A DNA stretch of 48,672 bases. It comes from Solirubrobacterales bacterium. GTDB lineage: Bacteria > Actinomycetota > Thermoleophilia > Solirubrobacterales > Solirubrobacteraceae. Location: the NCBI GenBank assembly GCA_019240655.1, contig JAFAXX010000070.1:1-48672 (forward strand), read 5' to 3'. How positions within the stretch are numbered: the first letter of the stretch is position 1; each line of letters begins with the position of its first letter. Below, one piece after another: positions 1 through 48,672 of this stretch. The position numbers were made by a program, and so were the translations under genes. The notes beneath the pieces are model-generated. The model was given only the letters and a program-made list of their open reading frames with translations. It was not told the DNA's origin and ran no database searches.

Positions 1-142
1 TGCCGCTGTCCGCTCCGGTGATGACGGCCCGCTTGCCGGTGAGCCGGCCGGAGCCGCGGTAGCTCTCCTCGCCGTGGTCCGGCCTCGGGGTCATCTCGGC
101 GGTGACGCCGGGAGGGCTCTGCTGCTGGGCGGGCTGCGGCAT
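1..142 (-). CDS. SDR family oxidoreductase, N-terminal part
   Basis: The gene runs off the left edge; only about 47 residues are visible, read from an ATG at 142. The start reads MPQPAQQQSPPG, followed by a segment typical of the general-stress/YghA-like SDR group (PDHGEESYRGSGRLTGKRA), then ITGADSG, the beginning of the TGxxxGxG dinucleotide-binding motif. Members are NAD(P)-dependent alcohol or aldehyde reductases of the cytoplasm; the substrate cannot be told from this fragment. It is divergent from the LuxR-type regulator, and the shared upstream region contains a 25-bp dyad. The family is clear; the subgroup is from memory. Confidence 0.85.
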   Translation of the reverse strand, partial: MPQPAQQQSPPGVTAEMTPRPDHGEESYRGSGRLTGKRAVITGADSG

Positions 143-180
143 GTACACACTCCTGCTCTCGGGGCCTCGATTGCCGGTGT

Positions 181-205
181 CTTACCCGGCCGCGACCCGG
201 GTAAG
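181..205. promoter_or_regulatory. Perfect 9-bp inverted repeat in divergent intergenic region
   Basis: CTTACCCGG (181-189) and CCGGGTAAG (197-205) are exact reverse complements separated by 7 bases. The dyad lies 39 bp upstream of the SDR start codon and about 160 bp upstream of the regulator start, so it fits an operator for the divergent pair. It could also be an RNA hairpin on either transcript. Three or four short direct repeats of GCCTCGCG follow at about 290-330. Confidence 0.45.
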
Positions 206-363
206 CGGCGGCGCTCGCCGACCGCGTGAGGGCCAGCCACGGCAGAGCCGGTTGCACGCGCGTGCGGCCAAACGGCCGCAGCGCAACCCGCCTCGCGGCG
301 CCGCCTCGCGCCTCGCGGCGCGGCCTCGGAGTGGTAGGCTCGGCTTGCTGGCGACCGGGGACG

Positions 364-3195
364 GTGAGAGGTTTGGTCGGTTCTGCAAGTGGCTTCGTCG
401 GCCGAGCCGCCGAACTCAGCTTGGCCCGCTCGGCCCTGCTCGCCGCGACCCGGTCAGAGCGACAGATCCTGGTCGTCGACGGTGAGGCGGGGATCGGGAA
501 GACGGCTTTCGTGCGGGGGCTGTTGGCGACGACCGCCGACGTCGTCGCGCTCGAGGCCAGCGGGGAGGAGAGCGAGGAGAACCTCGACTACGGAGTCCTC
601 GCGCAGCTCGAACTACGTGCGGCCTTGCTGTCGGGCGACGCCTCGCGCGTGGGGGAGATCTCACACCTCGAGCACCTGAGCGCGCGAGGAGCGGGGAGCA
701 TGTTCTCGGCCGGCGGCGAGCTGCTGGCGGCGCTCGGATCTCTACAAGACGTTTCGCCGGTCGCCGTCGTGATCGACGACGCCCATTGGATCGACCAGCC
801 ATCCGCCCGAGCGCTGCTGTTCGCGGTGCGCCGTCTGCAAGCCGACCGGGTCGCGGTGGTGCTCGTCACCCGCCCGAACGGCCTCGAGCGGCTAGGGGAA
901 GGTTGGGCAAGACTGGTGAACGACCCTGACCTCGCCACGCGCGTGCGCTTGGCCGGTCTCAGCGCCACCGAAGTGGGGCTTCTGGCGGAGGCGGCCGGCT
1001 TCGGGCCGCTCGCGGCGGCGGAGGCCGAGCGTCTTCGCGAGCACACCGGTGGCCACCCCCTGTACGTCAAGGCCCTGCTCGAAGAGCTTCCGAGCGAGGC
1101 GCTGCACACGCTGCGGGGGCCGCTGCCGGCGCCGCACTCGTTCGCCGCCACGGTTCTCTCCCGCTTGGCCCATGTCGGCACCGAAGCACAGGACCTCGTG
1201 GCCGCGGCGGCGGTCGCCGGCGGTCCGTGTCCGCTGGCGCTCGCCGGTGCCGTCGCCGACCTCGCCGATCCGCTCGTCGCGCTCGAGGAGGCGCTCGCCG
1301 CCGATCTGCTCATGCTCAGCCCCGCGCCGGCCCGTGAGGAGATCGGCTTTCCTCACCCGCTGATCCGCGCAGCGGTCTACGACGACCTGTCGTTGACCCG
1401 TCGCCGCAGGCTCCATCTCGCCTATGCGTCACTGACCTCGGGTCCGACTTCGCTTTCGCACCGCGTGGCCGCCACTCCAGGAGACGACGACGCGCTCGCC
1501 GGGGGGCTGGCTGACGCCGCACGGGATGAGACCGCCGCCGGCGACCTCAGTCGGGCGATCGAGCACTGGCTGGCGGCATCGACGGTGGCAGCGAGCCGCG
1601 GCGTCCGCGAGGCCGCGTTGCTCGCAGCGGTTGACTGCTTAGGGCTGGCTGGAGACGTACCGCGGGCTCAGGCGCTGCGCAACGCAGTCCTCGCGTGCGG
1701 CGACAGCGCGCGCCGCAGTTTCACCCTCGGCACGCTCAGTGCGTCCGCGGGGCGCCTGAAAGAGGCCAAAGCCGCGCTGCGCGAAGTGACCGAGCGACCG
1801 GACTTCACCGCCGATCCGGAGCTCGCCGCCAAAGTGACGGCGTCGTTGGCGATCGTGTGCGCGTATGCCGGCGATGGGGCTGAGGCGATCACCTGGGCGC
1901 AGCGGGCTCTCTGCGACGCACCCTCGGCCGTGACCGCGGACGTGACCGCCCGGCAAGCGCTGGCGCTCGGCATGGCCTGGACGGGTCGTCCGCGAGACGG
2001 CATCGGCGCACTCGCGTTCCTGTCGCCGTCGCGGATCGAGCCGCGGCCGTTCGAGCCCGAGCTGTTGGCCACCCGCGGCCACCTCAAGGTGTGGGCCGGT
2101 GACCTGGACGCAGCTACCGAGGATCTGTCCGCGGTGATCAGGTGGTCGCGAGCCGGCCTCTCTCCCCGCAGCCTCCCCAACACGTACGCCTCGCTGGCGG
2201 AGACGGAGTATCACCTCGGGCGGTGGAGTGACGGATTGCTGCACGCCGACGTGGCCGTGTCCCTGGCGCTCGACAGCGACCAGGTCTGGGAGCTGGCGTT
2301 CGTGCACGCGGTGGCGAGCTTCCTCCATGCCGGGCGCGGAGAATGGGACAGCGCCGCCGATCACGTCGACGCGGCGCGCCGTGCCGCCGACAGCGCCCCG
2401 CTGCCCGTCAACGTCTACTACGCGCATCTGGCCGGCGCGAACCTGTCGGCGGCGCGCGGAGACTGGAAGTCGGCGCTGCGGGCGCTTCGCCTGCTCGGTG
2501 CGGAGCCGGCGGACACGCTCATGGTCAACGCGGGCCAGTGCGCCGCGCGGCTGCTCGAAGCCGAGGCACTGCTGCGCACGGGCGACCTCGCCGGGGCGTC
2601 CCGGCTCGTGGCCGCGCTCGGCGACGGCGCGTCGCCCCGGGTGGACACGGAGATCGAGGTTGAGCTGCCGCCGTCCGCGGGCAACCTGCTCGCGGTGCAC
2701 CGGAGCCGGCTGATCGGACTGCTCGAGTTCTCACGCGAGCGCCGAGCCGAAGCCCGGCGGGCCTTCGCGCACGGACTACAGCTTTCGAAGACGGTCGGGT
2801 CACCGGTGGCCGGCGCGATGGTGCAGCTCGCCTACGGGCGCTTCCTCCGACACAGCGGCGGCCGCCGGGCGGCGACCACCATCCTGTCCCAGGCTCGCGA
2901 GGAGTTTGCCCGCGTGGGGGCGGCCCCTCTGCTCGAGCAGTGCGACGCCGAGCTCGTGGCCTGTGGCGTCCGTGCCGATCGGGACGGCTTCAGAGACGGA
3001 TACCGGCTGACCGCCCGTGAGAGGGTGGTCGCTCGCCTGATCGCCTCGGGGAAGTCGAACCGCGAAGTGGCGGCTGAGCTGTATCTGTCGACCAAGACCG
3101 TCGAGTACCACCTGGCCAATATCTTCATGAAGGTCGGCATCCGCTCTCGGCACCAGCTGGCCTCGGTACTGACCGATTCCCAGGGGTTTTCCTAG
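364..3195 (+). CDS. LuxR-family transcriptional regulator with N-terminal ATPase (LAL type)
   Basis: A large (about 943 residues) one-component regulator of the LAL/MalT-like class. It opens with GFVGRAAEL, then a Walker A (GEAGIGKT, residues about 40-47) and a Walker B (VAVVIDDAHWID, about 132-143), giving a STAND-type ATPase. A long alpha-helical, TPR-like sensor region follows. The last 60 residues are a LuxR helix-turn-helix (LTARERVVARLIASGKSNRE ... STKTVEYHLANIFMKVGIRS). The GTG at 364 places the conserved start at the N-terminus; GTG 331 and an upstream start at 226 are also in frame, but their extra residues look like non-coding translation. The genes just downstream (small coupled protein and MMPL exporter) are plausible targets, but nothing in the sequence proves this. 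Confidence 0.9.
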   Translation: MRGLVGSASGFVGRAAELSLARSALLAATRSERQILVVDGEAGIGKTAFVRGLLATTADVVALEASGEESEENLDYGVLAQLELRAALLSGDASRVGEISHLEHLSARGAGSMFSAGGELLAALGSLQDVSPVAVVIDDAHWIDQPSARALLFAVRRLQADRVAVVLVTRPNGLERLGEGWARLVNDPDLATRVRLAGLSATEVGLLAEAAGFGPLAAAEAERLREHTGGHPLYVKALLEELPSEALHTLRGPLPAPHSFAATVLSRLAHVGTEAQDLVAAAAVAGGPCPLALAGAVADLADPLVALEEALAADLLMLSPAPAREEIGFPHPLIRAAVYDDLSLTRRRRLHLAYASLTSGPTSLSHRVAATPGDDDALAGGLADAARDETAAGDLSRAIEHWLAASTVAASRGVREAALLAAVDCLGLAGDVPRAQALRNAVLACGDSARRSFTLGTLSASAGRLKEAKAALREVTERPDFTADPELAAKVTASLAIVCAYAGDGAEAITWAQRALCDAPSAVTADVTARQALALGMAWTGRPRDGIGALAFLSPSRIEPRPFEPELLATRGHLKVWAGDLDAATEDLSAVIRWSRAGLSPRSLPNTYASLAETEYHLGRWSDGLLHADVAVSLALDSDQVWELAFVHAVASFLHAGRGEWDSAADHVDAARRAADSAPLPVNVYYAHLAGANLSAARGDWKSALRALRLLGAEPADTLMVNAGQCAARLLEAEALLRTGDLAGASRLVAALGDGASPRVDTEIEVELPPSAGNLLAVHRSRLIGLLEFSRERRAEARRAFAHGLQLSKTVGSPVAGAMVQLAYGRFLRHSGGRRAATTILSQAREEFARVGAAPLLEQCDAELVACGVRADRDGFRDGYRLTARERVVARLIASGKSNREVAAELYLSTKTVEYHLANIFMKVGIRSRHQLASVLTDSQGFS

Positions 3196-3274
3196 GAGTC
3201 TCCGGGTGGAAAGCGGCGCGCGGGACTGAGATGCTCCGTCGGGTCCTTCGAACACACGCGAGCGCACCACGAAG

Positions 3275-3454
3275 ATGATCGAGCTCCGGATGCTGGTCAC
3301 ACGCGGCGAGGATGATCGCCTGAGCGGCAACGTACGGTCCGCCGCGGGTGGAGACGCGCACGAGTTCTCCGGGACGCTCGAATTACTGCGCGTCTTCGAG
3401 GAGCTCGTGCCGGCCGAACGTAGCCTCGAAGCCGAGGGGGAGCCGCGCCGATGA
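3275..3454 (+). CDS. Small hypothetical protein coupled to the MMPL transporter
   Basis: A 59-residue frame beginning MIELRMLVTRGEDD and ending EAEGEPRR. Its TGA overlaps the ATG of the transporter (ATGA at 3451-3454), the usual arrangement of translationally coupled genes. The middle reads DAHEFSGTLELLRVFEELVP, which looks like a real soluble alpha/beta fold rather than random high-GC translation. The frame is open upstream to about 3230 but contains no better start. No family is recognised. The coupling suggests a role in dosage, folding or regulation of the transporter, which is an inference. Confidence 0.5.
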   Translation: MIELRMLVTRGEDDRLSGNVRSAAGGDAHEFSGTLELLRVFEELVPAERSLEAEGEPRR

Positions 3455-5682
3455 CGGCGATCCTGTATTCCGTCGGTGCCGTCTGCGTCAGGCGGAAATT
3501 CGTCGTCGTCGCAGTGTGGCTCGTCGCAGCGATCGCGCTGGTGGCCATCTCGCACCGGATGGGTGACAACACCAACGACAACCTCTCGCTGCCCGGCACG
3601 AACAGCGAGAAGGCCACCGACACCCTGAAGAAATCGTTCCCGGCGCAGGCGAACGGGACGAGTCCGATCGTCTTGCACGCCCCGAGCGGCAAGCTGACCG
3701 ATTCGAAGTACTCCGGCGCGGTCAATCAGGCGGCGGCTGACGTGGCCAAGGCTCCCAACGTCGCGTCGGTCGTCAACCCGCTGACCCCGCAGGGCGCGTC
3801 GGCGCTGAGCAAGGACCAGGCAACCGGGTACCTATCGGTGTCGCTGTCGGTCAATCCCGGGTCGCTTTCAGTCGCCGACGCGCAGCGGATCATCGACGCG
3901 GCGAATCCGGCCAAGGCCGCAGGGCTCGAGGTCGAGACCGGTGGGCAACTGGGTCAGAAAGTCTCGAAGCCATCGACGGAGTCAAGCGAGCTGATCGGGA
4001 TTCTGGTGGCGATGGTGATCCTGACGCTGACCTTTGGCACCGCGGTCGCGATGCTGGTGCCGATCGTCACGGCGATCTTCGCGCTGGCCTCGACGCTCGC
4101 GGTCATCAGGATGCTCGGTCACGTGGCTACGGTCCCGACGGTAGCGCCGACGCTGGCCACGATGATCGGGCTGGGGGTCGGGATCGATTACGCGCTGTTC
4201 ATCGTCACCCGGCACCTGCGTGGACTCAGGGATGGCCTACCGATGGACGAATCGATCGCTCGTGCCGTCGCCACTTCTGGTGGAGCGGTGTTCTTCGCCG
4301 GTGGAACGGTCACGATCGCGTTGGTCTCCCTGGCAGTCGCGGCGATCCCGTTGGTCACCACGCTTGGGCTGATGGCCGGCGTCGCGGTGGTCATCGCGGT
4401 GCTGGCGGCACTGACGCTGTTGCCGGCCGAGCTGGCGATCCTCGGCCCGCACATCAACTCGCTGCGGGTTCGCACGCCGCCGACCGAAGAGCAGGCCAGG
4501 CACGGGCTGTGGGCGAAGTGGGCGGCCGAGATCGCCCGGTTCCCGGTGGTGGCCGGGCTGGCGGCGCTGGCGATCCTGATCCCCCTGATGATCCCGTTGC
4601 TGTCGCTCACCCTCGGCCAGCAGGACACCGCGGCGCTGTCGACCTCGACCACCGCGCGGCGGGCGTATGACCTGATCTCGAAGAACTTCGGGCCGGGCGT
4701 CAATGGTCCCCTGCTCATCGCTGTCACGCTCGGGTCGCCCGCGAGCTCGCCCAGCGACCCTCGTCTGCAGACCCTCCAAAAGGACATCTCGGCCACCAGC
4801 GGCGTGGCCGCGGTCACCCCCGTCCAGCTCGACCAGGCGGGGACCAGCGCCTACTTCAACACGATCTCCAAGTCCGGGCCGGCCGAGACCGCGACCACCA
4901 AGCTGGTCGACACGCTGCGCACCTCGGTGATACCGGAGGCCGAAAAGGGAAATGACCTGCGGGCGTACGTGGGCGGCAGCACCGCCGCCTACGACGATCT
5001 GGCGTCGAAGATAGCGAGCAAGCTCCCGCTCCAGATCATCGTCGTGATCGCACTCAGCTTCCTGCTGCTGATCCTCGCCTTCCGCACCGTGGTCATCCCG
5101 GCGCAGGCTGCGGTGATGAACCTGTTGTCGATCGGCGCCGCCTACGGGGTGTTGACCGCGGTCTTCCAGTACGGCTGGCTGAGCGGCGTGATCGGGCTGA
5201 GCGGACCAGTGCCGATCGTCTCCTACGTCCCGCTGTTCATGTTTGCCATCTTGTTCGGTCTCTCGATGGACTACGAGGTGTTCCTGGTCAGCCAGATCGA
5301 GGAGCACGTCCACGCCGGCGAGGACAACCGCAGCTCCGTGGTCTCCGGACTGGTCACCAGCGCTCGCGTGATCACGGCAGCGGCGCTGATCATGGTGTTC
5401 GTGTTCGGGAGCTTCGTCTTGAACGGCGATCCCACGGTCAAGCAGTTCGGCGTCGGACTCGCGGTGGCGGTGATCCTCGACGCGACAGTCGTGCGGTGCC
5501 TGCTGGTCCCGGCGCTGATGGTCTTGATGGGCAAGCTCAACTGGTACTTCCCCCGCCCGCTGGAAAGGTTGGTGCCGAGGATCAGCATCGAGGGAGGCGA
5601 GTACTTCGAGCAGCGCGATCGGGCCGCGGCCGGCGAGCCGGAGCTGGTCGAAGTCGGCGCGAAGGCGAGCGACGGGGGCTGA
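3451..5682 (+). CDS. MMPL/RND-family membrane transporter
   Basis: A 743-residue protein with RND-type duplicated topology: one N-terminal membrane helix (about residues 15-33), a large extracytoplasmic loop, a block of helices (about 184-330), another helix near 365-385, a second large loop, and a second helix block (about 527-680). The segment GLGVGIDYALFIVTRHLRGL in the first block is matched by GLSMDYEVFLVSQIEEHV in the second; these carry the Asp-Tyr pair typical of proton-coupled MMPL proteins (MmpL/YdfJ group). Members export lipids or drugs across the inner membrane; the substrate here is unknown. It overlaps a small upstream gene by 4 bases and follows a LAL regulator. Confidence 0.93.
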   Translation: MTAILYSVGAVCVRRKFVVVAVWLVAAIALVAISHRMGDNTNDNLSLPGTNSEKATDTLKKSFPAQANGTSPIVLHAPSGKLTDSKYSGAVNQAAADVAKAPNVASVVNPLTPQGASALSKDQATGYLSVSLSVNPGSLSVADAQRIIDAANPAKAAGLEVETGGQLGQKVSKPSTESSELIGILVAMVILTLTFGTAVAMLVPIVTAIFALASTLAVIRMLGHVATVPTVAPTLATMIGLGVGIDYALFIVTRHLRGLRDGLPMDESIARAVATSGGAVFFAGGTVTIALVSLAVAAIPLVTTLGLMAGVAVVIAVLAALTLLPAELAILGPHINSLRVRTPPTEEQARHGLWAKWAAEIARFPVVAGLAALAILIPLMIPLLSLTLGQQDTAALSTSTTARRAYDLISKNFGPGVNGPLLIAVTLGSPASSPSDPRLQTLQKDISATSGVAAVTPVQLDQAGTSAYFNTISKSGPAETATTKLVDTLRTSVIPEAEKGNDLRAYVGGSTAAYDDLASKIASKLPLQIIVVIALSFLLLILAFRTVVIPAQAAVMNLLSIGAAYGVLTAVFQYGWLSGVIGLSGPVPIVSYVPLFMFAILFGLSMDYEVFLVSQIEEHVHAGEDNRSSVVSGLVTSARVITAAALIMVFVFGSFVLNGDPTVKQFGVGLAVAVILDATVVRCLLVPALMVLMGKLNWYFPRPLERLVPRISIEGGEYFEQRDRAAAGEPELVEVGAKASDGG

Positions 5683-5730
5683 GCCTCGCGGGATGGCGGG
5701 TTGCGGGCGACCGACCGCTCAGTGGACGCT

Positions 5731-5949
5731 TCAGCCGCGGCCCGGCGGAAACCCGACCTGGCGCTGCCCATCGCTGCGAACGATGGTCGGGACGATGCCG
5801 CGGCCGTTGGTATAGCCCATGAGCTCGGCCTTCCAAGCGGCGCTCTGGGTGGCATCGCGCTCCTCGACTGTCTCGCCCTCGGCGGCGAGATGCTCGCGCG
5901 CCGCCTGGCAGTAGGGGCAGCCGGGTTTGACATACATGACCACGCTCAT
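5731..5949 (-). CDS. Glutaredoxin-like protein
   Basis: A 72-residue thioredoxin-fold protein starting MSVVMYVKPGCPYC. It has a glutaredoxin CPYC active site (Cys11, Cys14) and the cis-proline segment GIVPTIV further on. The length fits mini-glutaredoxins of the mycoredoxin/NrdH group, which reduce disulfides or mycothiol mixed disulfides in actinobacteria. The frame is open upstream, but the residues before this Met are arginine-rich non-homologous translation, so the start at 5949 is chosen. It lies convergent with the MMPL gene. Confidence 0.85.
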   Translation of the reverse strand: MSVVMYVKPGCPYCQAAREHLAAEGETVEERDATQSAAWKAELMGYTNGRGIVPTIVRSDGQRQVGFPPGRG

Positions 5950-6058
5950 CGGCCGTCTCGGATCAGGATAACCCGCGCCGTCGCTCCGCCCGCGGTGCGG
6001 GCGCCGGTGCCTGTGTTCCTTCCGGGCCGAGGGCGATACAACTAAGGCACGGGTCGCG

Positions 6059-6817
6059 ATGAGCCGCCACCGCACGTACAGCCTGATCGTCGCGGCGCTG
6101 GTGCTGGCGCTCGCGGGCTGCGGCGCGCAGCCGGCCGCCGCCCCGGATACCCGCGCGCCGCGGACGGGCGCATCGAGGGCGACCGCCGCGCAACCGCTCT
6201 CAGCGTCCTCCGGGGTGCCCCGCGGCCATCCCCAGGCCCTCGAGCCGGCTGCGGGCGTTCAAGCGGCGGCGTCGAGCGTGGCGCCCGCTCCGGCCCCGGT
6301 CGGGGATCCGGGCGCCCATGCCCCGTCGCTCAGCCAGGTGAAGCAGGAGCTACAACGGCTGAACCTCTGCGGCGGGACAACCAACAGCGCCAACGCGGCG
6401 CCGGTGGTGAAGGCGGCGGGCCCCGGCTTCGTCGCCGACCCGGGCACGAGCCAGACGGAGGGCCAGTTGCCGGTGCTGACGGCGCAGTTGAACGCCGTCG
6501 CCAAGGCGCTCGGTGTGACGATCTACGGGATCAGCGGCTACCGTACGCCCGCTCAAAGCGTCGCGGTCGGCGGCTACGCCGATGACCCGCACACCAAGGG
6601 GGAGGCCGAGGACATCGGCGTCAACAGCCTCCTGCGCTCGAGCGCGGCTCAGATCAGCGAAGCCGAGCTGGCCGCCTACGGCCTCTACCGGCCGTTCGAC
6701 CCCTCCGACGATCCCAACAATCCCGAGGTTAACCACATCCAGCTGATCCCCTCCGGGGGCCCGCTGTCGGTGGCCCACGCCACTACCGTGTTCGACCCGG
6801 ACCCGTCCTGCGGCTGA
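6059..6817 (+). CDS. Lipoprotein with D-Ala-D-Ala carboxypeptidase (M15)-like domain
   Basis: A 252-residue secreted lipoprotein. The signal peptide ends in LALAGC with lipid-attached Cys21. A low-complexity Ala/Pro/Gly linker follows to about residue 100. The C-terminal half has peptidase M15/VanY-like features: GISGYRTPAQS, then PHTKGEAED (His178 and Asp185 in metal-ligand positions) and EVNHIQLIP (Glu223 catalytic, His226 third ligand). The predicted role is zinc-dependent cleavage of peptidoglycan stem peptides, or a cell-wall-binding relative, outside the membrane. The motifs are seen; the activity is inferred from the family. It appears monocistronic, with a hairpin just after its stop. 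Confidence 0.72.
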   Translation: MSRHRTYSLIVAALVLALAGCGAQPAAAPDTRAPRTGASRATAAQPLSASSGVPRGHPQALEPAAGVQAAASSVAPAPAPVGDPGAHAPSLSQVKQELQRLNLCGGTTNSANAAPVVKAAGPGFVADPGTSQTEGQLPVLTAQLNAVAKALGVTIYGISGYRTPAQSVAVGGYADDPHTKGEAEDIGVNSLLRSSAAQISEAELAAYGLYRPFDPSDDPNNPEVNHIQLIPSGGPLSVAHATTVFDPDPSCG

Positions 6818-6821
6818 TCCG

Positions 6822-6846
6822 GGCGGCGGCTCGCCGTAACGCCGCC
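6822..6846 (+). terminator. Hairpin after the lipoprotein gene, terminator candidate
   Basis: GGCGGCG (6822-6828) pairs with CGCCGCC (6840-6846) around an 11-base loop, five bases after the lipoprotein stop, and is followed by the T-rich stretch tcatcgtttggttt. It would separate the lipoprotein transcript from the arabinose operon. Confidence 0.4.
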
Positions 6847-6896
6847 TCATCGTTTGGTTTGGCGAGGTGCGGGTAACCTGCCGAGGTCCCGAGATT

Positions 6897-6910
6897 TGTT
6901 AGCGCTCACA
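6897..6910. promoter_or_regulatory. LacI/GalR-type operator before araB
   Basis: TGTTAGCGCTCACA is a near-perfect 14-bp palindrome with the central CG of LacI-family operators. It closely resembles the TGTTAGCGCTAACA-type sites known before sugar genes in actinobacteria. It ends directly before the araB ribosome-binding site (GGAGAGGGG at about 6911), so a bound repressor would block transcription at or near the start site. No regulator gene lies next to it, so the cognate repressor must be elsewhere. Confidence 0.7.
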
Positions 6911-6923
6911 GGAGAGGGGTGCG

Positions 6924-8600
6924 ATGGGCGACGAGCGACACGTGATCGGCATCGACTTCGGCACGCTGTCCGGGCGCGCGGTGGTCGTGCGCGCCGGCGA
7001 CGGCGAGGAGCTGGGCAGTGCGGAGTACAAGTACCCGCACGGTGTGATGGACCGGGAGCTCGCCGAGACGGGCGAGCGGTTGCCGCCGGATTGGGCGCTC
7101 CAGGACCCACAGGACTACATCGACGTGCTGCGCCACGCCGTGCCCGAGGCGGTGAAGGCTGCCGGCGTCGACCCCGCGAGCGTGGTCGGGATCGGTACGG
7201 ACTTCACCTCGTGCACGATCATGCCCACTCGCGGCGACGGTACCCCGCTCTGCCGGCTCGACGAATTTCGGGGACGCCCGCACGCCTACGCGAAGCTGTG
7301 GAAGCACCACGCCGCTCAGCCGCAGGCCGACCGGGTCACCGAGGTCGCCGCCGAGCGCGGCGAGCCGTGGCTCAGTCGCTACGGCGGCAGGATCTCCTCC
7401 GAATGGGCGATCGCGAAAGCGCTGCAGGTGCTCGAGGAGGACACCGAGATCTATGACCGCATGGAGCGCTGGATCGAAGCTGGCGACTGGATCGTCTGGC
7501 AGCTGTGCGGCGAGGAGGTCCGCAGCGCCTGCCCGGCCGGCTACAAGGCGATGTATCAGGACGGGCGCTACCCGGACGCCGACTACTTCGAGGCGCTCGA
7601 TGCGCGTTTCCGCGACTTCGCCGAGCAGAAGCTGGGTGCCTCGCTGGCCGAGCTGGGCGCGCGCGCCGGCACGCTCACCGACGCCGCGGCCGAATGGACG
7701 GGACTGAAGCACGGGATCGCGGTGGCCGTCGGCAACGTCGACGCGCACGTCACCGCGCCGGCCGCGCAGGCGACGGACCCGGGCCGGATGGTCGTCGTGA
7801 TGGGCACGTCCAACTGCCACGTGATCGTCGGCGACGAGCTCGCCGAGGTGCCGGGGATGTGCGGCGTGGTCAAGGGCGGGCTCGTGCCGGGCCGCTGGGG
7901 CTACGAGGCGGGCCAGACCGGCGTCGGCGACATCTTCGCCTGGTTCGTGGACCAGGCCGTGCCGCCCTATTACCACGAGCAGGCCCGCGATCGCGGCCTC
8001 GGCATCCACCAGTACCTAACCGAGTTGGCCGACGAGCAGGAGGTCGGCGAGCACGGGCTGGTGGCGCTCGATTGGTGGAACGGCAACCGCTCGATCCTCG
8101 TCGACCACAATCTCCGCGGCGTGCTGGTGGGGATGTCGCTGGCCACGCGCCCGGAGGACATCTACCGCGCGCTGATCGAGTCGACCGCGTTCGGCACGCG
8201 CAAGATCATCGAGGCGTTCGGCGACGCCGGCGTGACCGTCGACGAGCTCGTGACCACCGGGGGGCTGCTCGACAACCCGGTGCTCATGCAGATCTACACC
8301 GACGTCGTCAACCGCCCGCTCGGCGTGCTCGAGTCGGCGCAGGGCCCGGCGCTCGGCTCGGCGATCCACGCGGCGGTGGCCGCCGGAGTGCACGAGGACA
8401 TCGAGACGGCCGCAGCGCGGATGGGCAAGGTTCGGCGCGAGGTGTACTCGCCCAACCCGCGGCGCGCCGAGGCCTACGACCGGGTCTACCGGGTCTATGG
8501 GCGCCTACACGACTGGTTCGGGCGCGAGAGCCGCGACCTGATGGCCGATCTGCAGAGCATCGCCGCCGACGCGCGGAAGGGGGAGCGCGTTGAGCACTGA
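6924..8600 (+). CDS. araB: Ribulokinase
   Basis: A 558-residue FGGY-family kinase that phosphorylates L-ribulose to L-ribulose 5-phosphate. It begins with the phosphate-binding segment VIGIDFGTLSGRAVVV, has the AraB-type GIGTDFTSCT, and the catalytic-base segment GNVDAHV (Asp273). The ATP-site segment MVVVMGTSNCHVI and the C-terminal TTGGLLDNPVLMQIY follow. The length matches bacterial AraB. A strong ribosome-binding site (GGAGAGGGG) and a LacI-type operator lie just upstream. The end overlaps the start of araD by 11 bases, so the two are translationally coupled. It is the first gene of the arabinose operon. Confidence 0.95.
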   Translation: MGDERHVIGIDFGTLSGRAVVVRAGDGEELGSAEYKYPHGVMDRELAETGERLPPDWALQDPQDYIDVLRHAVPEAVKAAGVDPASVVGIGTDFTSCTIMPTRGDGTPLCRLDEFRGRPHAYAKLWKHHAAQPQADRVTEVAAERGEPWLSRYGGRISSEWAIAKALQVLEEDTEIYDRMERWIEAGDWIVWQLCGEEVRSACPAGYKAMYQDGRYPDADYFEALDARFRDFAEQKLGASLAELGARAGTLTDAAAEWTGLKHGIAVAVGNVDAHVTAPAAQATDPGRMVVVMGTSNCHVIVGDELAEVPGMCGVVKGGLVPGRWGYEAGQTGVGDIFAWFVDQAVPPYYHEQARDRGLGIHQYLTELADEQEVGEHGLVALDWWNGNRSILVDHNLRGVLVGMSLATRPEDIYRALIESTAFGTRKIIEAFGDAGVTVDELVTTGGLLDNPVLMQIYTDVVNRPLGVLESAQGPALGSAIHAAVAAGVHEDIETAAARMGKVRREVYSPNPRRAEAYDRVYRVYGRLHDWFGRESRDLMADLQSIAADARKGERVEH

Positions 8601-9246
8601 CAGCGACGCCGTGCGCCGCAGCGTGTGCGAGCTGCACGCCGAGCTGACCCGCAACGGGCTGGTGGCGTGGACGCAGGGGAACATCTCCGAGCGCGTGCCG
8701 GACAGCCAACTGCTGGTGATCAAGCCGAGCGGCGTCTCATACGCGGAGCTCACCCCCGAGTCGATGGTGGTCGTCGACCTCGACGGCAACGTCGTCGACG
8801 GCGACCTGTCGCCCTCCAGCGACACCGCGACTCACGCCTACGTCTACCGCGAGCTGGACTGGGTCGGCGGCGTCGTGCACACGCACAGCCCGTACGCCAC
8901 CGCGTGGGCGGCCAGGTGCGAGCCGATCCCATGCGTGCTGACCGCGATCGCCGACGAGTTCGGCGGAGACATTCCGCTCGGTCCGTTTGCGCGGATCGGC
9001 GGCGAGGAGATCGGCAGAGGCATCGTCGAGACGCTCGGCGACAGCCGCTCGCGCGCGGTGCTGATGCGCAGCCACGGCGTGTTCACGATCGGAGCTGACG
9101 CCCGTGAGGCGGTCAAGACGGCGATCATGTGCGAGGACGCGGCTCGCGCTGTGCTGTTGGCCCGCCAGCTCGGCGAGCTGAGTCGCCTCGAGCAGGACGA
9201 CATCGATGCCCTGCACGACCGCTACCAGAACGTCTATGGACAGTGA
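8590..9246 (+). CDS. araD: L-ribulose-5-phosphate 4-epimerase
   Basis: A 218-residue class II aldolase-fold, zinc-dependent enzyme converting L-ribulose 5-phosphate to D-xylulose 5-phosphate. It shows SPSSDTATH (Asp78 in the catalytic position of AraD), VHTHSPYA (His97 and His99, zinc ligands), RSHGVF (His162, third ligand) and the typical C-terminal YGQ. The TTG at 8590 is chosen because it has a purine-rich ribosome-binding site (GGGGGAG) at good distance and gives the expected N-terminus; GTG 8611 is an alternative. It overlaps araB and is followed by a hairpin and the sugar porter. Confidence 0.93.
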   Translation: MSTDSDAVRRSVCELHAELTRNGLVAWTQGNISERVPDSQLLVIKPSGVSYAELTPESMVVVDLDGNVVDGDLSPSSDTATHAYVYRELDWVGGVVHTHSPYATAWAARCEPIPCVLTAIADEFGGDIPLGPFARIGGEEIGRGIVETLGDSRSRAVLMRSHGVFTIGADAREAVKTAIMCEDAARAVLLARQLGELSRLEQDDIDALHDRYQNVYGQ

Positions 9247-9250
9247 CCGC

Positions 9251-9276
9251 TTCCCGCCCTAGCTCGCGGGCGGGAA
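9251..9276 (+). promoter_or_regulatory. Intercistronic hairpin between araD and sugar porter
   Basis: TTCCCGCCC (9251-9259) and GGGCGGGAA (9268-9276) form a perfect 9-bp stem with an 8-base loop. There is no T-run, and the porter's ribosome-binding site (GAGGAGAG) follows within a few bases. It is more likely a processing or stability element, or a partial terminator setting the porter level, than a full stop of transcription. Confidence 0.5.
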
Positions 9277-9289
9277 CCGAGGAGAGACG

Positions 9290-10765
9290 ATGAGCGACGC
9301 ACACGCAGTCGCCCAAAACGAGCAGTCCGAAGGAGGCTTCCGCGAGTCGTTCCGATGGGACGTGATCCGCTCGACGCCCCGGTACGCCTACCTGGTCGCC
9401 GCCGTGGCGGCGCTCGGCGGCATGCTCTTCGGCTACGACATCGGCGTCATCTCCGGCGCCGAGAAGCCGATCACCGCGCAGTGGAAGCTGAGTTCAGGCG
9501 TCGAGGAGTTCGCCGTCGCGGCGGTGCTGATCGGCTCGATCATCGGCGGCCTGTTCGGAGGCAAGCTGGCCGACCGGATCAGCCGCCGCTACTCGCTGAT
9601 GGTCATGGCCGTGATCTATACGATTGGGGCGATCGCCACCGCGCTGGCGCCGAACATCGCGCTGTTCATCGTCTTCCGCATCGTCGTCGGCGTCGCGGTC
9701 GGCGCCTCGTCGATGGTCGTGCCCACCTATATCGCCGAGCTCTCGCCGCGACAGATCCGCGGCGGGCTGGTGATCCTCCAGCAGCTTGCGATCTCGCTGG
9801 GGATCTTCCTCTCCTACATCTGGGACTACATCTCCTCCAGCGCCGGTTGGGGCTGGCGGCCGATGTTCGCGGCGGCGGCCGTCCCGGGCATCGCGCTCGG
9901 CGTGGGCATGTTCTACATGTCGCACACGCCGCGCTGGCTGGGGATGCAGGGCCGCTGGGACGAGGCCGAAGAGGTCATGGGCCGGGTCAACCCCACCTGC
10001 AAGGACGAGGAGCTGGGGCGCGTCCGCGAGGAGCTCGAGAACAGCGAGCGGGGCTCGCTGCGCGAGCTGATGTCGCCCGGATTTCGTGGTGCGTTGATCG
10101 CCGGCCTCGGGCTGGCGATCCTGCAGCAGTTCGTCGGGCCCAACACCGTGCTGTTCTACGGCCCGACGATCTTCGGCTACGCGGGTATCTCCGCCGGCTC
10201 GAACGGCCTGCTGGCCGAGATCTGCGTCGGCGCGGTGCTGTTCCTGTTCGTGCTGCCGACGATCGCACTCGTCGACGTGGTCGGCCGCAAGCGCCTGTTC
10301 TACTTCGGGCTCACCGGGATGGGCAGCATGCTGGTGCTGCTCGGCCTCGCCTTCCATTTCGGCGCGGCGAGCTGGGGGGTGGGCGTCCTCGTGATCCTGC
10401 TCGTCTACATCGGCTGCTACTCGCTCAGCATCTCGCCGCTGTTCTGGTTGATGACCGCCGAGCTCTACCCGAACCGGCTCCGGGCGATCGGCGCGAGCAC
10501 CGCCACGGTGGCCAACTGGTCGGCCAACCTGCTGATCACGGTGACGTTCCTGACCGCGGTTGACGCGCTCGGCAAGGACGTGGTGTTCTGGATCTACGCG
10601 GCCTTCGCCGCCGTGGGCCTCGTCTTCGTGCGCGCCTTCATTCCCGAGACGCGGGGACGCTCGCTCGAGGAGATCGAGGTCTATTGGAGCCACGGGCGGA
10701 GCTGGCCGAAGCCTCGCCAGGCGGCCCAGGGTCAGGCCTCCGCACCGGGCGGCGCTCGCGCCTAG
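9290..10765 (+). CDS. MFS sugar porter, probable L-arabinose importer
   Basis: A 491-residue, 12-helix major facilitator of the sugar-porter family (AraE/XylE/GalP-like). Signatures are GGMLFGYDIGVISGAE in helix 1, GGKLADRISRR in the loop after helix 2, VVPTYIAELSPRQIRGG after helix 4, and PETRGRSLEEIE after helix 12. It imports a monosaccharide by proton symport at the inner membrane. Position as third gene of the operon, after araB and araD, points to L-arabinose; the family alone does not decide the sugar. A strong GAGGAGAG ribosome-binding site precedes the ATG. Confidence 0.92.
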   Translation: MSDAHAVAQNEQSEGGFRESFRWDVIRSTPRYAYLVAAVAALGGMLFGYDIGVISGAEKPITAQWKLSSGVEEFAVAAVLIGSIIGGLFGGKLADRISRRYSLMVMAVIYTIGAIATALAPNIALFIVFRIVVGVAVGASSMVVPTYIAELSPRQIRGGLVILQQLAISLGIFLSYIWDYISSSAGWGWRPMFAAAAVPGIALGVGMFYMSHTPRWLGMQGRWDEAEEVMGRVNPTCKDEELGRVREELENSERGSLRELMSPGFRGALIAGLGLAILQQFVGPNTVLFYGPTIFGYAGISAGSNGLLAEICVGAVLFLFVLPTIALVDVVGRKRLFYFGLTGMGSMLVLLGLAFHFGAASWGVGVLVILLVYIGCYSLSISPLFWLMTAELYPNRLRAIGASTATVANWSANLLITVTFLTAVDALGKDVVFWIYAAFAAVGLVFVRAFIPETRGRSLEEIEVYWSHGRSWPKPRQAAQGQASAPGGARA

Positions 10766-10776
10766 CCGAGCTAGGC
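10760..10776. terminator. Bidirectional hairpin holding both stop codons
   Basis: GCCTAGC (10760-10766), loop CGA, GCTAGGC (10770-10776). The left arm contains the porter's TAG and the right arm contains, on the other strand, the TAG of the convergent threonine aldolase-like gene. It could terminate or stabilise both transcripts; there is no clear T-run. Confidence 0.5.
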
Positions 10777-11931
10777 CGCCACCACGACGGCGAACAGCTC
10801 CGCCGTCTCCTCGGGCGCGATCTCGAGCGCGGGCTCGCCAAGGTTCAGCTCGAGCTTGTGCACGCCCGGGACGACGCCTGGCTCGAGCCGGTGAAACAAC
10901 CACACGCCCCGTTCCTCGGCCACCTGCCGGGCACGCTCCTGCAGCGCGGCGGCCTCGCCGTGCAGGTGGAGGTGAAACAGCGGCGTCTGCGGCGGGTCGG
11001 GCACCACGGTAAGTCCCGGCACCTCGCCGAGGGCGGCGCCGAGCGCACGCGCGTGCTCGAGGAAGCGCGGCATCTGCGGGATCAGCTCCTCGAGCCCGCG
11101 GCGCGCCGCCGCCAGCAGTGGAAACAGGTGGTACAGCGTGCCGCCGTGGCGCCGGCGCCACACCCGCGCGGGCCCGATCTGGTCGTGCGGCCCGGCCAGC
11201 ACGCTACCGGCGAAGCCGCCGAGACCCTTGTACAGCGAGACGTAGACGGTGTCGAACAGGCCGGCGATCTCGGCGTGAGATCGCTCGTAGTAGGGCGCCG
11301 ACTCCCAGATCCGCGCGCCGTCGAGATGCGTGGCGACGCCGCGGCCGCGGGCCCACTCGGTCTGGGCCACGAGCTCGTCCCACTCCGGCAGCCGGCCGCC
11401 GATCTCCCGCTGGGGCAGCTCGAGCAGCAGCGCGCCGATCGGCGCCTCGAGCGCTTCGAGGTCGCTCAGCTCGATCAGCCGGTCGGGGCCGCCGACCAGC
11501 TCGGCGATCAGGCCGTGGAGATGGGCGTAGCCGGCATGCTCGTGGAGCTCGAGGTGGCACGTGGGATGGAACGCCACGGTGCGCACCCCGCGCCGGTCGC
11601 AGTGCAGCCGCAGCGCGATCTGCTGCGCCATCGTCCCGCTCGGCATCAGAGCCGCGGCCTCCTTGCCGAGCAGCTCGGCGATCCCGCGTTCGAAGTCCTC
11701 GACCACCGGGCCGTCGCCGTACTGGTCCGGGCGCGCGTCGGCCGGCAGGGCGTCGGCGGCCGCGCGCAGGATCTCGGCGGCGGTGGCCGGCCGCCGGGCC
11801 GACAGCCAGCGCTCACAGCGCCACATGACCTCGCGCCAGTCGGGCTCGGCCGGGCTCACGGAGCCGCCGAACCGACCGGGCGCGGCAGCTCGATCGCCGG
11901 GCAGCGGTTCCTGCGTCGAGTGGGCTGCCAT
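10771..11931 (-). CDS. Low-specificity threonine aldolase-like PLP enzyme
   Basis: About 386 residues, fold-type I PLP enzyme of the beta-eliminating lyase/threonine aldolase group. Visible are GIAELLGKEAAALMPSGTMA (cofactor region), GVATHLDGARIWES (the DGAR Asp that contacts the pyridine nitrogen) and YVSLYKGLGGFAGSVLAG with the Schiff-base lysine. Family members cleave L-threonine or L-allo-threonine to glycine and acetaldehyde; related proteins use other beta-hydroxy amino acids. The Met at 11931 is preferred over an in-frame start at 11955 because it leaves some leader sequence. It is convergent with the arabinose operon and divergent from the GNAT gene. Confidence 0.85.
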   Translation of the reverse strand: MAAHSTQEPLPGDRAAAPGRFGGSVSPAEPDWREVMWRCERWLSARRPATAAEILRAAADALPADARPDQYGDGPVVEDFERGIAELLGKEAAALMPSGTMAQQIALRLHCDRRGVRTVAFHPTCHLELHEHAGYAHLHGLIAELVGGPDRLIELSDLEALEAPIGALLLELPQREIGGRLPEWDELVAQTEWARGRGVATHLDGARIWESAPYYERSHAEIAGLFDTVYVSLYKGLGGFAGSVLAGPHDQIGPARVWRRRHGGTLYHLFPLLAAARRGLEELIPQMPRFLEHARALGAALGEVPGLTVVPDPPQTPLFHLHLHGEAAALQERARQVAEERGVWLFHRLEPGVVPGVHKLELNLGEPALEIAPEETAELFAVVVAA

Positions 11932-11981
11932 CGCCTGCGCCTCGCCCCGGCTCACCGGGGTCGTTGCGCTACAACCCGGCG

Positions 11982-12482
11982 ATGGCCGCGATCGCTGTCC
12001 GCCGAGCCCGCCCGGAGGACTCCGAGGCGATGGCCGCGATCATGGCCGAGGTGGCGAAGGAGGGATTCCTCGGCGCCGAACCGCCGGTCGATGTGGCCGA
12101 GCGCGCGGAGCGCTTCCGGGAAGCGCTGTTGGGCCCCGAGCCAGACGCGGCCATGTGGGTGCTCGACGAAGCCGGCGCGGTGGTCGGCCACGCTGGCGTC
12201 CGCTCCCGCGTGAGTGGAGTGCACTCGTTCGGGATGGCGATCCTTCCCGAGGCCCGCGGGCGCGGGGGCGGCCGCGCCCTCCTCGAGGCGATCGTCGAGC
12301 ACGCCCGGGCGTCGGGCGCCCACAAGGTCGACCTCGAGGTCTGGGTCGACAACGCCCGGGCGATTGCCCTCTACGTCTCGGCGGGGTTCGAGGTCGAAGG
12401 CGTGCGCCGCGACCACTACCGCCGCCGAGACGGACGGTTGCGCAGCACGCTGATCATGAGCCGTCGCCTTGACGCTGGTTGA
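11982..12482 (+). CDS. GNAT family N-acetyltransferase
   Basis: A 166-residue single-domain acetyltransferase. It begins MAAIAVRRARPEDSEAMAAI and has the acetyl-CoA-binding motif A (MAILPEARGRGGGRALLEAI, the R/Q-x-x-G-x-G/A loop), then EVWVDNARAIALYVSAGFEVEG (motif B region). The substrate is not evident; the RimI/amino-acid type is possible. A TTG at 11964 is in frame, but the ATG at 11982 fits the fold. No clear ribosome-binding site is present and a TACAAC hexamer ends 7 bases before the ATG, so a leaderless message is possible. The 3' end overlaps the convergent neighbour by 29 bases. Confidence 0.85.
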   Translation: MAAIAVRRARPEDSEAMAAIMAEVAKEGFLGAEPPVDVAERAERFREALLGPEPDAAMWVLDEAGAVVGHAGVRSRVSGVHSFGMAILPEARGRGGGRALLEAIVEHARASGAHKVDLEVWVDNARAIALYVSAGFEVEGVRRDHYRRRDGRLRSTLIMSRRLDAG

Positions 12483-12840
12483 CCATGTTCATGACCTGAT
12501 CACGGTGGGCCTTGCCCTGGCTCGGCTCTAGGAAGTACACCGCGGCCGCGCCGACCACCACGCCGATCAACAGCCCCGGCGCCGTCCGCGCGGGCTTCGG
12601 CTCCTCGATCTCGACCAGGCCGAGCTCGCGCGCCGCCAGCGGGCTGTACACGGCGATCGTCGTGATCGCGCCCCGGGCGGTGTCGAGGACGTCATAGCCG
12701 CGGCGTCGGGCCTTGCGCTTGATCACCGGCTTGGCGACCTTGCCCCCGACGCGCGCCAGCGCGGGGTACTTGACCGCGGTCCTGGCCGCCTTGACGCCGG
12801 CCGCGGCCTTCGCCTTGGTGCCCGTACTCAAAACCTCCAT
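12454..12840 (-). CDS. Small membrane protein, YtxH-like
   Basis: About 128 residues: a basic N-terminal half rich in Lys, Arg and Ala, then one hydrophobic segment (APGLLIGVVVGAAAVYFLEP) followed by a charged tail (SQGKAHRDQVMNMVNQRQ). The 'YFLEPSQGKAHR' junction resembles the 'YFLDPxxGxxRR' motif of small actinobacterial membrane-anchored proteins. No enzymatic motif is present. The ATG at 12840 is preferred over GTG 12846 because of the AGGTGG just upstream. The function is unknown; the basic, coiled N-terminus could contact nucleic acid or the membrane surface. Confidence 0.6.
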   Translation of the reverse strand: MEVLSTGTKAKAAAGVKAARTAVKYPALARVGGKVAKPVIKRKARRRGYDVLDTARGAITTIAVYSPLAARELGLVEIEEPKPARTAPGLLIGVVVGAAAVYFLEPSQGKAHRDQVMNMVNQRQGDGS

Positions 12841-12935
12841 CGCCACCTCGTTTCGCTGAATTCCTCCGACGTCGTCGGGCTACCCGGGACGGGCCTGCGC
12901 TAACGCGAGCGTTTTGCGCCGCGTGCGCCCGGTCC

Positions 12936-13676
12936 TCATCCCCGTACGGCCACGAAGCCGACGGCGAGCAGGACCAGCGCCAGCCACAGAGCACCCAGAG
13001 CCCCCTCGAGGGGCGCCGTGAGGCGCCCCCTATCCAATTCCACCACCCGCCCATCGGTCAGCTCCTGCTCGCCGCGCACGGCGATCGTCCGCCGCCGGAG
13101 CTCACGGGCGGGGGTGCTGAGCCGGCGCTGGGCCAAGCTGAGCAGACAGCACGCGGCGCTCACCAGCACGCCGGCCGGCCGCACCGTCAGCGTATTGGCG
13201 AAGTAGCCGGTGAAGGCCGGAAACCCGCCCCACGCGAGTGCGAACCACGCGTCGTTGTGAAACCGCCCCCCGGCCAGCTCGAGGTTGTAGGCGAGGACGA
13301 GGAAGGCGCCGGCGGCGACCAGCGGCGCCAGCAGCGCTGAGACCACGACGCAGCCCGCGATCCCGATCGCGACCGCCCCGGCCAGGCCGACCGCGGCCAG
13401 CCAGACGAGCGAGCGCCGGGACAGCGCGGTGTTCAGCGGACGACCGTGGAGCTCGTCGAGCGCGTGCGCGCTCACGCCGACCGCGAGCAGGAAGGCCGCC
13501 AGCGCGGCCAGCAGGCGATCGGCGTGGAGCTCGCGCCCGGCGGCCGCGCCGAGCGCCACGTAACTGAGATGCCACGCGGTATAGGGCGGGTGCAGCAGCG
13601 TGACGAGATCCCGCCAGCCGCCGCGGCGCAGCGCGTAGAACGCCGGCCGCCCGAGCTCAGGCGGCGTCGCCGGCAC
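12936..13676 (-). CDS. Polytopic membrane protein, UbiA prenyltransferase-like
   Basis: A 246-residue protein with about seven hydrophobic segments. The first hydrophilic loop reads SAHALDELHGRPLNTALSRR, recalling the Asp-rich, RP-containing loop of UbiA prenyltransferases. A second loop (YNLELAGGRFHNDAWFA) sits where the second UbiA motif would be. The canonical NDxxDxxxD motif is incomplete, so catalysis is uncertain. Its start lies inside the 3' end of the upstream methyltransferase gene (20-base overlap), so the two are coupled. A UbiA/UbiE pair would suit modification of a lipid-linked aromatic compound such as a quinone, but this is an inference. Confidence 0.6.
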   Translation of the reverse strand: MPATPPELGRPAFYALRRGGWRDLVTLLHPPYTAWHLSYVALGAAAGRELHADRLLAALAAFLLAVGVSAHALDELHGRPLNTALSRRSLVWLAAVGLAGAVAIGIAGCVVVSALLAPLVAAGAFLVLAYNLELAGGRFHNDAWFALAWGGFPAFTGYFANTLTVRPAGVLVSAACCLLSLAQRRLSTPARELRRRTIAVRGEQELTDGRVVELDRGRLTAPLEGALGALWLALVLLAVGFVAVRG

Positions 13677-14406
13677 GCCTCACTCCCCACATCACGAGCC
13701 CGGCGCCGAAGCTCATCGCTCGGGCATGGACCGCCCCGATGCCGGCCGCCCGCCACAACGCCGGCAGGTCCGGCTGGGCGGCGTGGAACCGCTCGATGCT
13801 CGGCCCGAGGAAGCGGCCGACCTCGGCCCACGCGGGTGAGGCGAGCCGCCCGAGCAGCGGCAGCCCGGTCCGGGTGTAGAGCCGCCAGGCCGCCCGCAGC
13901 GGCGGGGAGGCCGGCACGCCGAATTCGAGCATCCCGATCCGTCCGCCCGGCCTGACCACGCGGACCAGCTCGCGCATCGTCGCCGTCGGGTCGTCGACGT
14001 AGCGGAGCAGGTAGGTGAAAGTGAGTGCGTCGAATTCGGCGTCATCGAATGGCAGCCGCTCGGCCTCGCCGCGGACGAGCTGCACCCGGCTGCCGAGCTC
14101 CGGCAGAGCGTCCCGGCCCGCGGCCGCGCCGGCCAGCATCTCCGCGCTCTGGTCGAGCGCGACGACCGAACCGGCGCCGCGCCGGACCAGCTCGAAGGCG
14201 ACCAGCCCCGTACCCGTGGCGACGTCGAGGATCCGTTGCTCCGGGTGCGGGTCGATCGCGCTGACCAGCGCGCGCCGCCAGCGCGGATCCTGTCCGAAGC
14301 TCAGCACAGCGCCCATCAAGGCGTACTCCCGCGGAAGGCCCGCGAACAGCTCGAGCGCGTGCCGCTTACGGGGTGTGGGCGCAAAGGCTGCCACCGGCAG
14401 CCTCAA
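13657..14406 (-). CDS. Class I SAM methyltransferase, UbiE/MenG-like
   Basis: A 249-residue Rossmann methyltransferase. Motif I is ILDVATGTGLVAFEL, the acidic end of strand 2 is VVALDQSAEML, and motif III/IV is LPFDDAEFDALTFTYLLRYV. This segment and PGGRIGMLEFGVP are close to the UbiE/COQ5/MenG group, which methylates demethylmenaquinone. The start at 14406 is TTG; GTG 14394 is a good alternative. It overlaps the downstream UbiA-like gene. The subfamily is suggested by the FxxLR-YV segment; a paralogue acting on another lipid is equally possible. Confidence 0.8.
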   Translation of the reverse strand: MRLPVAAFAPTPRKRHALELFAGLPREYALMGAVLSFGQDPRWRRALVSAIDPHPEQRILDVATGTGLVAFELVRRGAGSVVALDQSAEMLAGAAAGRDALPELGSRVQLVRGEAERLPFDDAEFDALTFTYLLRYVDDPTATMRELVRVVRPGGRIGMLEFGVPASPPLRAAWRLYTRTGLPLLGRLASPAWAEVGRFLGPSIERFHAAQPDLPALWRAAGIGAVHARAMSFGAGLVMWGVRRAGDAA

Positions 14407-14416
14407 GGCTACGCGC

Positions 14417-16648
14417 TCAGCCCCGGGCGGCCACCAGCCGGTCGGCCACGCGGCTGTGTCGCCGCCCGGTGTCCGGCGTGCGGACGGCGCGAGCCAGCAC
14501 GTCGCGGGTGCCGACGATCACGGTCGCCATGCGGGCGCGGGTCACCGCCGTGTAGAGCATCTCCCGCCGCAGGAAGAAGGCGCCCGCGGCGGGATGGGCG
14601 ACGATCACCGCGACCGGCAGCTCGATCCCCTGGCCGCGGTGCACCGAGCAGGCATAGGCGAGCTTCAGGCGCTCGGCCTCCTCGGGCGCCAGGCGGAAGA
14701 TCGCTCCCTCCTCGGCCCCGAGGATCAGCGCCCCATCATCCTCGCTCGAGCCCTCCACCTCGTCGAGCATCCGCAGCAGCGTTCCGTTCATCAGCCCCAG
14801 CTCGTGGAGGTTTCGCCCGGTCATCATCAACTTGTCGCCGAGCCGCAGGCGGCCGCCGCGCAGCGGCCGGCCCTCGGGATTGAGAGCGTCGCGCAGCGCC
14901 TGGTTCAGCGCGTCGATGCCGAGCTCGCCGCGATAGACCGGCGCGAACACCTGGATGTCCGTGACCGGGTCGAGCCGGTAGTGAGCCGGGAGCCGCTCGG
15001 CGACGAGCGAGACGATCTCGGCGCGAGCGCGGATCGGGTCGGCGCGCTCGATCAGGAAGAGGTCCCGGCGCATCCCGTCGGCGAGGGTGAACGACGGCAG
15101 CTTGCCTCGCCGGATCGCGTGGGCGCCCTGCACGATCATGCTGCCGGCGGCCTGGCGGAAGATGTGGGTCAGCCGGGTGGTGGGGACGATCCCGGACGCG
15201 ATCAGCTCGGCGAACGGCTTGCCGGCACCGACCGGCGCGAGCTGATCCGCGTCGCCGACGAGGACCACGTGGGTGGTCGCACCGACCGCCCGCAGGAGCG
15301 TGACGAGCAGCTCGAGGTTCGCCATCGAGGTCTCGTCGACGATCAGCAAGTCGCATGGCAGCGGGTCGTCCGCGTCGTGCGTGGGGCCCTCTCCGGGGAT
15401 CCACCCGAGCGCGGCGTGGACGGTCTTCGCGCGGACGCCGGCGGCCTCGGTCATCCGGATCGCCGCCCGTCCGGTCGGCGCGGCCAGCAGCACGCGGGCT
15501 CCGCGGGCGCGTCCCAGCGTCGCCATGGCGCGGATCGAAGCGGTCTTGCCGGTGCCCGGGCCCCCGGTGACGAGCGACAGGCGGTGGGTGAGGGCATTGG
15601 CGACGGCGGTCCGTTGCTCACCGGTGAGGCCGTCACCGTCATTTGCCGTCCCGGGCGGATCGGGCGCCTGCCGCGGGCGCAGACGCCCGCTCCCGGGGGC
15701 GCAGAGCAGGCCGTTGACCCGCCCCGCCAGCTCCGCCTCGAGCTCCGCGGTCTGGCGCCGGTACACCCAGCGGCCGTCCCGGACGACGTCCCGCGACGCG
15801 CTCAGCGTGTCGATCAGCCCGGCGCCGGCGGGCGCGCCCGGGAGCTCGCCGGGGAGCTCGTGGAGGGGCGCGCCCGGGAGCTCGCCGGGGAGCTCGAGGA
15901 GGGGCGCGCCCGGGAGGTGGCCGAGGAGCTCGCGGAGGGAGGCCAGCAGCCCCTCGAGCGGCAGGCACGTGCTACCTCCCCGCTCGGCCTCGCTCAGCAG
16001 GTGAAGGACTCCGGCCCGGGCCCGCTCGCGGGGGTCGATCGGCCGGCCGAGTCCCCGGGCGATCTGGTCGGCGATCGCGAAGCCGACGCCGAACACGCTG
16101 GTCAGCTCGTAGGGGCGGGCGCTCACCTCGCGGTGGGCGCGGTCGCCGAGCGCCTCGTGGATCCGGGGCACGAGGTAGGCGAGGCCGTGCGGCGCGAGCA
16201 TCAGGTGAAGCCGCCGGGTCACGCGCATCCGCTCCCACGAGTGGGCCGCCTCCGCGGCGGCGGCCCGCCCGAGGCCCGCGGCGGCGAACGCGGCCTGCGG
16301 ATCGGCGTCGACCGCGTCGAGCACCCCGGAGGTCCCGTAGAGGTCGATCAGCCGGGCCGCGCGGCGTGGGCCGACACGCCGGACCCTGACCAGGTAGGCG
16401 GTCAGCGTCGCCGCATCGGTGGGCGGCAGCGGCGTTGCCGCGGACACCTTGACCTGCGGGCCGTAGCGGCGGTCCTCGACCCAGGTGCCGACCACGTGCG
16501 CGCGCTCGCGCTCCTCGAGGTGGCTGAGCGGGCCGACCAGGACGAGCGGGGCGCCGTCGGCGTCGGCCGCCTCGATCACCGCCCAGCCGGTCTCCTCGCT
16601 GGCGTAGCGGGTCCGGCGCACGGTGATCTGCGAGTCGAAGGCGACCAC
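14417..16648 (-). CDS. recD2: RecD2-type ATP-dependent 5'-3' DNA helicase
   Basis: A 743-residue SF1B helicase. The N-terminal region has an OB-like segment and helix-hairpin-helix repeats (VRVRRVGPRRAARLIDLYG), as in RecD2 proteins that lack RecBC partners. Walker A is GGPGTGKT (about residue 362), Walker B LLIVDETSM, motif III VGDADQLAPVGAGKPF, and the C-terminal 2B segment is AYACSVHRGQGIELPVAVIV with MLYTAVTRA. It unwinds DNA 5' to 3' and is linked to repair and replication-fork maintenance. A linker before the motor carries a 12-residue tandem repeat (LPGAPLxELPGE). The start is GTG 16648, at the edge of a 44-bp tandem duplication. Confidence 0.9.
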   Translation of the reverse strand: MVAFDSQITVRRTRYASEETGWAVIEAADADGAPLVLVGPLSHLEERERAHVVGTWVEDRRYGPQVKVSAATPLPPTDAATLTAYLVRVRRVGPRRAARLIDLYGTSGVLDAVDADPQAAFAAAGLGRAAAAEAAHSWERMRVTRRLHLMLAPHGLAYLVPRIHEALGDRAHREVSARPYELTSVFGVGFAIADQIARGLGRPIDPRERARAGVLHLLSEAERGGSTCLPLEGLLASLRELLGHLPGAPLLELPGELPGAPLHELPGELPGAPAGAGLIDTLSASRDVVRDGRWVYRRQTAELEAELAGRVNGLLCAPGSGRLRPRQAPDPPGTANDGDGLTGEQRTAVANALTHRLSLVTGGPGTGKTASIRAMATLGRARGARVLLAAPTGRAAIRMTEAAGVRAKTVHAALGWIPGEGPTHDADDPLPCDLLIVDETSMANLELLVTLLRAVGATTHVVLVGDADQLAPVGAGKPFAELIASGIVPTTRLTHIFRQAAGSMIVQGAHAIRRGKLPSFTLADGMRRDLFLIERADPIRARAEIVSLVAERLPAHYRLDPVTDIQVFAPVYRGELGIDALNQALRDALNPEGRPLRGGRLRLGDKLMMTGRNLHELGLMNGTLLRMLDEVEGSSEDDGALILGAEEGAIFRLAPEEAERLKLAYACSVHRGQGIELPVAVIVAHPAAGAFFLRREMLYTAVTRARMATVIVGTRDVLARAVRTPDTGRRHSRVADRLVAARG
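15831..15920. repeat. 36-bp tandem repeat inside recD2
   Basis: The motif ggcgcgcccgggag starts at 15831, 15867 and 15903, an exact 36-bp period with about 2.5 copies. On the coding strand it encodes the 12-residue unit LPGAPLxELPGE in the linker before the helicase motor. The period is a multiple of three, so copy number can vary without a frameshift. Confidence 0.9.
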
Positions 16649-16652
16649 TCAG

Positions 16653-16738
16653 CTGCGCACCTTAGTCGCCTGCGGGGGCGGATCGTCGCGGCGCGGCTGC
16701 GCACGTTAGTGGCCTGCGGGGGCGGATCGTCGCGGCGG
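16653..16738. repeat. 44-bp tandem duplication after a stop codon
   Basis: Two copies begin ctgcgcac at 16653 and 16697 and differ at only a few positions. Read on the minus strand, the first copy begins two bases after the stop of the gene at 16740, and the second ends a few bases before the recD2 start codon. The duplication fills almost the whole intergenic region. No ribosome-binding site for recD2 is apparent within it. Confidence 0.9.
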
Positions 16739-16739
16739 G

Positions 16740-17096
16740 TCAGAGACGTTGCAGTTGCCGTTCGGCTTGGCGCACCGCCGTCGCGATCCCCTCGCTGCCG
16801 ATGAGGTGATGGAAGCCCCTGACCAGCGGGCGGACCGCGGCGAGCCCGAGCCGGCCCTGGGCGCCGATCGCCTCGACCCGCGCTTCCGAGTGCAACGTGG
16901 TGCGCCCATCGCCGGGCGCGTCCACCCAGTGCGCGAACACCACGCGCGCTGTCCCCGGTCGCGCCCACACGCGGAACTCGTGCGGGTCGGTGAGCGTCGG
17001 ATAGTCGCGCCGGAGCGTCCAGATTCGACCGACCAGCCCGGAAACGAGCGCTCCCTCATCCTCCTCGAGGACCATGAACGGCGGGTTGCGGAACAA
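16740..17096 (-). CDS. Conserved-looking hypothetical protein with unclear start
   Basis: The canonical TTG start gives 118 residues beginning LFRNPPFMVLEEDEGALVSG. The same frame stays open upstream to 17297 and reads convincingly as protein: RLDTWLPAPSLRVAHRRESA, then LWRAAQAVRLSDTRTLGRLI. The real protein is therefore probably about 180 residues, but the extension contains no ATG, GTG or TTG; ATC 17288 or a CTG would be needed. The hydrophobic/charged pattern with alternating strands and the C-terminal helix (GFHHLIGSEGIATAVRQAER) could be an SRPBCC-like fold; this is a guess. The function is unknown. Confidence 0.55.
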   Translation of the reverse strand: MFRNPPFMVLEEDEGALVSGLVGRIWTLRRDYPTLTDPHEFRVWARPGTARVVFAHWVDAPGDGRTTLHSEARVEAIGAQGRLGLAAVRPLVRGFHHLIGSEGIATAVRQAERQLQRL

Positions 17097-17403
17097 CTCG
17101 TCGAAGGCCGCCTCGGCGGGAACGCCGGGGATCCGCCAGCGGATCAGCCGGCCGAGCGTGCGGGTGTCGGAGAGCCGGACGGCCTGGGCGGCGCGCCACA
17201 GCTCCTGCGCCGAAGCGGCGCTCTCACGTCGGTGTGCGACCCGCAGGCTGGGAGCGGGCAGCCAGGTGTCGAGACGGACGGACGCGATCGGGCAATCCTA
17301 AAGAGGCGGATTCGGCGGCCTTTGGGTGAGCCCGCCGGGGCGGACAAGCTGCCGGTGATCGGCGGTGAAGGGGACCGGGCGGGCGTCCCTGGAGCACCAC
17401 AAC

Positions 17404-18132
17404 GTGAATGAGACCGCGTCGCCGAGCGGTCTGCGCGCGTCGCCGCGCCGTCGCGGGCGCGATCATCGTGGCGTGCTCACGCACGGACTTGCGCCGCTCG
17501 CGCCCGTCGCCCCGCCGGTGGCCCGGGCGATCGGGGTGCCCAGGCGACTGCCGGCGGCCGCTGGAGTGGCGATCACGTTCGACGACGGCCCGCACCCGGA
17601 GGGGACCCCCGCGGTGCTCGAGGTCCTGGCCGGTGCCGGCGCGCGGGCGACCTTCTTCCTCGTCGGCGAGCAGGTCGAGCGCCGGCCGCAGCTGGCCAGC
17701 CGGATCGCCGCCGCCGGTCACGCGATCGCCCTGCACGGCCACCGCCACCGGCTGCAGCTGCGCATGTCGGCGGCCGAGGTCGCCGCCGACCTGGCCCGGG
17801 GCGCGGCGGCGATCGCCGAGGCGACCGGGCGTCGGCCGCGACTGCACCGCCCGCCCTACGGGATCTACAGCGGCGCCGGCCTGCGGGCCGCCCGTGAAGC
17901 AGGCTTCGAGCCGCTGCTGTGGTCGCGCTGGGGCAAGGACTGGCGGAGGTTCACGACGCCGCGGCGGATCGCGGCGCGCGCGACCCGGGATGTGACCGCG
18001 GGCGACGTGATCTTGCTGCACGACGCCGACTTCTACAGCTCCCGGCACTCGCACCGCAGGACCGTCGCCGCGCTGCCGACGATACTCAGCCTGCTGAGAT
18101 CCGCTGGACTCGATACCGTCTTACCGGCGTGA
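17404..18132 (+). CDS. Polysaccharide deacetylase (NodB homology domain)
   Basis: About 242 residues, carbohydrate esterase 4 fold. Motif 1 is ITFDDGPHPEGT (catalytic and metal Asp), motif 2 HGHRH (metal His pair), motif 3 RPPYGIYS, motif 4 LWSRWGKDW, motif 5 VILLHDAD. It removes N-acetyl groups from a polysaccharide or glycolipid. No signal peptide is seen, so it may act in the cytoplasm or need another start. GTG 17404 is chosen for the GGAG nine bases upstream; GTG 17365 and GTG 17473 are also in frame. It is followed by a DegT aminotransferase and a fusion protein that itself carries a degenerate deacetylase domain, so the three probably act on one sugar. Confidence 0.88.
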   Translation: MNETASPSGLRASPRRRGRDHRGVLTHGLAPLAPVAPPVARAIGVPRRLPAAAGVAITFDDGPHPEGTPAVLEVLAGAGARATFFLVGEQVERRPQLASRIAAAGHAIALHGHRHRLQLRMSAAEVAADLARGAAAIAEATGRRPRLHRPPYGIYSGAGLRAAREAGFEPLLWSRWGKDWRRFTTPRRIAARATRDVTAGDVILLHDADFYSSRHSHRRTVAALPTILSLLRSAGLDTVLPA

Positions 18133-18198
18133 TTGCGGGGAGCATGGCGCCGGCGCCTGGCCGGAGGCGCACGTGCCCCGCGCTGAGCATCCACCACC

Positions 18199-19227
18199 AT
18201 GAGCACTGCAGCTGCCTCCTCGACCTCGAGCGCGCCTGACTTCGCGCGCTTCGCGATCGGCTTCGACCACCGTGACCGGGCGCGCCTGCACGCGCTGATC
18301 GACGAGGTCCTCGATTCGGAGCGCTGGTCGGAGGCGGCGATGGTCTCGCGCTTCGAAGCGGCGTGGGAGGCCTACCAGGCGGCCCCCGCGGTGGCGCTGT
18401 CGAGTTGGGCCGGCGGCGCGCTGGCGGCGCTCGGGTTCGCGGGGGTCGAGGGGGAGACCGTCCTGTGCCCGTCGAACACGTTCATGGCCACCCCGCTGGC
18501 CGCGCTGCACGCCGGCGCGGAGGTGCGCTTCGTCGATTGCAACCGCGAGGATCTCTGCATGTCGTACGCGTCGTTCGAAGAGCAGGCCGAGCGGCACCGC
18601 CCCCGGGCGGCGATCCTGGTTCACATCGGCGGACACATCGCGTTCGACAGCGAGCGGATCGCGGCCTACTGCCGGGAGCACGACATCTTCCTGCTCGAGG
18701 ACTGCGCGCACGCCCACGGCGCGTCGTGGAACGGCCGCCAGGCGGGGAGCTACGGCGACGCCGGCGTCTACTCGCTCTACGCGACCAAGACGATCTCGAC
18801 CGGGGAGGGCGGAGTGCTCGTCTCGGGCCGCCCCGAGCTGATCGACTACGCACGTGATTTCCGCAACTACGGCAAGCCCGGCTTCGAGGTCCGGGGGCTC
18901 AACTTCCGGATGAACGAGTTCACCGCCGCGCTCGGGCTCGTGCAGATCGAGCGCCTGCCGGAGATCGTGGCCTGGAAGAACGAGGTCGCGCGCGCGCACC
19001 TCGACCCCGCGTACCCGAACCGGCTCGAGCTTCCCGAGGGAATGACCTCGGGCCTCTACAAGTACGTGGTGTTCGACTGGCTCGAGCGCTCGACCGGGCG
19101 CGTCTACGACGAGCTCTGCCACCGGATCATGGGCCATGACGTGACGCTGCCGAATTCCGACTGGGCCGCGCACAACCATTCCTGCGTCCCGCTGTACTAC
19201 CGTCCGGAGCGCGGCGACCGAGAATGA
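18199..19227 (+). CDS. DegT/DnrJ/EryC1/StrS-family aminotransferase
   Basis: A 342-residue fold-type I PLP enzyme of the sugar aminotransferase family. It has LSSWAGGALAALGFAGVEGE, CPSNTFMATPLAALHAGAEV, VHIGGHIA, LLEDCAHAHGASWNGRQAGS (PLP-binding Asp) and YSLYATKTISTGEGGVLVS with the Schiff-base lysine. RGLNFRMNEFTAALGLVQIE is also typical. It should transaminate a keto-sugar nucleotide to an amino sugar. It is somewhat shorter than the usual 370-400 residues. Its TGA overlaps the ATG of the next gene (ATGA), so it is coupled to the epimerase-glycosyltransferase fusion. Confidence 0.9.
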   Translation: MSTAAASSTSSAPDFARFAIGFDHRDRARLHALIDEVLDSERWSEAAMVSRFEAAWEAYQAAPAVALSSWAGGALAALGFAGVEGETVLCPSNTFMATPLAALHAGAEVRFVDCNREDLCMSYASFEEQAERHRPRAAILVHIGGHIAFDSERIAAYCREHDIFLLEDCAHAHGASWNGRQAGSYGDAGVYSLYATKTISTGEGGVLVSGRPELIDYARDFRNYGKPGFEVRGLNFRMNEFTAALGLVQIERLPEIVAWKNEVARAHLDPAYPNRLELPEGMTSGLYKYVVFDWLERSTGRVYDELCHRIMGHDVTLPNSDWAAHNHSCVPLYYRPERGDRE

Positions 19228-21935
19228 GGGTTCTGGTCACAGGCGGATCGGGCTTCATCGGCTCCCACGTGGTCGACAAGCTGCGTGCGCGCGGCCACGA
19301 GCCGGTCATCTACGACCTCCGCCCGTCGCCGTGGCACGAGCGGGGAACGGTCGACACCGTGCTCGGGTCGATCACCGACCGCGAGGCGCTGGAGCGCGCA
19401 CTGCACAGCTGCGACGCGGTCGCGCACCTGGCCGCGGTGGCCGACGTCAACGACGTGCACGCCTCACCGGAGGACGCCGAGCGCATCAACGCCCGCGGCA
19501 CCGTCTCGGTGCTCGAGGCCGCGCGCCGCGCCGGCGTCCAGCGGATCGTCTACGCCAGCACGATCTGGGTCTACTCCGACTGCCGCGAGGACGCCGTGGA
19601 CGAGGACACCTTGTTGCCGGCGCCGAGCCATCTGTACACGAGCACCAAGCTGGCCGGCGAGCTCTACTGCAAGGCCTACCAGGAGCTCTACGGGATCGAC
19701 TACACGATCCTCCGCTTCGGCATCCCGTACGGCCCGCGGGCGCGGGAGGCGGCCGTGATCCCGGCGTTCGTGAACAAGGCGCTGCGGGGCGAGCCTCTGA
19801 CGTTGGCCGGCGACGGCTCGCAGTCACGCCGGTTCGTCTACGTGGAAGACCTCGCCGACGGTGTCGCCCGCGGGCTGAGCGACCTGGCGGCGAACCGCGT
19901 CTACAACCTGGCCAGCGACGAGAACGTGACGATCAAGCAGATTGCCGAGACCGTCCAGCACCTGGTCGGGAACGTCTCGATCGAGTACACGCCGGCCCGC
20001 CCAGGCGACTTCGGCGGCAAGGTCGTCTGCTCGCGGCGTGCGCTGGCGGAGCTCGGCTGGAGCGCCTCGACGCCGTTTTCCGAGGGCGTTCGCCGGTACG
20101 TCGAGTGGCGCCGCGAGCAGGCCGCGCTGGCCGCTGCGCGCGAGGCGCAGGCGGTGATTCCGGCCGGAGAGCCGGACTCCGAGTCACGGCCGCGCCAGGT
20201 GCTGATCATCTCGGCGGACATCGGCGAGGGCCACGACCTGCCTGCCCGCGCCGTCGCCCGCGAGTTCCGCGACGAGGATCCCGATGCGCAGGTCTCGATC
20301 GTCAACGGGCTGCCCGCCATGGGCTGGCTGCTGACCCGCCTGCTGCGTGAGAACTCGGCGTTCATGTTCCGCTGGGTCCCGTGGTGGTTTGACTTCCAGT
20401 ACCGCCTGTTCATGAACTTCGCTCCCACGCGGTGGCTGGCCCGGTGGCTGCTGACCGCGCTCGGCCACCGCGGGCTGATGCGCCTGATCCGGGCCCACAA
20501 CCCGGACCAGATCGTCTCCACCTACCCCGGCGTCACCGCGGTGCTCGGCGAGTTACGCCGGCGCGGGCGCCTCGACGTGCCGTGTTATTCGTCGATCACC
20601 GATCTCGCCGGGCTGCACTTCTGGGCCCATCCCGGCATAGACCTGCACTTCATCACCCACCCGGAGTCGGCCGAGGAGGTCGAGGAGATCGCCGGTCCGG
20701 GCAGCGTCCGCTGGGCCAAGCCGCCGAGCTCCCCCGCGTTCCTGGCCGCGCGCTCGCGCGCCGATGCCCGCCGCGCGCTCGCGTTGCCGCCCGACGGCCG
20801 CGTGATCGCCGTCTCCGGCGGTGGGTGGGGGGTCGGCGACCTGCTCGGCGCCACCGCGGTCGCCCTTCAGGTGCCCGACGCGATCGTGCTGTGTCTGTGC
20901 GGGCGCAACGACAAGCTGCGCGCGCGCGTGACCCAGCGCTTCGGCGATGAGCCGCGCCTGCGCGTGATGGGCTTCACCGACCGGATGAGCGACGTGCTCG
21001 CGGCCACCGACGCGCTGATTCACTCGAGCGCCGGACTGACCGTCCTCGAGGCGATCATCCGCGGCTGCCCGGTCGTCTCCTATGGCTTCGGATACGGTCA
21101 CGTGCGGGCGTCGAACGCGGCTCTCGAGCGCTTCGGCCTCGCCCAGGTGGCGCGCGAGGAGGCCGAGCTCCGTCCCGCGGTCGAGCGCGCCCTGGAGCAG
21201 CGGCCCGAGCCCGACGGCTCGTTCGCTCGCCGCCCGTCGACCGCGTCCCTGATCCTCGGCGACGAGCGGCGCGCGCGTCAGCTCCCGCGCTGGCGGGTGC
21301 GCACCGCGCGCGCGGTCACCGCTACCGCGGCCGTCGTCGCCGCCATCGGGTGGACGCTGACCGCCGGCGCCTCCTACACGGTCGTCTCGCGGTTCGCGCA
21401 CATGCGCCCGGTTACCGCGGTGTCGACCGGGCGGCCCGAGGTCGGGGTGCTGATCGACGCCCCGGTCGGACAGGTCCCCGAGCTCGCCGGGACGCTCTCG
21501 GCCCTCGGGATCCATGCCTCGTTCACGGTCGGCCAGGCGTATCCGGCGGCGGTCCTCAGCGTGTACGGCGATCAGACCCTCCCGCGCCTGCCCACCGGGG
21601 GGCTCGTCCGCTGGCTGCGCACACGCGCGCAGCTGCGCCGGCTGATCCGCGAGATGGGGCTGCAGCGCCACTTCCTGTATGCGTCCAACGGGCCGAGCGT
21701 CGGGCAGTGGTGGCTGGCCCACGGCGCCGGCGGCCGGCTGGTGGCCGGTGCGGTGAAGGTCGACGACGCCGGCGACGCGCTCGGACCGCTGCGCCCCGGC
21801 GAGGTCGTGGAGCTGACGCTGACCGGTCCGGCGGAGGTGCAGCTGGTCGCCGCGCTGAGCCGCCAGCTCGCCAACGAGCACCTGACCGCGGTCCCGGTCG
21901 GCCGGCTGATGCGGGACGCCGGCAGCTCTGCCTAG
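19224..21935 (+). CDS. Fusion: NAD-dependent sugar epimerase + MGDG synthase-like glycosyltransferase + degenerate deacetylase domain
   Basis: A 903-residue, three-part protein. Residues 1-310 are an extended-SDR nucleotide-sugar epimerase/dehydratase: VTGGSGFIGSH, and the active-site Y138-x3-K142. Residues about 324-690 resemble MGDG synthase/MurG-type GT-B enzymes: ISADIGEGHDLPARAVAREF, AVSGGGWGVGDLLG, and LIHSSAGLTVLEAI, the nucleotide-sugar-binding region. A hydrophobic segment follows at about 695-718 (VTATAAVVAAIGWTLTAGAS). The last 165 residues (EVGVLIDAPVGQVPELAGTL onward) look like a NodB deacetylase that has lost TFDDGP and the HxxxH metal pair. The first two parts should be cytoplasmic and the last extracytoplasmic. 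It could make a nucleotide sugar and transfer it to a lipid. All domain assignments are by eye. Confidence 0.82.
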   Translation: MRVLVTGGSGFIGSHVVDKLRARGHEPVIYDLRPSPWHERGTVDTVLGSITDREALERALHSCDAVAHLAAVADVNDVHASPEDAERINARGTVSVLEAARRAGVQRIVYASTIWVYSDCREDAVDEDTLLPAPSHLYTSTKLAGELYCKAYQELYGIDYTILRFGIPYGPRAREAAVIPAFVNKALRGEPLTLAGDGSQSRRFVYVEDLADGVARGLSDLAANRVYNLASDENVTIKQIAETVQHLVGNVSIEYTPARPGDFGGKVVCSRRALAELGWSASTPFSEGVRRYVEWRREQAALAAAREAQAVIPAGEPDSESRPRQVLIISADIGEGHDLPARAVAREFRDEDPDAQVSIVNGLPAMGWLLTRLLRENSAFMFRWVPWWFDFQYRLFMNFAPTRWLARWLLTALGHRGLMRLIRAHNPDQIVSTYPGVTAVLGELRRRGRLDVPCYSSITDLAGLHFWAHPGIDLHFITHPESAEEVEEIAGPGSVRWAKPPSSPAFLAARSRADARRALALPPDGRVIAVSGGGWGVGDLLGATAVALQVPDAIVLCLCGRNDKLRARVTQRFGDEPRLRVMGFTDRMSDVLAATDALIHSSAGLTVLEAIIRGCPVVSYGFGYGHVRASNAALERFGLAQVAREEAELRPAVERALEQRPEPDGSFARRPSTASLILGDERRARQLPRWRVRTARAVTATAAVVAAIGWTLTAGASYTVVSRFAHMRPVTAVSTGRPEVGVLIDAPVGQVPELAGTLSALGIHASFTVGQAYPAAVLSVYGDQTLPRLPTGGLVRWLRTRAQLRRLIREMGLQRHFLYASNGPSVGQWWLAHGAGGRLVAGAVKVDDAGDALGPLRPGEVVELTLTGPAEVQLVAALSRQLANEHLTAVPVGRLMRDAGSSA

Positions 21936-21951
21936 GCTTCTCGGCGGCTTC

Positions 21952-21972
21952 CGCTGCCGGCGCCCGGCAGCG
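21952..21972 (+). terminator. GC-rich hairpin after the fusion gene
   Basis: CGCTGCCGG (21952-21960), loop CGC, CCGGCAGCG (21964-21972): a perfect 9-bp stem, 16 bases after the stop. No T-run follows, but the position and stability fit a terminator or 3' end protector for the deacetylase-aminotransferase-fusion transcript. Confidence 0.55.
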
Positions 21973-22090
21973 CGGTCACAGAGTGGGCCGCGGCGCGGGG
22001 GTGGCAGGGGTGGGGGATGGGCCGCGCTCCGCGCGGCGTCCCTGGGACCGGTCATCCGGACGCCTCGATGGCCCGGCGCCTCGCCGCGCG

Positions 22091-23053
22091 CTACCAGTGC
22101 ACGCCGGGAGTCGCCCGCGCGAACGCGCGCTGCTCGGGCGTCGGCTCCTCGGTCTCCTTCGTGGTGTCGCTCTCGCCCTCCGGAAACAGCTGGTAGGCGC
22201 GGTTGACCACGAGGTCCTGGGCGCCGGGAGCGATCGCGTAGCTCAGCTGGCCGATGCTCCCGATCGGGGTGGCGATCCGCTTCGGTCGCTTGCGGATCGC
22301 CTCCGTGATCAGGTCTGCGGCCTCGTCGGGGCTGAGCGTCGGAAAGCGGTCATAGATCTTCGTCGGGGCAATCATCGGCGTGCGGACGAGCGGCATGTAG
22401 ACGGTCGTGATGTGAACGCCGTCGCCGATCACCTCTGGGCCGACCGAGCGAGCGAAGGCGTCGAGCGCGGCCTTCGAGGCGACGTAGGCTGAGAACCTCG
22501 GCGTGTTCATCTGCAGCCCGATCGTCGAGATGTTGATGATGTGGCCCGACTGCTGCTCGCGCATTTTGGGCAGCAGGTCGAGGATCAGCTTGACCGGCGC
22601 GAAGTAGTTGAGCTGCATCGTCCGCTGGAAGTCGTGGAAGCGGTCATAGGCGCGGTCGATCGAGCGCCGGATCGACTTCCCTGCGTTGTTGACCAGGATG
22701 TCGACCGCCTCGTGCTGCTCGAGCACCTCCGCCGCCATCCGGTCGATGTCGTCGAGGTCGTTGAGGTCGCAGCGGTGGACGTAGGCGATTCCGTCCTTGG
22801 CCTCGATCTCCTCCCTGACCTGCTCGAGCTGGTCCTGGCGGCGGGCGACCAGCAGCACCGTCCCGCCGGCGTTGCCGATCTGAAGCGCTGCGGCCTTGCC
22901 GATTCCCGACGACGCGCCGGTGATGAGCACGTTTCGCCCCGTGACCGCGTCTTCGAGCGACGGCGCGAGCGCGCCACCGCCGATCGGAATCCGGTGGCTG
23001 AACGCCCGCAGAGTCCGTACGCCCTGGGCGGCGAGGTCGACCGGGTTGGCCAT
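22091..23053 (-). CDS. SDR family oxidoreductase, fatty acyl-CoA reductase-like
   Basis: About 320 residues. The Rossmann motif is ITGASSGIGKAAA, then NNAGKS and the active-site segment ISTIGLQMNTPRFSAYVASK (Ser, Tyr-x3-Lys). A long C-terminal tail follows (PKRIATPIGSIGQLSYAIAP and on to VHW). The N-terminal leader before the Rossmann fold and the C-terminal extension resemble the SDR part of mycobacterial fatty acyl-CoA reductases and related lipid-metabolism SDRs. It is probably an NADPH-dependent acyl or alcohol reductase in the cytoplasm. The Met at 23053 (MANPVDLAAQGVRTLRAF) is preferred; upstream in-frame codons look non-coding. It is divergent from imuB, 94 bp away. Confidence 0.85.
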   Translation of the reverse strand: MANPVDLAAQGVRTLRAFSHRIPIGGGALAPSLEDAVTGRNVLITGASSGIGKAAALQIGNAGGTVLLVARRQDQLEQVREEIEAKDGIAYVHRCDLNDLDDIDRMAAEVLEQHEAVDILVNNAGKSIRRSIDRAYDRFHDFQRTMQLNYFAPVKLILDLLPKMREQQSGHIINISTIGLQMNTPRFSAYVASKAALDAFARSVGPEVIGDGVHITTVYMPLVRTPMIAPTKIYDRFPTLSPDEAADLITEAIRKRPKRIATPIGSIGQLSYAIAPGAQDLVVNRAYQLFPEGESDTTKETEEPTPEQRAFARATPGVHW

Positions 23054-23131
23054 TGGCTGCCAACCTACCACCGCGAGCGCCCAGGCGATATGTCCTCCCC
23101 GCGGCGCCACGGATTCCGTCCGGCCGGCTTG

Positions 23132-23145
23132 CGAACATACGTTCG
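23132..23145 (+). promoter_or_regulatory. LexA (SOS) box before imuB
   Basis: CGAACATACGTTCG: perfect CGAAC/GTTCG arms with 4 central bases, the form of actinobacterial and Bacillus-type LexA sites. It ends two bases before the imuB ATG, so no separate ribosome-binding site fits between box and start. Identical arms recur at dnaE2. Confidence 0.88.
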
Positions 23146-23147
23146 TG

Positions 23148-24368
23148 ATGGCGCTGATCGTATGCCTCTTGCTTCCGCGTTTTCAGCTCACCACCGCGGC
23201 GGGCGGCCGCGACGAGCTGCTGCGCGGCCCGGCGGCGCTGGCCCCGGAACCGGGCGGATCCCAGCAGGTTGGCGAGGTCAGCCTGGCCGCGGAGGCGTTC
23301 GGGGTCGATCCGGGGATGCGCCTCGGCGAGGCGCTCGCCCGTTGCCCGGCGCTCAGCCTGATCCCGCCCGATCCGGCGGGCGTGGCCGACGCCTGGGAGC
23401 GGCTCCTGGTGCGTCTGGAGTCGATCGGGGCGGCGGTCGAGCCGGAACGACCCGGGCTGGTGTGCTTCGACGCCCGTGGTCTCCTGCGCCTGCACGGCAC
23501 GCGGGTCGGAGGCGACGCCGATCGGGTCAAGGGCGTGGTCGAGGCGGCGCGACGAGCGGTGCGAGCACCCGCGCGCTACGGCGTGGCGCCGGCTCGCTTC
23601 GCCGCGGTGGCGGCGGCGGCGCGGGCGAGGGCGCGCCGGCCGGTGATCGTCGCGGGCGGTCGCCGCGAGGCTCGGGCTTTCCTGGCTCCCCTTCCGGTTG
23701 CTTTGCTCCGCGCCCGGCCCGCCCTGGCCGAGCTGCCGGAAGCGCTCGAGCGCCTCGGCATCCGGACGCTCGGCGAGCTGGCCGCCCTCGCCCCGCCGGC
23801 GCTGGCCGACCGGTTCGGAACCGCCGGCGTGCTCGCCCACGAGCTGGCCAGCGGAGGCGACGGCGCGCTGCGTCCGCGCCCCGCGGGCGAGTTCCTGCGC
23901 GAGTTGCTCGAGTTGCCCGAGGCCGCCTCGGGCCTGCAGCTGGAACGGGGGCTGGGGGTGTTGATCGACCGTCTGCTGGCCCGGCGCGAGCGGCGGGGCC
24001 GGACGCTGCGCGCTGTCGTGCTGTCGGCCGCGCTGGTCGAGCGGGGAGGCACGTGGCGCGCCCCGGTGGTGTTCCGGGAGGCCCTGGCCGACCCGGTGCG
24101 GATGCGGCTCGCGCTGAGTCCCCGCCTGGCGTTGATGCCGGCGCCGGCCGAGGAGCTCAGGCTCGCCGTGGAGCGCTTTGGGCCGCCGGCGAGCGAACAG
24201 CGCGCGCTGCTCAAGGATCCCGCCGCGGCCCGGCGTGAGCGCCTGCGGGAAGCGATCCGGCAGACTCGCGCCGCCGCCGGTCCGGATGCCGCGCTGCGCG
24301 TGCTCGAGGTCGATCCGGGCTCGCGGTTCCCGGAGCGACGAGCCCTGCTGACGCCGTTTGACGGATAG
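23148..24368 (+). CDS. imuB: ImuB-type catalytically inactive Y-family polymerase homologue
   Basis: A 406-residue protein starting MALIVCLLLPRFQLTTAAGG. It has the Y-family layout, but the acidic catalytic segments are replaced: the usual SIDEA position reads VCFDARGL. The palm/fingers part includes RYGVAPARFAAVAAAARARA; a helix-hairpin-helix follows (ALERLGIRTLGELAALAPPALADRF), and the C-terminus is ALRVLEVDPGSRFPERRALL. ImuB proteins are scaffolds linking the beta clamp, ImuA' and DnaE2 during SOS mutagenesis. No QLPLW-like clamp motif was obvious. A LexA box abuts the start codon. It is followed 9 bases later by a DUF6504-like gene; dnaE2 lies 2.7 kb downstream and no imuA is seen. Confidence 0.88.
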   Translation: MALIVCLLLPRFQLTTAAGGRDELLRGPAALAPEPGGSQQVGEVSLAAEAFGVDPGMRLGEALARCPALSLIPPDPAGVADAWERLLVRLESIGAAVEPERPGLVCFDARGLLRLHGTRVGGDADRVKGVVEAARRAVRAPARYGVAPARFAAVAAAARARARRPVIVAGGRREARAFLAPLPVALLRARPALAELPEALERLGIRTLGELAALAPPALADRFGTAGVLAHELASGGDGALRPRPAGEFLRELLELPEAASGLQLERGLGVLIDRLLARRERRGRTLRAVVLSAALVERGGTWRAPVVFREALADPVRMRLALSPRLALMPAPAEELRLAVERFGPPASEQRALLKDPAAARRERLREAIRQTRAAAGPDAALRVLEVDPGSRFPERRALLTPFDG

Positions 24369-24377
24369 GGGTAAGCG

Positions 24378-24620
24378 ATGAGCGGACCTCGTCGTCTCTC
24401 CGTCCCCCGCCGGGTGGCAGTGCGTGCCGGCGAGGACGGCCTGCCGCTCGAGGTCGACGGACGCGCCGTCGACGGTGTGCGCGAGTCGTGGCTGCTCGAG
24501 GACCGCTGGTGGACCGAGCGCCCGCTGCGCCGGCGCTACTGGGAGCTGGTCACGGTGTGCGGGCGCAACGAGGTGGTCTTCCACGACCTGCTGAGCGGCC
24601 GGTGGTGGCGGCAGCGGTGA
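24378..24620 (+). CDS. DUF6504-like small protein linked to imuB
   Basis: An 80-residue protein whose second half, VDGVRESWLLEDRWWTERPL then RRRYWELVTVCGRNEVVFHD, is very characteristic: small Trp/Arg-rich proteins of this type sit next to imuB in many actinobacteria (assigned to DUF6504 from memory). No enzymatic motif is visible. It starts 9 bases after imuB, so it is almost certainly in the same SOS-controlled transcript. Its TGA overlaps a possible GTG start of the next gene. It may be an accessory of the ImuB/DnaE2 mutasome, which is an inference from context. Confidence 0.8.
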   Translation: MSGPRRLSVPRRVAVRAGEDGLPLEVDGRAVDGVRESWLLEDRWWTERPLRRRYWELVTVCGRNEVVFHDLLSGRWWRQR

Positions 24621-24646
24621 GCGAGCGCCGACGTAAACTCCGCCGG

Positions 24647-25795
24647 GTGAGCCCCATCGATCCCGGCCCCACCGCGGTTGGAACGTGGAGCGGCGGTCGC
24701 TTCATGCACTTTGGCGAGCCGCTCGACGACGAGCGCTTCCTCACCCTCATCGCCCCCGACGAGAACATCCGCACCGTGATCACCGCCGACGTGTACGGTG
24801 CCGGCGAGGCCGACCGGATGCTCGGGCGGGCGATCGCCGGTCATCCGCGCGAGCGGCTGTGCGTCGTCGGAGCCGTCGGCCACGACTTCTACGCGGGCGA
24901 ACGCGACGGCGCCCGCGGCTTTCCCCGCTTCACCGATTCGCGCCTGCGGGCGCCCGCGCAGTACGCCGATTACCTCCGCATGGCGACTGAGCGAAGCCTC
25001 GAGCGCTGTGGGGTCGACCGCTTCGATCTTCTGCTGCTGCACAACCCGGATCGGACCGGCTACACCAGCGAGGCGGTGTGGAGCGGCATGGCGGCCGTGC
25101 GCGAAGCGGGCCTGACCCGCCTGATCGGCGTCGCCCCCGGCCCGGCCAACGGATTCACGCTCGACCTGATCGACTGCCTCGAGCGCTTCGGCGCGGTGAT
25201 CGACTGGGCGATGATCATCTTCAACCCGCTCGAGCCCTGGCCGGGCGAGCTATGCCTCGGCGCCGCCGCGGCCGCGAAGGTGAAGGTGATCACGCGAGTG
25301 GTCGACTACGGCGGTCTGTTCTTCGACGATCTTCTGCCCGGGCAGGAACTGCTGCCCCGCGATCACCGGAGCTTCCGGCCCGCCGGGTGGATCGAGGCCG
25401 GCCGGGAGCGACTCGACGGAATGCGACCGATCGCCCGGCGCGCCGGGCTCACGATGATCCAGCTCGCCTGTCAGTGGAACCTCGCCCACGATCCCGTGGC
25501 CTGCGTGGTCCCGACGCTTATCCAGGAGGCCGGAGCCGCCGCCCGCCCGGTGGAGGACAAGCGCGCGGAGGTGGCGGCGCTGCCGGCCGAGATCCGGCTC
25601 GGGCCGGACGACGTCGAGGCCATCCGTTTACTCGGCGACAACACCGGCACCATGGCGCTCAAGGGCGCGAGCCCCGAGCACACCGGCGAAGAGCGGCCGG
25701 ATCGCTGGAGTCTCGACGAACGGCTCGCACTCGTCGCTCGCCGCTGGCGGATCGAGCCCGAGCGCGACCTCGCGCAGGCGGTCGCGCCGCTGTGA
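24647..25795 (+). CDS. Aldo/keto reductase
   Basis: About 382 residues with the AKR TIM-barrel pattern: RTVITADVYGAGEADRMLGR (strand 2 with the Asp/Tyr pair), RFDLLLLHNPDR, AVREAGLTRLIGVAPGPANG, FNPLEPWPGE and MIQLACQWNLAHDPVACVVP, the NADPH-binding end. It should reduce aldehydes or ketones with NADPH; the substrate is unknown. GTG 24647 is chosen, but GTG 24617 overlaps the previous stop (GTGA) and would couple it to the imuB operon. The last 17 codons plus stop are duplicated in tandem into the space before the next gene. Confidence 0.83.
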   Translation: MSPIDPGPTAVGTWSGGRFMHFGEPLDDERFLTLIAPDENIRTVITADVYGAGEADRMLGRAIAGHPRERLCVVGAVGHDFYAGERDGARGFPRFTDSRLRAPAQYADYLRMATERSLERCGVDRFDLLLLHNPDRTGYTSEAVWSGMAAVREAGLTRLIGVAPGPANGFTLDLIDCLERFGAVIDWAMIIFNPLEPWPGELCLGAAAAAKVKVITRVVDYGGLFFDDLLPGQELLPRDHRSFRPAGWIEAGRERLDGMRPIARRAGLTMIQLACQWNLAHDPVACVVPTLIQEAGAAARPVEDKRAEVAALPAEIRLGPDDVEAIRLLGDNTGTMALKGASPEHTGEERPDRWSLDERLALVARRWRIEPERDLAQAVAPL

Positions 25796-25849
25796 TCTGG
25801 CGGATCGAGCCCGAGCGCGACCTCGCGCAGGCGGTCGCTGCCCTGTGAG
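25744..25849. repeat. 53-bp tandem duplication of the aldo/keto reductase 3' end
   Basis: Copy 1 (25744-25796) contains the last codons and TGA of the reductase. Copy 2 (25797-25849) is identical for its first 42 bases, differs at about three positions near the end, and ends at the GTG start of the GFA gene. The TGTGA stop/start-like junction is present in both copies. The period is not a multiple of three. Confidence 0.95.
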
Positions 25850-26270
25850 CTCGCACAACCGTCACCTGACCGGCGGGTGCAATTGCGGGGCGGTTCGCTT
25901 CGAGGTGGCCGCGCCGCTCGTGTCCGCCAGCTACTGCCACTGCCGGCGCTGCCAGCGCCGTACCGGGACGGCGGCGTCGGCGAACGGGCGCACCGAGCCG
26001 GGTAGCTTCCGGGTCCTCACGGGGGAGGACCGCCTCCGCGCGTGGAAGCCGGAGGGCGGGTGGGAGAAGTGGTTCTGCGGCGATTGCGGGTCGGCGCTGT
26101 TCAGCCGTAGCCCCGAGGACGCCTCGCAGGTGGGCGTGCGTCTGGGCGCGCTCGACGACGATCCCGGCGTGCGCCCGGGCGCCCGGCAGTTCGTCGCCTA
26201 CGCCGCCCCCTGGGAGCCGATCCCCGACGACAACCTGCCCCGGTTCCCCGAGGGCCGCGTCGTCGACTAG
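25845..26270 (+). CDS. GFA family (CENP-V/Gfa-like) zinc protein
   Basis: A 141-residue protein with the family's cysteine pattern: GGCNCGAVRFEV, SYCHCRRCQRRTGTA and WFCGDCGSALFSR, binding one structural and one putative catalytic zinc. The family is named after glutathione-dependent formaldehyde-activating enzyme; most members are of unknown substrate and actinobacteria normally lack glutathione, so a thiol-adduct role is only a guess. GTG 25845 lies at the end of the duplicated 3' tail of the upstream reductase. A reductase beside a GFA protein within an SOS-associated region could suggest aldehyde detoxification (inference). Confidence 0.88.
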   Translation: MSSHNRHLTGGCNCGAVRFEVAAPLVSASYCHCRRCQRRTGTAASANGRTEPGSFRVLTGEDRLRAWKPEGGWEKWFCGDCGSALFSRSPEDASQVGVRLGALDDDPGVRPGARQFVAYAAPWEPIPDDNLPRFPEGRVVD

Positions 26271-26303
26271 CGCATCGTGAACCGCGCGCCTTCGGAGAGC
26301 AGG

Positions 26304-26954
26304 CTAGTCGTGTTCTTCCTCTCGCCGGTTCCCGTTTCTGTGGGCTCCTGGCACTGACCGGTGGTCACCAGACGCCTTGGTGACGTCGTAAACGAGTTGG
26401 CTTTTGGTCAGGTTGGTCGGTTTCTTGACCCCGAGCGTCGCCGCCAGCACCACTAGCTCCTGTCGCGTGCGACAGCCGAGGCTTCCGCCGCTGAGCTGCC
26501 ATTCCTGGTCGCCGGCTGGGCGTCGGCTGACCGCTTGCCGCTCAGCCTCACCGTTTAGTTCGAGCGCGCGATCGGTGACCTGCCCCCAGCAGCTTGGGTC
26601 GTGCGATCTGCTCGCGGGCGCCTGCGCCTCGTCCACGAGCCGCCTCGCCTCAATCAGCTTCCTCGCCGCCTCCTTGACCCGCTGGCGGGCTCTCCGCTTT
26701 GCCGCCACCGCCTCGCGCAGAGCCGCTTCGGTCTCGCGATCGACTTCCGCCCGAAGGTGCCGCTGCGCTTGCTCCAGTTCTCTGAGCCGGGCCTGACCTC
26801 GCTCGGCTACCTGGCGGGCATATTCACAGCAGGCCTTGGCTTCACGTGCGGCGTGCATGGCCCGATCGTCGGCCTCCCATCCGCAATCCTCGACCGGCGC
26901 GGCGTCGGTCGAGGGCTGCTCATGGAGATTCGTGCTTGCTCGCGCTTCCGACAT
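26304..26954 (-). CDS. Coiled-coil protein with C-terminal Rho_N/SAP-like segment
   Basis: A 216-residue protein. Residues about 35-110 are a long charged, Ala/Glu/Arg-rich coiled coil (RQVAERGQARLRELEQAQRH and onward). The C-terminal part CRTRQELVVLAATLGVKKPT then LTKSQLVYDVTKAS matches the helix-extended-helix pattern of Rho_N/SAP-like nucleic-acid-binding domains. Base composition is lower in GC than in the neighbours, hinting at transfer or relaxed codon choice. It lies antisense to the surrounding SOS genes, and a TATACT hexamer sits upstream. The function is unknown; DNA binding is an inference. Confidence 0.6.
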   Translation of the reverse strand: MSEARASTNLHEQPSTDAAPVEDCGWEADDRAMHAAREAKACCEYARQVAERGQARLRELEQAQRHLRAEVDRETEAALREAVAAKRRARQRVKEAARKLIEARRLVDEAQAPASRSHDPSCWGQVTDRALELNGEAERQAVSRRPAGDQEWQLSGGSLGCRTRQELVVLAATLGVKKPTNLTKSQLVYDVTKASGDHRSVPGAHRNGNRREEEHD

Positions 26955-26981
26955 GAATCTCAGCCCCTCGCTCTAGGCAAC

Positions 26982-26987
26982 AGTATA
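26982..26987 (-). promoter_or_regulatory. Possible -10 hexamer for the coiled-coil gene
   Basis: Read on the minus strand, this is TATACT, within an unusually AT-rich stretch (gtatatac) 28 bases before the start codon at 26954. No convincing -35 is visible. The remaining bases up to the dnaE2 LexA box hold no gene that I can support. Confidence 0.35.
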
Positions 26988-27056
26988 TACGTTTGAGACA
27001 ATAGCATCTCACATTGGGACCGTAGAGACCCGACTTGTATCCCGGGGAATCGAGTG

Positions 27057-27070
27057 CGAACATATGTTCG
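27057..27070 (+). promoter_or_regulatory. LexA (SOS) box overlapping the dnaE2 start
   Basis: CGAACATATGTTCG is a perfect 14-bp palindrome with the actinobacterial LexA arms. It contains the ATG at 27064 and its last base is the first base of the alternative start GTG 27070. LexA bound here would sit on the translation start region. No Shine-Dalgarno sequence can be placed between box and either start. Confidence 0.9.
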
Positions 27071-30000
27071 TGGCCGGGTACGTCGAGCTTCACTGCCACT
27101 CCGCGTTCTCGTTCCTGGATGGGGCGTCGCTGCCGGACGAGCTGGTTCCGGCCGCGCTCGAGCTCGGCTACCGGGCGCTGGCGCTGACCGACCACAACTC
27201 GGTCTCGGGATCGATGGAATTCGCCGTTACCGCGCGGGCCCTCGGGCTGCGACCGATCCACGGCGCGGAGATCGACCTCTCCGACGGCCGGCATCTCACC
27301 CTGCTGGTGCATGACGCCGACGGCTGGTCGAACCTGTGCCGGATCCTCACCCGGGCGCACGCCCACACGCGCGAGAAGCCGGGGCCACCCACGCTTCCGT
27401 TCGTCGCTCTGGAAACGGTCCTCGAGCATGCCGGCGGTCTCGTCTGCCTGAGCGGCTGCGCCCGACGCGGGGTCCACGACGAGCCGACCGTGCGCCGGCT
27501 GCTCGAGGCGTTCGGGCCCGAGCGGCTGAGGATCGAGCTCCAGCGGCCGTTCCAGCGGGACGACCGCGCGCGCAACCGCCGGCTGGCCGCCCTGGCGGGG
27601 CGGCTCGGACTCGCCTGCGTGGCCACGGGCAACGTCCACGCCCACACACGCGCCCGGGCGCCGCTTCAGGACGCGCTCGTGGCGATCCGCCTGCATACCA
27701 CGCTGGATGCCTCCGAGCCCGAGCGGCGCGGCAACTTCAGCCACGTGCTCGCCCCGCCGGAGGCGATGGCGGCCCGGTTCCCCGAGCATCCCGACGCCGT
27801 GGCGGAGACCGAGCGGCTGGCCGAGAGCCTGCGCTTCTCGCTCACCAGCGATCTCGGCTACCGCTACCCGGGGGCGGACGACGAACGCGCTATGCGGCAG
27901 CTCGGCGAGCTCTGCCGGCACCGGCTGCACGAGCGGTACGGAGGCAGCAGCGCGGGCGTGCGGGACACCGCCCAGGCGCGCCTGCAGGAGGAGCTGCGGA
28001 TCATCGAGGCGCTCGACCTGCCCGGGTTCTTCCTCCTCCACCACGATCTGCTCGAGCTCGCCCGCGAGGTCGCGGTCGAGGTGCGCGGACCGCACACCGC
28101 CCGCGCGCTGCTGCCGCCCGGGCGGGGACGGGGCTCGAGCGTCTCCTCGATCGTCTGCTACCTCACCGGGCTCTCCCACGTCGACCCGATCGCCACCGAG
28201 CTCCTGATCGGCCGGTTCCTGAACGAGGAGCTGACCGCGCTGCCCGACATCGACCTCGACTTTCCCCGGGACATCCGGGAGAAGCTGATCCCGCGCATCC
28301 ACGAGCGCTACGGGCACGACCGCTCGGCGCTGGTCGCCGCCTTCCCCACCTACCGCGCCCGCGGCGCGATCCGCGAGCTCGGCAAGGCGCTGGGGCTCCC
28401 ACCGGGTGAGATCGAGCGGGTGGCGCGCGGGAGCGAGGGCTGGGACGCGCGGCGAGTGGGGGACGACATCGAGGCGGCGTTCGGCGCGCACCCCGGCACG
28501 AGCGCGCAGCACGCATCCGGCCGCTGGGCCTGGCTGGTTCGCCTCGCCGCCGAGGCGCACGGGCTCCCCCGCCACCTCTCTCAGCACTCCGGCGGGATGA
28601 TCGTCGCCACCCGTCCGCTCGTCGACTGCTGCCCGATCGTGCCGGCGGCGATGGAGGGGCGCCAGATCGTCCAGTGGGACAAGGACTCCTGCTCGGACGC
28701 CGGCTTTCTGAAGATCGACCTGCTCGGGCTCGGCATGCTCTCCGCCGTCGAGCGCGCGGTCGAGCTGATCTCGCGGACCCGCGGCGAGCGCATCGACCTT
28801 TCGACGATCCCCTATGACGACCCGGCCACCTACCGGGCGATCCAGGCGGCCGACACCACCGGCGTGTTCCAGATCGAGAGCCGCGCCCAGATGCAGTCGC
28901 TCTACCGCACTCGGCCGGAGACCCTCCAGGACATCACGATCCAGGTGGCGATCGTGCGGCCCGGCCCGATCCAGGGCGGCGCGGTCAACCCGTACATCGC
29001 CCGCCGCCAGCGCCTGCGGGTCGATCCCGACTATCAGGTCCCCTACGAGCATCCCTCGCTCGAGCCGGTGCTCCGCGAGACGCTCGGCACGATCATCTTC
29101 CAGGATCAGGTGCTGGAGGTGGCGATCGCCTTCGCGGGCTTCTCGCCGGGCGAGGCCGAGGGATTGCGGCGGGCGATGAGCCGCAAGCGCTCAGAGGCGG
29201 CGATCGAGGCCTACCACAAGCGCTTCGTCGCCGGGGCGAGGCGCCGCCACGGCGTCGACGAGGCGACGGCCGAGCGCGTGTTCTCGATGATCCAGGGCTT
29301 CTCTGGCTTCGGCTTTCCCAAGGCCCACGGCGCGGCGTTCGGGTTGCTCGCCTATCAGTCGACGTGGTTGCGCGTCCACTACGGCCCCGAGTTCCTGTGC
29401 TCGCTGCTGAACGAACAGCCGATGGGCTTCTATCCCCCCGACGCGCTGGTCCACGAAGCGCAGCGGCGGGGGATCGAGGTGCTGGCGCCCGACGTCAACC
29501 GCAGCCAGGCCGAATGCGACCTCGACGAGCAGGGCCGGGTCCGCATCGGGCTCGGCTACGTCCGCAGCGTCCGCGAGCAGGAGGTCAACGACCTGGTCGC
29601 CGCACGAGAGCGAGGAGGGCGCTTCCGCAGCCTGTCCGACCTGGCCTCGCGTTCGGGCTCGAGCGCTCCCTCGCTCGAGCTGCTGGCCTGGTCGGGAGCG
29701 TGCGATTCGCTCGTGCCGCCGGCGACCCTTCCCGGGTCGGCGCGCCGTATCGCCCTGTGGCAGCTCGGTGTCGCCACGCCGGGGCGGAAGGTCCCCGGCG
29801 GCACGCAGCTGGCGCTGCCGCTCGATCTCCCGGCGCCGCCCGCGCTCACCGGCCTCTCCGACTGGGAGACGATGCTGGCCGACTACGGAACCATGGGCCT
29901 GACCGCCCGCGCTCATCCCCTCGCCCTGCTGCGCGAGCGCCTGCCGGCGGATGCGGTGCGCAGCTGCGACCTCGCGACCCTGCCCCACGGAACGCGGGTG

Positions 30001-30375
30001 CGGGTGGGAGGCCTCGTGGTCGCCCGCCAGCGGCCGGGAACGGCCAACGGGATCGTCTTCGTGCTGCTCGAGGACGAGCGGGGGACGATCAACCTGATCG
30101 TCCCGGCCAGGCTCTACGAGAGCCATCGCCTGATCGTGAGGACCGAGCCGCTGATGCTGGCCGACGGCAAGCTCGAGCGCCTCCCCGCCGCCGACGGCGC
30201 GATCAGCGTGCTGGTCGACCGCGTCGACTCGATCGCCGCGCCGGATCGCCTCATCGCCGAGGTCAAGGACTTCTCGATGCTCGACGAACGCGAGCGCGCG
30301 CGGCGAGAGGAGGCCGACGACTTCCGCGCCGTCGCCCCGCCGGTGATGAGCTTCGCGTCGGGGCGGCGGCGGTGA
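27064..30375 (+). CDS. dnaE2: Error-prone DNA polymerase III alpha homologue
   Basis: About 1,103 residues, slightly shorter than replicative DnaE, as usual for DnaE2/ImuC. It begins with the PHP domain (YVELHCHSAFSFLDGASLPD). The polymerase core shows ALPDIDLDFPRDIREKLIPR (catalytic Asp pair), DAGFLKIDLLGLGML (third Asp) and GAAFGLLAYQSTWLR. A C-terminal helix-hairpin-helix and OB fold follow (VRVGGLVVARQRPGTANGIV). It performs SOS translesion synthesis with ImuB. Start ATG 27064 lies inside the LexA box; GTG 27070 is as good. The last codons are included in a four-copy tandem repeat that continues past the stop. Confidence 0.95.
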   Translation: MFVAGYVELHCHSAFSFLDGASLPDELVPAALELGYRALALTDHNSVSGSMEFAVTARALGLRPIHGAEIDLSDGRHLTLLVHDADGWSNLCRILTRAHAHTREKPGPPTLPFVALETVLEHAGGLVCLSGCARRGVHDEPTVRRLLEAFGPERLRIELQRPFQRDDRARNRRLAALAGRLGLACVATGNVHAHTRARAPLQDALVAIRLHTTLDASEPERRGNFSHVLAPPEAMAARFPEHPDAVAETERLAESLRFSLTSDLGYRYPGADDERAMRQLGELCRHRLHERYGGSSAGVRDTAQARLQEELRIIEALDLPGFFLLHHDLLELAREVAVEVRGPHTARALLPPGRGRGSSVSSIVCYLTGLSHVDPIATELLIGRFLNEELTALPDIDLDFPRDIREKLIPRIHERYGHDRSALVAAFPTYRARGAIRELGKALGLPPGEIERVARGSEGWDARRVGDDIEAAFGAHPGTSAQHASGRWAWLVRLAAEAHGLPRHLSQHSGGMIVATRPLVDCCPIVPAAMEGRQIVQWDKDSCSDAGFLKIDLLGLGMLSAVERAVELISRTRGERIDLSTIPYDDPATYRAIQAADTTGVFQIESRAQMQSLYRTRPETLQDITIQVAIVRPGPIQGGAVNPYIARRQRLRVDPDYQVPYEHPSLEPVLRETLGTIIFQDQVLEVAIAFAGFSPGEAEGLRRAMSRKRSEAAIEAYHKRFVAGARRRHGVDEATAERVFSMIQGFSGFGFPKAHGAAFGLLAYQSTWLRVHYGPEFLCSLLNEQPMGFYPPDALVHEAQRRGIEVLAPDVNRSQAECDLDEQGRVRIGLGYVRSVREQEVNDLVAARERGGRFRSLSDLASRSGSSAPSLELLAWSGACDSLVPPATLPGSARRIALWQLGVATPGRKVPGGTQLALPLDLPAPPALTGLSDWETMLADYGTMGLTARAHPLALLRERLPADAVRSCDLATLPHGTRVRVGGLVVARQRPGTANGIVFVLLEDERGTINLIVPARLYESHRLIVRTEPLMLADGKLERLPAADGAISVLVDRVDSIAAPDRLIAEVKDFSMLDERERARREEADDFRAVAPPVMSFASGRRR

Positions 30376-30455
30376 TGTGCTCGCGTCGGGGCGGCGGCGG
30401 CGATGAGCTTCGCGGGGCGCCGGCGGTGATGAGCTTCGCGGGGCGCCGGCGGTGA
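30342..30455. repeat. Degenerate 26-29-bp tandem repeat at the dnaE2 3' end
   Basis: Units starting ggtgatgagcttcgcg or a variant begin at 30342, 30371, 30399 and 30425, with the start of a fifth at 30451. Spacings are 29, 28, 26 and 26 bp. Unit 1 encodes the last residues of DnaE2; the stop TGA is formed at the start of unit 2; the others fill the gap before the cytochrome gene. Units 3 and 4 share the change to ggggcgccggc, showing successive duplication. Confidence 0.93.
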
Positions 30456-30480
30456 ACCCCGTCCGGGCGCGCCGCGCGAT

Positions 30481-31026
30481 ATGGTGCGCGCGCACGTGCT
30501 TGGCATAGTCCTCTTCGTCGCCTTCTGGGTGCTCCTCGCGCTCGGTGTGTTCTTCATCGCCGCGCGCGGCGGGCTCGGCGGCGCGCGTCAGACCCTGCAG
30601 ACGCAGACCTATAGAGGCCGGCGGGCGATGGCGGTGGGCCTGGTGATCCTCTACATCGCGTTCGGGATCGCCATCCCGCTCATCTTCCTGAACGGAAACC
30701 ACGCCAACGCCAGCGGGCAGATCGGAGGGATCACGCTGACCGCCGCCGACAAGGAGGGCCGGACGCTGTTCGGGGAGAAGTGCGCCCTCTGCCACACGCT
30801 CGCCGCCGCCAACGCCGTCGGCAAGGTCGGCCCGAATCTCGACATGCTGAGGCCGCCCGCCTCGCTGGTCCTCAACACGATCAACAACGGCTGCCTTCCG
30901 AACCCGCCGCCGGGGCAGACCGCGCAGGCGTGCCTTGGCAACGGGGTGATGCCCTCCGGGATCCTCCAGGGTCGCCAGGCCCAGCAGGTCGCTGCATTCG
31001 TCGGCAAGGTCGCCGGTCGCGAGTAG
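30481..31026 (+). CDS. Membrane-anchored c-type cytochrome
   Basis: A 181-residue protein with two hydrophobic helices (VLGIVLFVAFWVLLALGVFF and VGLVILYIAFGIAIPLIFL), then a cytochrome c domain: CALCH haem-binding motif, GPNLD and the methionine ligand region NGVMPSGIL. It should carry electrons on the outer face of the cytoplasmic membrane. The two Cys in NGCLPNPPPGQTAQACLG could form a disulfide. The partner oxidase or reductase is not in the window. The 3' end (FVGKVAGRE and stop) is repeated in tandem downstream. Confidence 0.87.
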   Translation: MVRAHVLGIVLFVAFWVLLALGVFFIAARGGLGGARQTLQTQTYRGRRAMAVGLVILYIAFGIAIPLIFLNGNHANASGQIGGITLTAADKEGRTLFGEKCALCHTLAAANAVGKVGPNLDMLRPPASLVLNTINNGCLPNPPPGQTAQACLGNGVMPSGILQGRQAQQVAAFVGKVAGRE

Positions 31027-31140
31027 CGGCCGCGTTCCTCGGCAAAGCCTCGGTCGTCAGTAGCGGCCGCGTCCTCGGCAAGGTCGCGTCTTAAGTAACG
31101 GCCGCGTGCCTCGGCAGAGTCGCCGTCGCGAGCAGCCCGC
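31001..31140. repeat. 36-38-bp tandem repeat at the cytochrome c 3' end
   Basis: Four units begin tcggca at 31001, 31039, 31075 and 31111 (spacings 38, 36, 36). Unit 1 is the end of the cytochrome gene with its stop TAG. Units 2 and 3 keep the stop triplet followed by cggccgcg (TAGCGGCCGCG, TAACGGCCGCG), and unit 4 is more diverged and runs into a terminator hairpin. Unit interiors have drifted more than the stop region. Confidence 0.93.
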
Positions 31141-31154
31141 AATCTGCGGGCTTT
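31134..31154 (+). terminator. Intrinsic terminator after the cytochrome tail repeats
   Basis: AGCCCGCA (31134-31141), loop ATC, TGCGGGCT (31145-31152): a perfect 8-bp stem followed by TT. The left arm lies in the last repeat unit, so the whole repeat array should be transcribed with the cytochrome gene. Confidence 0.65.
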
Positions 31155-31358
31155 GATGCGGTCGTGGGAGTGCCGGCGCCCCCAGGGCCGGTTAGCATTT
31201 CGCTACTGCAAAGCCGAGTTCCGTCCCGACGATCGCCGGTCGCGCGGGCGGAAGCGGGGACCTCGAGTTGTCGGGTCAATCACTCGACGTGTAGCGCCGC
31301 TCGTTCGGGCGAGCCCGCCAGCCGAGCCCGTAGGCATCGAGAGAAGAGGGATTGACGG
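31155..31358. other. Intergenic region without a supported gene
   Basis: Together with the repeats before it, this is a gene-free stretch of about 330 bases. Past the terminator it contains an AT-richer spot at about 31190-31207 (ggttagcatttcgctact), possibly promoter DNA for the small membrane protein, and ends in the purine-rich gagaagaggg at about 31341-31350. Short open frames here have no convincing protein character. Confidence 0.4.
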
Positions 31359-31760
31359 GTGCGCCGGTCGGGCAGGTCGCTGCCGCCAGCGGCAATCTGG
31401 CTGGATGGTTCGTGGGAGGACTCGCCGCCGCGCCGGTCGGTCGGGGCCGATGAGCCGCGCCCTGCCCGGTCCGTGGCCGAGCGGCGCACGGTGGTCATCC
31501 ACGGCCGCGGCGCCGAGCGTGACCTGGACTTCACCGCGGCGCCATCCCGGCACCGGTCCCCGCGCCGGGCGCACCCGCGCTCCGGCTTCCGGCCCGACCG
31601 CGCCGCGATGTGGGCCGTGCTCCTCGGCCTCCTGCTCGTGGTGATTGCGGCGGCGAGTGCGCATGCCACCCTCCGCACCCAGCTCACCCTGACCCGTCCT
31701 GCCCCGGCGCTCGGCAGCACTCCCCAGCTCCCGGCCGCCATCCCGCGTCCCCGCGCCTGA
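31359..31760 (+). CDS. Small single-pass membrane protein, hypothetical
   Basis: A 133-residue frame: a basic, Arg/Pro-rich N-terminus with RRTVVIHGRGAERDLDF, then RSGFRPDRAAMWAVLLGLLL continuing into a single transmembrane helix, and a short extracytoplasmic Pro-rich tail. The pattern of a basic tail, 'PDRxAxWAV', one helix and AxSAHA recalls small Solirubrobacterales membrane proteins of unknown role (from memory). GTG 31359 has GAGAAGAGGG nine bases upstream. No function can be assigned. Confidence 0.5.
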   Translation: MRRSGRSLPPAAIWLDGSWEDSPPRRSVGADEPRPARSVAERRTVVIHGRGAERDLDFTAAPSRHRSPRRAHPRSGFRPDRAAMWAVLLGLLLVVIAAASAHATLRTQLTLTRPAPALGSTPQLPAAIPRPRA

Positions 31761-31893
31761 TTCCGCCGGTGGCCCTCGAGGACCGGCGTCCTTACGGAAC
31801 CCCGAAGGCGCGCTGAGCCTTTGTTTATCCACGGACGTATAAGGGGAAGAGGCGGGTGGCGCTGACGGGGGCACTCGCCGAATCACGAATCAC

Positions 31894-31922
31894 TTGTGCG
31901 CGCTGCGCGGTCGATCTAGACT
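31894..31922 (+). promoter_or_regulatory. Predicted sigma-70-type promoter for the carboxymuconolactone decarboxylase-like gene
   Basis: TTGTGC (31894-31899), 17-bp spacer, TAGACT (31917-31922). Arms AGACT (31918-31922) and AGTCT (31938-31942) flank the expected transcription start and could be an operator. The stretch before it contains a possible stem GGCGGGTG/CACTCGCC (31851-31879) and the direct repeat gaatcac. A single DnaA-box-like TTATCCACG at about 31834 stands alone. Confidence 0.45.
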
Positions 31923-31992
31923 TATCAAGCGTAAGCGAGTCTTGAAAATGAAGGACAACAGCGCGCGCCTTCGAAAAGACCTGGTGGCCACG

Positions 31993-32556
31993 ATGAAAAC
32001 ACCAATGAGCAGATTCCAAATCCACGACGACCTGACCGCGCCGGACGGGTCAGTCCCGGTGCTCCGTGGTGCCCTCGCCAGCGGGGGGCAGCTGCCGAAC
32101 TTCCTCGGCGTCCTGGCGGGCTCGCCGGCGGCGCTGCGGGCGTACGCGCGGTTTCGCTCGGAGCTTCGCCACGGCAAGTTGACGCTGGCCACGCTCGAGC
32201 GGATCGCGCTCGCGGTCGCCGAGCACTATCAGTCCGAGCCGGGCATCGCGATGCACTCGCGCACCGGGCGGACGGCCGGCCTCGCGCTCGACGAGGTCGC
32301 GAACGCGCGCCAGTTCACCTCCAAGGACCCGCGCGAGGCGGCGCTGCTGCGCTACCTGCACGCCCTGCTCGGGAACGGCGGCCGCACGCCGATGCACCTG
32401 CACGAGGAGGCGCGCGAGGCCGGCTGGGACGACGAGCAGATCCTCGAGGCGATTGCCGCGGTCGCGCTCGAGGCCTTCACCGCGATGGTCAACGTCGCCG
32501 GCGAGGTGCCGGTCGACGGCTCGAGTGAGGCATCGCGGGCGCTGCAGGCGGCGTAA
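31993..32556 (+). CDS. Carboxymuconolactone decarboxylase/AhpD-like protein without active-site cysteines
   Basis: About 187 residues, all-helical AhpD-like fold: GGQLPNFLGVLAGSPAALRA, SELRHGKLTLATLERIALAV, EVANARQFTSKDPREAALLR and the repeat-like HEEAREAGWDDEQILEAIAA. AhpD relatives have a CxxC in the first repeat; here that region reads PGIAMHSRTGRTAGL and the whole protein contains no cysteine, so a peroxidase-type thiol reaction is unlikely. ATG 31993 has GGTGG five bases upstream; ATG 32005 is also possible, and the open frame extends to 31894, but a promoter lies there. An HxlR regulator follows 13 bases later. Confidence 0.75.
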   Translation: MKTPMSRFQIHDDLTAPDGSVPVLRGALASGGQLPNFLGVLAGSPAALRAYARFRSELRHGKLTLATLERIALAVAEHYQSEPGIAMHSRTGRTAGLALDEVANARQFTSKDPREAALLRYLHALLGNGGRTPMHLHEEAREAGWDDEQILEAIAAVALEAFTAMVNVAGEVPVDGSSEASRALQAA

Positions 32557-32569
32557 GCTTCACCGCGCC

Positions 32570-32911
32570 GTGTGCCCGCGCGAGCCCAGCTGCTGTCCGT
32601 TCTACCACGAGGCCGTCGAGCTGGTGGGGCGGCGCTGGACGGGGGCGATCCTCCGTGTCCTGATGGACGGGCCGCTGCGCTTCTCCGAGGTCGCCCAGGC
32701 CATTCCGGAGCTGTCGGACCGGCTCCTGTCCGAGCGGATGAAGGAGCTCGAGGCGCGAGGGATCGTCGAGCGCACGGTGATCTCCGGACCGCCGGTCCGG
32801 GTGGAGTACCGCCTCTCCCGTATGGGGCGCGAGCTCGAGCCGGCGCTGTCCGAGCTGCAGCAGTGGGCCAAGCGGTGGCTGGCCCGCGGGCGCGTCCCCG
32901 CCGCCAACTGA
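32570..32911 (+). CDS. HxlR-family transcriptional regulator
   Basis: A 113-residue winged-helix regulator: VELVGRRWTGAILRVLMDGP, FSEVAQAIPELSDRLLSERM (recognition region), LEARGIVERTVISGPPVRVE (wing) and LSELQQWAKRWL. The N-terminus is unusually cysteine-rich (CPREPSCCPFYH), where HxlR proteins usually have a single conserved Cys; this could sense electrophiles or disulfide stress. It probably controls the adjacent carboxymuconolactone decarboxylase-like gene, as in many such pairs. GTG 32570 places the conserved Cys at position 2. Confidence 0.87.
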   Translation: MCPREPSCCPFYHEAVELVGRRWTGAILRVLMDGPLRFSEVAQAIPELSDRLLSERMKELEARGIVERTVISGPPVRVEYRLSRMGRELEPALSELQQWAKRWLARGRVPAAN

Positions 32912-32945
32912 CCGCCCGGCCGCGCCCCGCTAAGGTTCCGCGGCC

Positions 32946-34289
32946 ATGAGCATCGCCACCCGGCCGCAGAGCGCCGACGAGGTCGTCTCGCTCGTCCAGG
33001 AGCGAGACATCCGCTTCATCCGCCTGTGGTTCACCGACGTCCTCGGGCAGCTGAAGGCGTTCTCGATCAACGCCACCGAGCTGCCTGACGCGTTCGAGGG
33101 CGGGATGGGGTTCGACGGCTCCTCGATCACCGGCTTTAACCCGATCGAGGAGTCCGACATGATCGCGATGCCGGACCCGGGGACGTTCGCGGTGCTCCCC
33201 TGGCGGCCGGCCGAGCAGGGGGTGGCGCGGATGTTCTGCGACATCCAGACGCCCGAGCGCACGCCGTACGAAGGCGACCCCCGCTACGTCCTGCGGCGCG
33301 CGCTGCAGCGAGCCGAGCAACTCGGCTTTGACCACTTCTACGTGGGCCCGGAGCTCGAGTACTTCTACTTCCGCGACCCGAAGTCGACCGAGGTCCTCGA
33401 CGAGGGCGGCTACTTCGACCTCACGACGCTCGACGCCGGTTCGGACCTGCGCCGGGAGACTGTGCTCGCGCTCGAGCAGCTCGGGATCCACACCGAGTAC
33501 ACCCACCACGAGGTCGGGCCGAGCCAGCACGAGATCGACATGCGCTACGCCGACGCGCTGAAGATGGCCGACGACTGCATGACCTACCGGATCACGGTCA
33601 AGGAATACGCGATGAAGTACGGCTTCCACGCCACCTTCATGCCGAAGCCGCTGTTCGGCAAGAACGGCTCCGGGATGCACACCCACCAGTCGCTGTTCAG
33701 CGGCGAGCAGAACGCGTTCTACGACCCCGATGACCAGTACTTCCTCTCCGACGTCGGCAAGGCGTTCATCGCCGGCCAGCTCCGCCACGCCCGCGAGATC
33801 TGCGCGATCTTCGCCCAGTGGGTCAACTCCTACAAGCGCCTCGTGCCGGGCTACGAGGCGCCGGTGTACGTGGCGTGGTCACGACGCAACCGCTCGGCGC
33901 TCGTGCGCGTGCCGCTGTATCACCCCGGCAAGGAGCGGGCCACCCGCATGGAGCTGCGCTGCCCGGATCCGGCCTGCAATCCGTACCTGACCTTCGCCGT
34001 GCTTCTGCAGGCCGGCCTCGAGGGGATCGAGCACGGTTACGAGCTGCCCGAGCCGATGGAGAAGAACCTCTACCACCTGGCCCCCGACGAGCGCCGGCGG
34101 CTCGGGATCGAGCAGCTCCCGGAAACGCTCGGCGAGGCGATCGAGCTGACCGCGCAGTCCGAGCTCGTTCTGCGCACGCTCGGCGAGCACATGTTCAACC
34201 GCTACGTCGAGATCAAGCGCCAGGAGTGGGAGGACTATCGGGTCCAGGTCACGCCCTGGGAGCTCGAGCGCTACCTGCCGGTCCTGTAG
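32946..34289 (+). CDS. glnA: Glutamine synthetase type I
   Basis: A 447-residue ATP-dependent enzyme making glutamine from glutamate and ammonia. Signatures are WFTDVLGQLKAFSI, MGFDGSSITGF, VGPELEYFYF (metal Glu), GPSQHEIDMRY, FHATFMPKPLFGKNGSGMH (ATP and His) and WSRRNRSALVRVP. The length and lack of the 25-residue insertion fit the GSI-alpha (Bacillus-type) subgroup; the adenylylation-loop tyrosine position reads NLYHLAPDE rather than the usual NLYDLPPE. It is a stand-alone gene, so it may be a second, non-main GS of the cell. Confidence 0.95.
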   Translation: MSIATRPQSADEVVSLVQERDIRFIRLWFTDVLGQLKAFSINATELPDAFEGGMGFDGSSITGFNPIEESDMIAMPDPGTFAVLPWRPAEQGVARMFCDIQTPERTPYEGDPRYVLRRALQRAEQLGFDHFYVGPELEYFYFRDPKSTEVLDEGGYFDLTTLDAGSDLRRETVLALEQLGIHTEYTHHEVGPSQHEIDMRYADALKMADDCMTYRITVKEYAMKYGFHATFMPKPLFGKNGSGMHTHQSLFSGEQNAFYDPDDQYFLSDVGKAFIAGQLRHAREICAIFAQWVNSYKRLVPGYEAPVYVAWSRRNRSALVRVPLYHPGKERATRMELRCPDPACNPYLTFAVLLQAGLEGIEHGYELPEPMEKNLYHLAPDERRRLGIEQLPETLGEAIELTAQSELVLRTLGEHMFNRYVEIKRQEWEDYRVQVTPWELERYLPVL

Positions 34290-34294
34290 GGGCT

Positions 34295-36283
<1,989 letters not shown>

Positions 36284-36343
36284 GCAACCAGGCTACCCCA
36301 CAGGCAATACGCTTCTCGTGAGTCAAAGCAGAGGAGAGCCAAG

Positions 36344-36736
36344 TTGTCAGCCGCACGTGAGCCGATCAGCGCCCCCGACGCCCCCGCGGCGGTCGGACCG
36401 TACGTCCATGCCGTCCGCGCCAACGGCTTCCTGTTCTGCTCGGGACAGATCCCGCTGGACCCGCGCACCGGCGAGCTGGTCGGCGGGGGGGCCGGCGCGC
36501 AGGCCGGGCGCTGCCTGGAGAACCTGGCCGCGGTGTGCCAGGCCGCCGGGGCGACGCTCGGCGACGCGGTGCGGTTGACCGTGTACGTGACCGACATGGG
36601 GTCGTTCGCCGAGGTCAACGAGGTCTACGAGTCGTTCTTCGAATCCGATCCACCGGCCCGGGTCACGATCGGTGTAGCGGCGTTGCCGCGGGGGGCGCAG
36701 GTGGAGATCGACGCGGTGGTGGCGCTCCCTGACTGA
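36344..36736 (+). CDS. ridA: RidA family reactive-intermediate deaminase
   Basis: About 130 residues of the YjgF/YER057c/UK114 family: AVGPYVHAVRANGFLFCSGQ, IPLDPRTGELVGGG, ENLAAVCQAAGATLGDAVRL and the C-terminal LPRGAQVEIDAVVALP with the substrate-binding Arg and Glu. RidA hydrolyses the enamine/imine made by threonine dehydratase. TTG 36344 is chosen because GAGGAGAG precedes it at ideal distance. The next gene is a threonine dehydratase-like sequence overlapping its 3' end, which matches the family's function. Confidence 0.9.
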   Translation: MSAAREPISAPDAPAAVGPYVHAVRANGFLFCSGQIPLDPRTGELVGGGAGAQAGRCLENLAAVCQAAGATLGDAVRLTVYVTDMGSFAEVNEVYESFFESDPPARVTIGVAALPRGAQVEIDAVVALPD

Positions 36737-37535
36737 CACGGCGAGCACCGCCCCGATCTCGCTCGGGGACATCCGGCGGGCGGCCGCCGCCGGCGCCGGT
36801 GTGGTTCGCGAGACCCCGGTGCTGGCCTCGGGGACGCTGAGCGAACGGGCCGGGGTCGAGATCGTGCTCAAGGCCGAGAAGCTCCAGCGCACCGGGTCCT
36901 TCAAGCTGCGCGGGGCGCTGGCCAAGATCGACGCCCTCGGGGACGCCGCCGCCGCCGGAGTGCTCACCGGCAGCGCCGGCAACCACGCCCAGGCCGTCGC
37001 CTTCGCGGCCCGTTCGCGCGGGCTGCGCTGCGAGGTGTTCATGCCGGAGGGCGCGTCGCTCTCGAAAATGGAAGGCGCCCGGAGGCTGGGCGCCGAGGTC
37101 AAGCTGTGCGGCAGCACCGTCGACCAGCCGCTGGCCGCCGCGCGCGAGCGCGCCCATCAGTGCGGCCTCGCGTTCGTGCACCCCTTCGACGACCGGGAGG
37201 TGATCGCCGGCCAGGGCACCCTCGGACTCGAGCTGCTGGCCCAGGTCCCCGACCTGGCCCGGGCGATCGTGCCGGTGGGCGGCGGGGGGCTGGCGAGCGG
37301 GGTGGCGATCGCGCTCAAGCTCGAGCGGCCCGAGATCGAGGTGATCGGCGTCCAGGTCACGAGCTGCGCTCCGTTCCCGCGCTCGCTCGAGTCCGGCCGC
37401 CCGATCCCGGTCGACTCGGCGCTCGCGATCGCCCCGGTGCAGCTCGTGCTCGAGACCCGCGGCGCGGCTCACGCCGCCGAGGTGACCGACGCGATCCGAG
37501 CGGGCGCATATCCGGAGCCGCGGCTGCTGCGGTAG
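36729..37535 (+). CDS. Threonine dehydratase-like PLP protein, C-terminally truncated
   Basis: Fold-type II PLP enzyme: ETPVLASGTLSERAGVEIVL, QRTGSFKLRGALAKI (Schiff-base Lys), GSAGNHAQAVAFAA, and IVPVGGGGLASGVAIAL (phosphate loop). The N-terminal helix (LTDTASTAPISLGDIRRAAA) fits the family, but the only start that keeps it is CTG 36729, overlapping ridA; the first ordinary start is GTG 36801. After residue about 235 the similarity stops, and the last 30 codons are antisense to the neighbouring hydrolase gene. At 268 residues it lacks roughly the last quarter of the catalytic domain, so it may be inactive. The overlap with ridA shows the ancestral pair was functional together. Confidence 0.72.
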   Translation: MTDTASTAPISLGDIRRAAAAGAGVVRETPVLASGTLSERAGVEIVLKAEKLQRTGSFKLRGALAKIDALGDAAAAGVLTGSAGNHAQAVAFAARSRGLRCEVFMPEGASLSKMEGARRLGAEVKLCGSTVDQPLAAARERAHQCGLAFVHPFDDREVIAGQGTLGLELLAQVPDLARAIVPVGGGGLASGVAIALKLERPEIEVIGVQVTSCAPFPRSLESGRPIPVDSALAIAPVQLVLETRGAAHAAEVTDAIRAGAYPEPRLLR

Positions 37536-38245
37536 TCGCGTGCCGCCCCCACGAACGCGGCGATCACCCCCGAATCCGGGTCGGCCTCGGGGTGCCACTG
37601 GACTCCGAGCACGAAGCGCCGGCCCGGCGCTTCGATCGCTTCGGGCAGATCGTCGAGCGTGGCCCAGCCGCTGACCACGAGCCCACGGCCGATCCGGTCG
37701 ACCCCCTGGTGGTGGTGCGACTTGGTGGCATGCCGCTCCTCGCCGGCGGCGCGTGCCGCCACCGAGCCGGCCCTCAGCCGCACGTCGTGGTCGGCGCCGT
37801 CGAAGCTGCCCGGGTAGCGGCGATGATCCTCGTGGCCGTAGGCGTCGGGAAGATGCTGCAGCAGCGTCCCGCCGAAGGCGACGTTCAGGAGCTGCATGCC
37901 CCGGCAGATGCCGAGCACCGGAACGTCGAGCTCGACCGCGCGCCGGGCGAGCGCGAGCTCGGAGCGGTCGCGCTCGGGAACCCAGCTGTGGGTGGCCGGA
38001 TGCGGCTCGGCGCCGTAGGAGGCGGGATCGAGATCGTTGCCGCCGGCCACCATCAGGCCGTCGATCGCCGCCAGGGCCCCGTCGGGGTCGCGCTCGAGCT
38101 GCGGATCCGGAGGGATCACCAGCGCCATGCCCCCGGCCGCCTGCACGGCGACGACATAGGCGAACGGGGTGAGTGCCGCGCGCTGGCTCCACACTCCCCA
38201 TTGGGCATCGACGAGGTTGGGGCAGATGCCGATCACGGGCCGCAT
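37469..38245 (-). CDS. Gamma-glutamyl-gamma-aminobutyrate hydrolase family protein (PuuD-like)
   Basis: A 258-residue class I glutamine amidotransferase-like protein, peptidase C26 type. It has MVAGGNDLDPASYG, LGICRGMQLLNVAFGGTLLQ (nucleophile Cys), KSHHHQGVDRIG and GVQWHPEAD (catalytic His and Glu). It hydrolyses gamma-glutamyl amides such as gamma-glutamyl-GABA; the exact substrate is unknown. The 19 residues after AARDYR run antisense into the truncated threonine dehydratase and look like an extension created at a deletion junction. It probably shares a transcript with the acyl-CoA synthetase 33 bases upstream. Confidence 0.88.
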   Translation of the reverse strand: MRPVIGICPNLVDAQWGVWSQRAALTPFAYVVAVQAAGGMALVIPPDPQLERDPDGALAAIDGLMVAGGNDLDPASYGAEPHPATHSWVPERDRSELALARRAVELDVPVLGICRGMQLLNVAFGGTLLQHLPDAYGHEDHRRYPGSFDGADHDVRLRAGSVAARAAGEERHATKSHHHQGVDRIGRGLVVSGWATLDDLPEAIEAPGRRFVLGVQWHPEADPDSGVIAAFVGAARDYRSSRGSGYAPARIASVTSAA

Positions 38246-38278
38246 CGCGTCCAGGCTACTAAGCGCGGGGTCAGGCTT

Positions 38279-39718
38279 CTAACTGCGGCGGAGCTCGGCT
38301 CGCTGCACCTTGCCGCTGGCCGTCTTCGGCAGCTCCGGCGCGAAGTCGACGATCCGCGGGTATTTGTAGGGCGCCGTCTGCGCCTTGACGTGATCCTGCA
38401 GCGCACGGGCCAGTTCGGCGCTCGGCCTGACCCCGTCGCGCAGCACGACGACCGCGCGGACCACCGATCCCCGCTCCTCGTCGGGCGCCGCCACCACCGC
38501 CGCCTCGGCCACCGCCACGTGCGAGACCAGCGCGGACTCGACCTCGAACGGGCCGATCCGGTAGCCCGCCGAGATGATCACGTCATCGGCCCGGCCTTCG
38601 AAGTACAGGTATCCGTCGGCGTCTCGGGAGACCCGGTCGCCGGTGCGCCACGGCTTCTGCACGGGGGCGGGCTCGCCGCTGACGTACCCGACGAAGAAGG
38701 TGGGATCGGTGGACGGCTGCGCGAGCACGAGCTCGCCGTCGATGACCTGGAGGTCGATCCCGGGCAGCGGGCGCCCCATCGAGCCCGGGCGGACCGGGGC
38801 GCCGATCGGCATGCCGGTGAGCTGCCCGGTCTCGGTCTGGCCGTAGCCGTCGCGGATCTGCACGCCGGTTGCCTCGGCGAAGGCGCGCAGCACCTCGGGG
38901 TTGAGCGCCTCGCCCGCCGCCACCAGCGTCCGCAGCGCCGGCAACGGGCGGAGCTCGACGCGCTTGGCCATCACGCGGTACTCGGTCGGGGCCATGCACA
39001 GGACCCGCACGCGCTCGCGCTCGACGATCGCGAGGCGCTCGCCGGGATCGAAGCGCTCGTCGTGCAGCAGCGCCGCGGCGCCGAGCAGCCACGGAGCGAT
39101 GAACGCGTTGCGGGCCGATTTCGACCACCCGCTGGCCGCCGTGCACCAAACCAGGTCGCCGGGGCGCGCGCCGAGCCAGTGCGTCGCCTGGAGCCGCTGG
39201 CCGGGGAGATAGCGCTGGCCGTGGACGACGCCCTTGGCCGCGCCCGTGGTCCCGCTGGTGAAGGTGATCAGGCAGGGATCGCCGCCGTCGAGCTTGACGG
39301 CGCGAACCGGATCGGAGGCGAACAGCGCCTCGTCGGGAATCGTCAGAACCTCGCAGTCCGGCGCGGCGGCGCTGAGCTCGCCGGCGTCGCGCTGGTCGGC
39401 CACGACGAGCGCGGGCCGAGCCGCCTGCAGCCGCACCCGCAGGTCCTTGGCGCGGAGCTGTTCGTTGCAGGCCAGCGCGACTGCGCCGATGCGAAAGCAC
39501 GCCACCATCGTGAGCACCCACTCCGGGCGGTTGCCGATCAGTGTCATCACGACATCGCCGCGGCCGACGCCGCGATTGCGGAACGTCCCGGCCAGGCGGG
39601 AGCTGCGGTCGGCCACCTCGGCGAAGCTCCACTCCCGCCGGCGTCCGTCGCGGGCCAGCTCGACCACGGCCAGCCGCGCCGGCGGAGCGGCGTCGACGAC
39701 ATCACGGGCGAAGTTCAT
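38279..39718 (-). CDS. AMP-forming acyl-CoA synthetase (medium-chain/acetate type)
   Basis: About 479 residues of the ANL superfamily. Motif A3 is LITFTSGTTGAAKGV; A5 is GYGQTETGQL; A7/A8 are WRTGDRVSRDADGYLYFEGR and ADDVIISAGYRIGPFEVES; the catalytic A10 lysine is in PKTASGKVQRAEL. It activates a carboxylic acid as acyl-AMP and then acyl-CoA; the layout is closest to medium-chain acyl-CoA ligases. Met 39718 (MNFARDVVD) is preferred over an in-frame start at 39742. An acyl-CoA dehydrogenase lies 1.4 kb away on the other strand. Confidence 0.9.
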   Translation of the reverse strand: MNFARDVVDAAPPARLAVVELARDGRRREWSFAEVADRSSRLAGTFRNRGVGRGDVVMTLIGNRPEWVLTMVACFRIGAVALACNEQLRAKDLRVRLQAARPALVVADQRDAGELSAAAPDCEVLTIPDEALFASDPVRAVKLDGGDPCLITFTSGTTGAAKGVVHGQRYLPGQRLQATHWLGARPGDLVWCTAASGWSKSARNAFIAPWLLGAAALLHDERFDPGERLAIVERERVRVLCMAPTEYRVMAKRVELRPLPALRTLVAAGEALNPEVLRAFAEATGVQIRDGYGQTETGQLTGMPIGAPVRPGSMGRPLPGIDLQVIDGELVLAQPSTDPTFFVGYVSGEPAPVQKPWRTGDRVSRDADGYLYFEGRADDVIISAGYRIGPFEVESALVSHVAVAEAAVVAAPDEERGSVVRAVVVLRDGVRPSAELARALQDHVKAQTAPYKYPRIVDFAPELPKTASGKVQRAELRRS

Positions 39719-39753
39719 CGGCGGGCGCCAGTGTGGCAGCATCGCCGTCGCGG

Positions 39754-40131
39754 ATGACGTTCTGGAACGGGGTGCTGTGGCTTCACCTGCTCGCGATGGG
39801 TTTCTTCGTCGGCGGTCAGCTGATGCTCGCCGTGGTGGTGGTGCCGGTGCTCCGGGCCGCGGAGGACCGCGGGCCGCTGCGTGCCGCCGCGCGGCGCTTC
39901 GGCATCGGCACGCTGGCGGCGATCGTCGTGCTGATCCTCACCGGCGTCGGGATGGCCTCGCACTACCACCGCTGGAGCGACTCGACGCTGCATGTCAAGC
40001 TCACGCTGGTGGTGGTGGTCCTCGGGCTGATCGCCCTGCACATGCGCCGGCCCGAATGGCACGTCGTCGATGCGCTGATGTTCGTCGTGTCCCTGGCCAT
40101 CGTCTGGCTGGGCATCGTCGTCGCCGGATAG
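39754..40131 (+). CDS. Small four-helix membrane protein (CopD/DUF2269-like)
   Basis: A 125-residue protein with four hydrophobic helices: WLHLLAMGFFVGGQLMLAVV, GTLAAIVVLILTGVGMASHY, HVKLTLVVVVLGLIALHM and VVDALMFVVSLAIVWLGIVV. The LHLLAMGFFVGG start with a histidine in helix 1 and the GVGMASHYH loop resemble the CopD/DUF2269-type family of small membrane proteins with conserved His. Metal or haem binding is conceivable but unproved. It is divergent from the acyl-CoA synthetase with a 35-base gap. The following 219 bases before the DUF427 gene hold no gene that I can support. Confidence 0.7.
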   Translation: MTFWNGVLWLHLLAMGFFVGGQLMLAVVVVPVLRAAEDRGPLRAAARRFGIGTLAAIVVLILTGVGMASHYHRWSDSTLHVKLTLVVVVLGLIALHMRRPEWHVVDALMFVVSLAIVWLGIVVAG

Positions 40132-40350
40132 CCCCGTCGCGTTCAGATATTCGTCGAGTTCGTGCGCCATGGGTAGCTCCGTCCAGCACAATCCAGCCCA
40201 CAGCACAGCCGCCGGCGACAAGCGACCGGGCCAGACGCACGACTCGGGGGCGGGTTGTCCGTGCGACCCGGAGTCCGAGTGGGCCTCGTCATCTGGCGTT
40301 GGCGAAGGACCACCGTCGCCGGCGGCTCAGCCGTTGGTAGCCTCGCCGCC

Positions 40351-41136
40351 ATGGGTTTGATGTACGGAAGCGGTCCGCTGGGTCCCCGTCCCGCCGGCAG
40401 CTTCAACTTCGATCCCCCGCCGCCGGGCCGCGCGCTGTACCTCGAGCCGACGGCGAAGCGGATCCGAGCGGTGGCCGGCGGCGAGACGATCGCCGACAGC
40501 ACCCGCGCGATGATCCTGCACGAGTCGGGCGCCCAGCCGACGTACTACTTCCCGTCAGAGGACGTCCGGCCCGACGTGCTCGAGCCGAGCCGCAAGCAGA
40601 CGCACTGCCCGAAGAAGGGCGACGCGTCCTATTACACGATCCGGGTCGGCGGGCGCGAGATCGCCTCCGGCGCCTGGTACTACCCCCACCCGCTCCCCGG
40701 AGCGCCGCCGATCAAGGACCTGATCGCCTTCTACTGGAACAAGATCGACCACTGGCTCGAGGAGGACGAGGAGGTCTTCGGCCACCCCCGCGATCCCTAC
40801 CACCGGATCGACGTCCTGACCAGCGACCGGCACCTGCGGATCTCGCTCGAGGGCCGGGTGCTGGCCGAGACGCGGCGGGCGACGGCCCTGTTCGAGTCAA
40901 ACCTGCGGCCGCGCTGGTACCTGCCGCGCGAGGACGTGGTCGCCGAGCTCGAGCACAGCGACAGCGTCACTCGGTGTCCGTACAAGGGGCAGGCGGCCTA
41001 CTACTCGGTCCGGCTCGACGGCGGCACCGTGCACCGCGACCTGATCTGGTACTACGCCGATCCGCTACCCGAGGCGGCCCGGATCGCCGGGCTGCTCTGC
41101 TTCTACGACGAGAAGGTGCAGCTCGAGCAGTTGTAG
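40351..41136 (+). CDS. Tandem DUF427 domain protein
   Basis: A 261-residue protein with two copies of the DUF427 fold. Copy 1: RIRAVAGGETIADSTRAMIL, TYYFPSEDVRPDVLEPS, HCPKKGDASYYTIRVGGRE. Copy 2: HLRISLEGRVLAETRRATAL, RWYLPREDVVAELEHSD, RCPYKGQAAYYSVRLDGGT. Both keep the YYFP/WYLP-xEDV and CPxKG-xAxYYxVR motifs, so both may be functional. The family's activity is unknown. ATG 40351 is chosen; an upstream in-frame start at 40255 adds unrelated residues. It lies 18 bases before the acyl-CoA dehydrogenase and is probably in the same transcript. Confidence 0.85.
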   Translation: MGLMYGSGPLGPRPAGSFNFDPPPPGRALYLEPTAKRIRAVAGGETIADSTRAMILHESGAQPTYYFPSEDVRPDVLEPSRKQTHCPKKGDASYYTIRVGGREIASGAWYYPHPLPGAPPIKDLIAFYWNKIDHWLEEDEEVFGHPRDPYHRIDVLTSDRHLRISLEGRVLAETRRATALFESNLRPRWYLPREDVVAELEHSDSVTRCPYKGQAAYYSVRLDGGTVHRDLIWYYADPLPEAARIAGLLCFYDEKVQLEQL

Positions 41137-41154
41137 GCCGTATTCTCGGAGTCC

Positions 41155-42366
41155 ATGGCCCTCGCAACCCCATACACCGAGAAGACGGACGAGCAGAAGG
41201 CGATCTCCGAGATGGTGCGGCAGTTCGCCGACGAGCAGATCATTCCCCAGGCCGAGCACTACGACCACGAGGACAGCTTTCCGGAGCCGATCGTCGAGCA
41301 GATGAAAGAGCTCGGGCTGTTCGGCGTGACGATCCCCGAGGAGTACGGGGGCATGGGGCTCGACCTGACCACCTACGCGATGATCGTCGAGGAGCTCTCG
41401 CGCGGCTGGATCAGCATCAGCGGGATCGTCAACACCCACTTCATCGGCTCGTACCTGTTGATGAAGTTCGGCACCGACGCGCAGAAGCAGAAGTACCTGC
41501 CCAGGATGGCCACGGGCGAGATCCGTGCCGCCTTCTCGCTGTCAGAGCCCGAGCTCGGCTCCGACGTCGCGGCGATCAAGACCGCGGCCAGAAAGGTCGA
41601 CGACGAGCACTACGAGATCAACGGCACCAAGATGTGGGTCACCAACGGCCTGCTCTCCGGGCTGGTCTTCGTGCTGGTCAGGACCGACCCGGCCGCCGAC
41701 CCGAGGCACCGCGGCCTTACCTGCTTCATCGCCGAGAAGGAGCCTGGGGTCGCCGAGAACACCGGCGATTATCAGGGCTTCAAGATCCCGCCGAAGATCA
41801 AGAAGCTCGGCTACAAGGGCGTCGAGTCGACCGAGCTCGTGTTCGACGGCTATAGCTGCCCGGCCGAGAACATCCTCGGGGGTGAGCCGGCGGGACTGAA
41901 CAAGGGCTTCGCGCAGATGATGGACGCACTCGAGCTCGGGCGCGTCAACGTGGCCGCGCGCGGCGTCGGCATCGCGCAGCGCGCGCTCGAGCTCGCGCTC
42001 CGCTACGCCCAGCAGCGTCGGACGTTCGGCAAGCCGATCGCCGAGCACCAGGCGATCCAGTTCAAGCTCGCCGACATGGCGACGCAGGTCGAGGCGGCTC
42101 GCCTGCTCACGCTCCGAGCCGCCCGCCTGAAGGACGCCGGCGAGCGCTCCGACATCGAGGCCGGGATGGCCAAGCTATTCGCGTCGGAGGCCGGCCGCTT
42201 CTGCGTCGAGGAGTCCTTGCGCATCCACGGCGGCTACGGCTACTCGAAGGAGTACGAGATCGAGCGCCTCTACCGGGACGCGCCGCTGCTCTTGATCGGC
42301 GAGGGGACGAGCGAGATCCAGCGGATGGTGATCGGCCGCAAGCTGCTGCAGCGGCACAGGCTGTAG
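41155..42366 (+). CDS. Acyl-CoA dehydrogenase
   Basis: A 403-residue FAD-dependent dehydrogenase: EEYGGMGLDLTTYAMIVEEL, FSLSEPELGSDVAAIKTAAR (flavin-binding Ser/Thr loop), WVTNG, RRTFGKPIAEHQAIQFKLAD and the C-terminal RDAPLLLIGEGTSEIQRMVI, which holds the usual catalytic-glutamate region. It oxidises an acyl-CoA to an enoyl-CoA and passes electrons to ETF. GGAG lies just before the ATG. A small gene of unknown function follows after 9 bases. Confidence 0.94.
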   Translation: MALATPYTEKTDEQKAISEMVRQFADEQIIPQAEHYDHEDSFPEPIVEQMKELGLFGVTIPEEYGGMGLDLTTYAMIVEELSRGWISISGIVNTHFIGSYLLMKFGTDAQKQKYLPRMATGEIRAAFSLSEPELGSDVAAIKTAARKVDDEHYEINGTKMWVTNGLLSGLVFVLVRTDPAADPRHRGLTCFIAEKEPGVAENTGDYQGFKIPPKIKKLGYKGVESTELVFDGYSCPAENILGGEPAGLNKGFAQMMDALELGRVNVAARGVGIAQRALELALRYAQQRRTFGKPIAEHQAIQFKLADMATQVEAARLLTLRAARLKDAGERSDIEAGMAKLFASEAGRFCVEESLRIHGGYGYSKEYEIERLYRDAPLLLIGEGTSEIQRMVIGRKLLQRHRL

Positions 42367-42375
42367 GCACGCGCC

Positions 42376-42744
42376 GTGGCGACCGACACCAAGGCGCTGA
42401 TCGAGACCGCGGTCACCCGCTTCCTGGAGGAGGTGCCGGCGCTCCAGCCGCTGAAGCTCGTGGCCGCGCTCGAGCTGCGCGCCCGCCACGACGTCCAGCT
42501 GTACCGCGTCGAGCTACCCGGTCCGAAGGTGACCCGGGACATCGCCGGCGACGCCCGGGTCACGCTGTCGGTCCAGCGGCCGCTGTTCAACACGCTGGCC
42601 ACCAAGGGCCACGTCCGCGACTGGCGGGAGGCGTTCGCTCGCGGCGAGGCCAAGGCGACCGGCGTCGACCAGGTGCTGAAGCTGATCGTCAACGTGGTCG
42701 AGCGCCAGGAGGAGCGCGCCCGCACGCGCAAGGCGAAGGTTTAG
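42376..42744 (+). CDS. Hypothetical protein downstream of acyl-CoA dehydrogenase
   Basis: 122 residues: LKLVAALELRARHDVQLYRV, RVTLSVQRPLFNTLATKG and HVRDWREAFARGEAKATGVD then QVLKLIVNVVERQEER. The pattern is mixed alpha/beta with a helical, charged C-terminus; a sterol-carrier or small lipid-binding fold is conceivable, but I do not recognise the family. It starts at GTG 42376, 9 bases after the dehydrogenase stop, so it is in the same operon. Its stop overlaps the convergent oligoendopeptidase gene by 4 bases. Confidence 0.7.
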   Translation: MATDTKALIETAVTRFLEEVPALQPLKLVAALELRARHDVQLYRVELPGPKVTRDIAGDARVTLSVQRPLFNTLATKGHVRDWREAFARGEAKATGVDQVLKLIVNVVERQEERARTRKAKV

Positions 42745-44543
42745 CCAGCGAGCGTCTCGGCTTCGGCCAGCTGGCCGTCGATCAGCTGCAGGCCGGCGTC
42801 CCAGAACCCCGGGTCGGCGAGGTCGATGCCGATGATCGCGCCGAGCTCTTCGGGGCTGCGCGAGCCTCCCGCCGCCAGCAGCTCGACGTAGCGGGGCACG
42901 AACGACTCCCCCTCCTCGCGGTAGCGGCCGTAGGCCGAGAGCGCCAGCAGCTGCCCGTAGGCGTACGCGTACACGTAGCCGGGGGTGCTGATGAAGTGCG
43001 GGACGTATGACCACCAGGTCCGGTAGCCCGCGGTGATCTCGACCGAGTCGCCGAACAGCTCTTGCTGGGTCTCCACCCACAGCTCGCAGATCCGCTCCAC
43101 CGACAGTTCGCCCTCGGTGCGCCGCCGGGTGTGCACGAGGTGCTCGAAGCGGTTCATCGCCATCTGCCGGAACACGGTGGCGATCGCGCCGTCGATTCGC
43201 TCGGCGAGCAGGCCGAGGCGCTCCCGGTCGTCGGCGGCCGCCGCCAACAGCCGCTCGAACACGAGCGTCTCGCCGAACACCGAGGCGGTCTCGGCCAGCG
43301 TCAGCGGCGTGGACTGGTGGAAGATCCCGCGCGGCTGGGCCAGCGCCGCGTGCAGCCCGTGGCCGAGCTCGTGGGCCATGGTGAGGACGTCGCGGCGCCG
43401 GGCGGTGAAGTTGAGCAGCACGTAGGGGTGCACGCTCGGCACCGTGTAGCTGCAGAACGCGCCCCCGCGCTTGTTCGGGCGGACGGGAGCGTCGATCCAG
43501 CGCTCGTCGAAGAATTGCTGCACGACGCGGCCGACTTCGGGCGAAAACGCGCGGTAGGTGTCGAGCACGAGCTCGCGCGCCTCGGCGAACGAGAACGCCA
43601 CGTCCTCCGGCAGGACGGGCGCCGAGCGGTCGTAGTCGGCCAGGCGCTCGACGCCGAGCAGCCGAGCCTTCAGCCGGTACCAGCGCTGCGGGATGTCGTA
43701 GCGCCGGCGCACGGCCTCGATCAGCGCCATCACCGACTCGTCGGAGGCCTCGTTGGAGAGGTTGCGGCTGGCCAGCCAGTGCGGATAGGCGCGCAGGCGG
43801 TCCTCGACCGACTTGTCGTACACCAGCGTGTTGTAGATGAACGCGCGGGTGCGCACGCCCGGCTCGAGCGCGCTCGAGACCGCATCCGCGGCGCCGCGCC
43901 GCGCCTCCCGATCGGGGCCCTGGAGACGGCTGAGCGCGACCTCGAGGGAAATCTTCTCGCCGTCGAGGTCGACCCGCAGCGCGGCGACCAGCTCGCCGAA
44001 CAGCCTTCCCCACGCGCTCTGGCTCGAGATCGACTTCTCGGCCAGCAGCTTCTCCTCGGGCTCCGAGAGCAGGTGCGGGCGGTAGCGCCGCGCGCTGCGC
44101 AGATAGTGGCGGCAGAAGTCGAGGCGGTCGTCCCGCAGCAGTGCCTCTGCGTCGTCGTCCGCGAGTTCCGCCCACTCGAGCTCGAAGAACAGCAGCTTGG
44201 TCTCGATCTCGGTGGCGCGCTCCTGAACCCGCTGCAGCAGTGCGCCGCGCTCCGGGTCGCCGGTGTCGGTGGAGAAGCGAAGCGCCGCGAACGAGCCCGC
44301 CCGCCCGACGAGGTCGTTGATGCGCTCGAGCTCGTGCATGGCGGTGGCCAGCCCGTCGGCGTCGAGCTCGGCGACCCGGCCCGCGTTGGCGCCCGACACA
44401 TGGTCGGCCAGCCCCGCCGCATCGCTCAGGAGACGGTCGACCGAGCCGTCCCCGTCCCCATCGGCCTCCGCGACGAGGGGAGCGAGGTCCCACTCGGTGG
44501 CCAGGAGCTCAGGGTCCTCGAGGAGCTCGGCGACGGTGGACAC
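42741..44543 (-). CDS. pepF: Oligoendopeptidase F, M3 family
   Basis: A 600-residue zinc metallopeptidase. It has the HExxH motif in VLTMAHELGHGLHAALAQ (about residue 388), followed by PLTLAETASVFGETLVFERL, which gives the third ligand Glu. The C-terminal QELFGDSVEITAGYRTWWSY and FISTPGYVYAYAYGQLLALS are typical of PepF. It cleaves short peptides in the cytoplasm. It is convergent with the acyl-CoA dehydrogenase operon and followed, in its own direction of transcription from the right, by no coupled gene. Confidence 0.93.
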   Translation of the reverse strand: MSTVAELLEDPELLATEWDLAPLVAEADGDGDGSVDRLLSDAAGLADHVSGANAGRVAELDADGLATAMHELERINDLVGRAGSFAALRFSTDTGDPERGALLQRVQERATEIETKLLFFELEWAELADDDAEALLRDDRLDFCRHYLRSARRYRPHLLSEPEEKLLAEKSISSQSAWGRLFGELVAALRVDLDGEKISLEVALSRLQGPDREARRGAADAVSSALEPGVRTRAFIYNTLVYDKSVEDRLRAYPHWLASRNLSNEASDESVMALIEAVRRRYDIPQRWYRLKARLLGVERLADYDRSAPVLPEDVAFSFAEARELVLDTYRAFSPEVGRVVQQFFDERWIDAPVRPNKRGGAFCSYTVPSVHPYVLLNFTARRRDVLTMAHELGHGLHAALAQPRGIFHQSTPLTLAETASVFGETLVFERLLAAAADDRERLGLLAERIDGAIATVFRQMAMNRFEHLVHTRRRTEGELSVERICELWVETQQELFGDSVEITAGYRTWWSYVPHFISTPGYVYAYAYGQLLALSAYGRYREEGESFVPRYVELLAAGGSRSPEELGAIIGIDLADPGFWDAGLQLIDGQLAEAETLAG

Positions 44544-44561
44544 GACTGCCAGAGTAGCCGC

Positions 44562-46628
44562 TCACCGGCAGCCGGATGCCTTCAAGCGGCCCCGCAGCAC
44601 GAACACGCGGACCGGCTGCCCGGTCACCCAGCGGGTGAACAGTAGGTGCGCCGCCGGGTCGGAGAGCGTCCATCCTCCCTCCGGCGCGGGCTGCAGCTGC
44701 GCCGGGCGCCAGTAGTCGCGCCCCGGGGTGGTGACGAGGTAGCGAAACCGGCCGCGGTTGACCGCGCGCCGCCACGCCGGACAGCTCGCGATCGGGGTGA
44801 ACGAGCCGTGCGGGCCATGGTCGGCGACGTACCGGACCTGATTGCTCAGGTCGAGGCCGAAGAGCGGGTACGAGAAGAACTCGCCGTAGGTTCCGACGAC
44901 GCCGACCCGGGCCCCGTGGACACGGCGAAAGTAAGCCCACACGCCGGACAGGTGAGAGACGCTCGGCCGGAATGTGTAGCGGCTGCGGAGATAGCGGCCC
45001 TGGACCGGGTAACCGAAGAGCACGAGCGCCGCCGCGGCGGCCGCGAGGACGAGCGCGGCCGTCCCGCGGCGCCCGTGCCGGTGAAGCCAGGCCAGGAGCA
45101 CGCCGCCGGTGAGGACGAGCACGCCGAGCGCCACCGCGGCGGCGGCGTGGCGCCCCGGCCACAGCGCCGGCTCGGCCACCGTGGCGAGCAGCACCGCCGC
45201 GAGCAGCGCGCCGAGCCCGGTCTGCCATCGCGGGCGATCGTCGAACGCCGGGGCGAGCGGCAGCAGCGCCAGGGCGAGCGCGAGTGGGGGTGCGGCGAAG
45301 CGCAGGTTGAAGGCGAAGCCGACCGGGTCACCGGCCGGGCCCATGGCGCTGTTCGGGGTCACCACGTAGGCGGCGAGGCCGGCCAGGGCAACGACAGCGA
45401 GCATGCGCAGACGGGCGCTCGCGCCGGGGCCGAGGCAGAGCAGCGCGCCGATCACCGCGAGCGTCGCGACTGCCCACCACCAGCGCCCCAGCTGGGAGGC
45501 CATTCCCGAGACGAAGAAGTGCGACCAGAAGCGGGAGTCGGTCAGGTAATGGGCGATGGCAAACGTGTTGTGCTGCTGAAGCGGCGGCGCCGGCGTCGGC
45601 AGCACACCGAAGCTGCTCCACGGCAACGGGTTGCCGATCGCGATCAGGTTGCGCAGGTACCAGAAGCCGCCGGCCAGGGCGAGCGGGACCAGCCAGTGGA
45701 CGGCGGTGGCCCTCCTGGCCCCCCGCGGCGCGCACACCAGCACGCCCACGGTGAGCAGGAACACCGGCGCGAGCAGGCTCAGCTTGATCTCGATCGCGAG
45801 CCCGGCCGCCACCGCGGCCAGCACCAGCGTCCAGCCGGTGGCCGGGTCGTCGATCAACAGGGCCGCGCTCGCCAGCAGCAGGAACACCCCGAGGATGTCG
45901 TCGTCCGCGCTGCCCGGCTGGGAGAAGTACATCATCGGCGTGGCCAGCACGAGCGCGACGCCGAGCACGGCCAGGCCTCCGCGGCCCCGGGGTCGCCCGA
46001 TGCACCACGCCGCGAGCAGCGCGCCGGCGAGCCAGATCAGGTTGAGCGCCGGCGACAGCGTGTCGCGCCCGAGCAGCACGATGCCGAGCCCGTGCAGCAG
46101 CTCCCCGGTGGCCGGATAGAACGCGAGCAGGAACTCGAGGTCGAAGTGCAGCGAGGTGATCCGTGCGCTCTGCGCGAAGCTCGCCGCCCACGGCAGGTGG
46201 TACCAGAGCGAGTCGAACGTCCGGATGCCGTAGCCGTAGGCGTCGATGGTGGGAACCGCCCACTCGGCCGCGATCACGGCCCCGGCACCCAGGGCGAAAC
46301 CGAGCGCGCCGCCGCGCAGCGGCGGGCGCGCCCTCACCCCACCCCCCAGCGGCAGCCCGGTCCAAGCCGTCACCGCGCCGGCGGCGAGAACGCCCGCGAG
46401 GACGACCGGGACGAGGCGAAACAGCCCGAGCGTGCCGAGGATCTGCAGGATGGCGACCAGCAGGGCGAGGCCGATCAGGAGCTCCGAGAGCCGCGCGAGC
46501 GCGCCGGTGTGCTCGGGCAGGAGGCGGCGGCGCAGGCCGGCGGCGGCGAGGCCGAGCGAGCCAATCAGGACGGCCAGCGCCACCACGCCGAGCACATAGC
46601 GGGCGATGGTTACATTGACCGACGCCAT
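44562..46628 (-). CDS. Polytopic membrane protein, GT-C glycosyltransferase-like
   Basis: About 688 residues with roughly 13 hydrophobic segments and a soluble C-terminal part. The loop after the third or fourth helix reads YGIRTFDSLWYHLPWAASFA, with an acidic residue as in the catalytic first loop of GT-C enzymes. Later loops are LHFDLEFLLAFYPATGELLH and YFSQPGSADDDILGVF. It probably transfers a sugar from a polyprenyl phosphate outside the membrane, but this is not certain. Start ATG 46628 overlaps the ATG of the divergent lipoprotein gene by two bases; in-frame codons further upstream read as noise. Confidence 0.72.
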   Translation of the reverse strand: MASVNVTIARYVLGVVALAVLIGSLGLAAAGLRRRLLPEHTGALARLSELLIGLALLVAILQILGTLGLFRLVPVVLAGVLAAGAVTAWTGLPLGGGVRARPPLRGGALGFALGAGAVIAAEWAVPTIDAYGYGIRTFDSLWYHLPWAASFAQSARITSLHFDLEFLLAFYPATGELLHGLGIVLLGRDTLSPALNLIWLAGALLAAWCIGRPRGRGGLAVLGVALVLATPMMYFSQPGSADDDILGVFLLLASAALLIDDPATGWTLVLAAVAAGLAIEIKLSLLAPVFLLTVGVLVCAPRGARRATAVHWLVPLALAGGFWYLRNLIAIGNPLPWSSFGVLPTPAPPLQQHNTFAIAHYLTDSRFWSHFFVSGMASQLGRWWWAVATLAVIGALLCLGPGASARLRMLAVVALAGLAAYVVTPNSAMGPAGDPVGFAFNLRFAAPPLALALALLPLAPAFDDRPRWQTGLGALLAAVLLATVAEPALWPGRHAAAAVALGVLVLTGGVLLAWLHRHGRRGTAALVLAAAAAALVLFGYPVQGRYLRSRYTFRPSVSHLSGVWAYFRRVHGARVGVVGTYGEFFSYPLFGLDLSNQVRYVADHGPHGSFTPIASCPAWRRAVNRGRFRYLVTTPGRDYWRPAQLQPAPEGGWTLSDPAAHLLFTRWVTGQPVRVFVLRGRLKASGCR

Positions 46629-47091
46629 GCGAGCTCGAAGACTAGGTGTTGTGGCCCTGGTGGCCGTGGCCGCCGGGTGCGGCTCCTCCGCCGCGCCCGG
46701 CGTGCCCGACGTCGCGAAGCTGCCGCTGGTCGACGGGGCGGCGGTGGTCGCCCGCGCCCAGCAGTGCGACAAGGGCGCGGGCGCGTACTGCGCGGTGCAG
46801 CTGGTGGTCGTCGACCACCGCTTTCGCAGCTCGCTCGACCTGATGAAGAGCGAGCGCGTGATGCTCCAGGGACTCGGCTGGAGCATCACCGACGGCGACA
46901 CCGGCAACGAGCACGCTGCCGACTCGCCCGGCCACCGGCTGCGGGTCACCTACGCGACCGCCGACGGCGACCTCCGCGGGATCGTGCTCGGCTGGATCGT
47001 GCGCGCCCGCCCGATCACCCTGGCGCTCTCACGCGCGATGTTCGCGCGCTCGCCGGCGATCTCGATGATGCTCGAGCACGGCTCAGGCTGA
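46627..47091 (+). CDS. Small lipoprotein, hypothetical
   Basis: 154 residues. The signal peptide MRARRLGVVALVAVAAGC ends in a lipobox with Cys18. The mature part, VDGAAVVARAQQCDKGAGAY then CAVQLVVVDHRFRSSLDLMK, EHAADSPGHRLRVTYATADG, looks like a small alpha/beta domain, with two Cys that may form a disulfide. No known family recognised. Its start codon shares two bases with the divergent membrane protein's start, and its stop overlaps the convergent RNase D gene by 9 bases. ATG 46606 is in frame but would lie inside the other gene. Confidence 0.68.
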   Translation: MRARRLGVVALVAVAAGCGSSAAPGVPDVAKLPLVDGAAVVARAQQCDKGAGAYCAVQLVVVDHRFRSSLDLMKSERVMLQGLGWSITDGDTGNEHAADSPGHRLRVTYATADGDLRGIVLGWIVRARPITLALSRAMFARSPAISMMLEHGSG

Positions 47092-48267
47092 GAGCGGGTG
47101 GCTCAGCTTCAGGCGCCGGTCCGGCCCGACGCCGATCGCGCTGCGTCCGCGCAACAGGTCCCGCAGGTCGGCCCCGACCAGGTGCTCGCGCCAGCCGTTC
47201 AGCGTGCGCACGTCCGCCTCCGCCTCGCCCCGCCGCGCCGCGGCCACGATCAGCTCGAGCTCGGTGCGTGAGGAGATCAGCTCATAGGCCAGCCCCGCCT
47301 CGAGGGCCCGCGCGCGCAGCAGCGCCTCGGCCAGCACGACGAGCGGCGCGTCGCCCGGGTCCGAGCGTCCCCGGCCCTCCTCGCGGGGGATCGGCGGCGC
47401 CTCGAGCCCGCGGACGATCGCCTCCAGGATGGCGCCCCCCCGACGCCGGATCGTCGACGCGTGGATCCCGCGGATCGGCTCGAGGGCGTCGAGGTTGGAC
47501 GGCTGGCGCTTGGCGAGCTCGACCAGGGGCGGATCGTTCAGCACCGAGCCGACCGGGCGGTCCTCGGCGGCGGCGGTGCGCTCGCGCCAGGCGGCCAGCT
47601 CGCGCGCCACCGCGCGCGAGCGTCCGTCGAGCTGGTTGACTCGCGGCAGTCGCTCCCAGGCGGAATCGGGGTCACGCTCATCGGTGGCCGACTCGAGCCG
47701 GCGGCACTCTTCGCGCGCCCACTCGAGCCGCCCGGTCGCGCGCAGCCGGCGCTGGAGCTCGTCGGCCAGCTCGAGCAGGTGGGCGACGTCCTCGGCCGCG
47801 TAGGCGAGCTGCTCGCGGGTGAGCGGCCGGACGTCCCAGCGCGTGTAGCTGGCGGTCTTGCCGACGCGACGGGAGAGGATCGCGCCGAGCAGGTTGCCGT
47901 AGCCGGCCTGGGCACTCGCGCCGGCGAACCCCGCGGCGATCTGGGTGTCGAAGATATTGGTGATCTCGGTCGCCCACACCCGGCGGAGGATCGCCACGTC
48001 CTGGCGGCCGGCGTGGAGCACGACCTCGACCGCCGGGTCGGCCAGCAGCTCGGCCAGCGGCCCGACGCCGGCACCGGCGAGGGCGTCGATGATCAGGATG
48101 CGAGGACCGTGGTCGCCGGGCTCGTCGACCGCGATCTGGATCACGCACAGCTGGGCCCGGTAGCGCCCCTCGGACATGAACTCGGTGTCGATGCCGAGCC
48201 GGCCGCCGGCACGGGCGGTCTCCGCCGCCTCGGCAATCTCCGCGTCGGTGGCCAGCTGCCGGCTCAT
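47083..48267 (-). CDS. rnd: Ribonuclease D-like 3'-5' exonuclease
   Basis: A 394-residue DEDDy nuclease. Exo I LGIDTEFMSEG (Asp, Glu), Exo II VLHAGRQDVAIL and NIFDTQIAAGFAG, Exo III YAAEDVAHLLELA. HRDC domains follow (LPRVNQLDGRSRAVARELAA and LAKRQPSNLDALEPIRGIHA). It trims 3' ends of tRNA and other small RNAs. Met 48267 (MSRQLATDAEI) is chosen; residues before it are noise. It is divergent from the Rrf2 regulator by about 30 bases. Confidence 0.92.
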   Translation of the reverse strand: MSRQLATDAEIAEAAETARAGGRLGIDTEFMSEGRYRAQLCVIQIAVDEPGDHGPRILIIDALAGAGVGPLAELLADPAVEVVLHAGRQDVAILRRVWATEITNIFDTQIAAGFAGASAQAGYGNLLGAILSRRVGKTASYTRWDVRPLTREQLAYAAEDVAHLLELADELQRRLRATGRLEWAREECRRLESATDERDPDSAWERLPRVNQLDGRSRAVARELAAWRERTAAAEDRPVGSVLNDPPLVELAKRQPSNLDALEPIRGIHASTIRRRGGAILEAIVRGLEAPPIPREEGRGRSDPGDAPLVVLAEALLRARALEAGLAYELISSRTELELIVAAARRGEAEADVRTLNGWREHLVGADLRDLLRGRSAIGVGPDRRLKLSHPLSA

Positions 48268-48289
48268 CCTGGTAAACCTAGCGCGCTGG

Positions 48290-48295
48290 TAGGAT
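48290..48295 (+). promoter_or_regulatory. Candidate -10 element for the Rrf2 gene
   Basis: TAGGAT lies directly before ATG 48296 and nine bases before ATG 48305, a spacing that would give a leaderless transcript starting at or near 48305. The palindrome AGCGCGCT lies about 10 bases upstream. No clear -35. Confidence 0.35.
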
Positions 48296-48672
48296 ATGAG
48301 CTCGATGATCTTCTCCTCGAAGGCCGAGTACGGCGTGCGGCTGATGGTCGAGCTCGGCCGCCAATCGCCCGAGCAGCCAACCAGCCTCAAGGCGATCGCC
48401 GACGCCGAGGGATTGCCGCTGGCCTACCTCGAGCAGGTCGTGGCGCGGCTGCGCAAGGCCGGGCTCGTGATGAGCGCGCGCGGCGCCCACGGCGGCTACT
48501 GGCTCGCGCGCGGGGCCGAGGAGATCACGATGGACGAAGTGGTGCAGGCGCTCGAGGGATCGATCTCGCCGATGGAGTGCTTCGTGCACGATCACACCGA
48601 GCGCGTGCTTTGCTCCCACGAGCCCGACGCCGGCCGTGGCTGCGCGACCAAGCTCCTGTGGATGAGGGTGCA
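48296..48672 (+). CDS. Rrf2-family transcriptional regulator, N-terminal part
   Basis: The frame is open to the right edge (125 codons) and has no stop, so the gene is partial. It reads MIFSSKAEYGVRLMVELGRQ, SLKAIADAEGLPLAYLEQVV (helix-turn-helix), GLVMSARGAHGGYWLARGAE (wing) and ITMDEVVQALEG. The C-terminal half has three cysteines (MECF, VLCS, GRGC) in the place where IscR/NsrR/RirA-type members bind an iron-sulfur cluster. It is likely a redox- or iron-sensing repressor. In actinobacteria such genes often precede suf genes, which would lie outside the window. Start 48296 or 48305. Confidence 0.88.
   Translation, partial: MSSMIFSSKAEYGVRLMVELGRQSPEQPTSLKAIADAEGLPLAYLEQVVARLRKAGLVMSARGAHGGYWLARGAEEITMDEVVQALEGSISPMECFVHDHTERVLCSHEPDAGRGCATKLLWMRV

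What the first reader, a model, noticed from the sequence alone, without database searches (positions are those of the whole stretch)
19224..21935. Single protein joining sugar epimerase, MGDG synthase-like glycosyltransferase and a degenerate deacetylase domain
A nucleotide-sugar-modifying domain, a GT-B glycolipid glycosyltransferase, a transmembrane helix and an extracytoplasmic NodB-like domain without metal ligands are fused in one 903-residue chain. I know of no described enzyme with this order. It could channel a modified sugar directly onto a lipid and use the inactive deacetylase fold to bind glycan outside.
Basis: partly seen in the sequence, partly recalled or inferred. Interest (0 to 1): 0.75.

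Follow-up and report, generated by a model that had tools for sequence, protein, structure and literature searches.

The report
Fused sugar epimerase–glycosyltransferase with pseudo-deacetylase
A soil bacterium of the order Solirubrobacterales makes one long protein that joins a sugar-nucleotide enzyme, a glycolipid-type sugar transferase and a membrane-anchored dead copy of a deacetylase; relatives show that the fusion is real and part of a conserved four-component pathway that probably makes an amino-sugar glycolipid.

Summary
The fusion is real. ORF 19224–21935 is one intact 903-aa chain: extended SDR "epimerase" (E, 1–305), MGDG-synthase-like GT-B transferase (G, 322–665), a helix at 689–713, and a C-terminal domain (N, 728–903) whose model (pLDDT 87.7) has 14 PDB matches at E≤1e-3, all CE4/NodB deacetylases; the metal-ligand motifs are gone. 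It is no assembly artefact: E-G-N is one ORF in 21 of 27 same-genus genomes, including two complete Conexibacter chromosomes. The gene is third in an operon after an intact NodB deacetylase and a DegT aminotransferase. In 299 genomes of the class, G goes with that NodB (58 both, 8 and 7 alone) and E with DegT (33 both, 3 and 3 alone, 260 neither), mostly nested inside. In a four-genome clade without DegT, E has lost its catalytic Tyr/Lys (two), has an altered motif (one) or is gone (one). Best reading: E+DegT make an amino-sugar nucleotide, G puts a sugar on a membrane lipid, NodB deacetylates it, and N is a pseudo-deacetylase that binds the product or docks a partner. Donor, acceptor and product are unknown. 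New variant of a known kind.

The parts
17365..18132 (+). NodB/CE4 polysaccharide deacetylase gene, ligand motifs intact (start codon uncertain)
   Evidence: Pfam Polysacc_deac_1 4.9e-32. Among 67 module NodB sequences (window included) 66 match the FDDGP-type, 67 the HxxxH and 59 the RPPYG-type pattern; alignment of 30
18199..19227 (+). DegT/DnrJ/EryC1 sugar aminotransferase gene; overlaps the fusion gene by 4 bases
   Evidence: Pfam 3.4e-58; PLP-lysine motif TK.....GEGG in 40 of 42 module DegT ORFs, the other two being overlapping L121 fragments
19224..21935 (+). Fusion gene, 903 aa (E-G-TM-N)
19224..20138 (+). E: extended SDR / epimerase domain, residues 1–305, with GxxGxxG, S112-T113, Y138, K142
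   Evidence: (best match UDP-glucose 4-epimerase 4zrm, TM 0.91 to the target)
20187..21218 (+). G: MGDG-synthase-like GT-B glycosyltransferase, residues 322–665
   Evidence: (SGGGWGVGD loop invariant but for one nearly invariant position in 21 sequences)
21288..21362 (+). predicted membrane helix, residues 689–713, preceded by an Arg-rich stretch (N-in, C-out by inference)
   Evidence: helix; hydrophobic segment between G and N in 40 of 54 G..N proteins at cut-off 1.4; the window's own helix was not flagged at cut-off 1.6
21405..21932 (+). N: degenerate NodB/CE4-fold domain, residues 728–903

Best explanation
The protein is the membrane-anchored assembly point of a four-component amino-sugar glycolipid pathway of Thermoleophilia. 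Core (22 genomes of the class sample have G and NodB without E or DegT): G transfers a sugar from a nucleotide donor to a membrane lipid at the inner face, and the separate, intact NodB enzyme removes an N-acyl group from that sugar. Accessory pair: E and the DegT aminotransferase make or interconvert an amino-sugar nucleotide that serves as donor or as a second sugar. In the window's lineage E is fused to G, so the donor is made next to the transferase. The helix crosses the membrane once and carries N, a NodB fold without metal-ligand motifs, to the outside, where it binds the glycolipid head group or docks a partner rather than catalysing. Shown here: architecture, folds, intact or degenerate motifs, operon, conserved linkage, co-occurrence and co-decay of E with DegT. 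Inferred: every chemical step, the lipid acceptor, the order of E and DegT, the role of N, and on which side of the membrane NodB acts.
For: Operon NodB–DegT–E-G-N with a 4-base overlap of the last two. In 80 G-bearing loci (the best 80 of 112), module NodB lies somewhere in the held DNA in 67, and E with DegT: 40 both, 6 E only, 1 DegT only, 33 neither. In 299 class genomes E/DegT 33/3/3/260, G/NodB 58/8/7/226, all four in 32. The three DegT-only genomes fit contig ends (G004: E cut; G526, G581: DegT at a contig start). Natural co-loss: in one clade (SH-aLRT 99 in a quick tree) no module DegT is found genome-wide at E≤1e-60, and E has Y138R/K142R (L110, complete genome), Y138R/K142G (L105), an altered STVSVY motif with Tyr/Lys kept (L106), or is absent (L107); every other aligned E row keeps Y138/K142. 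E and G occur fused, as co-directional overlapping genes (L111, L112, L122, L123), and on opposite strands side by side or with NodB or DegT between. N folds as NodB, lacks MT1 and MT2 pairs in all 55 aligned, yet the frame is kept: N dN/dS 0.27–0.61 in 15 of 16 pairs.
Against: No substrate, acceptor or product is shown. E passes no cut-off among the 25 best NCBIfam models shown, so its reaction is unknown; it lacks the Asp/Glu after the active-site Thr that I recall for 4,6-dehydratases, so it may not make the keto-sugar that DegT needs. Two genomes keep a catalytically broken E fused to G, so E may also serve as a mere scaffold. Many relatives do without N (EG, E|G and G forms). N is the least conserved domain (46–65% identity in L009–L022, 36–40% in L023–L024; one pair at dN/dS 1.01; synonymous differences 0.37–0.60 per site). 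Fisher p-values ignore shared ancestry, and I chose the cut-offs. Eight G genomes lack the NodB and seven NodB genomes lack G at those cut-offs; G003 has its NodB on another contig than the fusion and G011 has none closer than 42%. G020 (L106) is only 69% complete. NodB's side of the membrane is unresolved. MT1/MT2 positions in N were set from sequence alignment by eye, not by structure superposition.
Confidence: 0.55

Rival explanations
1. E is an epimerase that acts after amination: DegT (with a keto-sugar from another dehydratase) makes an amino-sugar nucleotide, and E only inverts a carbon before G uses it, so E hands its product straight to G.
For: E is structurally closest to UDP-Glc and UDP-GlcNAc 4-epimerases, has S/T-Y-K but not the dehydratase Asp/Glu (motif recalled), and is the domain fused to G, whereas no DegT fusion was seen in the loci traced.
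Against: E stays intact almost only where DegT is present (G086 and G020 are exceptions in incomplete genomes), which fits either order. No dehydratase is among the eight neighbours that I traced.
Confidence: 0.35
2. G and NodB work on a polymer or peptidoglycan-like lipid precursor instead of a glycerolipid; E and DegT make a sugar for that polymer.
For: CE4 enzymes are described as deacetylating many kinds of polysaccharide (PMC10967932, abstract start and passages seen); the GT28 family also holds MurG (recalled).
Against: G's N-terminal half matches PF06925 MGDG synthase, and both its PDB sequence matches at E≤1e-3 are diacylglycerol glycosyltransferases. No polymerase or flippase is among the eight neighbours traced; others were not looked at.
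Confidence: 0.2
3. N retains catalysis by another route (without metal) rather than being a binding domain.
For: The fold is kept, and a non-metal-dependent relative of NodB, the PuuE allantoinase, is described (PMC10967932, passage seen).
Against: Of 55 sequences only P71 and G143 (model numbering) are invariant, so no polar residue is; the column taken as the first Asp is Asp in 22 of 55.
Confidence: 0.05
4. Assembly join or frameshift produced the fusion.
For: The window comes from a 191-contig assembly.
Against: 21 of 27 same-genus genomes, two of them complete chromosomes, carry it.
Confidence: 0.01

Closest known systems
MGDG synthase / processive diglucosyl-diacylglycerol synthase (GT28, PF06925)
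   Same: Domain G: N-terminal MGDG_synth domain, GT-B C-terminal half; donor loop and the Glu after it align with MGD1 (roles recalled)
   Different: Fused to an SDR in front and to TM-N behind; equivalog cut-off not reached (106 of 500 bits); no acceptor known
CE4/NodB deacetylases and CE4 pseudoenzymes (2vyo; PDB titles of 6hm9, 6hpa, 7bkf)
   Same: N has the NodB fold; loss of ligands in 2vyo, read there as probable inactivity, is described (PMC10967932, passage seen)
   Different: N is the membrane-tethered tail of a glycosyltransferase and is degenerate in all 55 sequences aligned, with an intact NodB gene nearby in most loci
Arn (L-Ara4N) pathway: ArnA SDR, ArnB DegT, ArnC transferase, ArnD NodB-family deformylase (recalled; paper listing only)
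   Same: Same four kinds of enzyme in one locus; ArnA shows that such pathways fuse domains
   Different: G is GT28 not GT2 (recalled for ArnC); no formyltransferase among the neighbours traced; E lacks the decarboxylase Glu (recalled); hosts without lipid A (recalled)

Membership tests
Extended SDR NAD-dependent epimerase/dehydratase | GxxGxxG, active-site S/T and YxxxK | tested here: met
   G7, G10, G13, S112, T113, Y138, K142 in the window; Tyr/Lys lost only in G012 and G024 among the aligned rows
dTDP-glucose 4,6-dehydratase | NCBIfam equivalog cut-off, and Asp-Glu after the active-site Thr (recalled) | tested here: not met
   137.8 of 365.1 bits; I114-W115 in the window
UDP-glucose 4-epimerase GalE (TIGR01179) | Equivalog cut-off | tested here: not met
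   123.7 of 262.3 bits, although the fold is closest to such enzymes
MGDG synthase family (PF06925) | Pfam gathering score | tested here: met
   44 against 25 bits
Diglucosyl diacylglycerol synthase (PRK13609) | Equivalog cut-off | tested here: not met
   106 of 500 bits
MGDG synthase family (PF06925) | Transfer of hexose from UDP-sugar to diacylglycerol | not testable with these tools
   needs enzyme assay
CE4/NodB, domain N | NodB barrel fold | tested here: met
   14 of 14 PDB hits at E≤1e-3 are CE4, TM 0.61–0.70 to the query
CE4/NodB, domain N | MT1 Asp-Asp and MT2 His-x-x-x-His metal ligands | tested here: not met
   no F-D/N-D motif in 55 of 55; DDG strings in 5 of 55, at residues 53 or 131, not at the first strand; HxxxH strings in 18 of 55, none within the MT2-equivalent residues 66–81; 14 of 55 have some His there, 3 of them two. 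Equivalence set by alignment, not superposition
CE4/NodB, domain N | Pfam PF01522 match | tested here: not met
   absent among matches of all 55 members up to E 1
CE4/NodB, gene 17365–18132 | Pfam PF01522 and ligand motifs | tested here: met
DegT/DnrJ/EryC1 sugar aminotransferase | Pfam PF01041 and PLP lysine | tested here: met
Arn pathway | ArnA formyltransferase domain, GT2 ArnC, ArnT | not tested
   not searched; resemblance recalled only

The most novel reading that the evidence does not exclude
A lineage-specific amino-glycolipid factory in which donor synthesis and lipid glycosylation are covalently joined, with an extracytoplasmic pseudo-deacetylase that acts as product sensor or as docking site for the true deacetylase: a new way to couple the two sides of the membrane in glycolipid synthesis, yielding a lipid not yet described in Thermoleophilia.
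Probability: 0.3. Interest if true: 0.7.

Novelty: new variant of a known kind. Interest (0 to 1): 0.5.

Why it matters
It gives a poorly studied soil lineage a concrete, testable glycolipid pathway. The fused, split, inverted and decayed versions amount to a natural set of experiments that already points to E and DegT as one functional unit. The conserved pseudo-deacetylase on a transferase raises the question of what dead CE4 domains do. My library searches listed no paper whose title or abstract start describes this protein or module; subscription journals are not in that library, and most listed papers were not opened.

Tried and rejected
Pfam on N: nothing in the window's copy, and no family matched by more than 2 of 55 members. 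Profile search against PDB sequences gave six hits, best E 0.18, two of them a polysaccharide deacetylase and a chain named as a xylanase at E 0.5–0.6. Profile-profile comparison with the module's own NodB was collinear but weak (probability 25%, E 0.00077 for one comparison). Only the structure comparison settled the fold. Plasmid records: 0 of 1747 matched records cover 80% of the query, so no full-length copy there. Rfam: nothing in the window at gathering scores. Whether E and G fused once or several times could not be decided: a single origin is not rejected (AU p 0.466; 34 of 83 rows counted as fused, L107 included as a derived form, six distant long-branch rows left out). A hydropathy scan at cut-off 1.6 did not flag the window's own helix; I rely on the model and on relatives. 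Lipid literature for the order (listing; [quoted passage not shown] it neither supports nor excludes an amino-glycolipid. PMC6544083 (passages) names no component of the module.
Full report
OBSERVATION. ORF 19224–21935 on the + strand reads 903 codons without an internal stop. Residues 1–305 (E) are an extended SDR: Pfam Epimerase 2.8e-56, with GxxGxxG, S112-T113, Y138 and K142. Residues 322–665 (G) are a GT-B glycosyltransferase of the MGDG-synthase family: PF06925 at 44 bits against a cut-off of 25, sequence matches to chloroplast MGD1 and to a processive diacylglycerol glucosyltransferase of known structure. A helix at 689–713 follows. Residues 728–903 (N) hit no Pfam family. An AlphaFold model from 55 aligned sequences has mean pLDDT 87.7 and pTM 0.84, and all 14 PDB matches at E≤1e-3 are CE4/NodB deacetylases. 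The full-length model (pLDDT 89.3, pTM 0.52) shows folded domains with a low-confidence E–G linker at 311–318.

NOT AN ARTEFACT. Of 27 same-genus genomes searched, 21 have E, G and N in one ORF; in G004 and G005 the gene is cut by a contig end, G017 has G-N only, and G015, G018 and G021 have no match better than 3.7e-41, which is the level of other SDRs. The fusion is also in G050, another genus, and two of the 21 are complete chromosomes, Conexibacter sp. DBS9H8 and S30A1.

N IS CONSISTENTLY DEGENERATE. The CE4 motifs are MT1 (two Asp) and MT2 (two His) (PMC10967932, passages seen). In 55 aligned N domains no F-D/N-D motif remains; DDG strings (5 of 55) and HxxxH strings (18 of 55) lie elsewhere; none of the HxxxH lies in the stretch equivalent to MT2, where 14 of 55 have some His and 3 have two; the column taken as the first Asp is Asp in 22 of 55. 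The equivalence rests on alignment, not on superposition. Only two columns are invariant. N evolves faster than E and G, yet stays open and is mostly under purifying selection: over 16 pairs dN/dS is 0.10–0.27 (E), 0.13–0.25 (G), 0.27–0.61 (N, 15 pairs) and 1.01 in one. N is therefore best read as a maintained pseudo-deacetylase domain.

NEIGHBOURHOOD. Upstream and co-directional lie an intact NodB deacetylase (17365–18132) and a DegT aminotransferase (18199–19227) whose end overlaps the start of the fusion by four bases. Eight window neighbours were traced through the relatives' loci. NodB is somewhere in the held DNA in 67 of the 80 loci kept of 112 found, mostly next to G but far off in a few (such as L120, L160). 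Several of the 13 misses are short contigs; of two misses checked genome-wide, G003 has the gene on another contig and G011 has none closer than 42%. E and DegT come together: 40 loci have both, 33 neither, 6 E only (L098, L105, L106, L110, L111, L119), 1 DegT only (L162).

ARCHITECTURES. In those 80 loci: G-N 26, E-G-N 24 (L098 with E cut), E and G as separate genes 12, G alone 8, E next to G-N 4, E-G 4, and two with a domain in another frame (L114, L121). Six E-G proteins without N were checked and all keep a strongly hydrophobic C-terminal stretch. E-N without G occurs in G073 and G086 (L037, L078). The quick tree of G puts most G-N forms outside a clade of fused, split and oppositely placed E/G forms; one origin of the E-G fusion is not rejected.

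CLASS-WIDE TEST. In 299 genomes drawn evenly from the class (own genome included), with cut-offs that I chose (E and DegT 1e-60, G 1e-50, NodB 1e-45), E is in 36, DegT in 36, G in 66, NodB in 65. E and DegT: both 33, E only 3, DegT only 3, neither 260. G and NodB: both 58, alone 8 and 7, neither 226. E without G: 2 (G086, G544). All four: 32; G+NodB without E or DegT: 22. The Fisher values ignore ancestry. The three DegT-only genomes fit contig ends (E cut in G004; DegT at the start of its contig in G526 and G581). Of the three E-only genomes, G012 and G024 have lost E's catalytic Tyr and Lys, and G086 is a MAG of 84% completeness.

CO-DECAY. A clade of four (L105, L106, L107, L110; SH-aLRT 99) lacks DegT in the locus and genome-wide at E≤1e-60 (the genomes are 92, 69, 90 and 93% complete). 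In it E is Y138R/K142G (L105), altered beside an intact Tyr/Lys pair (L106), absent (L107), or Y138R/K142R (L110). G, N and NodB stay. This ties E to DegT and separates both from the G–NodB core.

HOW IT PROBABLY WORKS. Core: G glycosylates a membrane lipid and NodB de-N-acylates the sugar. Accessory: E and DegT supply an amino-sugar nucleotide. Fusion puts donor supply beside the transferase. The helix, with Arg-rich residues before it, should place N outside (inference). N probably binds the head group or a partner. NodB's side is open: 14 of 65 module NodBs have a hydrophobic stretch (cut-off 1.6) before the catalytic domain, and the window's own has none there even at 1.4. Whether E acts before or after DegT is also open; E resembles 4-epimerases most and lacks the dehydratase residues I recall.

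KNOWN OR NEW. Each domain belongs to, or has the fold of, a known family. The order E-G-TM-N, the conserved pseudo-deacetylase on a transferase and the four-component module did not turn up in searches (open-access library; titles and abstract starts for most hits, passages of four papers). The nearest analogy is the Arn pathway (recalled). I file it as a new variant of a known kind.

Noticed in passing
L037:784-2475 and L078:4450-6210 (genomes G073, G086): E fused directly to an N-type degenerate NodB domain with no G between; G073 has its G, DegT and NodB on another contig, C51. N has changed partners.
   Followed up: partly
L074, L076, L079, L080: Stand-alone E proteins with long hydrophobic C-terminal tails (several helices by eye, not computed), as if E were membrane-tethered in another way.
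   Followed up: no
L083:5277-6773 (G016 = Conexibacter sp. DBS9H8): Second E copy (72–73%) in a genome that also has the fusion; no module DegT, NodB or G in the 12 kb held around it.
   Followed up: no
L114:2547-5226 and L121:6851-9353: N (L114) or the start of E (L121) lies in a different, overlapping frame from the rest; sequencing error or real frameshift.
   Followed up: no
L059 (G276, outside the class): An E-like ORF (47%) overlaps the start of a G-like ORF (27%) on the same strand: the E–G pairing may be older than the class.
   Followed up: no
L141: Record titled 'Chlamydiae bacterium' carries a typical Solirubrobacterales-type G-N gene with NodB; probably a mislabelled or mixed bin.
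   Followed up: no
window 22896-30375 +: Y-family polymerase-like gene (IMS 2.7e-8) and a DNA polymerase III alpha-type gene, with an aldo/keto reductase and a GFA gene between; resembles an ImuB–DnaE2 mutagenesis cassette (name recalled). The first three recur downstream of the fusion in several relatives; the alpha-type gene was not traced.
   Followed up: partly
window 14417-16648 -: RecD2-type helicase gene, found upstream of the operon in many relatives of the genus.
   Followed up: partly
G010:C447:654-1685, G009:C330:24112-25287, G006:C107:18780-19844: Second, 40–42% identical G copies in fusion-bearing genomes.
   Followed up: no
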